Assembly: GCF_016097555.1 (NCBI RefSeq) | Contig: NC_054702.1 | Location: 77,807,997-77,871,996, forward strand | Direction: 5' to 3' | Length of the DNA: 64,000 nucleotides | Origin: Gigantopelta aegis | Taxonomy: Eukaryota > Mollusca > Gastropoda > Neomphalida > Peltospiridae | Shown: one piece after another, positions 1 to 64,000 of the stretch | Layout of the letters: each line of letters begins with the position of its first letter | Numbering within the stretch: the first letter of the stretch is position 1 | Program-made: the position numbers and the translations under genes | Notes under the pieces: model-generated | What the model was told of the DNA's origin: nothing | Seen by the model: only the letters and a program-made list of their open reading frames with translations | The model's database searches: none

Positions 1-1
1 T

Positions 2-194
2 ATCTATGTTGTTAATAGTTTTGAAGCCACAGTATCTGTGTTTGACAAGGACGGCACACATCTACTACAACACGCAACTAAATCAGATGGTTTTCGGAAG
101 CCAGTGAATCTTCCATGTCGAAGGTTTGATGTACTTGGTCAACTCGTCAGGCAACATAAATGTATATAAAATTAGTATTGGCACTTCCACGTAA
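2..194 (+). pseudogene. 3' end of a damaged TRIM-type gene (beta-propeller C-terminus)
   Basis: Codons starting at base 2 read a stretch with VFDKDG and SDGFRKPVNL that aligns with VFDQNG and RDGLFKPVNL near the C-terminus of the intact TRIM gene at 9,089-11,218. Just after PVNL, around bases 110-118, the frame slips by one base. The continuation GLMYLVNSSGNINVYKI then runs to a TAA at 192-194, matching the last residues of the other gene. It is therefore the end of a paralogue on the opposite strand, pointing towards it. The frameshift suggests a decaying copy, but a single-base sequencing error in an otherwise good gene cannot be excluded because only the end is visible. Confidence 0.75.
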
Positions 195-485
195 AATTGG
201 ATGTGTGTAAAAAAAAAAAAGTTGTTTGCTTTTGCTTGGTATACTTATAAACATTGGTTTGACTACTGGTTGTTTTTGCTTGTAATGTCCAAGAATATTA
301 TCTGATCGTTGTGTATTTTGAAATGGCACTTACAGTTGTAGTATCAACTGTTTAGATATCACTAATCTGTAGTTATTAAAAATTAGGGGGGGGGGGGGGG
401 GGGTTGCAAACAAAGTGGGTTTGTATAAATACAAATGTACATCCTGTTTTTATAAATATTTCCTGGGCTTATAATTTTGTCGTTT
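195..485. other. Sequence after the TRIM fragment, no gene seen
   Basis: AT-rich sequence that would be 3' UTR or spacer of the TRIM paralogue. It contains an 18-base run of G (386-403) and nothing else that I recognise. Confidence 0.5.
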
Positions 486-975
486 AACCTTACTTACCGT
501 GTTTGTATTTACCAACAGTTTTAATTACATAACCATACTTACCGTGTTTATATTTACCAACAGTTCTAATTACATAACCTTACTTACCGTGTTTGTATTT
601 ACCAACAGTTCTAATTACATAACCTTACTTACCGTGTTTGTATTTACCAACAGTTTTAATTACATAACCTTACTTACCGTGTTTGTATTTACCAACAGTT
701 CTAATTACATAACCTTACTTACCGTGTTTGTATTTATCAGTTCTAATTACATAACCTTACTTACCGTGTTTGTATTTACCAACAGTTCTAATTACATAAC
801 CTTACTTACCGTGTTTGTATTTACCAGTTCTAATTACATAACCTTACTTACCGTGTTTGTATTTACCAACAGTTTTAATTACATAACCTTACTTACCGTG
901 TTTGTATTTACCAACAGTTCTAATTACATAACCTTACTTACCGTGTTTGTATTTACCAACAGTTTTAATTTAAAC
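486..975. repeat. 45-base minisatellite, about 11 copies
   Basis: The motif ACCGTGTTTGTATTTACC recurs at 496, 541, 586, 631, 676, 721, 763, 808, 850, 895 and 940. Nine spacings are 45 or 42 bases; the 42-base units lack three bases around CCAACAG. Because all lengths are multiples of three, the plus strand stays open through the array (499-1023) as a 15-residue hydrophobic repeat (TVFVFTNSSNYITLL). I read this as a noncoding minisatellite with an accidental open frame. Confidence 0.9.
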
Positions 976-2053
976 GGCAGAACTGATCTTTTAACAGCGA
1001 TAAACGAATTACAGCGTTCATAAGCGATGCATAATATGAAACAATGTTTTCATGTTTTATGTTTTGGTGAAAGTTTCAAATTCAAAACAGCTTTCCTTGT
1101 TCATTAAGTAAGTCATTAATGAAAATAATTCTATTGTTAATAAAAGAAATCTTATATATACTTTTAATATCTTTGTATTATCCCAAATATTAAGTCCCTG
1201 TATATTTTCTGCGTTTGTAACGTTTGATTTCCTTGAATAGCACCCAGCTATAAAAGGCATCTTTCGAAACAAAATGTATTATATATTCTTCTTTTTTTCG
1301 TTACAATAAAAATAATCTCTGTATATAATGAGATCTTTATTTTTAAAACCAGTAGTGAATTCAAATAGTGTAATCCATTTTGTGGTTTGCCGAAAACGTC
1401 TGTGTATCCATGTAGATTTTACAAATGAAATAAGGTCCTGTATAATATATCTGGAACTTTTAGGCCACCATATTTGTAATTTTGTATATATATTTGTCGC
1501 TTGATTTCTTCGGGTTTATTTTGCTAAATAAATCTGAAAACATTTTATACGGGTTTGTATCATATTTTTCGACGACTTTTACACACCACAGAAAACACCT
1601 GAATAGCTCTTGTCAAAAACACCAAGAAATGAAATGAAACCCTCATTGTTGGGAGTTCCTTTAAATGAAAAGCAATGCTCTGTAGAACACATTTCACTTG
1701 TAATTCATAAATTTTCCGCTGTGCTTTGATATTCCTCCAAGTCACAGGTGAAAAATTATCGTATGTACGAACTAACGTATAATAAAAAAAGAAGTAAATG
1801 AAACAAAAATGTTTCGGAACGGTGAGATAACTGTGGAGGCTACATCTACTAAATACGCTGCATCACTGACCAAAATGAAGGCTATTCCATATTTTGAACT
1901 TATGCATGCTTTTTTTATCTCTATGGTGAAACGCTTGCACATTCAATATTTTTTAATCATTTTATATGAAATTACATACTTAACTGCTGTGGTGGCAGTA
2001 CTCATGACGGGTGCCACCGGTGGAGCAGGATACGTTTGGCTTTCGGGAATGCC

Positions 2054-2123
<70 letters not shown>

Positions 2124-2497
2124 CAATAAAATATATTTTGCAATCAATCTATCAAACTTAAATACACTTTATTCTAACATGTAATAAAAGTCGTAAAAAT
2201 AAGCATCAAACCAGTTTTGTTGAAAGGAAACGTAAGAACACGAAGCAAGGGAAGTACTTGAAGGCAATTTGCTTTAAACTATACTGTCTAACTGTATGTA
2301 TACGTTGTACACCTCTGATGTAAGATTGGTCATTTTGTCACAGATCGTATACTTGCAAGACAAAGGCAATTAACACACTATTTATTACTTGGAGAAGAAT
2401 ACAAAAATAAAATGCGCTATGATTGATAAACTGATCTCGGTACGTGTCAATGCCCAAGTTGCCAATCAAAACATAACTTCAACTCGCCATTCATTTC
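976..2497. other. Intergenic, no gene seen
   Basis: AT-rich sequence without a recognisable gene. The only clear structure is a (TA)n microsatellite at about 2,059-2,117. Confidence 0.5.
2059..2117. repeat. (TA)n microsatellite
   Basis: An uninterrupted run of about 29 TA dinucleotides. Confidence 0.95.
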
Positions 2498-2757
2498 AAC
2501 ATATTTTCGTGCTTGTATCCGATTAAAGTTCAAGCACGCTGTCCTGGGCACAAACCTCAGCTATCTGGGCTGTCTTACCAGGACAGTGGGTTAGTTGTTA
2601 GTTGGTTAGTGAGAAAGAAGAGGGTGTAGTGGTCTACACCTAGCCATTGAGCCATTAAGAAATCGCTCTGGGTTGGAGCCGGTACCGGGCTGCGAACTCT
2701 GTACCTACCAGCCTGTAGTCCGATGGCTTAACCACGACGCCACCGGGGCCGGTCTGT
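2498..2757 (-). mobile_element. SINE, family C, full length
   Basis: Read on the minus strand it starts with a tRNA-like head (GGTGGCGTCGTGGTTAAGCC, then GGTAGGTACAGAGTTCG) and ends with a tail containing TTGAACTTTAATCGGATAC and AAGCACGAAAAT, followed by a short GAAATGAATG-type run. Other copies in the window are at 2,822-3,083, 56,030-56,312, 56,588-56,700 and 63,857-64,000. Confidence 0.8.
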
Positions 2758-2821
2758 TGCTCCCAAAGTGTTGACTAGCATTTACAGGCAAAAAACCCAT
2801 CAGCTTAACTAATGTACCGTA

Positions 2822-3083
2822 TCATTTCATTTCAACCTGTTTTCGTGCTTATATATCCAATTAAGGCTCAGGCACGCTGTTCTGGGTACACACACCTCAG
2901 CTATCTGGGCTGTCTTTCCAGGACAGTGGGTTAATTGTTAGTGGTTAGTGAGAGAGAATAGTGTGTAGTGGTTTTACACCTACCCATTGATTCATAAAAA
3001 CTCTCTCTGGTTGGGACCGGTACTCGGCTGCGACCCTGTACCTACCAATAGTTTAACCACGACACCATCGAGGCCAGTTATAT
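2822..3083 (-). mobile_element. SINE, family C, full length
   Basis: A second, somewhat diverged copy of the family C element, in the same orientation as the one at 2,498-2,757, from which it is separated by about 65 bases. Confidence 0.8.
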
Positions 3084-3154
3084 TGCATCCTAACCAGTGC
3101 CGGATATATAAGGGGGCAAAGGGGGCAATTGCCCAAGGTCCCCCTGCCATACCC

Positions 3155-3182
3155 CCCCCCCCGCCGCCCCCCCCCCCCCCCG

Positions 3183-3240
<58 letters not shown>

Positions 3241-3244
3241 CCCC

Positions 3245-3284
<40 letters not shown>
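3155..3284. repeat. Poly-C tract of about 130 bases
   Basis: Nearly pure C on the plus strand with isolated G and A interruptions. Its left flank has GGGGGCAAAGGGGGCAATTG, so it may have grown from the C-rich part of an older repeat. Overlapping frames give poly-Pro and poly-Gly open frames, which are not genes. Confidence 0.95.
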
Positions 3285-3287
<3 letters not shown>

Positions 3288-3380
3288 TAAGACTATATGT
3301 CAAAATTACCAATTGTTTGACACAGTCGGTGATTAATAAAAGCAATGTGCTCCAGTGGTGTCGTTAAACAAAACACTTTA
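3285..3380 (+). mobile_element. SINE family B tail fragment
   Basis: Carries AAGACTATATGTCAAAATTA and the family B end TGGTGTCGTTAAACAAAACA. The rest of the element is replaced by the poly-C tract to the left. Confidence 0.7.
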
Positions 3381-3574
3381 ACTGATTGAAATATGAATGT
3401 AAAAATCCCACTTGGACACTCTACAATGGTATGTATCGATTTTGAGTGTATTAGGCGGAGCAAGCCGTACGCACGTGTATGTGTATATTGACAAATATAT
3501 GTGTATTAAGAGGACGTCTATTGCATAACCAAGGAACGTTACGGTTACCCTTGATTTCAGCCTCTTGTTATTAA

Positions 3575-4131
3575 AGGTAGGGTCAACTCAAACAAGAGCC
3601 TTATGAGTTGGAAAGATGCATACCCGGACCACCAACACACTGACACTTTAACAAATGAAAAACGTGTAACTTTAGAGTTAATAAAAAAACATGATTATTC
3701 CTGCTAACTGGGGGCAGCCATTTTGTTTCGTTTTTGTGACGTCCGGTGGTATAGCTTGGGGCGAAGTGACGTCAGCTCCGTCCATCTTCTCTATGCACAG
3801 TGTAAACAAACGCTCTAATTTACGACAAGACGCTTTGCTTTCTTCAACCTGACTTGTAAAACAACACAAATGACTTGATAGTATAATAAACTATTTAACT
3901 AAATATATTTCGGGTTGCATCAATAGAACAAAATGGAGTTATAGTATTTTTCTTTTCTTTTTTTAAAGAAAAAAAAGAAGCATATTATTAGGCCTATTGG
4001 TAGGGTACGTTCGAACAAAAACGATCACTCACGATACCCAAGTAATACTTTTCTTTTCTTTGAGACGACGTAATTGGTCAGTTTTGTTATTTTAGATGGG
4101 AAAGCCTACTTAATTAAGGGTTTTACAGAAT
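3575..4131 (+). repeat. 557-base interspersed repeat, copy 1
   Basis: Closely matches 20,501-21,050 over its whole length. Both copies start at AGGTAGGGTCAACTCAAACA directly after a TTAA and both end at TTTTACAGAAT. The TTAA suggests a TTAA-targeting DNA element, but I find no matching inverted end on the right, so the class is uncertain. Confidence 0.8.
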
Positions 4132-4334
4132 GAATAAAATTATATATATTATATAATTATATAACAGTGTAAAATGTCATAGCATTTGGCAGTCATACTG
4201 GTAAAAACATATCCATATCGCTGCTAGCTGAACAACATTATAAAGGTTTACAACATTGACATAATAGTTCCTTAAGGATATTTGTTGTAGAAGCCGAGAA
4301 AATCAAATGTGAATTGTTGATTTTTGCAACTAGG

Positions 4335-4335
<1 letters not shown>

Positions 4336-4391
<56 letters not shown>
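4336..4391. repeat. (CA)n microsatellite
   Basis: About 28 CA dinucleotides. Confidence 0.95.
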
Positions 4392-4393
<2 letters not shown>

Positions 4394-4567
4394 GTTAGAA
4401 AATATGCTGTCACCTATTGTTTCTGCCACGATTCAACTCTACACCAGGGCTACGAATGTTCAAGAGACATCCCCCAAGCTGCCTAAAGTGACCAACCAAC
4501 TGTGTAGTGGGTGTTATGTTCAACAATGTTTTTTCTGGTCTTGGCTCCCGGACTACATACTAGTATT

Positions 4568-4930
4568 GAAGAGACTGTCCTGAGTTAGCTGTCAGTATAC
4601 CGTGTTTCCAGCTAGTAGAGCCTTGTTAACCATTCAGATTACATATTAAATACATTGTCCTTATTTATAATATATCAGTGTCTGTATATTCAGTGTATTC
4701 TTCTAATATTTGTAGTAACCCGAAATGGATAGTATCTTCCTATAATTTCATACATACGAAAAACATATATGTAGGCCCTATATTAGAAAATAAAATGTGT
4801 GAACAACTACAAACATTAGGACGACAAAAGACGCATGAATATATTTTAAAACAAATAAAATTCGGTTTGTGCAATGTGTGTGCGCTGATATTGTAAAGAA
4901 GGTTATGTATTTATTATGGAAATTTAGTCG
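4568..4930. mobile_element. Possible decayed MITE of the 6,317/18,410 family
   Basis: The left end AGAGACTGTCCTGAGTTAGC resembles AGAGACAGTCCTGAGTTTGC at 6,317, and ACATTAGGACGAC at about 4,812 resembles the interior of that family. The right end is not clear. Confidence 0.3.
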
Positions 4931-5247
4931 TTAAAGGGGCTCTGTTAGTGGAAAAACAAGGGCAGCAAGCCTTGGACAGTATATTTAAATCTATATGGGA
5001 TGTATTATTTAATACTGCATACAGCAATTAATAGAAATAAAAATGGAACATCGTGGTCATTTGAAAGCAAGATTTGCGATAACACATACTCGATTCCCCA
5101 TATATACTATTTTAAATAATACAAAATACAAACAGCTAATAGTAAAAGCAATTTTAATATACTAGACGTGTTATTTCGCAACCAATATATATTGTCAACT
5201 GCCTAGTAGTATGCTAATTCACGACTCGACATTTGTTTAAACACACA

Positions 5248-5248
5248 T

Positions 5249-5306
<58 letters not shown>
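5248..5306. repeat. (CA)n microsatellite
   Basis: About 29 CA dinucleotides. Confidence 0.95.
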
Positions 5307-5308
<2 letters not shown>

Positions 5309-5972
5309 AAAAAGTATTCTCTGTCTTATATATATGTAATGAAACATAATTCACGATCCCCGTTATTTTTCATGAATCTACACTTCTGAGTGCATTCTTC
5401 AACTTAATCCATTATTCATTAAAACAAATTACGTGATTGCTAAATTAACTTCTATTTTATCTTTTTTAATGAAAATATTGGTTGAAATGGCACAGAATAT
5501 TTTCAAAACTGATAACCCAAAACCGATAGGATCCTTTCAGACCTAAACTGAAAAGATTCGGTCAGGAATTCCCCAACAGTGGATGGCTGGTATCAAGTGT
5601 GTGCACGTGCTAAACGTGTAATCTCTGATTTCCGATTTAGTTTCGAACAATCTTCGCTGTGTTCCGCCAGAATATATCACTATCACTAGTATCAGAGTTA
5701 CAAGGTTCAAATTACATATCTATTTGATGATGCATGTTTGGCCTCGTGGGTCTAAGCGTTGGCTTAAAGCGTTGAATATGTTGAACATTTGTGCAGAATA
5801 TAATTAAACATACACGTCCGGAGAGTATTCTATGGTTGTCCGTGTCCCGTGTCCCCTCTCCCTACATGCGGCACCTCCTTTGAAAGGATCCGAAGCACCG
5901 ACTCTCTGTGCTCTACTCGACTGAGCCAAATGGAAAATTCCCAGTAGCTACTGCCAACAGCCGATTGTGACA

Positions 5973-6293
5973 AGGAAGGAAATATTTTTATTTAACGACG
6001 CACTCAACACATTTTATTTACGGTTATATGGCGTCAAACATATGGTTAAGGACCACACAGATATTGAGAGAGGAAACCCGCTGTCGCCATGGGCTACTCT
6101 TTTCGATTAGCAGCAAGAGATCTTTTATATGCACCATCCCACAGACAGGGTAGTAAATACCACGGCCTTTGATATACCAGTCGTGGTGCACTGGCTGGAA
6201 CGAGAAATAGCCCAATGGGCTCACTGACGGGAGTCGATCCCAAAACGACCGCGCATCAAGCGAGCGCTTTACCACTGGGCTACGTCTCGCCCC
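5973..6293 (-). mobile_element. SINE, family A, full length
   Basis: On the minus strand it has a tRNA-like head (GACGTAGCCCAGTGGTAAAG, then a GGGATCGACTCCC-type B box), the shared core (CACGACTGGTATATCAAAGG; AAAAGATCTCTTGCTGC), and tail A (GCCATATAACCGTAAATAAA, GTGCGTCGTTAAATAAAAAT). Confidence 0.85.
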
Positions 6294-6316
6294 TGATTTC
6301 GACAAGATAACATTAA

Positions 6317-6660
6317 AGAGACAGTCCTGAGTTTGCTGCAATGTTTAAGATGTTATTGACCAACAGACTTTTTAACGATTGTAATAAAATATCAATTTTT
6401 TTTTTTCTACATAAAATATTAGTGGCTGTATATTAAACAAGTTTCTGATCGTTCTAATATTTGTACTGGGTTAAATTTAATTTTATTTCCTAAAATAAAC
6501 TTTGGGCTTGTTACAAATATTAAGACGACCCGAACACATTGATATACATACATACACTGATATTCTGAACAAGAAAATATATTTGATATGTAAGTTTAAT
6601 CGTAGAAATATTTTATTAGTCGGAAACATCTTACAATGCAGCAAACTCAGGAATGTCCCT
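6317..6660. mobile_element. TTAA-flanked MITE with long inverted repeats, copy 1
   Basis: The ends are AGAGACAGTCCTGAGTTTGC and the complement of GCAAACTCAGGAATGTCCCT, with TTAA on both sides (6,313-6,316 and 6,661-6,664). Parts of the two halves are inverted copies of each other. TTAA target duplication is the hallmark of piggyBac-type transposition; no transposase is encoded. A better copy is at 18,410-18,759. Confidence 0.8.
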
Positions 6661-6665
6661 TTAAG

Positions 6666-6975
6666 ACGGGCGGGACGTAGTTCAGTGGCAAAGCGCTTTT
6701 TTAATGTGCGGTCGGTCTAGGATCGTTCCCCGTCGGTGGGCACATTGGTCTATTTCTCGTTCCAGCCAGTGAACCACGACTGGGACATCAAAGGTCGTTA
6801 TATGTTCTATCCTGTCTATGGAATAGCGCATATAACAGATCTCTTGCTACTAATGGAAAAATGTAACGGGTTTCCTCCTATATGTCAAAAATTACTAAAT
6901 GGTTGACATCCAATAGTCGATGATTAATAAATCAATGTGCTCTAGTGGTGTAGTTGAACAAAAAAAGAGAAGAAA
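6666..6975 (+). mobile_element. SINE, family B, full length
   Basis: tRNA-like head GACGTAGTTCAGTGGCAAAG with GTCTAGGATCGTTCCCC, shared core, and tail B (ACATCCAATAGTCGATGATT; CTAGTGGTGTAGTTGAAC). It starts directly after the TTAA of the MITE at 6,317-6,660, so one element landed at the edge of the other. Confidence 0.8.
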
Positions 6976-7249
6976 CTTTAGATGACATTAAGATTTCATC
7001 GGTTGCTATATGCAATCATGCGGCTATTTTTGTACAAGGCATTTGAATCGCCTTAAATGTTTAATCAAAAATATTATATACAAGGCTAATACTGATTAGT
7101 CGATAGGTGCACGCTGGGTTTCTAGCAACAGCAACGTGTATGTTCGTTACCACAACGAAAGAATATATCAATACATGTATGTTGTAATAGTTACACTATG
7201 TAAATGGGTTTTGAGCCACGCGTCTCTAAATAAATATGATAAAATAAAA

Positions 7250-7515
7250 AGTTTTCTTTACCGGTATAACGACACCACTAGAGCACAATGATTTACTAAT
7301 CATCGGCTATTGGATGTCAAACGTTTGGTAATTTGGATATCTAGTCTTAGAGAGGAAACCCGCTGGCAAATAATTTTTTATATGCACCACCCCACAGACA
7401 GAATAGCACATACCACGGCCTTGCACTGGCTGGAACGTAAAGTAGCCCAAATGGGTCCATCGACCGCGCATTAGGCGAGCACTTTAGCACTGGCCATGGG
7501 CTACGTACACACACT
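7250..7515 (-). mobile_element. SINE, family B, diverged
   Basis: Tail B is recognisable (AACGACACCACTAGAGCACA on the plus strand), as is the core (GCACCACCCCACAGACAG), ending at GGGCTACGTA. Deletions have shortened the core. Confidence 0.7.
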
Positions 7516-7868
7516 CACCCACCCACCCCCACCCCCTCCCACACCCCCGCGTCTCTAGGGCACTTAGCATTAGTGCACAAAAGGCAAAATATACGATTAT
7601 CCAGAGCCAATAACACCCACCCCCTCCCCACTTGTTGGTCTTATTTGTAACTATAATGCAATTAATTTGCTCTTTGTCAGAGCTGAAAAGTACGCGAGTC
7701 CAGTTTTGTCAAAATTTTCGCAGTGTTACTCAGAACACGGCAGAATGCGACTTGGAGTTGCAGATCAACTAAATGTTTTGCTTCAGTCAATATTTGAAAA
7801 CAGTGAGAAAATTTACTTTTAATCAAGATTCTTTATAGTATTGTAAAAACCTGGGCCAAATTGTTTAA

Positions 7869-8641
7869 AGGGACACACCCTAGTTACGGCGTTGTTTTTC
7901 GCTATTAAACCCCATTTTTCACAAATAAAATTGCACTTTACTTACATTTTATTATTTAGAATACACATTTCCATTCACCTGAAGTGCTTTTTGGTAATCC
8001 TGATGTTTGTAAAACCACGAAATGCATTTTTTTGCATTTTTTCACAAGATGTTCTGTCGAGAAAAAACCCGTTAAGCAAGCGAGGTCCAATCTATTTTTA
8101 GACGGGATATTTCGATTTCAATGTCACAGACGTTGGTATATCACGTGACCGTTATCATTTTGGTTCGGTTTGTTTTCTCGTGCACAGTTCGCGCAATCAA
8201 CATCCGATTTGTTGTTGTTCATTTGTGAGATTTTTCTTCACAGTTCTTGAACATTTTCAGTAACAATAAAGTTCAGACAAGTAAGTGTCTCAATACAAAA
8301 CGTTACAAACCCTTAAAACAAATAATTTTGCTAAGTCTTACGATATCTGGAGAGGGGATACAACCAGGACAGAACAGTTGGAACATGTCCAGGAGAGGTG
8401 AAACAAACGCACCCCAAGTCTGTGAAATTTGTCGTGACGTAGGCATTGTTGTGCTTCGAGCGACATCTACCGGTGACATCAGAATACTAACTTTCAAAAT
8501 TATTTCAAGCAATTGGGATTTATCGATATAAAACCTGCTTTTTCACTCCATTTGATAAAAACGTGATCTAAGTGTGTTACAGGTTTGTAGATTAACCAAA
8601 TTATAATTTATTTTCGCTGGATGGAACTAGGGTGTGCGGCT
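7869..8641. mobile_element. TTAA-flanked non-autonomous element, family M1, copy 1
   Basis: The ends are AGGGACACACCCTAGTT and the complement of AACTAGGGTGTGCGGCT, bounded by TTAA at 7,865-7,868 and 8,642-8,645. It is 773 bases and matches 25,796-26,532 in reverse orientation. The open frames shared by the two copies (with WNMSRRGETNAPQV) reflect this relationship and have no other support as genes. Its family behaviour, TTAA with AGGG ends, suggests a piggyBac-type non-autonomous element. Confidence 0.85.
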
Positions 8642-8896
8642 TTAAAGCATGGATAAGCTAACCTTAGGTTAGCGTGGTATTTGTCATTTAAATATATTTA
8701 AATAAAAAACAATTTAAAATTACGAATAGATACTTTATGCTGTTCTAATTCAAGTTTCAACATATCTTTTCAATTGTTCTTTGATATCAGGTTTTGATAA
8801 TATCTCTTAACGACTGGTTACGCAAACTAACATTTAAACAACTGGCTCCAGGTTTTTGTTTTGTACGTAATGATTATAAAATGATGTGGGTGCTTA

Positions 8897-8985
8897 TAAT
8901 GAATGAATGAATGAATGAATGAATGAATGAATGAATAAATGAATGGGTGTCGTTAAACATTCATTCATTCATTCATTCATTATAC
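8897..8985. repeat. (GAAT)n facing (ATTC)n, small foldback
   Basis: About ten TGAA units at 8,899-8,945 are followed, after a short spacer with GTGTCGTTAAAC, by about six TTCA units. The two arms can pair as a hairpin. GTCGTTAAAC resembles a SINE tail. Confidence 0.8.
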
Positions 8986-9088
8986 TAAATGACACAATGC
9001 GAACCACTGACTTCATCCGAGTACAAACTTGCATAAAGTCTTTATAATGTTTTGATGTAGTACTGCTCATCCTATTGCCCACGAAATT

Positions 9089-11218
9089 CTACACGGAAGT
9101 ACTAACATTAATTCTATAAACATTAACGTTCCCGTGGGTGTTAACCAAGTACATTAAACCTTCATCGTCAAATGCAAGATTTACGGGTTTAAACAAACCG
9201 TCTCTTTTCGTGGAGTGTTCGTGTAAAAGACTCCCGTTTTGGTCGAACACAAACACGGCGGCTTGAAGATTGTCAACAGCAAAGATAAGACCCGCTTGGT
9301 TTATGTGAGCTGCGACTGCTTTCCACGAGGATGCTATTTGGCAATAGGTTACGGTCTTACCATCAGTGTTACGAACGCGGACGGAATCATCTCCCCACTC
9401 ACATGTGACAAAATGGCCATTTCGACCAACGCTTAGATTTGCCAAGGGATGAAAGTGTAGCATCACAAATCGTTTTAGCAGTGTTCCGTCTGTGGTGTAT
9501 ATTCGAAAATGATCATGAGGCAGGTTCCCCACAATAAAACCTTCATTCTGGTAGTTCGCAAGGGCAAACGTGAAGCGCAGTTCGTGATAGGTGGGCCACT
9601 TCGCAGCCAGTACAACCTTGGTTATCATCTTACCATTGTCGTCAAACAGATATAAGTAATTTTCATTCACGGCGCCTATGACGTTGTTACAGACAGCAAC
9701 AGCAAATGGTGAAAAACTATCTTCGTATTTAGGTGCCACACATTCCTTTAAAGCCCCCAGTTTAGAGATGCATTTAATTTTGCCATTTGCACTATCGGAA
9801 AGATAAATAACATTGTTGTGTATTGTCATGCCTCTTACCATTGGATGCTCCTCATCATCTTCATACTCGGTGTCAAAACTCTGCAAAAGGTTAAATGAGA
9901 CACATAAACTCCCAACACTCTCTTTAGATTTGAACTGACAACTGACAGCTTCGTTTCCCAGTAACCATTCTACGTCATGTACACCAGGGGCTTTTTCTCT
10001 ATCAGTATCGGGCAATTCCTCTCCACCAGATGCTTCTACTTCAGGAGTAGATAATGCTTCCACGTCAGGAGATAATAATGCTTCCACTTCAGGAGATGAT
10101 AATGCTTCCACTTCAGGAGATGATAATGCTTCCATTTCAGGAGATGATAATTCTTCCACTTCAGGAGATGATAATGCTTCCACTTCAGGAGTAGATAATG
10201 CTTCCACTTCAGGAGATGATAACGATTCCACTTGCTGGAGACGCTTGGTGATTGTCTCCGCCAGAGAAAGCATCTCTTCGTCTTGTCCTTGTTCTATCAA
10301 TTTCTCACAAAATTGCAGGCAATCTTTTGCTATGATTATTTTCACATTCGTATTTTCCACCTGCGTTTCTTGCTGTTCTATTTTGTATTTCATTATACTG
10401 TTCACCATAGCCAATGCCTTTTCTTTGTGATGTTCTATTTCTGCTCGAATTCCTGCTATCTGTTCTTCGGTGCTAACAATGGCTTCAGCCTTATGTTTTT
10501 TAACACATGCTATAATTTCGCATGCCATTTTCGTTTCACTTTCAAGCTTCTGCAATTTTTCCTTTACATTTTTAATGTGGCTGGTAAGACGACTCTTCTG
10601 ACTTGAAACCGCATCGGTGACTTGTACACATCTATGATCCCGATGTACAAGTAAAATACAAACCTGACATATTGGTGCTTGACATTTCTCACAGAAATAC
10701 TCAAGTTGTCTGCCCTTGTGTTTTGAGCAGGTTAACCTGTGGATGTTTCTCAGTTCTTTGTCATATGATCCTCTCCTGATGTCTTGCAAGAGAACCTTCT
10801 TGTGATTCCAAGTCGCTGAAGAGGCATTGTGTCCATCAGAACAACTTGGACATAAGTAATCTCCACAATCCAGACAGCGACTTTTGGCAGGCGAAGTCTT
10901 TCCACGGAGTGTACATGTCGTACATTTCACGTCTTTGTTTGTCTTCACTTTCAGAACCTCAATGAGACTGTTGATTAAGAAATTAGGTTTTAGATCAGAA
11001 ACAGTTTTCCGTGGAAGTGTGACAAAATCTCTACATTCTGGACACAATATTGAACCTGGTTCATCAGATGTCTCGAACAGTTTTTCTATGCACAGTGAGC
11101 AATACGTGTGGACACAAGGCAGGATTTTCGGCTGTTCATAAATATTAAAACAGATTTTACACTTGAGGAAATCATCAGGTATTGTTGTCGTTAAAAGTAT
11201 TTCGTCTGTTGATGCCAT
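9089..11218 (-). CDS. TRIM-type E3 ubiquitin ligase, RING/B-box/coiled-coil/beta-propeller
   Basis: A single uninterrupted coding exon for 709 residues. Residues 20-62 form a C3HC4 RING (CKIC, PCVHTYCSLC, CPEC), the E2-binding domain of E3 ubiquitin ligases. A B-box 1 lies at about 99-141 and a B-box 2 at about 162-203, followed by a coiled coil (about 205-330) that would make antiparallel dimers. Residues 333-396 are eight 8-residue repeats of type SSPEVEAL. About 430-709 is repetitive and beta-rich, with FDDNGK and FDQNGS motifs, like the NHL/six-bladed propellers of TRIM56/TRIM71-like proteins. The start at 11,218 is the first Met before the RING. Thirty bases upstream the minus strand has CCTTTCCTTTCAG (ending at 11,250), a likely splice acceptor, so the gene probably has an intron in its 5' UTR. 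A partial, damaged paralogue lies tail to tail at the left edge. Large lineage expansions of such genes are known in molluscs, many linked to innate immunity; the role here is inferred. Confidence 0.92.
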   Translation of the reverse strand: MASTDEILLTTTIPDDFLKCKICFNIYEQPKILPCVHTYCSLCIEKLFETSDEPGSILCPECRDFVTLPRKTVSDLKPNFLINSLIEVLKVKTNKDVKCTTCTLRGKTSPAKSRCLDCGDYLCPSCSDGHNASSATWNHKKVLLQDIRRGSYDKELRNIHRLTCSKHKGRQLEYFCEKCQAPICQVCILLVHRDHRCVQVTDAVSSQKSRLTSHIKNVKEKLQKLESETKMACEIIACVKKHKAEAIVSTEEQIAGIRAEIEHHKEKALAMVNSIMKYKIEQQETQVENTNVKIIIAKDCLQFCEKLIEQGQDEEMLSLAETITKRLQQVESLSSPEVEALSTPEVEALSSPEVEELSSPEMEALSSPEVEALSSPEVEALLSPDVEALSTPEVEASGGEELPDTDREKAPGVHDVEWLLGNEAVSCQFKSKESVGSLCVSFNLLQSFDTEYEDDEEHPMVRGMTIHNNVIYLSDSANGKIKCISKLGALKECVAPKYEDSFSPFAVAVCNNVIGAVNENYLYLFDDNGKMITKVVLAAKWPTYHELRFTFALANYQNEGFIVGNLPHDHFRIYTTDGTLLKRFVMLHFHPLANLSVGRNGHFVTCEWGDDSVRVRNTDGKTVTYCQIASSWKAVAAHINQAGLIFAVDNLQAAVFVFDQNGSLLHEHSTKRDGLFKPVNLAFDDEGLMYLVNTHGNVNVYRINVSTSV
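10031..10222 (-). repeat. 24-base coding repeat in the TRIM gene (8 units)
   Basis: Eight in-frame units encode variants of [ST]-S/T-P-E-V-E-A-L between the coiled coil and the propeller. Each has an acidic stretch after a Ser/Thr-Pro pair. The units are nearly identical in DNA (TGCTTCCACTTCAGGAGATG on the plus strand), so the array is young and probably variable in length. Confidence 0.9.
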
Positions 11219-11251
11219 ATTGACTCTTCATATTCTTTATTACGTAGCGCT

Positions 11252-11633
11252 GAAAGGAAAGGAAAGTTTAAAATCTATTTTATGAAACTAGATCAACCTT
11301 TTTTAATATCATTATGAAAGACCGTGTTCTGCAACGTTCAATATTACAGCCATGGTTCAGGGGCAAAGCTATTTGGTTTAAAAGTTGAGGTCGGGTGTAA
11401 CACAGAGGGTCATATACTATATAAAATCTGCTAGCGTTTGGGCTGGGAAAAAAAGCACACACAAAACCAAAAAACCTACTCCCCCAAAAAAACAAAACAA
11501 AAAACAAACAAACAAACAAAAAACAAACAAAACAAACAAACAAAAAACAAACATAACAACAACAAAAAACCAACAAAACAAAACACACACCACAAAAACA
11601 AGCAAACACTAATACACACGCAGAGACACGCAC

Positions 11634-11693
<60 letters not shown>

Positions 11694-11730
11694 AGAGAGA
11701 GAGAGAGACACACACATACACAGAGAGACG

Positions 11731-11784
<54 letters not shown>

Positions 11785-12490
11785 CACATACACACAGGCA
11801 CACATACACACACAGACACACACGCACAGACACATACACACACACACACACAAAAAACATACAAAACAAACAAAATAATAATTTTTTAAACAAACACACA
11901 CACATACACACACGCATACACACACCAATAATGCACATTGAGTTAAAATTAGGGAACTGTGTAGGGTTCCATCGCACTGTCCAGGGGCATATCTAGACTT
12001 TCGAAATGTGTAGTCAGTTCCGCGTGTAAGAAACGAATTGTTTTGAGAGATGGTGCGAAAAAAACCCACCTCCAAAATGCTCACAATCATATTTCTTAAA
12101 AAGCTTTCTTCTCTATTCTAAAAACAAAGATTCATATTGCAAATTACAGCAATTTGTGGGGTTTTTTTGTTTTTTTCACAAATATTTGTCTTGCTGATTC
12201 TCCTTATTGTCGTCCACCAATGGCAAAAATGTGATTGCATATTTTGAAGAAAAAAAAATTTCGGTTACGAAATTATGGGTTTTTTTACCGATCCAATTGA
12301 TACACTAGTTTAAACGAATGAAACTAATTATTTGTTTTATAATTATTTAAAAAATCATTTCAAGAGAACAAAATACTTTTAAAGTGTAAAACAATATATT
12401 CAAAGATGATACTGGCCCATTAAATTTAATTCACAGGAGATGGCCGAAGTCGACGATTAAAGCTATATCTCCTGTATATTTTTACTATTT
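11252..12490. repeat. Simple-sequence block: A-rich, (GA)n and (CA)n
   Basis: 11,450-11,580 is ACAAACAAAAC-type A-rich sequence. 11,639-11,785 is mostly (GA)n, and 11,790-11,915 is (CA)n with variants. The overlapping open frames in several frames are by-products of the repeats. The remainder to 12,490 is AT-rich with nothing recognised. Confidence 0.85.
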
Positions 12491-12497
12491 AAGTTAA

Positions 12498-12905
12498 AGT
12501 TTGTTTTGTTTAACGACACCACTAGATCACATTGATTAATTAATCATCGGCTAATGGATGTCAAACATTTATTAATTCTGACACGTAGTCATCAGAGGAA
12601 GCCCGCTACATTTTTCCTAATGCAGCAAGGGATCTTTTATATGCTTTCCCACAGACAAGAAAGCACAAACCACGGCATTTGACCAGTTGTTGTGCACTGG
12701 TTAGAACGAGAAAAAACAAATCAGTTGAATGGATCCACCGAAGTGGTTCGATCCTGCGACGCATGCACCTCAAGACTGAAACATTATAAACTGGGGGGTT
12801 ATACCTTACGTATAAACAAAAAACCCATTATATACTAATTTTGAGTACAATCACGTGTTCGCACACTGAAACTCAGGCGAGCGCTCTTCCACTGAGCTAC
12901 GTCCA
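12498..12905 (-). mobile_element. SINE, family B, with extra sequence in the head
   Basis: Tail B (TTTAACGACACCACTAGATC on the plus strand) and core are clear. The head ends at CACTGAGCTACGTCC but has about 100 extra bases (12,770-12,865) between core and head compared with other copies, suggesting an insertion. Confidence 0.7.
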
Positions 12906-13130
12906 AGCACTAATTACTAGGATCACACAGAAATACATATCGTATAATAGAGAAATTGATAACCTACTAAATTTTCATTAAACAGTGCACGATGGTGACT
13001 ATATAATGATTGTCATACCTGTCCTAACAGTGTACTACTGTCCTGGTTTGCCACTGTCGCTGTGACACCATTTATAACCCAATTCCGGCGTGCTGGCAAC
13101 CGGACGACGAAAAGATCAAATCAATATATA

Positions 13131-14653
13131 TACTGAACAAAATAAGAAACTTCCGCTAACTTTGCTTGAACATAACTTGATGAAAACAAACCGGGGAAAT
13201 AATTGTTATATATGCATTTAAAGTGTTCCATGATGCATCGTTTGGTGCAAAAATCATGGCCATAGGTTAACAGAAATTGGGAGAAATTTTGACCAAGTGT
13301 GGTAGGGGTTAAAAAACAACAACACCCACTTAATAACGGGTATGACCACCTCTTGAATTAACCACTGCAGTGCATTGCAGGTGCATAGAATTGACTAAAG
13401 TGTTGATTTCTGCCTGTGGAATATTTTCCCATTCCTGAATGAGCGCTTGACGAAGTTCGTTGGTTGGGACGACGCCTCAATCGTCTGTCCAGACTATCCC
13501 AGACATGCTCTATGATCAGGACTTTTAGCGGGCCAGTCATCAATGAAATCAATGTTATTTGTCCTAAAAAAAATTACAGTGTCTCTAGCTGTATGAGAGG
13601 TGGCATTATCATGCTGAAAAATCGAGATGTTGGCGTTGTTATGGAACAGAGGAATGACGTGATGAGCGAGAATGTCATCGCGGTAACGTTGAGCATTTAA
13701 ATTGCCATCAATGACGACTAGTGGTGAACGAGAACCATGGGCAATGGCTGTCCAGACCATCACAGAACCCCCACCCCCGAAACGATCTCGTTCAAGAACA
13801 CAACAGTCAGCATAGCGTTCATTTCTTCTACGGTAGACGCGCAACCTACCATCACCACGTTGTAAAGAAAATCTGGATTCGTCCGAAAAAAGAATGGTAT
13901 TCCAGCGTCGCCGTATCCAACTAGTGTTTACACGTGCCCAATTAAGACCATTTAGACGATGACGTTGCGTTAAAACGCATCCGACGTAAGGACGTCGTGC
14001 ATGTAAACCGTTCTCCCGCAGACGATTACGAACAGTTTGCCCACTGATTTGGTTATTATGGAGCCCAGGTGTGTTAGCAGCAGTAGCAGTGGCAGTTTGG
14101 AATCGATTGCGCAAATGCGTGTTCATGATATAGCGGTCTTGACCACGCGTTGTAACACGCGGACGTCCACGACGTGGCAAGTCGTTGGTGCTTCCTGTCG
14201 TTCGAAATCTTCGCGTAAGATTTCGTATCGCTCGACTAGAACTCCCAACATGCCTTGCAACGTCTTCTGTCGACATGCCAGCATCAAGCATGCCAATCGC
14301 CCGTTTGCGTAAATTATTGGGTATTCTTGGCATACTAATAATTCTATAATGTAAAAAACGTTACTATGTTTACAAATTTTGAAGCGTTTTCGTTCACTTG
14401 ACAACAATGTCAGTAAGACAAGTAAAACAAATTGACCGAATACTACACGGGACATGTCGAACCATGCATGCACGTGCAAATTGAATTTCACGTTGTCGAC
14501 GATTAACAGTGCAAAAATAATCGATAAAATTCATGAATCCTGATAATACAGCTCAAGGCTAATACTACCTATATAATTTTATTACACAATGAATTCTTTA
14601 ACACAACAAATACTATATGTACAAATCGGAAGTTGGTTTTTTTTTGTTCAGTA
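13131..14653 (-). mobile_element. Tc1-type DNA transposon, broken
   Basis: The ends are inverted (TACTGAACAAAATAAGAAAC on the left; TACTGAACAAAAAAAAACCA as the complement of the right), each flanked by TA (13,129-13,130 and 14,654-14,655), the target of the Tc1/mariner superfamily. The length of 1,523 bases is typical. It carries one transposase gene on the minus strand, which is disrupted near its 3' end. It resembles the element at 43,969-45,465 in protein but has different ends, so the two are separate families. Confidence 0.9.
13330..14333 (-). pseudogene. Tc1-type transposase, frame broken twice
   Basis: From the Met at 14,333 it reads 279 residues: an N-terminal helix-turn-helix (RKRAIGMLDAGMSTEDVA), the GRPR hook between the two DNA-binding subdomains, FSDESRF with the first catalytic Asp, GGSVMVW, and QHDNATSHTAR with the second Asp. 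At about 13,520 a few bases appear lost where SPDLNPIEH is expected (the DNA reads SPDH then a new frame with IEHVWDSLDRRLRRRP), removing continuity to the third catalytic residue. A second slip at about 13,465 precedes a C-terminal stretch ending in VVNSRGGHTRY and a TAA at 13,330-13,332. The enzyme cannot be functional as read. Confidence 0.88.
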
Positions 14654-15019
14654 TATAACGCGGTAAAGAGCTTCAGCTCTGTAACGCATGCGTGTTTAGA
14701 AAAAAATCCATTACAAATACGGGTAACCCACATGAATACAGATTTAACTGAATGCATATATTGAATGATTCTAAAGGCAGAGATGAAAAAGACTTTTATG
14801 CAGATATCAACTATCTTTAAAAAGAAGGAAAAAACCCACTAGCTGTTATGACTGGCTTACTTTGTGATTCTGTCTTCGTGAAAATACAATGTAGGCTACA
14901 CAGTCCTAACAATAGACAAAGTGCTATACAACTGTACTGTAAAGTAATAAAATCAATAAGAGGTCACTGTTTTTTCATTGACTAGCAAAATGCCTCGACA
15001 CACCTACTTTAACACGGAG
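14654..15019. other. Intergenic, no gene seen
   Basis: AT-rich flank of the transposon; nothing recognised. Confidence 0.5.
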
Positions 15020-15418
15020 AGAGAAAGAAAAAGAAAGAAATGTTTTATTTAACGAAGCACTCAACACATTTTATTTACGGTTATATGGCGTCAGACATAT
15101 GGTTAAGGACCACACAGATTTTGAGAGGAAACCTGCTGTCGCCACTACATGGGCTACTCTTTCCGATTAGCAGCAAGGGATCTTTTATTTACACTTCCCA
15201 CAGGCAGGATAGCACAACCCATGGCCTTTGTTGAACCAGTTATGGATCACTGGTCGGTGCAAGTGGTTTACACCTACCCATTGAGCCTTGCAGAGCACTC
15301 ACTCAGGGTTTGGAATCAGTATCTGGATTAAAAATCCCATGCCTTGACTGGGATCCGAACCCAGTACCTACCAGCCTGTAGACCGATGGCCTAACCTCGA
15401 CGCCATCAAGGCCGGTGA
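15020..15418 (-). mobile_element. SINE, tail A with the family C-type head
   Basis: On the minus strand the head is GGCCTTGATGGCGTCGAGGT with GTACTGGGTTCGGATCCCAG (B box), then a middle section unlike family A, then the shared core and tail A ending near GAAAGAAAAAGAAAGAAATG. The same composite is at 31,903-32,299. Confidence 0.85.
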
Positions 15419-16082
15419 CAGAAAGAGAGTCCCACTTTTAACACACATACTGATAGAAAGTGAGAGAAACAGAGTCCCACATTTTTTTTTTAAAGTTGAA
15501 TATCGTGGAAAGTGTGCAATGCAAAACAGTTAACATTTTCACAAAACCAGTTTATCATCGTGTGTGTTAATGGCAGAAGTTTCATTTAGATACATGGCTT
15601 ACTTTTAAAATGGTGCATGATACAAAATGTGATGTAAAAATATACTACATTAATAAAAACCACACTCAACATATACATAGAATACATACTAAAAACAAGT
15701 GAATCGGCCCAACTAGTTTCCTTTCTTACATCCCATAGTATTCTGTTTTAGGATGAAATAAACTTTTTTAACTCTTTAAGAGTATAATTCCCCCCCAAAA
15801 ATGTCACAATTTTGTTTTAAAGCCGTCCCATTAAAAGTGAAATTGTCCATACGACCCAGAAGGTTGCAATTTGGGAAACATACATGTAAAAATAAAATTC
15901 CGAAGAAGTATAAAAAAGAAAAGAAAAAAAGAAAGAAATGAAAAAAGAAAGAGATTATGGACTGTGTGAAATGAAAGTAGTGTAGCAATCAACCATTGTT
16001 TGTAGTATCTATAGTAAATGTTGAGTATGATCTACATGGGATATTACGTCTTTGTATCACAGGCCATTTTAAAAGTAAAAGT

Positions 16083-16275
16083 CTATTTTGTTTATTGTCA
16101 CATTTCTAGAGCACATTGGTTTATTATTAATCATCGGGTGTTGGATGACAAACACCCGGTAATTGTTGACATATAGTCTTAGGAAACCTGCTACATTTTT
16201 CTATTATTAGCAAGGAATCGTTTACATGCACCATCCCACAGACAGGATAACACATACCACAGCCTTTGATATTTT
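16083..16275 (-). mobile_element. SINE, family B, head missing
   Basis: Tail B and half the core are present and stop at CACAGCCTTTGATAT. A further core fragment (CATACCACAACCTTTGAATG and CCAGTCGTGGGGCACTGG) appears at about 16,490-16,580, so roughly 215 bases may have been inserted into one copy. Confidence 0.65.
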
Positions 16276-17093
16276 AAAAAGTAAGCCATGTATCAAAATG
16301 AATGTGTACACAATATAATAAACTGATTTTGTGCCAAATTTTAATGCTCTGCATAGCATACTTTTTCTGCTATTCAACTTCAAAACATGAGACATATTTT
16401 TTTAATCACCCGATATCTTGGTAACAAATATAATTTTTACTTTAGATGGTGAACCTTAACATCAGATCTTAATTTTTATTTTAGTAAGGTCCACTTATAT
16501 ACACTTTCCCACAAACAGAACAGCACATACCACAACCTTTGAATGATATACCAGTCGTGGGGCACTGGTTGGGATGGGGAAACCTCAATGAGTTTGCCAA
16601 CCAGTGCCCCACAAGTAATGCATGTCAAAGATGATTTTCAGCAGTAACACAGAATGTAAACACACACACACACACACACCACAAAACACACAAATCAACA
16701 ATAGTAAAATAAATACAATTTATTTAAAATAATAAAGCCTATTTATTAAAATGGCATCAACAGTTACATATAAACCATAAACTATAAGTTACCAGTAATA
16801 ATATACTATAAAATATACTTAACTTATACACATGCTTTGAAAACTAAATATTTAGCTACTTTTGACATAGGTACATTTCCATCCCAATATGATGGAGGAA
16901 TTAGAAAAATAAAAAGAAGTCTGTAACTGATACAAGTTAAAATATGAAGTCACAACATAAAACATCTAGTGACAGATACATCAAAATTCAACACCATGCA
17001 TAAGAAATACCTGTACATCAACATTCACAAAACCAAGACTAAACCTGTGTCCACATGGGCGGTTTTATCTTAACCTGGGTTAAATCTATATGG

Positions 17094-17396
17094 AAGGAAG
17101 GAAATGCTTTATTTAACGATGCACTCAACACATTTTATTTACAGTTATATGACGTCAGACATATGGTTGAGGACCACACAGATATTGAGAGAGGAAACCC
17201 ACTGTCGCCACTTCATGGGATACTCTTTTTTGATTAGCAGCAAGGGATCTTTTATATGCACTATCCCACAGACAGAGCAGTACATACCACAACCTTTGAT
17301 ATACCAGTCGTGGTGCACTGGCTGGGACGAGAAATAGCCCACTGACGGGGATTGATCCCAGACTGACCACGCTACGTCCCACCCAAAAATCTATAT
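17094..17396 (-). mobile_element. SINE, family A, full length
   Basis: Tail A, core and a shortened tRNA-like head (GACCACGCTACGTCCCACCC on the plus strand; some head bases are deleted). Confidence 0.8.
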
Positions 17397-17974
17397 GGAG
17401 TCTTCACGATGTATAACAAAAATAACACGTGTCTCTGGCCTATGATTTATAACTGCTTGATGAGGTATTGCCTTCGAAATGGAAGAAAACAATATCAAAC
17501 TTACTGTTTACATTCATATGTGGTCCTCGCAGATTCACCTCCCTTATCACCTGTATTTTTCCTTCAGTTTAGCATTTAGATTTTTATTTTTTACAAGTTT
17601 CAACATGTTATTACAATATATGTAAACAACAATCTGTCCTCTGAAGCCAGGCATGTGTGCAGGGATTTTAGTGGAGGGGGTCTAGACTGTTGAGAGCGAA
17701 GTTTGGGGGGGGGGGGGGGGGGGTAGAGGTTGAGTCATGCTCTCCCAGATAATATATTGGGAAAAAACCCTGAACTCACCCCATCCCTACACCTATGCCC
17801 AGAGTTAAGACACTATGATTTAACCTGGTTTATCCGTCTACATGGGAATGTAAAAAAAACCTGAACTCGCCCCATCCCTACACCTACACCCAGAGTTAAG
17901 ACACCATGATTTAACCTGGCTTATCCATCTACATGGGAATGTATAAGAGTAGTTATAATTAACACAGGAGAACG
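17397..17974. other. Intergenic with a short direct duplication
   Basis: A stretch of about 65 bases (AACTCACCCCATCCCTACAC, then CAGAGTTAAGACAC) occurs at about 17,770-17,840 and again at 17,862-17,945. An 18-base G run lies at about 17,705. No gene seen. Confidence 0.7.
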
Positions 17975-18270
17975 TTTGTTTTGTTTAATGACACCACTAG
18001 AGCACATTGATTTATTATTCATCAGCTATTGGATGTCAAACATTTGGTAATTTTGACAGTCTTACATTACATTTTTCCATTAGTAGCATGGGTTTTTTTT
18101 TTATATGCACCATCCCACAGATAGGATAGCATATACCAGAGCCTTTGATATACCACTCGTTGTGAACTGGCTGGAAGGAGAAACAGCCCAATGGGTCCAC
18201 CCACGGGAATCGATCCTACACTGACCTCACATCCTGCGAGCACTTTACCGCTGGGCTACATCCCTCCCCT
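17975..18270 (-). mobile_element. SINE, family B, full length
   Basis: Tail B (TTTAATGACACCACTAGAGC), core and tRNA-like head (CTGGGCTACATCCC at its end) on the minus strand. Confidence 0.85.
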
Positions 18271-18409
18271 ACCCCGGAATAAAGCAGCCTGACACTGGTA
18301 CAATTGCAGAGTTAAAATAACTCATTAGATTAACTTAGCTCTGTATTTTTCACTATATAAATGCTTAACACAGGTTAAAAAAAAAAAAACTTGTGTAGAC
18401 AAGTCTTAA

Positions 18410-18759
18410 AGGGACATTCCCGAGTTTGCTGCAATGTTTTAAGATGTTATCGACTAATAAAATATTTCTACAATTAAACTTACATAGTAAATATATTTTT
18501 TTGTTTCTGATCGTTCTAATATTTGTACTAGGTTAATTTTCATTTTATTTCCTAAAAAATATTTTTTCGTACGTATGAAATTATTTGAAGACAAAATCTA
18601 GTTTGGGCTTCTTACAAATATTAAGACGACCAGAAACACATTGAATATACAGATGCTGATATTCTAAACTAGAAAATAGATTTAATATGTAAGTTTAATC
18701 GTAGAAATATTTTATTAGTCGGAAACATCTTACAATACAGCAAACTCAGGAATGTCCCT
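18410..18759. mobile_element. TTAA-flanked MITE with long inverted repeats, copy 2
   Basis: The ends are AGGGACATTCCCGAGTTTGC and the complement of GCAAACTCAGGAATGTCCCT, flanked by TTAA (18,406-18,409; 18,760-18,763). The inverted repeats extend well inside: GACTAATAAAATATTTCTAC on the left is answered by GTAGAAATATTTTATTAGTC on the right, so the 350-base element can fold on itself. Confidence 0.9.
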
Positions 18760-18763
18760 TTAA

Positions 18764-19437
18764 TGTGCCTGAACAAATATTAAGTATGTACAATTAAAGT
18801 ATAAACATCCCAAAATAATATGAAAGTTAATAACAAAATAATTACAATCAAATTAAAACAAGAGAAAAGTCAAGTTTGTAAGTTAAATTCACAATAGAAC
18901 AACAAATTCTGGCAAGACATTTTACGTTACCTGTAACTGCATAAACATTTTTCCATCATGACCTCAAAAGCTAATACAATAAGCTCTATATATTAAATAA
19001 TGCATAGCCAAAGGTAGGAAAGTTGAAAAGAAAAACAAAACCCAAAATTAAAAAACATACTTATGACATTATTTATGAAATTTCAATGTATTTTGGGGGC
19101 AGTGAGCTGTAGCAACACATGTATTAACCTACATTATATTTTTATATGAAGATATGTTTCAGACAAACAAACCATGTATGCTTAAAAGGACAAATTTTAG
19201 GCAACATGAGCCGTCGAATTTTAGATCATCTTGCAATGGTAATTTAGTACAAATAATAACAAAATAAATACCAGATAAGGATAAAAATGATGACGCAGAT
19301 AAATTTTGCAACAGATTTTTGCGGTGGCACTGCTGATTTCTGATGCAAATATTGAGGGCTGCAACATTAATAAACTAATTACTATAATAAAAACAAATCT
19401 CAAGTCACTTGATAATATCTCTAATATATACAAAATA
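18764..19437. other. Intergenic, no gene seen
   Basis: AT-rich sequence without recognisable coding or repeat structure. Confidence 0.5.
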
Positions 19438-19449
19438 ACATTTACAATA

Positions 19450-20136
19450 TTTTTTTTTAATTTTTTTTTTTTATCCCAGTGTCCCCTTTCCTTTCTCTCC
19501 CTTGAATTCCATATCATTTCTTCCCGATCTGGCAACTTCTCCTATCTTTCAACTTCTTTCGCTGTCCACCTCCACATCCCAGTCCTTCTCTCTCCAACCG
19601 CGACAGGTGCTTGTCTCTTGTGGCTATCTGTGCCACACACCTGTTCTCCCCCCCCGCCCCCCCCCATCAGCTTTTAGTTGTGGGCTTAGTCTGACCACTT
19701 CGGGGAGTGCTCAGTAGTTACTTCTGGCATTGTTAAGAGGCACTTGTAACCACCTACTATACACCCCTGTTACCAGCGGTCGTTAGTTAGTGCCGTGGGT
19801 CAAACCAGCTTTATTAGCGGCAGAGGACGAGGATGCCAGGTAGGTGCAGGGATATACACAGAGACTGCACCCATGGAGGAAGTTGAGACAGGTAGGCGAT
19901 GGTGTGGACAGCTAAGAAGACAGAGTCGGTGGAAACTGACAGAAAGGGTCAAAACAGATTGAAATCGTGGGAGAAATTGGAAAGGTTTTTTTTTATATTA
20001 AGATAATGAGAATGATAGGCAGAGGGTGATAGATGAGAAAGATGAATGAATGTGTGAGTCAGCTTTGACGGGATTTGAACCACTGTCGTCAGCTTGATTG
20101 TCCAGCAGCTTATCCACTAGACCACGGAGCTCACTT
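19450..20136 (-). mobile_element. Long tRNA-derived SINE with poly(A) tail and 12-base target duplication
   Basis: On the minus strand the element begins with a tRNA-like head (A box TGGTCTAGTGG; B box GGTTCAAATCCC, about 20,057-20,133) and ends in an A-rich tail (19,450-19,475 on the plus strand as T runs). Identical 12-base repeats ACATTTACAATA flank it at 19,438-19,449 and 20,137-20,148, as expected for target-primed insertion. At ~690 bases it is long for a SINE; the interior is unlike the other SINE families here. Confidence 0.85.
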
Positions 20137-20500
20137 ACATTTACAATACTGGTGACGTAAAACTGAAACTTAGTACATTCGGTTTTTTAAATGTAGCATG
20201 GATGTTAAATATTTACATAATATATACGGTAGAATTAATCATCGATGGGGTAAACAATCATTCTGTTTGTATAAAGTATAAGGTAAAACCATCAAAATGC
20301 TTCAGACTGAAATAATGAAAAGCATGAAAAATAATCTTATATTTGTAGCAACAGTAAACCTTTAAGGATATGACTTGTCACCCCATATATTGGTAAAAAA
20401 AAGTAAGAATAAAATAAGAAACAAATGTTTTAATCGATTACGATCCCTCGATGCCTTTTCGGGCCTTCTGAATTGTTCTGTCAAATAGAAATTTACTTAA

Positions 20501-21050
20501 AGGTAGGGTCAACTCAAACAAGAGCCTTATGTGTTGGAAAGATGCATACCCGGACCATACTGACACTTTAACAAATGAAAAACGCGTAGTAATTTTAGAG
20601 TTAATAAAAAAACATGAATATTCCTGCTAACTGGGGGCAGCCATTTTGTTTTGTTTTTGTGACTTCCAGTGGTCTTGGGGCGAATAGACATCAGCTCCGT
20701 TCATCTCCTCTATGCACAGTGTAAACAAACGCTCTAATTTATGATGTGCCGCTTCGCTTTCATCAACCTGACTTGCAAAACAACATAAATGACTTGATAG
20801 TATAATAAACTATTTAACTAAATATATTTCAATTTGCATCAATAGAACAAAATGGAGTTATAGATTTTTTCTCTTTAAAAAAATCCAAAGAAAAAATGTT
20901 TATTATTAAGCCTATTGGTAGGGTACGTTTGAGCAAAAACAACCACTCACAATACCCAAGTGATACTTTTCTTTTCTTTGGGACGACGTAATTGGTCAGT
21001 TTTGTGATTTTAGATGGGAAAGTCTACTTAATCAAGGGTTTTACAGAATT
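20501..21050 (+). repeat. 550-base interspersed repeat, copy 2
   Basis: The partner of 3,575-4,131, in the same orientation and with the same two ends, again preceded by TTAA (20,497-20,500). Confidence 0.8.
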
Positions 21051-24000
21051 ACTTAGTCATAAAGCTGGCAAAGTCCATTACGATTTGAGGTTATCACACA
21101 ATACCCTGTGATCTTAATAAAAGAGGCACGTCCTTTTAGTGTGTCTAGACAGTGTCTGGGGACCGTCTAAATATACACCTGCCAATCAGGAACCACAGGT
21201 ACAGTCCACGGAAAGAAAAGACCAATTAACCAAGAAAACACTCCAATTACTATTTCTGTACGTGGGTTACTTTATGTACAAAGCATAACACAGTTATTTC
21301 AACCCTTTGACAGTGGTTATTTATTTTGTATTGAAAAATAATATATAATTGTTGCTGGCTTACTGGGATGGCTATTATTACAGAACATTGTTTCTTCAGT
21401 TCGAAGACTAATTCCTGACGTGACATGTATTACGTAACCACCAGCTCACCAGAGGGCGTATTCACTGGGATGGTACAAAATGGCTGCGCCCGTTATATAT
21501 AATAGCCGTCACATTTAATCATTTTATTAATTAACTATACAATTATACTTGTTGATATTAAGCAATAATGTGCATTATATATCATTGAATATGCATACCA
21601 GGCCAAATGCCTTAATTGTCCCCTCCTTTAAAAAAAATATAAATTGAAAATTGTTAACATCCTGAACACATGGCAATTTTGAAAATGTTTTGCCCAAGTT
21701 AAAATCGCTGTAACTTTCACAACAAATAAACACAACTAAATTATTATTATTTTCATAAAATATATACATGTAATTATATTTTGTGGCAAGATTTCAACAT
21801 CTACCCTCTCCCAACATACGCTTTTGTTTTTAATATTACATTTTGTCTCTAAAAATACATGTTGGGTATTCCAATTATGCATAACATATTTATTTGACCA
21901 TTGAATATGTCTACATACCAAGTATAAAAAATTATAGGCTGTGATACTGTAAAAACAAGTGTAACAATGGAATTCAGTAACTAAACTTTTCTTTTTCCCC
22001 CAATGTACAAAATATGTTTATCAAGAACCATTCTTAAACAGTTATTGTATTGGTGTATATTGTTAAATTTTCAGTGATATGGAGTATTTTTGTATGCCAA
22101 CCTGGTCTATATTCAGCCAGCAGTTTTCTGTTAAACATTTGCAAACTATTTAGAACTGGTTCTCAGTTTAATGTGTACTGTAACCACCAGTCTAACAAAC
22201 ATTAGCTGCCTGAACTTATCCCTGGAGTTGCTTTCTATAAAACCTACAAAAACAGTTCATCAGTAAATGCTAAACTTGCTGCCATAGAACAATATATACG
22301 AACATATGTCAGTTAGGATTAGAGTAAAACAACTGTAACTTAGATAACAATATAAGCATTAAATTTAGTGTTGATCACACAATTAATTATTTTTGATTCA
22401 GTTCATTTGGATGTTGTTTTTTAAATACTGCTTCTGAACATTCGTAAGTCTACCGAATCACTGGACTATTTGATAAAGTTCATTAAACTTCGGACATATC
22501 TGTAAATTCATCTGAGAGAATTTTGATTCATTTGTAGTAAGATTACCACATAACACTATTCAGAAACTTTAGAAAAAAATGGTGAAACTGTAATGAACTA
22601 ATATTGAAAACAAAATTTGGAAAAATTAAAAACCAAATATTATCCCTTCAACCAATGGTAATGTTTATCTAAGCAGAAAAACTTCCATCAGAAAAGCCCA
22701 ATACCATCATTAAAGGCATACTGTCATAGACCACTGATCTATTTAATGGTCTAACAAAGTATTACCTGAACAAAAATAATTTTATTTGTCCCTAAATGTA
22801 CTTTATTCAACCATCTTCATAACCACCATACTCCATTTATTAATGACATTTTGTAAAAATAATTGAATTATGGCGATGGTTCATAATTCAAAAACTAAAA
22901 CTGCCGAGAGGGATGACATGGATTTCACTCCAACATGATTCAGTTAAGGTGATGCGATAGATAGATTTGGTTTCTAACAATTAATGTAATTTTTATTTAT
23001 TATCCATTTTTAGAGAAATAAGGTCCTTAAATCCGTGAAAGTATGCCTTTAAGGTAAAGTGCCATCATTAAGGTAAAGTGCCACGGACACTACAAACATA
23101 TGATGTAAAAAATATTTAGTTACTGGACAAAATGAACCTGATGGACAATTACAAAGTGTTTAACTCACCACTATAAGAAGTTAACCAACAATAATTATTT
23201 AAAACAAAAACTTATAAACTGGAATGTTATTCCACAATAAGTATATCATGTTGACAAAGCCTCAAGGAGAGTTGTCAAAACTTCCTTGGGATGTTATTTT
23301 ATGTCTGTATTAGAGCCTGTCCCAGTTGAGAAAATGTTGATGGCAGATTTTGATGACAAATTCGTCATTTCATTTCATCCCAGAAGTAATCAAAATATTT
23401 TTAATCTTCAAAAGACCAAGGCATCAAAATTACAAAGAGTATCAATGAAAACAATATTTCATACAACTGCTAAATACTGCTGCATTGCAAGATTTTCTAT
23501 ACAAAGTGAACACGTATCAAGTGACTATTATGCATAGGCACATGGGCACTTTTGTAGGGGGGCAGGCTGGTTTTTGCCCAAATTAAATGAAAATGCCCGA
23601 TTCTGGATAACAACATTTATTTATATAAACGTTACTACCGAACAGCCATATAGGGTTCCAAATGAATCACTGCGCATTTATACATGGATTACAACTAATT
23701 TTGCATGTAGAATGAAGAAAATACATGGCAAAAGGTCTCAGGTTAGTACATTTCGCCTGAATAGCTCAATAGTCTGTGTCCAATTTTGCGGATTTGCTCC
23801 AGTACTACAGGGGCAGTTGCACCCCGCCTCCCTGTCTCGTACGCTTATGCTGTTATGTTTGGTCACTTGTGCCTGCTACGTGTAGAATGTATGTTAAAAG
23901 TGCATGCTACCTATTACAAAACAGAACAACAAAACCTAAACAAGTATACATACTGAAGCAACTGTGTTCTGGTATTAATATTATTCTACTTTCTCTATAT

Positions 24001-24359
24001 ATATATTTATGTATAAGTTGTGGGCTAACTTTAAACTGTACCTTGTATGTAGCTCAAATAGTGATGTTCCTTTATCTACAATATGTATTTGGATGAAGTT
24101 TGGTCGACAAAGTGCCCAGTTTCTAAGTAAAACAGGCTAAAAGCAAACAATGTAGCAAACGCTTTCCATTGAAAAAGTAGCCACATATATCTTACTATAT
24201 AACAGGCAAGATGAATAATATACATTGCATATAGCTCCCAAGGAAGTAAATCACATTCAGACACTTGTATTCAGCCATAAATGTATTAAAAGTATGTACA
24301 GTCATTACATATAAATTCATCTGGAAGGAAAGCAATGATACATTAAGTGTCACAGAAAA
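21051..24359. other. AT-rich sequence downstream of TMX1, no gene seen
   Basis: No open frame here looks coding. Part is probably the 3' UTR of TMX1, whose stop is at 24,360 on the minus strand; I could not fix the poly(A) site. A possible short element lies at about 23,532-23,855, with TGCATAGGCACATGGGC at one end and GTCTCGTACGCTTATGC at the other. Confidence 0.5.
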
Positions 24360-27300
24360 TCATTCCGATTGTTCATCAGATTTTTCAACATGTCTTTGAC
24401 GAACTGTCTTAGCATCACCATCTGCATCAGGATTTGGTTTTGTGTCATCCAGAATATCATCATCCTGAAAAACAAAACAAAAAGCCAGTTTAAATTGGTT
24501 CTACTTTACTTTAAAAATAGAAAACAAAATTTAATGTCATTAAACTGTCGGTTTTATTCCATATAAATTTACTGCAAAACAAATTTTAGGTGGACTTTTT
24601 TGGTTTTAATTTAAACTTTAAAAAAAATCTCTCTTAATGTTTCTCCTTAACTGTAAACAAGTTGGTTAATGATGGAAACGACACATTTATTTATTAATCA
24701 TCGGCTATTGGATGTCAAACATTTGATAATTTTGATATATAGTCTGAGAGGAAACCTGCTACATTTTTCCATTAGTAGCAAGGTATCTTTATATGCATCA
24801 TCCCAGACAGGATAGCACATACTACAGCCTTTGATATACCAGTTGTGGTGCACTGGCTGGAACGAGAAATAGCCCGATAGGCCGACCGACAGGGATCAAT
24901 CCCAAACCGACAACGCATCAAGCGAGCACTTCACCACTGGGCTAGGTCCTGTCCCAGTGGTTAATGATGGAATTACATCAATGTTAATACACTGCAGTAA
25001 CTACATGAACATAGAAAGAAGTTCTTTCTATAATTACTCTCATAGCTTTCATTATAACAATATAAAGCTACTTGTACCTGATTATCTGCTGCTTCATTCG
25101 GCACTTGGATTTGTTGATATTTAGGGGGGTACATGAAATCGCAACAACATACAATTATCTGAAAAAAAAAAAAAAAAAAAAAAAGTATTATAAAAACTAT
25201 GGGGATAATAATTCAGTGTAGCCTAGTAATTGAGAAACTCTATAACACAGGTATTTGCATGACAATATTCACAAAATAAAATTAATTAATCACCATTTCT
25301 GCTTTCTGAAAATGAATAAGTACTGGATTATAAATCGAATGCAATTCCACTGTACATATATAATCATTCTTAATGTGAAAGGCTACATACGACCAATTCA
25401 TTTACATTTCAATACAATTTATATGTTGGAATATATATTGTGTGAAAAACAGAATATCCAGTGGGCTAAATGATTGTCATTTGTTTAAGTAAAGTCATTT
25501 GATAACTACCATGCAAATAAAATCAGTAAAGGTTGACTACACAAATTTGTCACAGTACCACCTAATTGTTCTGTTATATAAATGGCAGCATACCCCATGC
25601 ACAGAGGCTATTACTTAGAAATAAAAATAATACGTTACTTCAAACCAATTGGTTATTTGAATACTACAGAGGTCAACTTTCTTCTAATCAAAAAATCATT
25701 TGAAAAGGCATTTTAGAGTTAAATTCCACACCGCTTTCATTTAAAAAAATACATGGCTCAATTTTTCTCTAAATATTTTCACAATTACCCATTAAAGCCG
25801 CACACCCTAGTTCAATCCAGCGAAAATAAATTATAATTTGGTTAATCTACAAACCTGTAACACACTTAGATCACGTTTTTATCAAATGGAGTGAAAAAGC
25901 AGGTTTTATATCGATAAATACCATGGGAATCCCCATGTCCCAATTGCTTGAAATAATTTTGAAAGTTAGTATTCTGACCACAGACTTGGGGTGCGTTCGT
26001 TTCACCTCTCCTGGACATGTTCCAACTGTTCTGTCCTGGTTGTATCCCCTCTCCAGATATCGTAAGACTTAGCAAAATTATTGGTTTTAAGGGTTTGTAA
26101 CGTTTTGTATTGAGACACTTACTTGTCTCAACTTTATTGTTACTGAAAATGTTCACGAACTGTGAAGAAAAATTTCACAAATGAACAACAACAAATAATA
26201 TGTTGATTGCGCGAACCGTGCACGAGAAAACAAACCGAACCAAAATGATAACGGTCACGTGATATACCAACGTCTGTGACATTAAAAATAGATTGGACCT
26301 CGCTTGCTTAACGTTTTTTTCTCGACAACACGTTTTATGAAAAAATGCAAAAAATGCATTTCGTGGTTTTACAAACATCAGGATTACCAAAAAGCACTTC
26401 AGGTGAATGAAAATGTGTATTCTAAATAATAAAATGTAAGTAAAGTGCAATTTTATTTGTGAAAAATGGGGTTTAATAGCAAAAAACAACGCCGTAATGG
26501 TTAACAAATAAACGTAACTAGGGTGTGTCCCTTTAATCACAGGGGATATCCGCATGCAAATGGCAATGGCAAAACTAAGTTTAGTTGAAGCACTCATACC
26601 TAAAGACATTGGACATTTGGCTGCCGACTAGCTAAGCTCTAGCGTGTTTTGTTTTTTGTTGTTTTTTGTGGGGGGTTTTGTTGTTTTTTGTTGTTTTGTT
26701 TTTGTTTTTTATTCTTCCTTGCAGGGGCATTTTGATGTCCAACAACAAAATACAAAAGTGAATGGAATGCGTGCATGCGTGATTCAGTAAATATTGAGAG
26801 TATATTTTAATTTTAACTTTGGTATAATCTAACATTAATTTTCGTTTGGGGTAATTGTCCTTTCATCTTTCAGAGTGTGGGTAATAAGTCAGACTATTTC
26901 AATCTTGAAAGTTAATACAAGAAGACTATAAAAACATAAAGCTATATTATAGTATGACTTTACCGTCGAGTCATTTCATGTTATATTCAAAATAAAGTAA
27001 TCAATCACCCAATTTTGAATTATTTGTGATTTGAACGGCATTCTGCATCAAACAGTTACCCTCATCCAACCGTAACAGATACCCACATCCTTATAATGTT
27101 GACACTTTCAGTTACCAACATCACACGCGATTTTTGATGCCCGTTATTTAATTCCCAAATACTATTTTTTTTAAACGTATGCTTCAAAAATGCATATTTT
27201 ATATATTTCATGAAGTCTCTGTATATGAATATCTCAAAAATGCACGTTAAGAATGGATATTCACACTGATTAATACTCATCATTTGCGTTCATCGCCCTC

Positions 27301-30300
27301 TTGGATGCGAGTAACTACAGTTACCCGCATGCGGTTATCCCCTGTGATTAATATTAAATGCTGTATCCTCCTGCCCGGTCCTATCCTCGAAACCATCTAG
27401 GTCACAGGGTGGTCACAGGGTGTGACCAGGATGGACAAGCTAGAACCTTTGATGGATATAGGCACATTAGAAAAAAATAGTTTTGGTCGGTTGGTTGTTC
27501 AATATTTATGTACATACCAGTCCAAGAATCAGTCCTGCTATGATGGTCATCACAGCAAATATCAAGTAACACCCCCATTCTGGAATGCCATATTCTGAAA
27601 CCATTGTGTTATAAAAAGACTGAAAAGATAATAAGATAATTTTACACATTTACAAAATCATGACAAATAGCACTTTTAAAAGGACGATCCTGAGTTTGTA
27701 GCCATTCTAAAAGGTCTTTACAAGTATTTTTTGCATTATTAAAATTACAATTTACTTACACTTTCTGGTTTACAATATATAACATTGAGAATATCTCTTC
27801 TGGATATCGAAATTTTTGTAAGTATTTCAATATCGATTTTTGTCTAAAATAATTTTGTATGTATGAATTTATTATTTCTTCCAATGGACAATTATGACGT
27901 ATTCTGGCTAAAGGAAATTCCAAATGTATTTAAGGAAAGACAGTGTTTTAAATTAAAAAAACAGGAAAAAGCAGAAACCCCACCTGACAATTAACCAAAA
28001 CAAAAAATGTACTTAACTGTAAATGTGTTCATTAAACTGAATATTCAGCTTCCAGGACTGCTCGATCAATATTCAAAACAAAGTGTAAAAACAAAAGGCA
28101 ATTTTCTTCATTTCATTTGTTTAATCACACAAAGAGAAGAAGAAAAATTATGGATAAAAGTCTCATACCTGCTAGTTTGTTTATGCTAGTTTTCTTTTAA
28201 CATGTGTTAAAAAATTTAAATGTTTGCTCAACTTTCTTAACTGGTTTGTTATTCAAGGGAAATAATGTCCTGAGACATGATAATAAACACTTTTAGGTAA
28301 AAACACTGTCTAGGTTAATGAAGTTCCACTCAGTGGAGTCAGTGCTGATTGTTTTTTTAAGTATTAAATTCGATAAAATCATACATACATACATATATAC
28401 ATAGTGTGGACTGCCCCCACCTCCACCCCCAATATAAAATCCTGGCTACACCATTGGTTCCACTGTATATAAAATCATTACTTTGACAAGAGAATCTGTG
28501 GGTATTTCTTTTGAAGTGTTTTTAAATGTTTTCAAAGGTGAATCCAAAATACTGAGTTATACGCCAGCTAATACTACATAATTCTCATGCAACCATGCTC
28601 CAGCAATAAATGCTGAACTACATAAACAAATATAACTTTTACACTTTCCGTAACATTAGAATACATTTTTTTTTCTATTCTTCCTCCTTTGCCCCCATTT
28701 GGAATGAGCCAGCATTTTCAATTAAACATTTAAATTAAAAAGAAGAATGTTTTAACTCGAACGTCTAATGTCACATAACCACACGGTAAGTAGTAATGTA
28801 GAAACACTCAAAAAGACAGTGACGTAGACAGACCTAATTTTGTGTTTATTTTTACAGAAAAACAGTAAAATATATGCTTTGAATTATAATGTCGTTTCAG
28901 CCAGTGCACCATGACTGGTACATGTACATGTATGTGCTATCTTGTCTGTACATGGTGCATATAAAAGATCCCTTGCTACTAATGAAAAAATGTAGCGGGT
29001 TTCCTCTCTAAGACTATATGTAAAAATTAACAAATGTTTAACATCCAATAGCTGATGATTAATAAATCAAAGTGCTCTAGTGGTGTCATTAAAGAATTTT
29101 TTTTTTTTTTTTTTTAATTATAATCAGATAACGTTTTGATCTCATGTTTATTTGGCTTACACCATTATCTAAACCAATATTTTCTTTTAAAAAATCAAAA
29201 ACGTCAGAACCCCCAGTCACAAGAAATGCCAGGTTTTTTTAACTCATTAACATCAAGAATATTAAATACGAAACAACGAATCACCAGTACATCTCATCAT
29301 TTACTGTAATATTTTGACAAAAAAAGGGTAATTAAGTTGTTAATACTCATATTAAAGTTTTAATAAAAATGTCTATAAATATATATACACCACTATTTCA
29401 TTATTTTCAAATTACTTACTCTGATCATCATGGCTATTTTGAAAAACCATGATACAGTTGACATTCTAGAAAAAAGAAAAAAGACCCAGAATAAGATCAA
29501 ATAAAAACAATATCATCAATGACTTTGGTGATAACATAAATTTTATATAAATGTCCTCATGTTATGAAATTTACTGGATCTTTATGTAGCCAGGACAAAA
29601 TTTGTCAGGTTACAACAAAGACTTCTTAAAGGAATGTTCTATAGTCCGTCCCATCCTCCTACAAAAAATTTCTTTTGTAAATTATTTCAGTTTGGTCTGA
29701 TGTAAGAAGAAAAGTAACAGTGTTTTGGAAATAACCAAAAAAAAAAAAACATCTGTGCAATTTAGAGAACAATCAGCTCAGAAATAAATAACCTGCAGTA
29801 AATTCCAAAGTATGAAAAAAGGCGTTCCATGTGGGATGGACTACATGTATAATCAATAATTTTAAACCTACAAAAAATAAATAAAATGAAATTTGAGCTA
29901 CTACCAACATTAGGAGGATCACAAACACATTGCATGCACAGACACTGATATTCTAGACAAGAACAGGTATTTCATATTTAATTGTAGTCACTAAAAATGC
30001 TTTGTTAGTCAAAAACTTGTATAAAAATGACAGCAAACTGTGGTAACTGATTACGAAGTAAAGTCACTCACTGTATAGAATTTGGATTCCAGACTGCAGA
30101 AACTGGCTCGTAGTCTGTCCACTTCTTGTCATCTACGTAACCAATCAAGTCATTTTCTGACCGTGACCCGACGTACTGACGAAAGACGCCATCTTTTATA
30201 CTGAACAATGTTAACAGAGCAATGATAATTATGATAAGGATGATAACAACAACACGACAACAATGATAATTATTATTATTATTATAATACAAGCCCATAC

Positions 30301-33300
30301 TTAGAATTTAAAATATAGAAGTAATAACTGATTTCCCAGAAGAAACAGAAGACAACAAGAATTCCGCTGAACTAAATATCTTGCCTACCATAACGTTTTC
30401 CGGTGCACTGTGATGAACATTCATAAGTGCACCTATAAACTAAGTTTCATTTACTTATGACTAATAGTTTGTAACAAAATGATCCAAATGAGAACCTTTC
30501 ATGCAAAAGTTGATAGCATCACTGCCACCGCTGTAGAAAAAGTAGTATTTGTATGCCATTTTACTTCATAAAGGCAAGTCAAAAATAAGTAAAGCGAACA
30601 TTTATTATTACATTTGGTAATATTTCACTCAGAAAGGTCCTAAATAATACACTCGGTTTTAATTGTAATAGTTTGTTATCAATTGCTTCCGGTAATAAAA
30701 TCTATGCAAAACAAATTAATATTTTCATTAAAAACGTGATAGGACTGTGTTCTAATAATGAATATGTCATTGCTGTTATATAATTAACCTTTAAAAGGAA
30801 GGAAGGAAATGGTTTATTTAACGACGAACTCAACAAATTTTATTTACGGGTATATGTCGTTGGACATATGGTTAAGGACCACACAGATAATTGAGGGAAG
30901 AAACACGCTGTTGCCACTTCATGGGCTACTCTTTTGATTAGCAGCAAGAGATGTTTTATATGCACCATCCCATAGACAAGACAGCACATAACACGGCCTT
31001 TGATGTACCAGTCGTGGTGCACTGGCTGGACCTTTAAAAGATGGTGACACAAACAATGTCAGTATACAGTGAAACCCCTCAAAACCGGACCCTCTGTAAA
31101 CCGGAATTCCCTCAAAACCGGACATGTTTCACAGTCTTTTTAAAAAAATCAGTAAAGAACTTAACCTCTCTAGATCGGATACCTCTAAAAACCGGACATT
31201 TTACTTGGTCCCGAGGGTGTCTGGTTTAGAGGGGTTTTACTGTATAATTCATTGACTTTTTCCTAGTAATTGTTTAACAGTTTAAAAAGGTTTATTTTAC
31301 AACTTATCATACCAAATATAACCAAAAAAAACAATATACTGTTGATATTTCAATGTACATGTATATTTGTGTCTATTATATGTTAATAGGAATATACTTA
31401 CTGATAGATCGTAGGCAGTGCTGTTACAAAAAACCTTCCACTTAAACCTAAAAAATCCACACAAAAATTCACTATTAATTAATATGGTTAACAATTATTT
31501 ATAAAATGAAAAACCAGATTGGTCAAGTAACCCGTAAAACTACCATGTCTGTCTGTCTGTCTGTCTGTCTGCCTCCCTCCCTCCCTCTCCTCTCTCTCTC
31601 TCCCTCTCTCTCTGTGTGTGTGTGTAATAGGTTGTGTATCCAATGTAATAAAAGTATGTGATATTTTTCAGATCACAAACTTCCAGAAGTTGGTAACTAG
31701 TTAGATGTAAATTAATTAGGCAGAGTGTCAAAATAACTTTATTTCAGAGAACAAATTCTCCTCTTAAAGTGATTGCTGCTTCATACTGGATATTTGATAG
31801 AATAGTAAGAACCATCTTAGGACAGGTGGCTGCTTAATCAAGGTTGTAACTTGAGTAGGTTAAAATATATTAATTAAAGTTAACTTTTATTCTGTTCAAT
31901 GGACCGGCCATCGGTGGCGTCGTGGTTAGGCCATCAGTCTACAGGCTGGTAGGTACTGGGTTCGGATCCAAGTCGAGGTATGGGTTTTTTAATCTAGATA
32001 CTGACTCCAAACCCTGAGTGAGTGCTCCGCAAGGCTCAATGGGTAGGTGTAAAACCACTTGCACCGACCAGTGATCCATAACTGGTTCAACAAAGGCCAT
32101 GGTTTGTGCTATCCTGCCTGTGGGAAGCGCAAATAAAAGATCCCTTGCTGCTAACCGGAAAGAGTAGCCCATGTAGTGGCGACAGCGGGTTTCCTCTCAA
32201 AATCTGTGTGGTTCGTAACCATATGTCTGGTGGCATATAACCGTAAATAAAATGTGTTGAGTGCGTCGTTAAATAACACATTTCTTTCTTTCTTTCTGTT
32301 CAGTGGACATGGGTTATTATTATATAATACACACACACTTAGTAATGAATGATTTAGGGTCTACACGTACCTGGATTCTGTGTGACATCAACTATTCCCA
32401 CCTTGACATCGAGATCGCGTCCCCATTTGGCAAATGACTCCCATGTTTCCTGGAAACTCTGGCACGCTGGACACCATGGTGCCATGCTATCAAAATAATA
32501 ATACATACAACATAATTATCAATATGATGAAAATGTAACATGTTATCACATACGTGTATACAAAATGCCATCATATACATATTATTCATAAACATAAAAC
32601 TGCTACCTCTACTGTAACATCAGTGTTCGAGATTAACGGTATTCCGATATCCCGGGGATACCAGAATTTAATTTTGGATACCAGACTTCAAGAACCCAGT
32701 ATCCCACCGGGATGCCATATAATACTAAATTCTCAGGTGGGATACCAGATTTTGAAATGTTAGTATCCAATTGGGATACTGGCCAAAAAATGTAATCTCG
32801 AACACTGAACATATCAGACAGCACCATCACTATTACACTGCAGTTGTGGAATTAATACCCATGTGATATGTTCCATTTCTTACAATGTGAAATACATCTT
32901 TTGAGAGGTAATGACCTCTGATCAGCTGATCAACTATGTCACACAGTATCATATGACTGCGTAAAACATTATGCAAAACAAATGTGCACATGGTTTTTTT
33001 CTATTCATATTTTTATAAAATTTTGGAAAAACACTGTTAATTCTTAAAATTAATGTTAATTACATAATTTAACAAAATACATTTTAATACTTTTTTTTAG
33101 TTTTGAATGTTTATAATATTGTTTGTGTAAACTTCATGTGGCATATGAATACAAAGTTTCGTTGATAAATATCTAAATTAAGTGACCACCACATGACGTC
33201 ATTTCCCCAGTCTTAGGTCTGTACATTTCTATGTCTCATTTAGTTATGTTGGAATTATTTTTCATTCATGTGCGGTGTTAAAAATACACAGAAATTTGTA

Positions 33301-36300
33301 TAACATTCTATATACATGTTTTATATATATGTAACACATGAACCCTGGTATATAGAAGATAATAGTGTTCTAATGTGGAAATAAGGAGACCTCAATGTTT
33401 TTTGTTTTAAATATATATGTTCTAGCCCAAGAGCTGGACAGACATTTGCACGGTTATAATCACTCTCAGCTGTCTATAATGAAAACACAGTATTTTAAAT
33501 TACCATTGAACACAGGTATTCGTTAACCACTAAACTGAAGCTCGCCACTAATTTAAAGCTCAGATGGGTGGGTTTATGTCCAAAATCAAAGAACAGCAGG
33601 AACAATTTTTAACAGTCCTACCTACATTAAACATTGTCCCCATCACAAGAGTGTTTATGATATAAAAAAAGGAAAAATAATTGTAGTAATAAAATGTTTT
33701 TAAAGTGTGTTACGTAACACTGTTAAATACATCCACACATTCCCTGTAATGCTACATAATGTTTGGACCTAACGTCGACGACAGTCACTTTTCAGACCCT
33801 TGTTTTGTCTTCGTACACAATAAATAAAACATATCCAACAGTAATGTTTTGATATGATATATTTGACAAAAGGTACTTTTTATGGTATTTCTTTCATCTT
33901 TTAAAACTTAAAATTAAGTGTCCAAAATTATGAAAAAAAGAAAACCGACCTGTAAACAGCGTTGTCTGCTTGTTATAGAAATTTGACAGGCATCAAGGTT
34001 AGTATACCAGTTTTTATTTTAATGTGACGAAGCATTGTAATAATATAGCTAATGTTGAATTTGAATGACGTCAGTATTCCAGTGACTTCACTTTTCATCT
34101 CCTTACAATAACCATAAACTGGGTACCGTACATGTTTCCATTTTAAGAATGCTGGAAAAATTCCAATGCAAAATTGCTATTGAAATGTTTTTTGTTTGAA
34201 CATTACTAATGCACCTGAATGTGTTTGAAGAAAATCTTGTGAATAAAAAATTTCACATTTTACGAAATATGGATTTCAAGTAAAATTACGGTAAAATATG
34301 CTATATTTATTGTGTACAAAGCCAAAACAAAGAGTGTGAAAAGTGACTCTACTGTAGTGAATATTATTTATAATCCATTCGTAACAATTGTAAATAATTT
34401 TGAGTGTATAAATTGTGTTAATTACAATCAATGAATTTAAAAATTTATATTTTACTATCTATTCACTCAGTGACTGGTATGAACGGAATGCCTTATCTGT
34501 ACTGATATCAACTTTTAGCGATGGGCCAGATTGCTTGACAAACTGAATTTATCATTTCCAAAAAATATATGAAAGTTTTTAGTCCAGTGTACATATTTCA
34601 TAAACATATATTTTATCATACAGTGGCCTTAAAAATGGAAATGATGAACCACACATACGTGACACGATAATTTTGCAAATGCATGCGCTGAACGCAGTTA
34701 GAAATATTGCTTCTTTCCTGTTTACCGGAGGGTGTTTCATTTTTGTTTACTAGAATGGATTTATTTTACGTCCACATTGTTAATTTTTTTACGTTAACTG
34801 ATTGGAATTTATTTTGTTTCATGTATCGCTACTGAAAGATGTTGAATAGTATTTCCGTAAATATTGTATTCGTGTTTCTGTTGTTAGGTGAACGCAGTTT
34901 GGGATGTCGATGGTATCTGCACAATTGTTGTATGAATTACGTTAACGTTGTTTGTTTGTTTACAAATATACCCCAACACTGGTTGCAAGATGTAATGTAA
35001 TGTAATTAACATACACAGACTTTTGTGCCATGCAGACTAATGTGACACGAGTGAATATAATATTTAACCATAGTACTCCCCCCCCCCCCCCCCCCTCCCA
35101 GATGTTTAAGGTATCGTCCGTGGCCCTGTTTCGGTGGTTTCGTCGTTTGTGTTCAACAGTAAGTACATTTGAAAATTTCTGATGTTGTTGATTTTTGCAC
35201 GGGGAAAGTAAACAAATGTCTGTCACATTCACAGAAATGTTTGTAAAAATAATATTAAATCGAGCAAAGAAAACAAGATCGAACTTAACTCACTCATAAA
35301 CATGGCACATTTCTTAATACTCTTTTTCTATTATTTTCAAAGACTATTATTTGAAAGAAAACTTATTTTTAAAACTATTTTTGTCTGTTCTTAGCTGTAC
35401 TGCAATTTTGTTATTGAAGTCACATGATTGTCACAGCGTCTGCTGGCAAAACTCTCTTTACAGATATTTGCAAAGAATATATGGCCCTAATTATATGTTT
35501 TAACATAAACATATTTCTGGATATCCGTTTATAAATTTATTAAAACTCAGAATGCAGCTTATTATTTTAAACCAAGCAATTTTACCATTATAACTATTAA
35601 TTTTTTCAACTTTTAACAGAATTGCAAGACATCAGAATTGTTAAAGTTGTGTTCCTAAAATGTTGTCTGTTAACATTGGTTCTCGAGGACTCCATTTTGT
35701 AATTTGTCTAAAAATATATAAAATATTTTTTATAAATTATTATAAGTATATGTTTTGATGAACAACATACATGTTTTGGTAAAACACTGAAAAGTTTTGT
35801 TGGAAAGTTCTGGCTGTAAGCTATACAACTAAATGTTTCAATCACCGAAACAGGTGACGTAGTTATATACTACTATTTTTAATATTTACTGCTGATGCAT
35901 GCTAGTGTTTGACGCACGTGCAGTGATCTTTGCTACATAGAGGCCAGTTTAGTGCTCTTTTGTGAAGCATTGAAATACTAATAAAAAGGTAACTATTTAA
36001 ATAACAACTGTCTGTTTATAAATATTGATATGATTTCAGAATCGAATGCTTATGCTCACCGAAACTGGTACACTCATAATACTCCTGAGTATGATACTGG
36101 ACTACTTCCGCCCCCCAATCAGTTATTGCTGTTAAGTGCCAGAACAAAACTGTTTTGTTTCAATTTATCCTGAAACTTAGAATGTGCGAATTGTGTAAAG
36201 TTATAGGTATGTTGTGCAAACAAACAAAAATCAAAACCAGATGATCAGATCACTGTCAAACTTTGACACAAGTGTTGTCAGTTGACAGAGTTGTCAGGTC

Positions 36301-36476
36301 AACCGAAATGAAACTGACACAAACATGAGCCCGTTGACTTACAATTCAACCATCCATTCTCCACTTAAGGTTTCCCGCCAGTTATCTTCTGTCACCTCGA
36401 TGGGTTTACCAACGTTCGATGTCTTGGCACACGCAATTAAAAAAGAAAACGAAGTTAAAATACACCACGCGTCCAT
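24360..36476 (-). CDS. TMX1: Thioredoxin-related transmembrane protein 1, complete, 8 exons
   Basis: A membrane-bound protein disulfide isomerase of the ER. Coding exons on the minus strand: 36343-36476, 32371-32486, 31402-31447, 30072-30200, 29420-29465, 27518-27619, 25078-25158, 24360-24464, giving 252 residues (human about 280). All junctions are GT-AG and keep phase. Residues 1-18 are a signal peptide (DAWCILTSFSFLIACA). The thioredoxin fold has the active site WCPAC at 49-53, identical to vertebrate TMX1, and the cis-Pro in TALPTIY at 95. A single membrane span lies at about 175-196, followed by CCC (195-197), like the palmitoylated juxtamembrane cysteines of TMX1, then an acidic cytosolic tail with an RQR at 240-242, the type of motif that holds TMX1 in the ER. 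The CPAC motif and RQR favour TMX1 over TMX4. The start is the Met directly before the signal peptide; an upstream in-frame Met would spoil it. Introns hold several SINEs and MITEs. Confidence 0.95.
24665..24960 (-). mobile_element. SINE, family B, full length (TMX1 intron 7)
   Basis: Tail B (TTATTAATCATCGGCTATTG), core and head (CACTGGGCTAGGTCC at its end on the plus strand) in the same direction as the host gene. Confidence 0.85.
25796..26532. mobile_element. TTAA-flanked non-autonomous element, family M1, copy 2 (TMX1 intron 6)
   Basis: The ends are AGCCGCACACCCTAGTT and the complement of AACTAGGGTGTGTCCCT, with TTAA at 25,792-25,795 and 26,533-26,536. It is 737 bases and matches 7,869-8,641 in reverse. 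Its right TTAA is also the left TTAA of the next element. Confidence 0.9.
26537..27347. mobile_element. TTAA-flanked element, family M2 (TMX1 intron 6)
   Basis: Inverted ends of about 21 bases (TCACAGGGGATATCCGCATG on the left; TCACAGGGGATAACCGCATG as the complement of the right), bounded by TTAA at 26,533-26,536 and 27,348-27,351. It is 811 bases with no transposase. It abuts the M1 element at 25,796-26,532 with only the shared TTAA between them. Confidence 0.85.
27677..27850. mobile_element. Fragment of the 18,410-type MITE, left half (TMX1 intron 5)
   Basis: AAAAGGACGATCCTGAGTTT resembles the left end AGGGACATTCCCGAGTTT and is followed by related but diverged sequence; no right end found. 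Confidence 0.4.
28895..29105 (+). mobile_element. SINE, family B, head missing (TMX1 intron 5)
   Basis: Starts in the core at CAGCCAGTGCACCATGACTG and runs through tail B (CTCTAGTGGTGTCATTAAAG), ending in a T run. Antisense to the gene. Confidence 0.8.
29644..29841. mobile_element. TA-flanked MITE, family M3 (TMX1 intron 4)
   Basis: The ends are GTCCGTCCCATCC and the complement of GGGATGGAC, flanked by TA. Relatives are at 57,004-57,191 (complete) and 50,665-50,764 (right half). Confidence 0.7.
29893..30045. mobile_element. Fragment of the 18,410-type MITE, right half (TMX1 intron 4)
   Basis: CTACCAACATTAGGAGGATC, CTGATATTCTAGACAAGAA and CAGCAAACTGTGG follow the order of the right half of the element at 18,410-18,759. 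Confidence 0.6.
30793..31033 (-). mobile_element. SINE, family A, head missing (TMX1 intron 3)
   Basis: Tail A (GGTTTATTTAACGACGAACT) and core up to CACTGGCTGGA; the tRNA-like head is absent. Confidence 0.8.
31067..31242. mobile_element. Pogo/Tigger-like MITE (TMX1 intron 3)
   Basis: The ends CAGTGAAACCCCTCAAAACC and the complement of TTTAGAGGGGTTTTACTG are inverted and flanked by TA. CAGTnnAACC ends with TA targets are usual for pogo/Tigger elements. It is 176 bases and non-coding; CCTCnAAACCGGA recurs inside in direct and inverted form. Confidence 0.75.
31548..31624. repeat. (CTGT)n, (CCTC)n and (CT)n simple repeat
   Basis: Adjacent CTGT, CCCT and CT runs ending in (GT)n within TMX1 intron 2. 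Confidence 0.9.
31903..32299 (+). mobile_element. SINE, tail A with the family C-type head (TMX1 intron 2)
   Basis: Head CGGTGGCGTCGTGGTTAGGC with GTACTGGGTTCGGATCC, a middle section (CTGAGTGAGTGCTCCGCAAG), the shared core (AAAAGATCCCTTGCTGCTAA) and tail A ending in a (TTTC)n run. The same composite is at 15,020-15,418. Confidence 0.9.
32621..32807. mobile_element. MITE with CAGTGTTCGAGATTA ends (TMX1 intron 1)
   Basis: Fifteen-base inverted ends CAGTGTTCGAGATTA flank a 187-base element with repeated GGATACCAG/CTGGTATCC words. AACAT occurs directly outside both ends, a possible 5-base target duplication. It lies 134 bases upstream of TMX1 exon 2. The superfamily is not clear. Confidence 0.8.
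32808..36342. other. TMX1 intron 1, mostly unique sequence
   Basis: AT-rich intron without a recognised gene. 33,690-33,765 (CACTGTTAAATACATCCACA; TACATAATGTTTGGACC) matches the interior of the element at 38,627-38,831. A run of C lies at about 35,077-35,095. Confidence 0.6.
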
Positions 36477-37231
36477 GTTGTTGATAAATTTGCCGGTGCT
36501 CAGCTTAAACTGAAACCCATAACAAATTTCCGGCTCAACATCCGAGCGCATGCGTGTTTGTTAAAGTCGATGTGGTGTAAGACGAGAGGTTGATAGCAGT
36601 TAAATGTATTCTCCAAATCAAAATTGTCCAACCCAGGACGCGACACCCGTGTTCACGGTCTGCTTCACGCGTTTTGAGAGTAGAAGCTGGTCACAACAAT
36701 GGTGTGTTTAATTCTAACTACACACGGCCCATCTGCACATTGAAACACGCAGCCCAGTCTTACAAACCACTCACTCGAGTCACTGCAGTTGACGACGATG
36801 GGAAATAAACGTGGGCCAACTATTGATAATAAATAAAAATATAAATAAATAAATCTTAAAATGCAATTGCATTGCTCGTTGATGTGTACAGGTCCCATTT
36901 CTGCCCCCTTCTCCCCGTTGCATAGGCGTCAGGAGCGGGGAAGGCGTAACCGCCCCACCCCACCCCAACTGCATAATGCAAACATAATAGGCTATAGCTG
37001 CCTCTTCTCCAGCTGCTGTCATCTTCCAGTGCCAAGTTTGTTTACTGAAAGTGTCGTCAACTATAAAATAATATAGACCTTAATTAATTAACAGTTTTTA
37101 TAAGCAACTACCCCGCCCTTCTTTGGACATAATTATATTACCGCTATACTTTGTGCAAATTATCTTAAGAAAAAAAAAATCTGAACTCACATAAAAAGCT
37201 GGAAAATCAAATATTTGAAATAAATCATTGC
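36477..37231. other. TMX1 5' flank
   Basis: Contains the presumed promoter and 5' UTR of TMX1 upstream of the Met at 36,476. No clear TATA box or other element can be named. A polypyrimidine or repeat structure is not evident. Confidence 0.4.
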
Positions 37232-37378
37232 AAAGCCACGGCCTTTGATATACCAGTCGTGATGTAGGCCTACTGTCTAGAATAAAAAAAATAGTTCAAA
37301 CTGGCTCACTGTTGAGAATCGATCCTAGACCGACTGCGCATCAGTCATCGCTTTAAGCCTACCACTGGGGTACGTAAC
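37232..37378 (-). mobile_element. SINE head and core fragment
   Basis: GCCACGGCCTTTGATATACC to CCACTGGGGTACGTAAC on the plus strand; the tail is missing. Confidence 0.7.
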
Positions 37379-37386
37379 ATTACATA

Positions 37387-37468
37387 TACTGTGTGTGTGT
37401 GTGCGCGCGCGTGTGAAGGTGCGTCTGTGTGTGTGTGTGCGTCTGTGACAAGTGTTTGTCAGAACGCG

Positions 37469-37511
<43 letters not shown>
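37387..37511. repeat. (GT)n and (TC)n simple repeats
   Basis: Two GT-rich stretches separated by TCTCTCTC. Confidence 0.9.
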
Positions 37512-37513
<2 letters not shown>

Positions 37514-38127
37514 ATTAACTGATTGAGGTTAGGTAGCCATGGGTGCTTATTATTTATTTCTCTAACTTTTGCAATCTGATTAAAATTAGCTCTACTGGGT
37601 CTAGCCAGTAGATCTAACAGCATTGCGTGGACTCCCATGTCCAGGTGACATTTCATCTATAAATAACAATTTAAATAACGACCAAGTACACTTCGCCTTT
37701 TATAGTATTATTCGGGAGCATACAAATTCTAAAAATATCGGGTGAGACTATTCATGCAATAGGCAAACTTGTTGGTCTATTTCAACATTGAAAAAACAGG
37801 GGGAAAAGTGCAGTAATAAACTTTGGATTGTATACTAGTATAAACAGATTTTATAGCTTGAAATTTTTTTATATAAAAGTTTATATTGCAATTAGTTTCC
37901 GGCATACTTTGTAATTCACCCGAATTATTTCGTATACCCTCGGCATAATCCCGAATGTTTTCAAATTGTTTTCAAATCACTGGCATGATTTTGCAAGTAA
38001 GGTTTTGATTGGTCGAATGAAAGGTCAACTGGACATGAGCTCCAATGGGCTGCTGTTAGATCCACATGTAATAGTGGAGCTAATTTTAATTAGATTGTAA
38101 CTTTTGTAGCCTAGTGTTTCTAATGTG

Positions 38128-38442
38128 AAAGAGGGGCGGGACGTAGCCCAGTGGTAAAGTGCTCGCTCGATGCGTGGTCGGTCCCTGTCGGTGGGCCCAT
38201 TGGGCTCTTTCTCGTTCCAGCCAGTGCACCACGACTGGTATATCAAAGGTCGTGGTATGTGCTACCCTGTCTGTGGGATGGTGCATATAAAATATCCCTT
38301 GCTGCTAATCAAAAAGAGTAGCCCATTAAGTCGTGACAGCGGGTTTCCTCTCTCAATATCTATGTGGTCCTTAACCATGTCTGACGCCATATAACCGTAA
38401 ATAAAATGTGTGGAGTGCATCGTTAAATAAAACATTTCTTTG
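38128..38442 (+). mobile_element. SINE, family A, full length
   Basis: The best example on the plus strand: head GACGTAGCCCAGTGGTAAAG, core CACGACTGGTATATCAAAGG and AAAATATCCCTTGCTGCTAA, tail GCCATATAACCGTAAATAAA and CATCGTTAAATAAAACATTT. The B box region is partly deleted (GTCGGTCCCTGTCGGTGGG). Confidence 0.9.
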
Positions 38443-38626
38443 TAATGTGAAAATTGGGGGGGTGGGGAGGGTGCAACATCCACATACAAACAAAATTCAT
38501 GGCACGTCTCTTCACCGCACCCAACCCAACAGATGTAAAATGTCATCCTATACACATATGGACTAAGTCATCATGTTTTATCACGAAACAGTTTAAAATT
38601 AAATATTGCACGACAGAAATTAATAT

Positions 38627-38831
38627 GAGCCTTTCAAATATTACGTAACGCTATTTTTGTAAAAATTAGACACCCTTCCCCACAAAACAAAATAAAATAT
38701 TTTAGTAATGAAACAAATAAAAAGTGCGTTATGTAACACTGTTAAATACACCCACCCACCCCCTGCAACACTACATAACGTTTGGACCTACACCCACCCA
38801 CTCGAGCGTTACGTAATATTTGAATGGCCCC
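38627..38831. mobile_element. MITE with TTCAAATATTACGTAACGCT ends
   Basis: Inverted arms of about 24 bases at 38,629-38,652 and 38,805-38,831. The interior (GTAACACTGTTAAATACACC; CACTACATAACGTTTGGACC) also occurs at 33,690-33,765. Confidence 0.75.
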
Positions 38832-38837
38832 ATACGG

Positions 38838-38947
38838 TCAGGTCAGGTCATAGGGTTTTACGTGCACATTCAGAACAAGCTGTTGTAGCGCACGCCTGTC
38901 ATGGGCACAAGAGCCGGCCTTGGCTGGCTCCTCTGTCCATGACAGGA
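38838..38947. mobile_element. 110-base short element with perfect 12-base target duplication
   Basis: GGCCCCATACGG flanks it exactly at 38,826-38,837 and 38,948-38,959. The interior contains a strong hairpin: CCTGTCATGGGCAC and GAGCC, answered by GGCTCC and GTCCATGACAGG. There is no poly(A) tail and no tRNA box. It sits at the right end of the MITE at 38,627-38,831. Confidence 0.75.
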
Positions 38948-38995
38948 GGCCCCATACGGCCTAACGTTTCTTTTTATTAGTCTATACATAACTTG

Positions 38996-39120
38996 TTAGC
39001 CCGAGTAGCCTATACAAGCACTCTGCCGTCAGAGAGCAAGACGCACATTTGGAGCAGTTTCAACTGACAAAATGTCCGTCTTGCTCTCTGATGGCAGAGC
39101 ACTTAATTGTATCGGGCTAA
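38996..39120. mobile_element. 125-base foldback element
   Basis: TTAGCCCGA at one end and TCGGGCTAA at the other. Inner arms AGCACTCTGCCGTCAGAGAG and GACG are matched by CGTC and CTCTCTGATGGCAGAGCACT. The whole unit can fold into one long hairpin. The superfamily is unknown. Confidence 0.8.
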
Positions 39121-39180
39121 TATCTCGTTGATGTATTGTTGCCTGTCTACTTGTTAAGTAATAACTATATGGTGGTTTTC

Positions 39181-39285
39181 ACAAGTTAACCTGCCCCGGA
39201 ACCACCCACTGGCTATGTCAGAGGCTGGATCAGTGGTAGGCGTGCCTGAACCTTTATTTGATATGGGCACGTAAATAGAGTTCCC
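39181..39285. mobile_element. Fragment related to family C tails
   Basis: GTGCCTGAACCTTTATTTGA followed by TATGGGCACG. A similar piece (AACCTTTGATGGATATAGGC) is at about 27,390-27,470. Both resemble the end of family C SINEs. Confidence 0.45.
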
Positions 39286-39377
39286 ATTACATTCACAAGT
39301 TAACTACATGTATTTAGACGGTGGTACAAGACAAAGTTAAAATTAACTTTTAATTATTTTTTTAGGCCACGCAGACC

Positions 39378-39399
39378 CCCCCCCCCCCCCCCCCCCCCC
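39378..39399. repeat. Poly-C run
   Basis: About 22 consecutive C. Confidence 0.9.
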
Positions 39400-39703
39400 G
39401 CATTACACTGTACGATTTTCTATGGTATCAATTATAGCAAATGTAACATCAAAGAGAAAACCACCATATTATGATACAAAAGAAAATAAATCTGGTATAC
39501 TTCATTGGCAAACACATAGTATACATTTATCTATCATGGGAACAGTAGTTTCAAACCTATCAAATGCTGCACATGAATGAACGTTGTGTATAGGCGTACG
39601 TTTCGCATGAATAGTTTTCTGTCTGAACTGTATGGAGGTAAAATTGCAACAAAGACTTCACACTTCGTAAATGCATACTGAAATACTGAAATGCTGAATC
39701 TGC

Positions 39704-39715
39704 ACACACAGACAC

Positions 39716-39748
<33 letters not shown>

Positions 39749-39760
39749 CACACACACCAT
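39704..39760. repeat. (CA)n microsatellite inside a diverged direct repeat
   Basis: CA repeats with ACAACACAC variants. Sequence before and after (TGAACTGTATGGAGGTAAAA at about 39,625 and TGAACTGTATGGAGGTCAAA at 39,764) is duplicated, so the repeat lies inside a ~140-base tandem duplication. Confidence 0.8.
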
Positions 39761-40044
39761 CTGTGAACTGTATGGAGGTCAAATTTCAAACAAGTCTTCA
39801 TATTTAGTAAATGCATATTGCAATGCTGAATATCCCTACAAAAACTTGGAATGCACCCCCTCTTCCCTCCCACATACTGGCGTAGCCAAAGGGTGGGGGG
39901 ATGCCCCCAGTCAAATCTCTTTTTCCCACACAACTATTTAATTTTGCCTGTCAAGACAAAACTGGGCTCATAGACAGTGTAAGTTGCCCCACACTCCCTC
40001 CCAAGCACAGCATAAAAACATGACTATGCCAATGCATACACCTG

Positions 40045-40290
40045 TATTTTAAACTCACTGGGGCAGGACATAGTATAAAGCATTCACCTAGTGATTAAAG
40101 TACTGGAATCAGTCCCCCATCTGTAGGCCCATTGGACTATTTCTCGTTCCAGCCAGTGTACCACAACTAGTATACCAAAGGTCATGGTATGTGCTATCCT
40201 GTCTGTGGGATGGTGCACATAAAATATCTTTGCTACTAACAGAAAACATTTAGCGGGTTTCCTCTTAAGACTATATGTCAAAATTATGTT
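40045..40290 (+). mobile_element. SINE, family B, truncated tail
   Basis: A diverged head (GGACATAGTATAAAGCATTC), the core, and the start of tail B (AAGACTATATGTCAAAATTA). Confidence 0.7.
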
Positions 40291-41155
40291 AAAAGGTAGG
40301 AAGAGAAGAAATTAATACAATTTAAAAGTTATAGTTAACTGGGCCCACTGGCCCAAATACTGTGCGTGTCCCAATCCCCAATGTTAACACCTACCAGTAT
40401 CAGGACGGTGGCCCAGTGTTGATTTTGGGCGGTAATAGTGGTAAAACATTTCCTCCAGTAACATGGACACACTTAAACTTAATTCCTTTCCCGATTACTA
40501 CTGGCAGTTACTTATTTTTACCAAATATGTTAAAAAGCTATAAAAGCTATATTTCAGGGTGAGAATGAGTATATACATATATATCATTATACATTTTGAC
40601 CCAAAAGTCATCCATCTCAACATAATCATTATGTTGTTTTTTGTAGTGTTAGTACAAAGTGCTTCTACTGGCAATAGTGAATTTTCTTATTAGCTCAGTC
40701 GATAGAGCTGGACTATGGTCTTACATATTACATTATTTTAAATACCCTCAGCGGACATCGATTGATTTGTTCCCTTAATATTAGTTTTTTCTGGGAGGGG
40801 GTTGGGTCTGGAGTCTGGATATAGTATATTTAAATTTAGAGCACTTAGATAACACTTAGACCTATATTGATTTTTACTTTGCTGTTAAAATTGAACCCTT
40901 TAGTAATACTGCAAAGTACTTTAACCCCCAAACTAAATTCAGTTATGTGTTATGCATTTCATTTTGGACTGAAAATCTTCTGTCAATTGTTCTGACCAAT
41001 GAGACATTAATTAAATCCAGTGTCCAATTTCACTTCGACAGTCGTAAGTTCTCTTTTATTGAAGCACAGTTACCAAATTGGCAAACTTTATATATATATA
41101 TATATATAAAGTAATGCTTGGCACCTAGGCATTTCAGCATTGGATGAGAGACCAT

Positions 41156-41274
41156 GGGCCAAATTCACTAAAACCCTCGCAACTTTGCGATCTCACAATG
41201 CAATGCTAAAAGACTTGCAAAGAGGATACTTTGTTGTCTAGCAGAGCCTAAGAGACCTTTGTGAATTAGGCCCC
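41156..41274. mobile_element. MITE with GGGCC-AATTCAC ends
   Basis: GGGCCAAATTCACTAAA on the left is the inverse of TTTGTGAATTAGGCCCC on the right. Related short elements are at 49,738-49,841 and 55,429-55,531. Confidence 0.7.
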
Positions 41275-41446
41275 AGTTATCCAACTTGGCCTAAATATTG
41301 TGAATTATAGATGCTCTTACGTTAAGTGTATTGTGATTCATTTTATTTCTGTTGGGTGATGTTTAAATTAATCCATGTTCTCTGAAACATAAAACAATAT
41401 TTACCAGCATATCATAAAACTGTCGAGAACTTTGGAAAGTTAAAGC

Positions 41447-41750
41447 TCGTTTTGTTTAACGACACAGCTGGAGCACATTGATGTATTAATCAATGGCTTT
41501 TGCATGTCAAACATTTGGTAATTTAGATACATAGTCTCAGTGAGGAAACCCACTACATTTTTCCATTAGTAGCAAGGGATCTTTTATATGCACCATCCCA
41601 GACAGGATAGCACATACCATGGCCTTTGATATACCAGTAGTGGTGCACTGGCTGGAACGACAAAATAGCCTAATGGGCCCACCAACGTGGATCGATTCCA
41701 GACCGACCAGGCATCGAGTGAGCACTTTAGCACTGGGCTACGTCCCCCCC
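41447..41750 (-). mobile_element. SINE, family B, full length
   Basis: Tail B (GTTTAACGACACAGCTGGAG), core and head (GGGCTACGTCC) with a short C-rich run after it. Confidence 0.85.
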
Positions 41751-41850
41751 CCACCCCCATCAAGAAGTTTGGCTAAAAGGTCCAGTTGATATACAGTAGT
41801 AACTGTTGAAAACTGTCAAAACAATTCAATAAGGTTTTAATTATGTATTA

Positions 41851-42522
41851 CCGTATACGCAAATATTTTCGCAGCTAAAATAATTAACGATCAGGCTTTC
41901 ATTTTACATTTTCGCGAGGAATTATTTTCGCGACTGTGTCCCCCGATAATAAAATAAAAATTACCCATATTTCATTTGCAAAACTGTTTTCAATGACAAT
42001 TTCACGCACATACTTGGATATGTTCACTATGCTGTCAGCGAGACCATTACCATTACCAATATTTATTTACATGCTCATATACCACTAGAGTTTCGAGCAT
42101 GTCTGTCCCGGGCCCGATCTCTGGATAGCCAGTGAGACGTCAATGTTAGATGTATGTCTGATAAGACTATTGTCAAGTTATCGATGGGACACGCACATGC
42201 GATACAGAACATTGAAAAACGCAAATATCATAAGAAATAACTTTTCATTATTGGTGATACTCACAAACTTCCATTTAAGGTTACAAAGAAAACAAACAAA
42301 ACTGAGATTACGTAACAACAGACTTGCACCCAAATGTGTGTCATTTGGATCAAATCCATGTGACCAGGCAGGTTTACAAAATCACGTGACCTTGCGGACC
42401 ACCGACTGCTTGATTCTGATATGGGTTGGGCGTGTAGAGATAAGACTATATATTATAAGGTAAATAATAATATACCAAATCGGAAATAAGTTTGTGCGTA
42501 ATTAACGTGTTCGCGTATACGG
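41851..42522. mobile_element. TA-flanked MITE with CCGTATACGC ends
   Basis: CCGTATACGCAAATATTTTC on the left and GTTCGCGTATACGG on the right are inverted ends, with TA outside each. The 672-base interior has an open frame of 106 residues (42,143-42,463) that I do not recognise and do not call a gene. Confidence 0.75.
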
Positions 42523-43804
42523 TAAACAAATTATTGCTATGCATTGAAGTCTCTCAGGGTTCCATTCTTGGTCCCATGCTATTTTGGATATACATGTACA
42601 TTCATATAATTAATAGTGTCTAGAAAAAGCATCCAATACTTGGCTTTTCACTACACTAGTTGATGCTCCCTCAATTTTAAAACTCCAATCTTGCTAATGT
42701 GGCCTAAACAAAATTACCCCCAGTCCCATTCAGCACCAAACTATATTTGGTGACAGACTTGTATGCTGTATCAAGCAGTCAATTATGTATGTTGACAGTG
42801 AAAATACATGTTTATTAATATTGTACTTGTGTTTGTATTTTGTTTTACAAAATATGTTATAAACTTCAGCTGTAAATTATTGCAGCAATCTGATGACAAC
42901 AAAAAAGACAAAACCAATTTTAAAAAATGTATTTGTATATTAATTTCTGATACAATATGAATTTATGGATTCAACCAAAATCTTCTAATTCAGTCAGAAA
43001 TAGTTACACATGTCACCAGCACATAGATTTGTCTGACCTTCATTAACAGTTGTGTAACGATTCCTCATCTAGTTAGTATGGGGAACAGTTTTGATTGAAT
43101 TTCATTCGTTTTGTTAATCATAACGATAATGGTATTAAACTGGATGGCAAATGAAAAATAAAAATAAAATCTGTTTGAAGTATAAGAGATGATACTGACT
43201 GCTGCTACTCCTCCCAATTAATGGCAAGTGTTTTGAATAAATATGAACTTTCTCATGGATGTCACATGCCATGACCTTTATCATGACAGATTGGAACAGA
43301 ATGTAAACCAGTAGGTTTGGTGGATGGGGTGGAAGGTTCATTCTGTGACACATCGCATCTCTGGAAAAAGTTCTACCATGGCTATATCCTGGTCTATTTA
43401 ATACATGTATATGAAAGATAAACCACTGTATTTTATCATTTGTAAAGACGTTGGTTATCCTTCTTATGTCAGCTTTTAAAATAACCCATACTGTGTTAAA
43501 CATGATTAACTTTTACGAAGATACATGGTGATTGTTTCACTTCCATGAAAATTATTCCCTCAACTGTTAATGATGCAACCTGTCCGTATGAAATGTCTTT
43601 TTCTATTCTGATGTGAATCCATGACACAGGGTCTCATTTAATGTTTGAGACTCGAATGTGAGCTAGATATCACAGAATTATCACAGTTTACAACAGCCAG
43701 AAGAGCTGGACTTCATCTGCTGTACACAGAAAAACAACACCCATCTGCATCAAGCATTCTTCTTTTTTTTCTTTTTTTTACAGATTATTTCCTTTCCTTC
43801 TTGG
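42523..43804 (-). other. Probable 3' UTR of ANAPC1
   Basis: The sequence directly after the ANAPC1 stop codon on the minus strand has no recognised repeat. AATAAA on the minus strand at 42,811-42,816 is one candidate poly(A) signal, but I cannot choose it with confidence. Confidence 0.4.
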
Positions 43805-46800
43805 TCACGACCCAACTTTCCACGCTGACAAGATCTTCATAAGAGTTGTCACTTTAAGACCTGTGAGTTGTTTGCACAGTGCTGGTAGTGTCATTGGACC
43901 TGTACAAAACACCACGCAAACAACGACATTAAAAAAATATATATATATTTACATTATGATATAAAATATACTCTTCAAAAAAAGAAACGCAAAAGGGTAC
44001 AAATGGGTTATAACTCCGATTTTATGTTTCCTACCGGTTCATGCTTTGTGAATATAAGGTCATTGCATGTCCCAAACACATTCCCACGGTTACATTCGAT
44101 AAAACGCAGCTACTGTAAAATAAAGTTTCAAAATGTGAATATTCGCAAAAACGCAGCCACGTGCAAACCATGTCACCACTGCACATGCGTTGTCTGCACG
44201 TGCAACATGAACACCGACAGTATAAAAGTGCAGGGTGTTCGCTTGCCTGGCCTCTGTATCTGGCCGACAGTTGACAATCCAGGACATGCCACGTCTCAGT
44301 GAACCGCAGAGAAACAATGCCATCGGCCGACTAGACGCAGGCGAATCCAGAACGGCCGTTGCCAGGGCATTCCATGTGTCCCCAAGCACCATCTCCAGAC
44401 TGTGGGACCGTTACAAGCAACATGGATCAACACGTGACCTCCCTAGATCCGGTCGACCACGGGTCACTACCCCCGGGCAGGACCGCTACATCCGGGTACG
44501 CCACCTTCGGGAACGATTGACTACTGCCACCTCCACAGCTGCAGCAATACCAGGTTTGCGCAGGATATCCGACCAGACCGTACGGAACCGCCTACGTGAG
44601 GTAGGAATTCGTGCCAGACGTCCAGTTCGAGGTGTCATCTTAACACCACAACACCGTCGACTCCGACTGCAGTGGTGCCAGATTCATCGACAATGGCCTC
44701 AACTGCGATGGGAGACAGGTGTGGTTCAGTGACGAGTCCCGATTTCTGCTCCGACGTCATGATGGACGATGTCGCGTGTATAGGCGTCGTGGTGAACGTT
44801 ATGCGGCAAACTGCGTGCAGGAAGTGGACAGATTCGGCGGGGGTAGTGTCATGGTGTGGGCAGCCATCTCACACACTGGCAGAACTGACCTGGTCCACGT
44901 GCAGGGCAACCTGAATGCACAGGGCTACATTGACCAGATCCTCCGGCCACACATCGTTCCAGTTATGGCCAACGCCAACGCAGTGTTCCAACATGACAAC
45001 GCCAGGCCTCACACAGCACGTCTCACAACGGCTTTCCTACAGAACAACAACATTAATGTCCTTCCTTGGCCATCGATATCACCGGATTTGAACCCAATTG
45101 AGCATTTATGGGACGAGTTGGACCGACGCCTCCGACAGCGAAAACCACAGCCCGACCCTGCCCGAGCTGGCAGCAGCCTTGCAGGCCGAGTGGCCCACCA
45201 TCCCCCGGGACGTCATCCGTACTCTGGTTGCTTCAATGGGCAGGCGGTGCCAGGCAGTTGTCAACACACGCGGAGGCCACACCCGGTATTGACTCCAGAT
45301 AACCTTGACCTTGGTGGTGTGTCCTATCACTTACTCACAATGGACTAGAGTGAATTGTGAACAATCCTCCAACATTTGGTAATTATTGGACTCACCATTC
45401 AATAATTAAATCAATTCTCCAAATGTTATGACAATGTGGTTTTGCGTTTCTTCTTTTGAAGAGTATATATGAAAACTCTCTAAAAGCATTGTAGTAAAAT
45501 TTGTAATGATCAAAAATCAATAAAAACCCATGTTAGTCCAATGATGTGCATTTACTATAAAATATTTATATAAATCTCAGTAAAAGGTTAAATGATATTG
45601 AAAGCCTCTTTTACACTATAGGCACTTTGTTACAATGTTGTACTTTTAAGCACCCCTACTCTAAAAAGAAATGTAACAAATCCAGTCACAAAACACTCCC
45701 AATAAGCATGTGTAGAACAAGTTGCCTAGTTATATTATCAGTCTATAAGCACTTTTCCTGTACCCAAAAATACTCTCAAAATGTATATATAAATATTTAA
45801 CACAATATTTTTTATGCATTAAAAACCACCAAATGAGATACAAAATACCTTCAACATGCACCGGGTCCAGGAAGGTGGAGTTAGGGATGTCAAACCAGGA
45901 AAGGAAAGCTGACAAGCATCCTAGTTCTTGTCCCTTCAGAGACTCATTCCGCAAGTATTTCAGAATAATATCTGTGTTCTCTGAAATTATAACAAAAAAA
46001 TAATAAGAAACAAAAAGAAAAAGAAAACAAAGAATCAGAAATTGCTATTAAAAGCATGAAAATATAACCAAATTAAAAAAAGTTTGTTTTATTTAATGAC
46101 AACACTAGAACACATTAATTAATCATCAGCTATTGGATATCAAACATTTGGTAATTCTGACACGTAGTCATCAGAGGAAACCCGATACATTTTTCCTAAT
46201 GCAGCAAGGGATCTTTTATATGCACTTTCCCACAGACAGGAAAGCACATACCACAGCCTTTGACCAGTTGCGGTGCATTGTTTGGAATGAGGTAACCAGC
46301 ATTTCACACAGTTTTAATTATTTAGTTTTGACAGCTTTTTTGCATTTAACATCATGCATAAAATATTATGTACTTATAAACACGTGTATTACAAACAATA
46401 ATGCAGTAGTAGTAAATTGGTATATTGTTAATAATATATTTACTATATGATTATCATTTTACGGCTGCCTGCCATCTATGCCATTTGCTTACTGGTACTA
46501 CTAATATTCAAAACACACCTGCTTAGCAACTAAAATGTGCATACAAATAAATGAACATTCTCTTTACATGAAATACAATTTAGTGTGAATTTCCTATATT
46601 TGAGGCAATCAGTAGAATCATATGTCATAATAATAAAATAACAGTAAATGTCACAGCAGATTACTCATCTGATTTTTAAGTGTATAGGTTAACATATTCA
46701 TCTGGTTCTTATGCAAATTACTGTTCTGACATGCTTGTCTTCGTTAGCTAAAACACAGAAAGTCCACACTTTTATTAGTAAACCGGTATTAGTAAAGTTC

Positions 46801-49800
46801 TCCAAGTCCTAAAAAGGACAACCCACTACTTTCTGAATACTAACCTCAAACTGGCACAAAACTGTTTCCCAGAGATATACTACTTGCAAATCAATCAAGA
46901 CCTCCCTTAGGTTATTCTCAGTAATACAAAATGGTTACCATTTTCAAAATGTATTGATTATAACCCTGAAGGTTGGGTTACAGAATGGTCTTAAATGGTG
47001 ATCCCCATTCAGAATGCATGCAAAGCACCAGCCGAAAATCACATTGTAATTTATGGTTGAATAATACGGGCAATTCTGAACAAAACAGTGGAACACCCAG
47101 AAACATTGTACAGATGATTAAAAATCTATAATTGTGGATAAATGTCGAAGGGTTTTATCTCCGATGTTGTTATACCTGCTTCCCACTTGTCGAGGAGGTT
47201 CTCCACGTGATGCTTCAGGTAGAGCAGGAACTCCAGGTCCAGCAGCTGCTTGGGCTGTTCGTCTCCCAGGCTACAGATGCGGTGGCGCGATCTGTAGTAG
47301 GCCAGCACAAACTTTAGCTGCCACACGCCGGCCGTTTGAATACCACACTCGCATTGCATCATCAGCTGACAGTCGGAGAGAAAACACACCATCCCATCAC
47401 TCACAAACAAAATAAATAGAAAAATTCTGTCTAGGTCATGTAAAAAGTGTAGGTTATTTTTACGTTATTGTATTCAGATGTCTGAAAATACTGTATTTGA
47501 AAACCTAAAATTCAAAACGTTCTTCTGGGAGCATCTGAACCCCTCAATAATAGGTTTGGACCCTCAAATACATGTATTTTCATCTGCAAAGACCATGGAA
47601 GTGACACTATCCCACTCTCACATTAAAATACACTCCACAGGCTCTGACCCATAACATTCAACTGCCATTTTATCAGTTTGCAACCATAAATTAATCACCA
47701 TACAATTTTAAGAAGACAACATTGCTGATAATTTTAAAGCTTTAGTTCTCTTTTCTGCAGGTTTGTTACATATAATTTATGTTCTCTGATAATTTCTCAT
47801 ACTAACCTGCTGCAATACGAAGTGTGAACCAATGGCCCCTGGTTTGTCCTGAGTGATGCACTGATACACAACTGTAGCAAGTTCTCGCAGTGTTGGGCAG
47901 TCCTGGAATTTGTAACAAAATTACATACAAACTGCGAAACAATATAAATACAACAAGCAATGGACATTCCTCTGAATTTCAAAATGTTTCTGTCATAGAA
48001 AACATTTTTGCAATTTCAATGAAGTTAATCTTCATCAAGATTGTTTTAATAATACCAACTAGATTACAACTAGTTCATAAAGAAACTAATAAATAATATT
48101 TTAAAATAGATTTTAAATCCTAAAACTGCAATATAAAAAAAATGCCTTAAACAAAAATATATGTTCCATCCACGTGCATCTCTGACAGTGTAATTTGTCA
48201 TTCAGTTTCATTTAGTAACAAATAAACATCTACCTTGCAAATATTTTGAAGTTACCATATACAAAATACATTTACAATGGAATATTTTATACTAAAATAT
48301 TATTTGATAAAATGTGAAGGTTGGTTAATTGCATATTAAAAATCAGCTTCATTATGGAAGTTCATGTTAAATAAGAATTAAATTTCAACCAATAATATCA
48401 ATAATATCATTAAATTCAAGGTTATGTTGAATGTTGTAGAACTTAATAAAATGAGAGTTCCACTATATCAGGTTATATAACTAGTATAACTATAATACTG
48501 AAATTAGTTTTTCTCATTTCATAAATTCATTGACAGACCAACATATTCTCAGTCAAATACACTAATCAAATACTGGAGGAAAGACAACTGTCAATTACCA
48601 ATTTGTCACCAGATTTCAGGAAGCACTCTGCAAGTGTAATTATACGAGGATCTGAAGCAAAAGCCTTCACAACTTCAGGCTGAAAATAGGAATAATAAAC
48701 AGTTATATCTTTGTATGCAATGAAAATAATATACAATGACTAACTTATGAGTACCTAAATTAAATATTTTGAGACCAAAAATATTGTCTGAATCAGAACT
48801 GACCTTTCCACAATATTAAACTAAAGTATGTAGTGATATGTACCGAGATGGCATAATACTGATGTGCAAATGTAACAGATAAATAATGGAACTTCTAATG
48901 AATCCAGATTAAATAATAACATACCACTGTCATTAATTTAATCTCCAATTACTCTTTTCAAATATAGCAATGTAACATCACACAAGATTATTTAATAATT
49001 AAGCTACCTTGTGTGAGCAGTGACTGATGTGATCTGCAATCAGTGACTTGGCCAACATGCTCCTGTAACCCTGGAAACAAAAGAAAGAACAATTTTATCT
49101 ATTTTCATATAAAAAATATATTATTAAAGACACAATGAACACATTTGCACTGTTGATTTTGCAGGGCTAGCTCTGGCACTCGCCAAGTTCGCCAATTGTG
49201 AATTTCAAAAACAATTGGCAAATTTTATTTTAATTTGGCAAAATAATTTCAAGTAATAATTAAGTTTAACAGATAATTTGGTGAACTTTTCTGCTGACCC
49301 AGAGATAGCCCTGCTTTGGCTATGTGATCAGGATTTAAACTGGCATTTACTAGCTTTGTATCCCAATATCAGCTCCAGAGTGGGTGCATCACTAGGTATA
49401 TTAAAAGCTGTGTCATGTACTATCACATCTGTGGTGGTATAAATACCTCTTGCTGTTCACCCATTAATCGGTTCTCAACAAGCAGCCATGTAGTGTACCC
49501 AGGTTAGTATGCTGACACTTTATGTTAAAAACACAAACATAAGTTGCATGCACTGTTTTTATGTCATTGTACCTGAGGATCCTCCACAAAAGACAAGTGT
49601 CCTGCTCTCTGCTTCACACTCAGTTCTCCATTCTGGTTGAGCAAAGATCTGAAAACACATTTTGTATGACTTAACTCTTAAATCTAGATTTAGAAGCCAT
49701 GTATGGAATTATCATTATACAGTTTTAAAACAAAGGTCTAACTTACAAAGCCTGTTTTTGATTTATACACATGTAACTACATATATTTACACTGCTTAAA

Positions 49801-52800
49801 CACCTGCGTTTAAGAAAAACAGGCTTTGTAAATTCGGCCCCACCTGTTTAGTTTGTACTATATTAAACGAGGTTTTGAGTTTTATTCCTTTATCAAATTT
49901 CACAATTTAGTTTTTATTAATGGATCACAACTTTTTTTTTTTTAATGACACCACTAGAGCACACAGATTTATTAATCTTCAGTTATTGGATGTCAAATAT
50001 TTGGTAATTTCACATATCTTTTATAACATATGCTGAATTTACACCACACTATATTGCTTAAAAGCTTTTCATTAAATACAATATTTATGCATATGATTAA
50101 AATAAATGGTGCTGTAATAAGCATACTAACTTCATGAACAATGATGAAACCAAGCATCTATAAACAGCTGTAGAGCTGTGATGTCAGATATCTAAAGACT
50201 TTTACTTTAATTAATTTTTTTTTATCTCACTGGCTAATAATAAATAAACACTAGACTGTGCTTTACTAAATTCATGGTAATAATAATTAGTTTTAAAACT
50301 GAGTGATAAATTCAACTCACTGAAGAATATTCCAATTTTTCTCAGCATGGAAAACAATCGGCCAATATCTTGGTCCTAGCACCTTTATCTGTTGATTAAA
50401 TAAAAATAAAAAGCAATTTTGGGAAAAAATATATTACCATAAACACTTTAAAAAAAAGTTTGTTTTGTTTAAAAACACCACTAAAGCACATTGATTTATT
50501 AATCATCGGCTACTGGATGTCAAACATTTGGTAATTTTGACATAGTCTTAGAGAGGAAACCAGCTACATTTTTCCATTAGTAGCAAGGGATCTTTTATAT
50601 GCACCATCCCACTGGCAGGAAAGCACATACCACAGCCTTTGATATACCAGTCGTGGTGCACTATTTTTTTTTAGTGAAATTTAGAAGACAATCGGCTCAG
50701 AAATAAATAACTTGTAGTACAAATACCATGATAGTAAGAAAACGGCGCTCCCTATGGGAAGGACTATTGCTTACCAATAGGCAAAGGTTCAGAACACCTA
50801 ATGGGCTGAGTAAATTTAACAATTACAGAGAATTAACAAATAAAAAACAACTGCACATACCTCTTCAATGAGATCCAACTCAGGAAGGATGCAGGGAGCA
50901 ATAGTCTTGTAGTTGCATGTAACATTGCTGTAAATGTTACTGTTCTGAAAACAACATGACATGTCAGTACACCTCAATCAAACAAAGGATACCTACTTTA
51001 AAATTCAATGCTATCATAGTGTAACTGCAATAATTAAACATGAAATGTAAACTAAATTGTGATCACTGGAAAAAAGTAAATAAGTTACAGTAATTTTACC
51101 AAAACGATGTGAATAAAACAAATGCCTTCAAAAGACACCAGAAACATTCTTAGTTGTCGTGACGAGAATTTTGAAAAATAGAAATAAAAAAGAAAAGAAA
51201 ATGCCTTAAAAAGATTAATTTTGCTGGTGTTGGATCACCTAGTTGTGAATGCCTCAGCTTATTAATTCACCCCCATATTTTAAATATTAAACTATCGAAT
51301 ACAATAAAGAGCCCAGTTTTGACGGTCTGGTCATGATTAACAACCCAACAATAAAAAAAACCCCAAAATGAATTCACCTTAAATCTGATTTCCAGTGGAA
51401 CGTAGCAAGGTTTGCCAGAGTCAACATCTCGGGGAAGGACCACGCGAGGCTCGGCTGCAAGAACATACAAGTGTCGGAATGCTTGTAGGTGGTACCTGGA
51501 ATACAGTAAATCAGAGTTATCTGTACTCAGTGTCGGAATGCTTGCAGGTGGTACCTGGAATGTAGGAAATCAGTTATTTGTATTCATTACTAATAACAAT
51601 CACATTAGTAGAACACACAAGTGTCAGAATGCTTGCAGGTGGTACCTCGAATGTAGAAAATCACAGTTATTTTTATTCCTTTACTAATAAGTCACGTCAG
51701 TAGAATATAAAAGTGTCAGAATGCTTACAGGTGGTACCTGGAATGTGGGAAATCAGAGTTATTTTTATTCCTTACCAATAACAAGTTTGTTTTGTTTAAC
51801 GTCACCATTAGAGCACATTGATTAATTAATCATTGGCTACTGGATGTCAAACATTTGGTAATTCTGACATGTAAACATCAGAGGAAACTCGCTACATTTG
51901 TCCTAATGCAGCAAGGGATCTTTTATATGCACCATCCCAGACAGGACAGCACATAGCACATACCACGACCAGTGTACTGGCTGGACCGAGAGTTAGCCCA
52001 ATGGGCCCACTTATGGAGATCGATCCCAGATCGATCAAGCACTTTACCACTGGGCTACATACCGCTCCTTCTTACCAATAACAGTCACATCAGTATAGTA
52101 GAGCAGTTTACATTTATTTTCTGTATTTTATGCTAACATGATTTATTTTGCTATTTATAATATTGTACAAAGCACTCATCTACAAAAGACACTTCAAGTA
52201 TGGTTTCTAAGAACACAAATCAATATTCTTTACCATACAAATAAGGGAAATAATTAGGTAATAAAACTACAAGCATAATTTTAGCTAATCATAAAAACAA
52301 ATTCCACAGAATTAAATGTCTTGCCATAAATTTATTTGATGTCATTTAAAAGCAAAATTAATTATTAAAATATTGTTTTAAACATGCACCGAGATAAATA
52401 TTCATAGCTGCAACTATAAACCAAGTTTCACTGATCTAGGAGTTACAGTTTGTGAGAAATGGACCAGAATGTCAAAATTTAACATTGACCTAAATGTTAA
52501 AGTATTTCAATTAAAACTTAATATCTATATCTACTGACTCAAAGCGAGATAAAAATGTCTTTTTTTTTTCTCCTATGGATTTTAATACAAGTACCTGTTG
52601 TCATTACTATGAGTGGGATACTTTGGGAAAAATGCACAGATCAAAGCAGCAATGGCTTCTGGTTTGGTGCTCAGAGTGTACCTAAAATAACAAGTAAACC
52701 AAACTTTAAGCAAAAAATACAATTACACTTTTACTAACTTATACAAACCTATATCACAGTGTTTCAATAAACAAGTGTGTGTACATACACACACCCTAGA

Positions 52801-54969
52801 CAGTTAAAATAAGTTATTAATATACATTCGGAATGCATTAAAAACTTTAGTCTTTGTTTTTAAAATCACATAATTATACATTAAGCTGTCACTTTGTGTT
52901 TTGACATTAAGACCCACCTACAACTGAATATGCAACAACTGAGATCTTCAACCATACATAATTTTATGTACTCACCGACCTCCACCCAAGAATAACAAGC
53001 CAGTTGCCATGGCAATCGCCATGTGAGATCCATACACCATGTACGAATACTGGGGTCCAATTCTCTTACGCAGCATTCGACACATTCTTAGCACTTCTAG
53101 GTTACCTGATCCAGCCATCACCTTTACAAAGAGATAAACAACTATTGCATCATCTCAACTGTCCATGGCACGATTCACAAGGTATAATATTTTATATACA
53201 AAGACTGTCTCATTCTCATTTTGTCTGTATACCAAAAACAATTATTCAAAACCAGCTGAAATAATTATGGAATATAGTGATAGAAAATAAATAAGTTAAT
53301 ACCCTCTTGTTTCTTAAGTCGATGTATTCAAGTTGCACATACCAATGAGTTTAACAAACTTTCTATTGTTATACAATTTTTATTGGATGACGTCGCTTAT
53401 TCTAGACATCACTAATCAAATGGATCATTTCATGGACAAAACAAACCTATTTTTGTGTATTTCAAAATGTATGAGATATGTTATTAGTACTCACTTTTTT
53501 CCTTTTTTTAAATTTTGAATTGATGAATGTCTCCAATTTAGTATAAAATTGGTTACCAAATAAATTTAATACAATTTGTGACCATTGATATCAAGAAATT
53601 GATAAGAGCAATTCTAATTCGTATTAACCTACCATGGCAACTGAGGTGAGAATCACATTCACACAATTCTCTATTGTGCTCTTCCCAGTCTGTTCAGAGA
53701 AGCTTGAAGTGGACAGAATCAGAAACAACCTCTTCAAACAATCCATCTACAAAATAAAACATCTGTTTATAGTAATCATAAGAAACATCAAAACATTATT
53801 TAAAAAAGAACTAAACTGAGGCTATATGTACTAGATATTAGTTATAATAAACAAGTGCATCAGCAATGTTAATGCCTAAAGAAGATTAAATTCCTTGAAA
53901 CAAAGGCTAAGTTAGTTCACTAAAATTTAAGCAATAAATTCATTAAATTAAGATAATTTATGAAACTATAATCATGACAGATTCACAGATTAACAGGCAA
54001 ATGTGTAAGTTCATATTTTTATAGTTTAAAAGTTAAAAACACAAATCACTCCATGATAACACAAGTTTGTAAGTGAAAATCAAGCAGTAAACTTTGACCA
54101 ATGCTGAAAATAGTTTTTTTTTTTTTTTTACTAGAGGACAAAGGGAGACAATTATAACAAATATTCAAATGGAAGTATAGTTTAAAAAGGTTTTTAATTT
54201 AAAAAAATAAATGTACCAGAGTATTGAATGCTGCTTCGTTTGCTGAACCTGCAAACTTGAGACCCATCGTCATGCACGCTCCAGCTACTATGTTACTGTA
54301 TGCCTGACTGAAAACCAACATTATATACTATCAATTAGACATAAGTAACAAAACCCTCAAAAACACAATTATAAATATTACACAGTACACAAACTAGTTT
54401 AGGATAAATCAAACACTAGAATCTAAATTATTTTATGCATAATAATGATGATGTCACATTTAGTACAAAGTCATAAGTCTGTAAGCACAAAATCATCCAA
54501 TAATATTGCATATTACACCAATGCATGTTCATTTCTCAAAGAAATTTTAACTGTTATTACCCCTGTTATAAGTGCCACCAGTGGTAATAAAAAACAAATT
54601 CCCCCAACAAGATTTCTCTTTGCCTACACATATACATTAATACTGGTATAAGTACTCTTGAGATTATGTGAAAACTGTAGAATGTAAGTGACTGATGATT
54701 CATGCAGTCTGACTATAGCTAGCTGAGATATTTATTACCTCATGGTTTCATAGTCAATAACTGTATCATCGTCTTCCTCCAGCACTCCCTTCTTGAACGC
54801 ATACTTTTTCACAATCTAAAAGTACAAGTAAACATTAAAACAATTATGTTCATACTGAATGCAGATACATATCCATATGTTGAAATGATATGACAAACAA
54901 TATTCAGATAAATAAGAAATTTTAGCTCTTTAAATTTAACAAGACAAAGCCAAACAGTTTCCCACTTTC

Positions 54970-55052
<83 letters not shown>

Positions 55053-58000
55053 AGACAGAGACAGATGGAGAGACAGACAGAAACAAAATAGCAGTGTAAT
55101 AATCACTTTTAATATGGATTATTGGTAAGGAAATCAATATTCTCATTTTCTTTGCCTTTGAAATGTGTTAAAACTCCAGAAAGTTAAGTGCAGATAAACT
55201 CACATCTGGAATGTTACTGTCAACCCATGGCAAACTGGGCATCACAGACTCCCACAGCACCAGTCCACGACTCAATGTCTAGACAGAAAATAAATACCAC
55301 ATCCTTATACACATCCAATGCAGGCACAACATATAGCAATTAGCAACAAAAGGCATACAATACCAGTATTAAAAATACCACAAATCTCATACATAAATAA
55401 TCTTTTTTTACTAATACTTCACACAAAAGGCCGTATTTATCAAGTCTGTTTATGTCTTACATATGTGTAACTGCATACATTTTACAATGCTTAAACACCT
55501 GCGTGAAAAAAACACTTTGTAAATTCAGCCCTGAATAAATATTTTACTTTTCTTTCTTGTTAATGAATCTCTCTACCATTATTGTAAAATACTATTATTG
55601 GCATTACAAAACAAACTTCAGTAATTCCAGCAGTGGTTATGTAAACAAAATTATGTAATCATGTCACAGGATCTAGTGCTTGAATGAAAGAAAGAAAGAA
55701 AGAGAGAAATGTTTTATTTAACGACGCAAACACATTTTATTTACGGTTATATGGCTTCAGACATATGGTTAAGGACCACACAGATATTGAGAGAGAAACC
55801 CGCTGTCGCCACTTCATGGGCTCTTTTCAATTAGCAGCAAGGGATCTTTTATATGCACCATCCCACAGACAGGATAACACATACCACGGCCTTTGATATA
55901 CCAGTCGTGGTGCACTGGCTAGAGCAGGAACTAGCCCAATGGGCCCACCGACGGGGATCGATCCCACACCGATCGTGCATCAAGTGAGCGCTGTACCACT
56001 GGGTTACGTCCCGCCCTGTGCTTGAATGAAGAACCAGCTTCAGTGGTGTCGTGGTTAAGCCATCGGACATAAGGCTGGTAGGTACAAGGTTCACAGTTCG
56101 GTGCCGGCTCCCACCCAGAGCGAGTTTTAATGAATTAATGGGTAGCAGATCTAAGACCACTACACCCTCTTCTCGCTCACTGACCACTAACAACTAACCC
56201 ACTGTTCTGAACAGACAGCCCAAATAGCTGAGGTGTGTGCCCAGGACAGCATGCTTGAACCTTAACTGGATAGAAGCACGAAAATAAGTTGAAATGAATG
56301 AATTGAATGAAGTAATCCACTTACACCACCACAGACTTTTTTTTTAAGTAACACAGGACACTGTACCAATCTTTGATATATTATCAAGATGTACTGGTGG
56401 AGCTGGGAAACATTGATGGATCCACTGAAGTGCTGCTGAGAGAATTGATCCTAGCACTTTCCACACTTCAAGCAGATGATCCTATACTAGACTATACCCC
56501 TGTCATGGAGCAACAATTTAAACATGTGACCTTAATCGAGACTATATAGCATTAAAACCTATTCTGTTTGAGTACTTAAATAGGTAGGTCTAAGGCCACT
56601 ACACCAACTTCTCTCAAATACATGTAGCTCAGGTGTATGCCCAGGACAGTGTGCTTGAAATTTAAATCAATATAAGCAGTGCTAAGAATGAATGAAAAAT
56701 CCAAACGTTTACCCTCAACATGAGAAAGTCTGGTCTGACATGTTCCAGCATGAACTGTGTGTCTGGAGCCTTCAGCCATTCTGCAACAGCCCTAAAGAAA
56801 GAAACCCACAAGAAATACACTAAAAGGTTTTAAAAAATATCAGATATTAAACAAAATAAATAGAGATTAATGGGTGCATGTGCAGAGGTGGAAGGAGCCT
56901 TGAGGGTCAAACCCACCCTGCTCCATGTGAATTTTCTTGTTTCAACGTATTTTCTGGGAAAGCATGACCACCCCTCCACCCCTTAAAACTTAATAAGCCT
57001 ATAGACTGTCCCATCCTCCTACAAAAATGTCTTAATTTCAGTTCGGTCTGACGTAAAAGGAAAAGTACAAGTGTTTTGGAAATAACAAAAAATTTCTATT
57101 TTTGTGTGCAATTTAGAAAACAATTGGCTTAGAAATAAATAACTTGTAGTAAATTCCATAGTATGAAAAAGGCATTCCCCTTGGGATGGACTATAATTAT
57201 CTCCAGTTTTATATAGTTACCCATTGCCTGTGCTGAAGAACATCATTCCCAGAGCAAGAGTTGCCCCAGGTGCAGTGACATCCACATTGACACAGTTACC
57301 CTCCTGTAATTAAAAACATGTATTAACAACACAAGGAATATATAGCATGTACAGAAGTGACATCCACATTGACAGTTACACTCCTGTAATTAAAAACACA
57401 TGTATTATTAACAACACAAGAAATATATAGTACATTCAGAAGTGACATCCACACTGACACAATTACCCTCCTGTAATTAAAAACATGTATTAACAACACA
57501 AGGAATATATAGCATGTACAGAAGTGACATCCACACCGACAGTTACACTCCTGTAATTAAAAACATGTATTAACAACACAAGGAATATATAGCATGTACA
57601 GAAGTGACATCCACACCGACACAATTACCCTCCTGTAATTAAAAACATGTATTATTAACAACACAAGGAATATATAGTACATTCAGAAGTGACATCCACA
57701 CTGACACAATTACCCTCCTGTAATTAAAAACATGTATTATTAACCACACAAGAAATATATAGTACATTCAGAAGTGACATCCACACTGACACAATTACCC
57801 TCCTGTAATTAAAAACATGTATTATTAACAACACAAGGAATATATAGTACATTCAGAAGTGACATCCACACTGACACAATTACCCTCCTGTAATTAAAAA
57901 CATGTATTATTAACAACACAAGGAATATATAGTACATTCAGAAGTGACATCCACACCGACACAATTACCCTCCTGTAATTAAAAACATGTATTATTAACC

Positions 58001-61000
58001 ACACAAGAAATATATAGTACATTCAGAAGTGACATCCACACCGACACAATTACCCTCCTGTAATTAAAAACATGTATTATTAACAACACAAGGAATATAT
58101 AGTACATTCAGAAGTGACATCCACACCGACACAATTACCCTCCTGTAATTAAAAACATGTATTATTAACAACACAAGGAATATATAGTACATTCAGAAGT
58201 GACATCCACACCGACACAATTACCCTCCTGTAATTAAAAACATGTATTATTAACCACACAAGGAATATATAGTACATTCAGAAGTGACATCCACACCGAC
58301 ACAATTACCCTTCTGTAATTAAAAACATGTATTATTAACCACACAAGAAATATATAGTACATTCAGAAGTGACATCCACACCGACACAATTACCCTCCTG
58401 TAATTAAAAACATGTATTATTAACAACACAAGGAATATATAGTACATTCAGAAGTGACATCCACACCGACACAATTACCCTCCTGTAATTAAAAACATGT
58501 ATTATTAACAACACAAGGAATATATAGTACATTCAGAAGTGACATCCACACTGACACAATTACCCTTCTGTAATTAAAAACATGTATTATTAACAACACA
58601 AGGAATATATAGTACATTCAGAAGTGACATCCACACTGACACAATTACCCTCCTGTAATTAAAAACATGTATTATTAACAACACAAGGAATATATAGTAC
58701 ATTCAGAAGTGACATCCACACCGACACAGTTACCCTCCTGTAATTAAAAACATGTATTATTAACAACACAAGGAATATATAGTACATTCAGAAGTGACAT
58801 CCACACTGACACAATTACCCTCCTGTAATTAAAAACATGTATTATTAACAACACAAGGAATATATAGTACATTCAGAAGTGACATCCACACTGACACAAT
58901 TACCCTTCTGTAATTAAAAACATGTATTATTAACAACACAAGGAATATATAGTACATTCAGAAGTGACATCCACACTGACACAATTACCCTTCTGTAATT
59001 AAAAACATGTATTATTAACAACACAAGGAATATATAGTACATTCAGAAGTGACATCCACACCGACACAATTACCCTCCTGTAATTAAAAACATGTATTAT
59101 TAACCACACAAGAAATATATAGTACATTCAGAAGTGACAGCCACACTGACACAATTACCCTTCTGTAATTAAAAACATGTATTATTAACAACACAAGGAA
59201 TATATAGTACATTCAGAAGTGACATCCACACTGACACAATTACCCTCCTGTAATTAAAAACATGTATTATTAACAACACAAGGAATATGTTGTACATAAA
59301 GACACGCAGGAATGGTTTAACTATAATTTGTCAAATCATCAAACATGAACTGAAGTAAACATGACTAAAAGAATACATTTACCTGAAATGCTTCATTAGG
59401 TCACAATAAATATCTCATTCATGAGCACCCAATCGTTGGAAATACTACTAACATGTTTGTCTGTGTTTCACTCATATAACTCGGCTAACAACAAATTACA
59501 ACCCTACTGCTTTTGAAAATATATTCCATCACTTCCACATAAATAGTACACTTTTTATGAAAACAATTTGTGACAGGAAAAATACACTAAGATTATAACA
59601 TTGATTGAAAACTGGGCCCCATGACTGAATCTTTTCAGGTAAAACAATAATTATGACAAACTCTACCATAACAGTTTGGAAATGGCTGTCAGTTATTACT
59701 TGTTTAATTTGTGTTTAAAAAAGAATCAACATATTATTTATTTTTTCATTCCTGTAATTCCTTTTGTCTGATCTCTAGAACGTTTGCCTTTCCACCACAT
59801 TTTTACTGTTACACATATAAAAGGAAATAGTAAAAGGATATCTAGTTACTGACCTTATTCAGATAGCTTGGTGCTTTGCATCTCTCTTTGAACAAGTTGG
59901 GCTGCAAAAATAATATATTTAGTCAGATTCCTGAACATGAAATAGATGTTAAAAATTATCCATTTTTGAATATTTTTATGTGTTGTTATTTATCATAGCC
60001 TTTTAAAGACAGACCAGAATGTATGATACATATGTAAATACCAAGGGAATCAACATTAATTTTTTTTTCACAAGCTTTGCCAAGCAAGGCCCATAACCTT
60101 TATATAAAAGTGATCAATAATTTAACATGTTTATTGCAGAAGATCAGATTGACTGAAACATATTATTTATTTGAAAGCCTTAACTGGAAATATTAGAAAT
60201 AACTGCGTAACAAAATTATAGCCTCCCAACGCTGATTGAAATTTCATAAATTTTAATAAATTTTCAGATCTGAGCTGTGATTAGTTAAAATGTGGATCTA
60301 CAAAACAGTGAACTGACCAGTGGTCTCCTGTGTCCTCCAACCATAAAATGACACAGAGTGTCTGCCATGCTGTGATCCGAGAGGCCAATCACCTGCTTTC
60401 CTTTCTGAAAATAAACAAATACACTTCTGCCATAACTGACTGTAAGAAGACAAAAAAACACAGCAATCTTAAATGATGATGACTTTTAAGAACCTAACAG
60501 AATGAGTGTTTAACTAGTTCTCATAATACACCGACCAGAAGCTATGACCAAAAGAACCATAGTAACTCTTCCATCATCAAAGTAGAACACAAAGGAAAGA
60601 ACATAACTGATAACAGTACTTATAGCTGTTCTGTAAATGGCATATGGGAGAAAAGGATGTTACAGGAAATAAATTCTATATGAACCAAATACCTTATATG
60701 TGATTATATTGTATAAGATTGACCAAATTAGCAGAAATTTCTTCTTTTAATAATGCTCAACAGCCATAGTGTGAAAATAATGTGATCTGCAATTACCCCA
60801 AACATGATAAGTCCTAACGCCAAACCAGCAGCAAGAGCATACGATTCCCGGTCTGTACAGTTCTCCATTTCTGGACCTGGCAGTCGACCTTAAGTACAGA
60901 AAACAATTCAGATGCTACAGCATGTTCCAAAAACAGCACAAACACTAAAAATATGTAAAACGGCTAAGTATGTGATCACATTTGCTAACTACATTAAATG

Positions 61001-62956
61001 TGCTTTGCAAAAGCTGCTCACCCTATTAATCAGAGGTAATTAACTTATTAGGTTTGCATAAAATTAATTTTGAGGTACTACAAACACCAGGACAACCAGA
61101 AACATGTATTTGAAAAAAAGTAACAATCATTCTGAGAGTACTGCTATATCGAACCAACATATGTTTTAATCTCCTAAGTTCATGGGCCATAACTCTGTTA
61201 CAAATGGGCAAATCATGAAAGTCAAACTTAATCTGCAACTCTACATGATAAAGCTATACACAATATTTCAGCTCAACATCTTAAAGCATTGCAAATTAAA
61301 AACAAATCCAGAAAACTGCATATGGGACAGACAGACAGTCACTCAGACAGATGGAAACAAAGCCTTGGTGAACTAATAGTGGACTAATAATTTAAGCAAT
61401 AAATTATATGTAATTTGTAAGTTGACAGTAAAAAAGCAGTAATATTTTACACAACCTAATAATGGGATAATTAGCTTTAAGTTTACCGATACTCCTATAA
61501 ATGAGTACAACAGACCTATTTCAGCTAACAGTGTTTCTGCCATGTGTAGATGTCCCGTGCCATAGTAGACCAAGCCAACACCGAGTATAGCTGCTGCCTG
61601 GACGTTGTGGTGGATGTTCAGCTCGGTTGAGGTCGGGGGCAGCAGGGCCAAGACGTGAATACTCAAAACACGGGTCAAGGCCATGTCCATGGTTCCACGT
61701 CTGCAATCAAACACACACACATCAAATAATGATTACTTTTAGATTTGGAAGAGTCAAACCTGCTCAAGCTGTCATCCATTTTAAACCACCCTCAAGTTGT
61801 TGTTACCTTCAGCCATCTAACATAATGCTAAGCAAGCAACTCTCTTACCAGTTATCAGACCACTCAGGTCTTCTTAACAAAATGAGTGCGTCAGTAAATA
61901 AAACATTTCCTTCTTAACAAAATATTTCAAAGTTTAATTATATTGTCAAAGTTTAAACCCAACATACTGTACATTTACAGTGCCATATAAACTTCGAACA
62001 TTTGCTCTCACTTTAAACTGATATGTTAATTATTAGGAAGTTAAAATACACTTACTTTGCAGCTGAAAGACCCAACAAAATCCCTATGGTGGTCATCTCA
62101 TGGCCCTGTAATAAAGAAAAATTAATCATCCAGATGCTAAACCCAAACAAAATAATGCAAAACAGACCTAGCCATCAAATAAACTGAGAGGAGTGATTAA
62201 TTGCTCCCCTACCGTAAATTATGTGGAGCCACTTAAAATATTACCATATTAAGACCATATAAATTCACATGCTATAAGGGGAGCTAAAAATGACTCACCT
62301 TGAACTGGTCTCAGAGGAGTGATGAGGAGTGATGAGGAGTGACAGTGCTAGCTCTGCTTAAAAGGTGGGGTCTGGCAAAAACACAGGAGATATTTTAAAG
62401 GGACATACCCTAGTTTCAACCCGTAAAAAATTAACACTAAGTTTAGTTAATCTACAAATCTGTAGCACATTTGGATAAAGTTACAATTGAGTGAAACATT
62501 AGTCTGTGACTTTGAAATGGAGAAATACCCTCTAAAAATAGATTAAAACTCGACTCCATAACTGTTACTTCTCAGACGCACGTGCATTTTTAAAAATATG
62601 AGAAATGCATTTTGTGATATTAAAAACGCCAGGATGACCAAAAACACTTTGAATGTACGGAAATTGATAATATAAACAATAAAATCTAAGTAAAGTATGA
62701 TTTAAGTTATCAAAAACAGTTATAATAGTAAAAAATATGCGTTAATGTTTAAAAACTAGGGTATGTCCCTTTAATCATATTTTATTTTGAGTACGACAAC
62801 TGCACTTACTTTGCTGAGGTAGTCATGCACATTGAAAATGGTGAGCTTGGTGAGGTGTCCGTTAAGGCCGAGAGCCATCAGAAATCCTGAATACTCATTC
62901 ACCGCAGCAGCTTCGTTAAGCTTGGGCTTGTTATACATAATCCATGTCGAATCAAA
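43805..62956 (-). CDS. ANAPC1: Anaphase-promoting complex subunit 1, C-terminal part, 24 exons (5' end outside window)
   Basis: APC1 is the largest scaffold of the APC/C ubiquitin ligase, which triggers anaphase and mitotic exit in the nucleus and cytoplasm. Minus-strand exons 1-24: 62810-62956, 62056-62105, 61516-61700, 60797-60888, 60318-60404, 59854-59901, 57221-57303, 56713-56791, 55204-55278, 54739-54815, 54217-54307, 53633-53746, 52976-53121, 52595-52681, 51378-51495, 50861-50944, 50321-50388, 49573-49648, 49008-49070, 48599-48679, 47807-47902, 47176-47365, 45849-45980, 43805-43899. All keep frame and give 787 residues. Landmarks shared with vertebrate APC1 are WIMYNKPK, NEYSGFLMALGLNGHL, LPPTSTEL, GLALGL, VMAGSGNL, LYVLAAEPR and a short C-terminal exon (GLKVTTLMKIL). 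The alternating small-residue/hydrophobic stretches are the PC repeats that form APC1's toroid. Donors after exons 3, 5 and 6 are GTCTGT or GTCAGT, weaker than usual. Introns 6 and 14 (window numbering) carry tandem copies of their own acceptors. A Tc1 transposon sits antisense in the last intron. Confidence 0.95.
43969..45465 (+). mobile_element. Tc1-type DNA transposon in the last ANAPC1 intron
   Basis: Inverted ends TACTCTTCAAAAAAAGAAAC on the left, and GTTTCTTCTTTTGAAGAGTA on the right, flanked by TA (43,967-43,968; 45,466-45,467). It is 1,497 bases and carries one transposase gene in its own sense, antisense to ANAPC1. It lies between ANAPC1 exons 23 and 24, only about 70 bases upstream of the exon 24 acceptor. 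Confidence 0.92.
44286..45292 (+). pseudogene. Tc1-type (DD34E) transposase, two frameshifts
   Basis: From the Met at 44,286 the frame has a helix-turn-helix (AIGRLDAGESRTAVARAF), a GRPR hook and a second DNA-binding subdomain. It then slips by one base at about 44,715-44,722, just before FSDESRF with the first catalytic Asp. The second frame continues through GGGSVMVWAAI and QHDNARPH (second Asp) to DLNPIEHLWDELDRR. From the second Asp to the Glu of PIEH there are 34 residues, so it is DD34E, the Tc1 pattern. A second slip at about 45,140-45,165 restores the C-terminus (LPELAAALQAEW to GGHTRY, stop at 45,290-45,292). All catalytic residues remain but in different frames. An earlier in-frame Met at 44,235 is less likely because the family starts at MPRLS. 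Confidence 0.88.
46081..46300 (-). mobile_element. SINE, family B, head missing (ANAPC1 intron)
   Basis: Tail B (TTTAATGACAACACTAGAAC) and core ending at GCATTGTTTGGAATGAG. Confidence 0.75.
49162..49313. mobile_element. Short MITE with CAGGGCTAGCTCTGG ends (ANAPC1 intron)
   Basis: CAGGGCTAGCTCTGG is answered by CCAGAGATAGCCCTG at the right end (152 bases). CAGGG-type ends suggest the hAT superfamily, but I could not see a clean 8-base target duplication. The interior repeats CAATTGnnAAATT words. Confidence 0.65.
49738..49841. mobile_element. Short MITE, GGGCC-ATTTAC type (ANAPC1 intron)
   Basis: ACAAAGCCTGTTTTT is mirrored by AAAAACAGGCTTTGTAAATT with GGGGCCGAA beyond. It shares its interior (ACATGTAACTACAT; TGCTTAAACACCTGCG) with 55,429-55,531. 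Confidence 0.7.
49930..50015 (-). mobile_element. SINE family B tail fragment (ANAPC1 intron)
   Basis: AATGACACCACTAGAGCACA to ATTTGGTAATTTCACATA; core and head missing. Confidence 0.7.
50455..50664 (-). mobile_element. SINE, family B, head missing (ANAPC1 intron)
   Basis: Tail B and core up to CCAGTCGTGGTGCACTA, where a fragment of an M3 MITE begins. Confidence 0.8.
50665..50764. mobile_element. M3 MITE, right half (ANAPC1 intron)
   Basis: AGAAGACAATCGGCTCAGAA and TAAATAACTTGTAGTA to GGGAAGGAC followed by TA match the right half of 57,004-57,191. Confidence 0.65.
51459..51770 (-). repeat. Tandem copies of the exon 15 splice-acceptor junction (1 real + 3 decoys)
   Basis: The start of ANAPC1 exon 15 and the last intron bases before it (CCAG|GTACCACCTACAAGC on the minus strand) recur at about 51,530-51,570, 51,621-51,660 and 51,713-51,750, spaced 59, 91 and 92 bases. 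Each copy holds about 24-36 exon bases plus 35-55 intron bases. Two of the three copies keep CCAG before the exon part; the middle one reads CGAG. Frames opened by the decoys meet a stop within a few codons (for example YHLQAFRH then TGA). Confidence 0.85.
51783..52075 (-). mobile_element. SINE, family B, full length (ANAPC1 intron)
   Basis: Tail B (GTTTAACGTCACCATTAGAG), core and head (CCACTGGGCTACATACC). It directly follows the exon 15 junction repeats. Confidence 0.85.
54973..55052. repeat. (GA)n microsatellite (ANAPC1 intron)
   Basis: About 38 GA dinucleotides followed by GACAGA variants. Confidence 0.95.
55429..55531. mobile_element. Short MITE, GGGCC-ATTTAC type (ANAPC1 intron)
   Basis: GGCCGTATTTATCAAG on the left, CTTTGTAAATTCAGCC on the right; same family as 49,738-49,841. 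Confidence 0.7.
55683..56018 (-). mobile_element. SINE, family A, full length (ANAPC1 intron)
   Basis: A (GAAA)n run at the tail end, tail A (GTTTTATTTAACGACGCAAA), core, and complete head with GGGGATCGATCCCACACCGA and GGGTTACGTCCCGCCC. Same sense as the gene. Confidence 0.9.
56030..56312 (+). mobile_element. SINE, family C, full length (ANAPC1 intron)
   Basis: Head CAGTGGTGTCGTGGTTAAGC and GGTAGGTACAAGGTTCAC, middle GCTCCCACCCAGAGCGAG, tail CTTGAACCTTAACTGGATAG and AGCACGAAAATAAG with a GAATGAATTG run. It starts about ten bases after the head of the family A copy, so the two SINEs lie head to head. Confidence 0.85.
56365..56507 (-). mobile_element. Diverged SINE head fragment (ANAPC1 intron)
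   Basis: CTTTGATATATTATCAAGAT, GGATCCACTGAAGTG and GAATTGATCCTAGCACTT follow the order of core and head of families A/B. Confidence 0.5.
56588..56700 (+). mobile_element. SINE family C tail fragment (ANAPC1 intron)
   Basis: CTAAGGCCACTACACC, AGCTCAGGTGTATGCCCAGG, then a tail ending in GAATGAATG; its right end is 13 bases from exon 8. Confidence 0.7.
57004..57191. mobile_element. TA-flanked MITE, family M3 (ANAPC1 intron 7)
   Basis: GACTGTCCCATCCTCC on the left and GGGATGGAC on the right, with TA on both sides; close to 29,644-29,841. Confidence 0.7.
57275..59290 (-). repeat. 85-base minisatellite built from the exon 7 acceptor junction, about 23 units plus the real one
   Basis: On the minus strand each unit reads intron end (TTGTTAATAATACATG, TTTTTAATTACAG) then GAGGGTAATTGTGTCAGTG and TGGATGTCAC, the first 29 bases of ANAPC1 exon 7 (GAGGGTAACTGTGTCAATG in the real exon). 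Units are 85 bases, nearly identical, with a few of ~80 (missing bases around CACAGTTAC) next to the exon. The array fills about 1,990 of the 2,550 bases of the intron between exons 6 and 7. The real exon copy at 57,275-57,303 is the outermost unit. If a decoy acceptor were used without a donor, the frame would stop after about 20 codons. Confidence 0.93.
62399..62770. mobile_element. TTAA-flanked element related to M1 (ANAPC1 intron 1)
   Basis: The ends AGGGACATACCCTAGTTTC and the complement of CTAGGGTATGTCCCT, with TTAA at 62,395-62,398 and 62,771-62,774. It is 372 bases, half the length of the M1 copies, but shares TTAATCTACAAATCTGTA and the ends. It ends only 40 bases from exon 1 of the window. 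Confidence 0.85.
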
Positions 62957-63856
62957 CTGAAATAGTTGACGAAAAAAAATTAATCAGATACAAACAAAAC
63001 ATTTTGAGTTTGTGCATTCACAGTGATAAGAAAACAGTCGTTTTTGGGGGTAGAATTTATTGCTTTCTTACTAAAAAGTGCATTCTCAAATATTTTGTAA
63101 TTTACCCATTTGTAATCTTTACATTTCACAAGATCCCCTCCCAACCGATACATCAAAGGCTGTGCGAAAGAATAGTTTAGGTCATTATAAAACTTTTAGA
63201 CTGCCCCTTGATTAGCAAAAATAAATCCAGTTTATGTTTGTACTTATATCCACTTAACCTTCTTACTGCAGGTGAGATATCTCGCCCGACGTCACGCCAG
63301 TCGACATACTGTACACTGTATATAGTACATTCCTCAATGGATATTTCCTGCCGTTTTGCACATAACACTCACCAGAAAAAATTAGATAACAGAAAACGAA
63401 AGACAACTCAGCTTCCTGTATCTTTAGATTTAGGGGCACGTCACAGTCATTTTCAAGGATTGATTGTGACAGCTAATTTGATAATAAATTTGATCGTTTT
63501 ACCAACAACAAGTCACCAAATATTGGATATGAACTGTAGTTCGTTTTTTTTTTTTAAATTCTGGTCAGAAAACCACTGTTATTGGGAATAATGGACATAA
63601 ATACTAACACAGCTGGCCACAACTGCCCGTAAGTAAACGCAACTTTTTAGATTTTTTGCCTAAATTTAAGCAACATTAACTCATCTAAAATATGATAAAA
63701 ATTAGAAAAACCCATGAAAATAATACTTACCGATTCAAATATGAACTTTATTTTATGTATTTCTAAAACATTTATGTGAATATATGTGAGTAAAAATTAT
63801 AAACTTGTACCCACTCAACATAGTTTTTGTCAAAAATTAATCAAGTAGTCTAAAGG
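62957..63856. other. ANAPC1 intron upstream of exon 1 of the window
   Basis: I searched the minus strand for the preceding ANAPC1 exon and found none; nothing else is recognised. Confidence 0.5.
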
Positions 63857-64000
63857 TTAAGGTTCAAGAACACTGTCGTGGGCACATACCTCAGCTATCT
63901 GGGTCATCTGTCCAGGACAGTGACTTAGCGGTTAGCTGTTAATCAGAAAGTTGTGTAGTGGCCATACACCTACCCAATGAACCATTAAGCACGCTCTGGG
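63857..64000 (-). mobile_element. SINE, family C, cut by the window end
   Basis: AAGGTTCAAGAACACTGTCG, CCTCAGCTATCTGGGTCATC and CACGCTCTGGG match the tail and middle of the other family C copies; the head lies outside. Confidence 0.75.

Follow-up and report, generated by a model that had tools for sequence, protein, structure and literature searches.

How a transcript finds its exon when the intron end and the exon start have been copied many times in tandem ahead of it is the question raised by ANAPC1 in the window, the 64,000-nucleotide stretch of Gigantopelta aegis DNA analysed here. The acceptor array that precedes exon E5 of this gene (array 1) is confirmed as a real observation. The array is probably a boundary-spanning minisatellite, or mirage, whose spread caught a splice boundary and was tolerated as splicing picks the copy beside the exon body and its donor.

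Host gene and exon model

ANAPC1 had been named as the gene flanking the array, an assignment borne out by homology to human APC1: the product of our open partial model is collinear with residues 1218-1905 of the human protein (phmmer, E about 3e-207), and the reading frame stays open across both introns that contain arrays (Table 1). Exon ends are predicted from homology and frame, and one small exon (54815-54739) was chosen manually among six candidates. Upstream exons were searched by tblastn in the window together with the 50 kb next to it, with matches out to about 90308 in window numbering. Twenty-two of the 26 minus-strand rows were accepted as exons upstream of E1, the four left out being E1 itself, one array copy and two out-of-order matches; ten of the 22 accepted matches are weak, and 12 have E < 0.001. 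Together with E1-E4, these matches make E5 about the 27th coding exon of the partial model, and still the 17th or later if only the 12 matches with E < 0.001 are counted; "exon 7", the number given by the earlier note, is therefore wrong as a gene number. Intron 4 would measure about 600 nt without its array, the median of ANAPC1 introns being 471. A tRNA scan and an Rfam scan of the window at the gathering threshold returned no match.

Table 1. Coordinates of ANAPC1 features and splice-boundary arrays (window numbering)
Feature	Position	Strand	Remarks
ANAPC1 part modelled in the window	45849..61700	-	21 exons, 690 codons, no stop
Further ANAPC1 exon matches	62055-62114, 62810-62959, plus others past the window end	-	tblastn
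E4 of ANAPC1	59854..59901	-	donor AAG|GTCAGT, facing 24 acceptors
Intron 4 of the window's gene model	57304..59853	-	2550 nt
Array 1, before E5 of ANAPC1	57274..59297	-	about 24 tandem units; TRF
23 decoy acceptors of array 1	57383..59247	-	all keep TTTTTAATTACAG
E5, true exon of ANAPC1	57221..57303	-	83 nt, acceptor TTAATTACAG|GAG, donor TGG|GTAACT
Array 2, before E12 of ANAPC1	51529..51781	-	three decoy acceptors; TRF
E12, true exon of ANAPC1	51378..51495	-	118 nt
ANAPC1 donor array, outside the window	74608-74780		exon end with GTAAGT, then two copies

Layout of the acceptor arrays

TRF describes array 1 with a period of 85, 23.9 copies and 95% matches and, when cut at TTTTTAATTACAG, the array yields 24 acceptors, namely 23 decoys and the true one, in agreement with the earlier description of a minisatellite of about 23 copies of the gene's own acceptor. 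The first exon-like bases of the decoys run 59247, 59162, ... 57470, 57383; the spacing between acceptors is exactly 85 in 19 of 23 cases, and the four spacings nearest the exon are 82, 80, 87 and 80. The proposed 85-base unit spanning intron and exon stands as to its period, its standard form being divided into 55 nt of intron and 30 nt of exon rather than 56 and 29. The acceptor core is present in all 24 units. Array 1 displays three of the features by which mirages are recognized: its units are tandem and minisatellite-like, they join exon and intron sequence over the boundary (the exon being placed by homology and frame), and the splice signal is widely retained, with AG kept in 23/23 decoys. 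When the genome (1,149,253,464 bases, 5216 contigs) was searched with the unit of array 1, 25 matches were returned, every one of them inside array 1; by the tool's own warning, this result is no proof of rarity.

The full unit of array 2 comprises about 56 nt of intron and 36 nt of exon. Its decoys have their first exon-like bases at 51737, 51645 and 51554, with spacings of 92, 91 and 59, and AG is kept in all three.

Variation among units

Decoys 2-23 share a mean identity of 95.4% with one another and of 88.5% with the exon unit, as expected from the earlier remark that the decoys are more alike than they are like the exon. The core of array 1 is uniform, and its exon-side edge retains odd and older variants on sequence comparison. 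Decoys 21 and 22, which lie close to the exon, show 93.9% and 97.6% identity with the exon unit, whose own intron part carries their private variants. Decoy 23, the nearest to the exon (first base 57383), has an overall identity of only 85.1% and carries AATG as the exon does; the same tetramer reads AGTG in 11 decoys, GGTG in another 11 and AATG in this one, such that AATG is not kept by the exon only. Because private variants of decoys 21 and 22 also occur in the exon unit, the contrast appears to oppose mostly the core of the array to its edge, more than the exon to the decoys, and the exon-side part looks like an ordinary array edge, as in amphioxus mirages. The earlier interpretation thus holds for the own-acceptor minisatellite, the likeness of the decoys and their scores (see below), but homogenisation with selection on the coding copy alone is unsupported as stated, units 21 and 22 being 94% and 98% like the exon and unit 23 carrying AATG.

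Units 2-24 vary at 12 positions, six among the 30 exon-like and six among the 55 intron positions. The last 27 intron positions are free of substitutions but contain a 3-base deletion and a 2-base insertion. The probability of this by chance is 0.007 for 12 variable positions, or 0.026 for nine events if four clustered changes are counted as one, for a stretch picked after the fact; taking the last 14 or 17 intron positions instead gives 0.06-0.18. This substitution-free stretch is a hint, not proof, that the decoy acceptors may be under constraint.

Strength and predicted outcome of the decoys

Acceptors were scored with a matrix (PWM) built from the other acceptors of ANAPC1. The decoys of array 1 score 8.57-11.93 and the true E5 site 8.66, while leave-one-out scoring gives values of -2.71 to 12.98 for the 21 real ANAPC1 acceptors; the decoys were rightly described as near-perfect acceptors. 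With the downstream sequence retained, splicing to any decoy leads to a premature stop in array 1 (23/23) and in array 2 (3/3), and this stop lies 20 codons past the junction for 21 of the 23 decoys of array 1. Because of these computed stops, transcripts using decoys would be expected to be lost by nonsense-mediated decay.

The modelled ANAPC1 exons measure 48-190 nt. Among the exons that the decoys of array 1 would define, one falls within this range (163 nt) and the other 22 reach 250-2027 nt; for array 2, one is within range (177 nt) and the others span 268-360 nt. With the copied segment reaching only to exon base 30, the distance to the donor is too long for an exon of usual length at 22 of the 23 decoys, and exon definition would favour the last acceptor. 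The weak point of this argument is the nearest decoy, 57383, which exon definition alone should not exclude because it combines an exon of normal length, the 163-nt one, with the top acceptor score of 11.93.

A donor-like AGG|GTAATT, with a score within the range of real donors, lies four bases past the acceptor in 20 of the 23 decoys, and GTAATT is also the real donor of ANAPC1 E2 and E17. In a recursive splice site, as usually defined, the acceptor AG is immediately followed by the donor GT. The units of array 1 do not have this arrangement, GAGG or AAGG standing between AG and GTAATT in most of them, and since AG and GT are not adjacent, the usual definition of a recursive splice site does not apply to array 1. 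Recursive splicing that would use the donor-like site within each unit was rejected on the further ground that four extra bases would remain after each round.

Boundary arrays elsewhere in ANAPC1 and in the genome

Splice boundaries were examined for tandem copies that extend across the boundary, with 10 or more bases on either side. Such copies were found at 3/77 boundaries of ANAPC1 (whose donor array was entered as one copy, though two are present), 6/52 of myosin and 1/38 of kinesin genes, or 10/167 in total; several boundary arrays thus lie in myosin genes. At random positions of the same loci, the corresponding figures are 67/800, 129/800 and 45/400, or 241/2000 in total, with no significant difference in any of the three sets (p = 0.27, 0.56 and 0.16), the tests treating clustered positions as independent. 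When any copy within 3 kb is counted, boundaries fall below random positions under the same treatment (3/77 vs 84/600, p = 0.010; 6/52 vs 144/600, p = 0.040). In the ANAPC1 span (44451 bases), TRF arrays of period at least 25 occupy 2998 bases, and in the myosin loci (194000 bases) they occupy 26754. In this sample, minisatellites are dense, boundaries are hit no more than other positions, and array 1 has no special tie to splice sites, which suggests that boundary arrays are ordinary by-products in a minisatellite-rich genome.

The sample covers 35 of the 44 upstream ANAPC1 boundaries (of 22 exons), those placeable by hand, together with 30 of 80 myosin-head exon matches and 20 of 124 kinesin matches. 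Of the 60 myosin edges, 52 were kept; the eight left out are acceptor edges scoring < 2.5, one of which (C8:45230847) had a copy 142 bases upstream, and two acceptor edges were left out for kinesin. At two myosin acceptors, C8:71018807 and C4:109847090, long arrays stop a few bases short of the predicted boundary and were not counted. As the loci were chosen through two motor families and one gene, the resulting 6% is no genome estimate.

AG or GT is preserved in at least one copy at 8/10 array-bearing boundaries, and at the nine ANAPC1 and myosin boundaries 55 of 65 copies preserve the signal. Among the sampled donor arrays, one with an 80-bp unit has GT in all of its 8 copies, and another has GT in 10 of 17.

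Comparison with known systems

Array 1 is striking in size and known in kind, the kind being the "mirage" structure of amphioxus. According to the portions of PMC3087553 available to us, many units of amphioxus mirages carry splice signals, RT-PCR suggests that regular splicing is undisturbed, homogenisation spares the boundaries of clusters, and a model for the gain of introns was put forward; TnC and PGBD5 are presented as further cases in part of PMC3902484. As far as these portions go (PMC3087553, PMC3902484), the likeness extends to the unit, which joins intron end and exon start in BflGb6 as in array 1 and contains the exon end in BflGb9, to the presence of AG or GT in many units, and to a homogenised core with unhomogenised edges. 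The present case differs by its phylum, a mollusc, by the three boundary arrays in a single gene, and by its 24 acceptors, against the 6 and 3 units given for BflGb6 in the same portions. In the genome searched, the mollusc-specific haemocyanin domain PF14830 has five matches (best E 5.8e-33), all of them on the small contigs C2783 and C5121, which may be contaminants; the repeats also have a molluscan look, and amphioxus genomes are about half as large. Regular splicing was suggested by RT-PCR in the amphioxus account and is proposed for array 1.

The units of the human CBS 31-bp VNTR carry repeated donors. Sections of PMC2630376 and PMC5188458 place this VNTR at the exon 13/intron 13 boundary, with 16-21 units that differ by single bases; it spans a boundary like array 1, but on the donor side (c.1444_1467+7), whereas the two arrays of the window lie on acceptors. 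In CBS 844ins68, as outlined in part of PMC2630376, the intron 7/exon 8 junction is duplicated and the more distal of two competing sites is strongly favoured; these sites are termed donors there, whereas the paper of Romano et al. 2002 that it cites speaks of a 3' splice site in its title. This duplication resembles array 1 in its competing duplicated splice sites and differs in being a single extra copy, with no minisatellite. In the portions available, both mirages and the 844ins68 duplication are reported as splicing regularly (PMC3087553, PMC3902484, PMC2630376). A literature search for repeated or duplicated splice acceptors returned no match, and no report of a boundary array in a mollusc was found in a search aimed only in small part at molluscs.

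Origin, persistence and alternative explanations

The segment reaching from 55 bases before the acceptor to exon base 30 would have been duplicated in tandem and expanded to 24 units, likely through unequal exchange or slippage. Exon bases 31-83 and the donor are present only once, the copied piece stopping at exon base 30, and the array presumably survives because it does not prevent splicing of the transcript. An alternative, which we regard as unlikely, is that the decoys form a regulatory device whereby some transcripts are spliced to decoys and destroyed by nonsense-mediated decay, so that array length sets the level of APC1 protein. All 23 decoys indeed score like the real acceptor, keep AG and lead to a stop, the substitution-free stretch described above is compatible with their maintenance, and part of PMC5188458 reports lower enzyme activity with more units of the human CBS boundary VNTR. 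Nevertheless, that stretch was picked post hoc, exchange with the constrained exon copy would likewise keep the decoys clean, and the like arrays in unrelated genes, one of them with only 10 of 17 signals left, fit drift better. The broader proposal that minisatellites at splice boundaries are a permanent trait of the whole genome of this mollusc and that array length acts as a rheostat on ANAPC1 via decay appears quite improbable; if true, rapid mutation of the array would tune the level of a core cell-cycle gene, more decoys bringing more decay.

It is very unlikely that splice boundaries are preferred birthplaces of minisatellites, for instance by a process tied to splicing or transcription. 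Two arrays of like layout (55+30 and 56+36) do occur in one gene, and two such segments placed randomly both cover an acceptor in about 1.2% of trials, but this test was made after the fact and the wider sample shows no enrichment, the count of copies within 3 kb being even lower at boundaries. Concealment of the decoys by RNA structure, each unit burying its acceptor by folding, was likewise rejected and seems scarcely credible: the last 14 intron bases are predicted to be unpaired with a probability of 0.29-0.41 in units 2-20 against 0.54 at the true site, yet the same stem is predicted at the true acceptor, six unit folds behave like shuffles (z from -0.74 to 0.46), units 1, 21 and 23 reach 0.53, 0.49 and 0.45, and array 2 has a value of 0.28 at its own true acceptor. 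In three further folds, z was -1.48 for the true acceptor folded together with its exon, and -0.78 and 1.82 (array 2) for the other two. Finally, short reads struggle with 24 near-identical 85-bp units, and array 1 or its copy number could in principle be an artefact of assembly; this is most improbable given the patterned variants between units, the irregular spacing at one end, the like arrays at other loci, and a contig that is 120 Mb long, a length which suggests a long-read assembly.

Significance

Beyond the known kind of structure, what is new here is the count of 24 acceptors, the three arrays in ANAPC1, the phylum and the sample of boundaries. Mirages are thereby extended from lancelets to a mollusc, and 24 near-identical acceptors that differ mainly in their distance from the exon body offer a natural test of how the spliceosome chooses among equal sites. 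Judging from the 10/167 sampled boundaries, mirages may be present at a few per cent of the splice boundaries of such a genome, with implications for gene annotation, for the cost of minisatellites and for models of intron gain. With regard to intron gain by tandem duplication, the frame and exons of ANAPC1 are accounted for without a new intron.

Other repeats and reading frames

At 51777-51815 the upstream edge of array 2, the tandem copies of the splice acceptor preceding exon E12 of ANAPC1, is adjoined by the tail of a dispersed repeat; further copies of this tail lie at 12488-12524, 17971-18004 and 46075-46107. The same tail is present immediately upstream of ANAPC1 exon E14, and a 91-bp repeat in two copies (17762-17943) is placed after another copy.

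A 45-bp tandem array of 10.9 copies occupies 485-970; read on the minus strand, its units carry the donor-like consensus CACG|GTAAGTAAGG, in one case GTAAGTATGG, and no gene that would own them was apparent at that place. A run of approximately 133 C, with few interruptions, extends over 3152-3284.

Three further reading frames were recorded. The long intronless frame, which we take to resemble a TRIM-type RING/B-box protein, includes a 24-bp coding repeat (10030-10241); the two others presumably resemble Tc1/mariner-type transposases.

Further reading frames
Feature	Position	Strand
Long intronless reading frame	9092-11227	-
Reading frame	13497-14360	-
Reading frame	44644-45345	+

Elsewhere in the genome, the sampled myosin loci L016, L017, L019, L023 and L027 contain minisatellites of very great length, including those at L016:823-3204 (period 58, 42.8 copies) and L019:6005-8076 (period 37, 55.9 copies), in coordinates of the respective locus.
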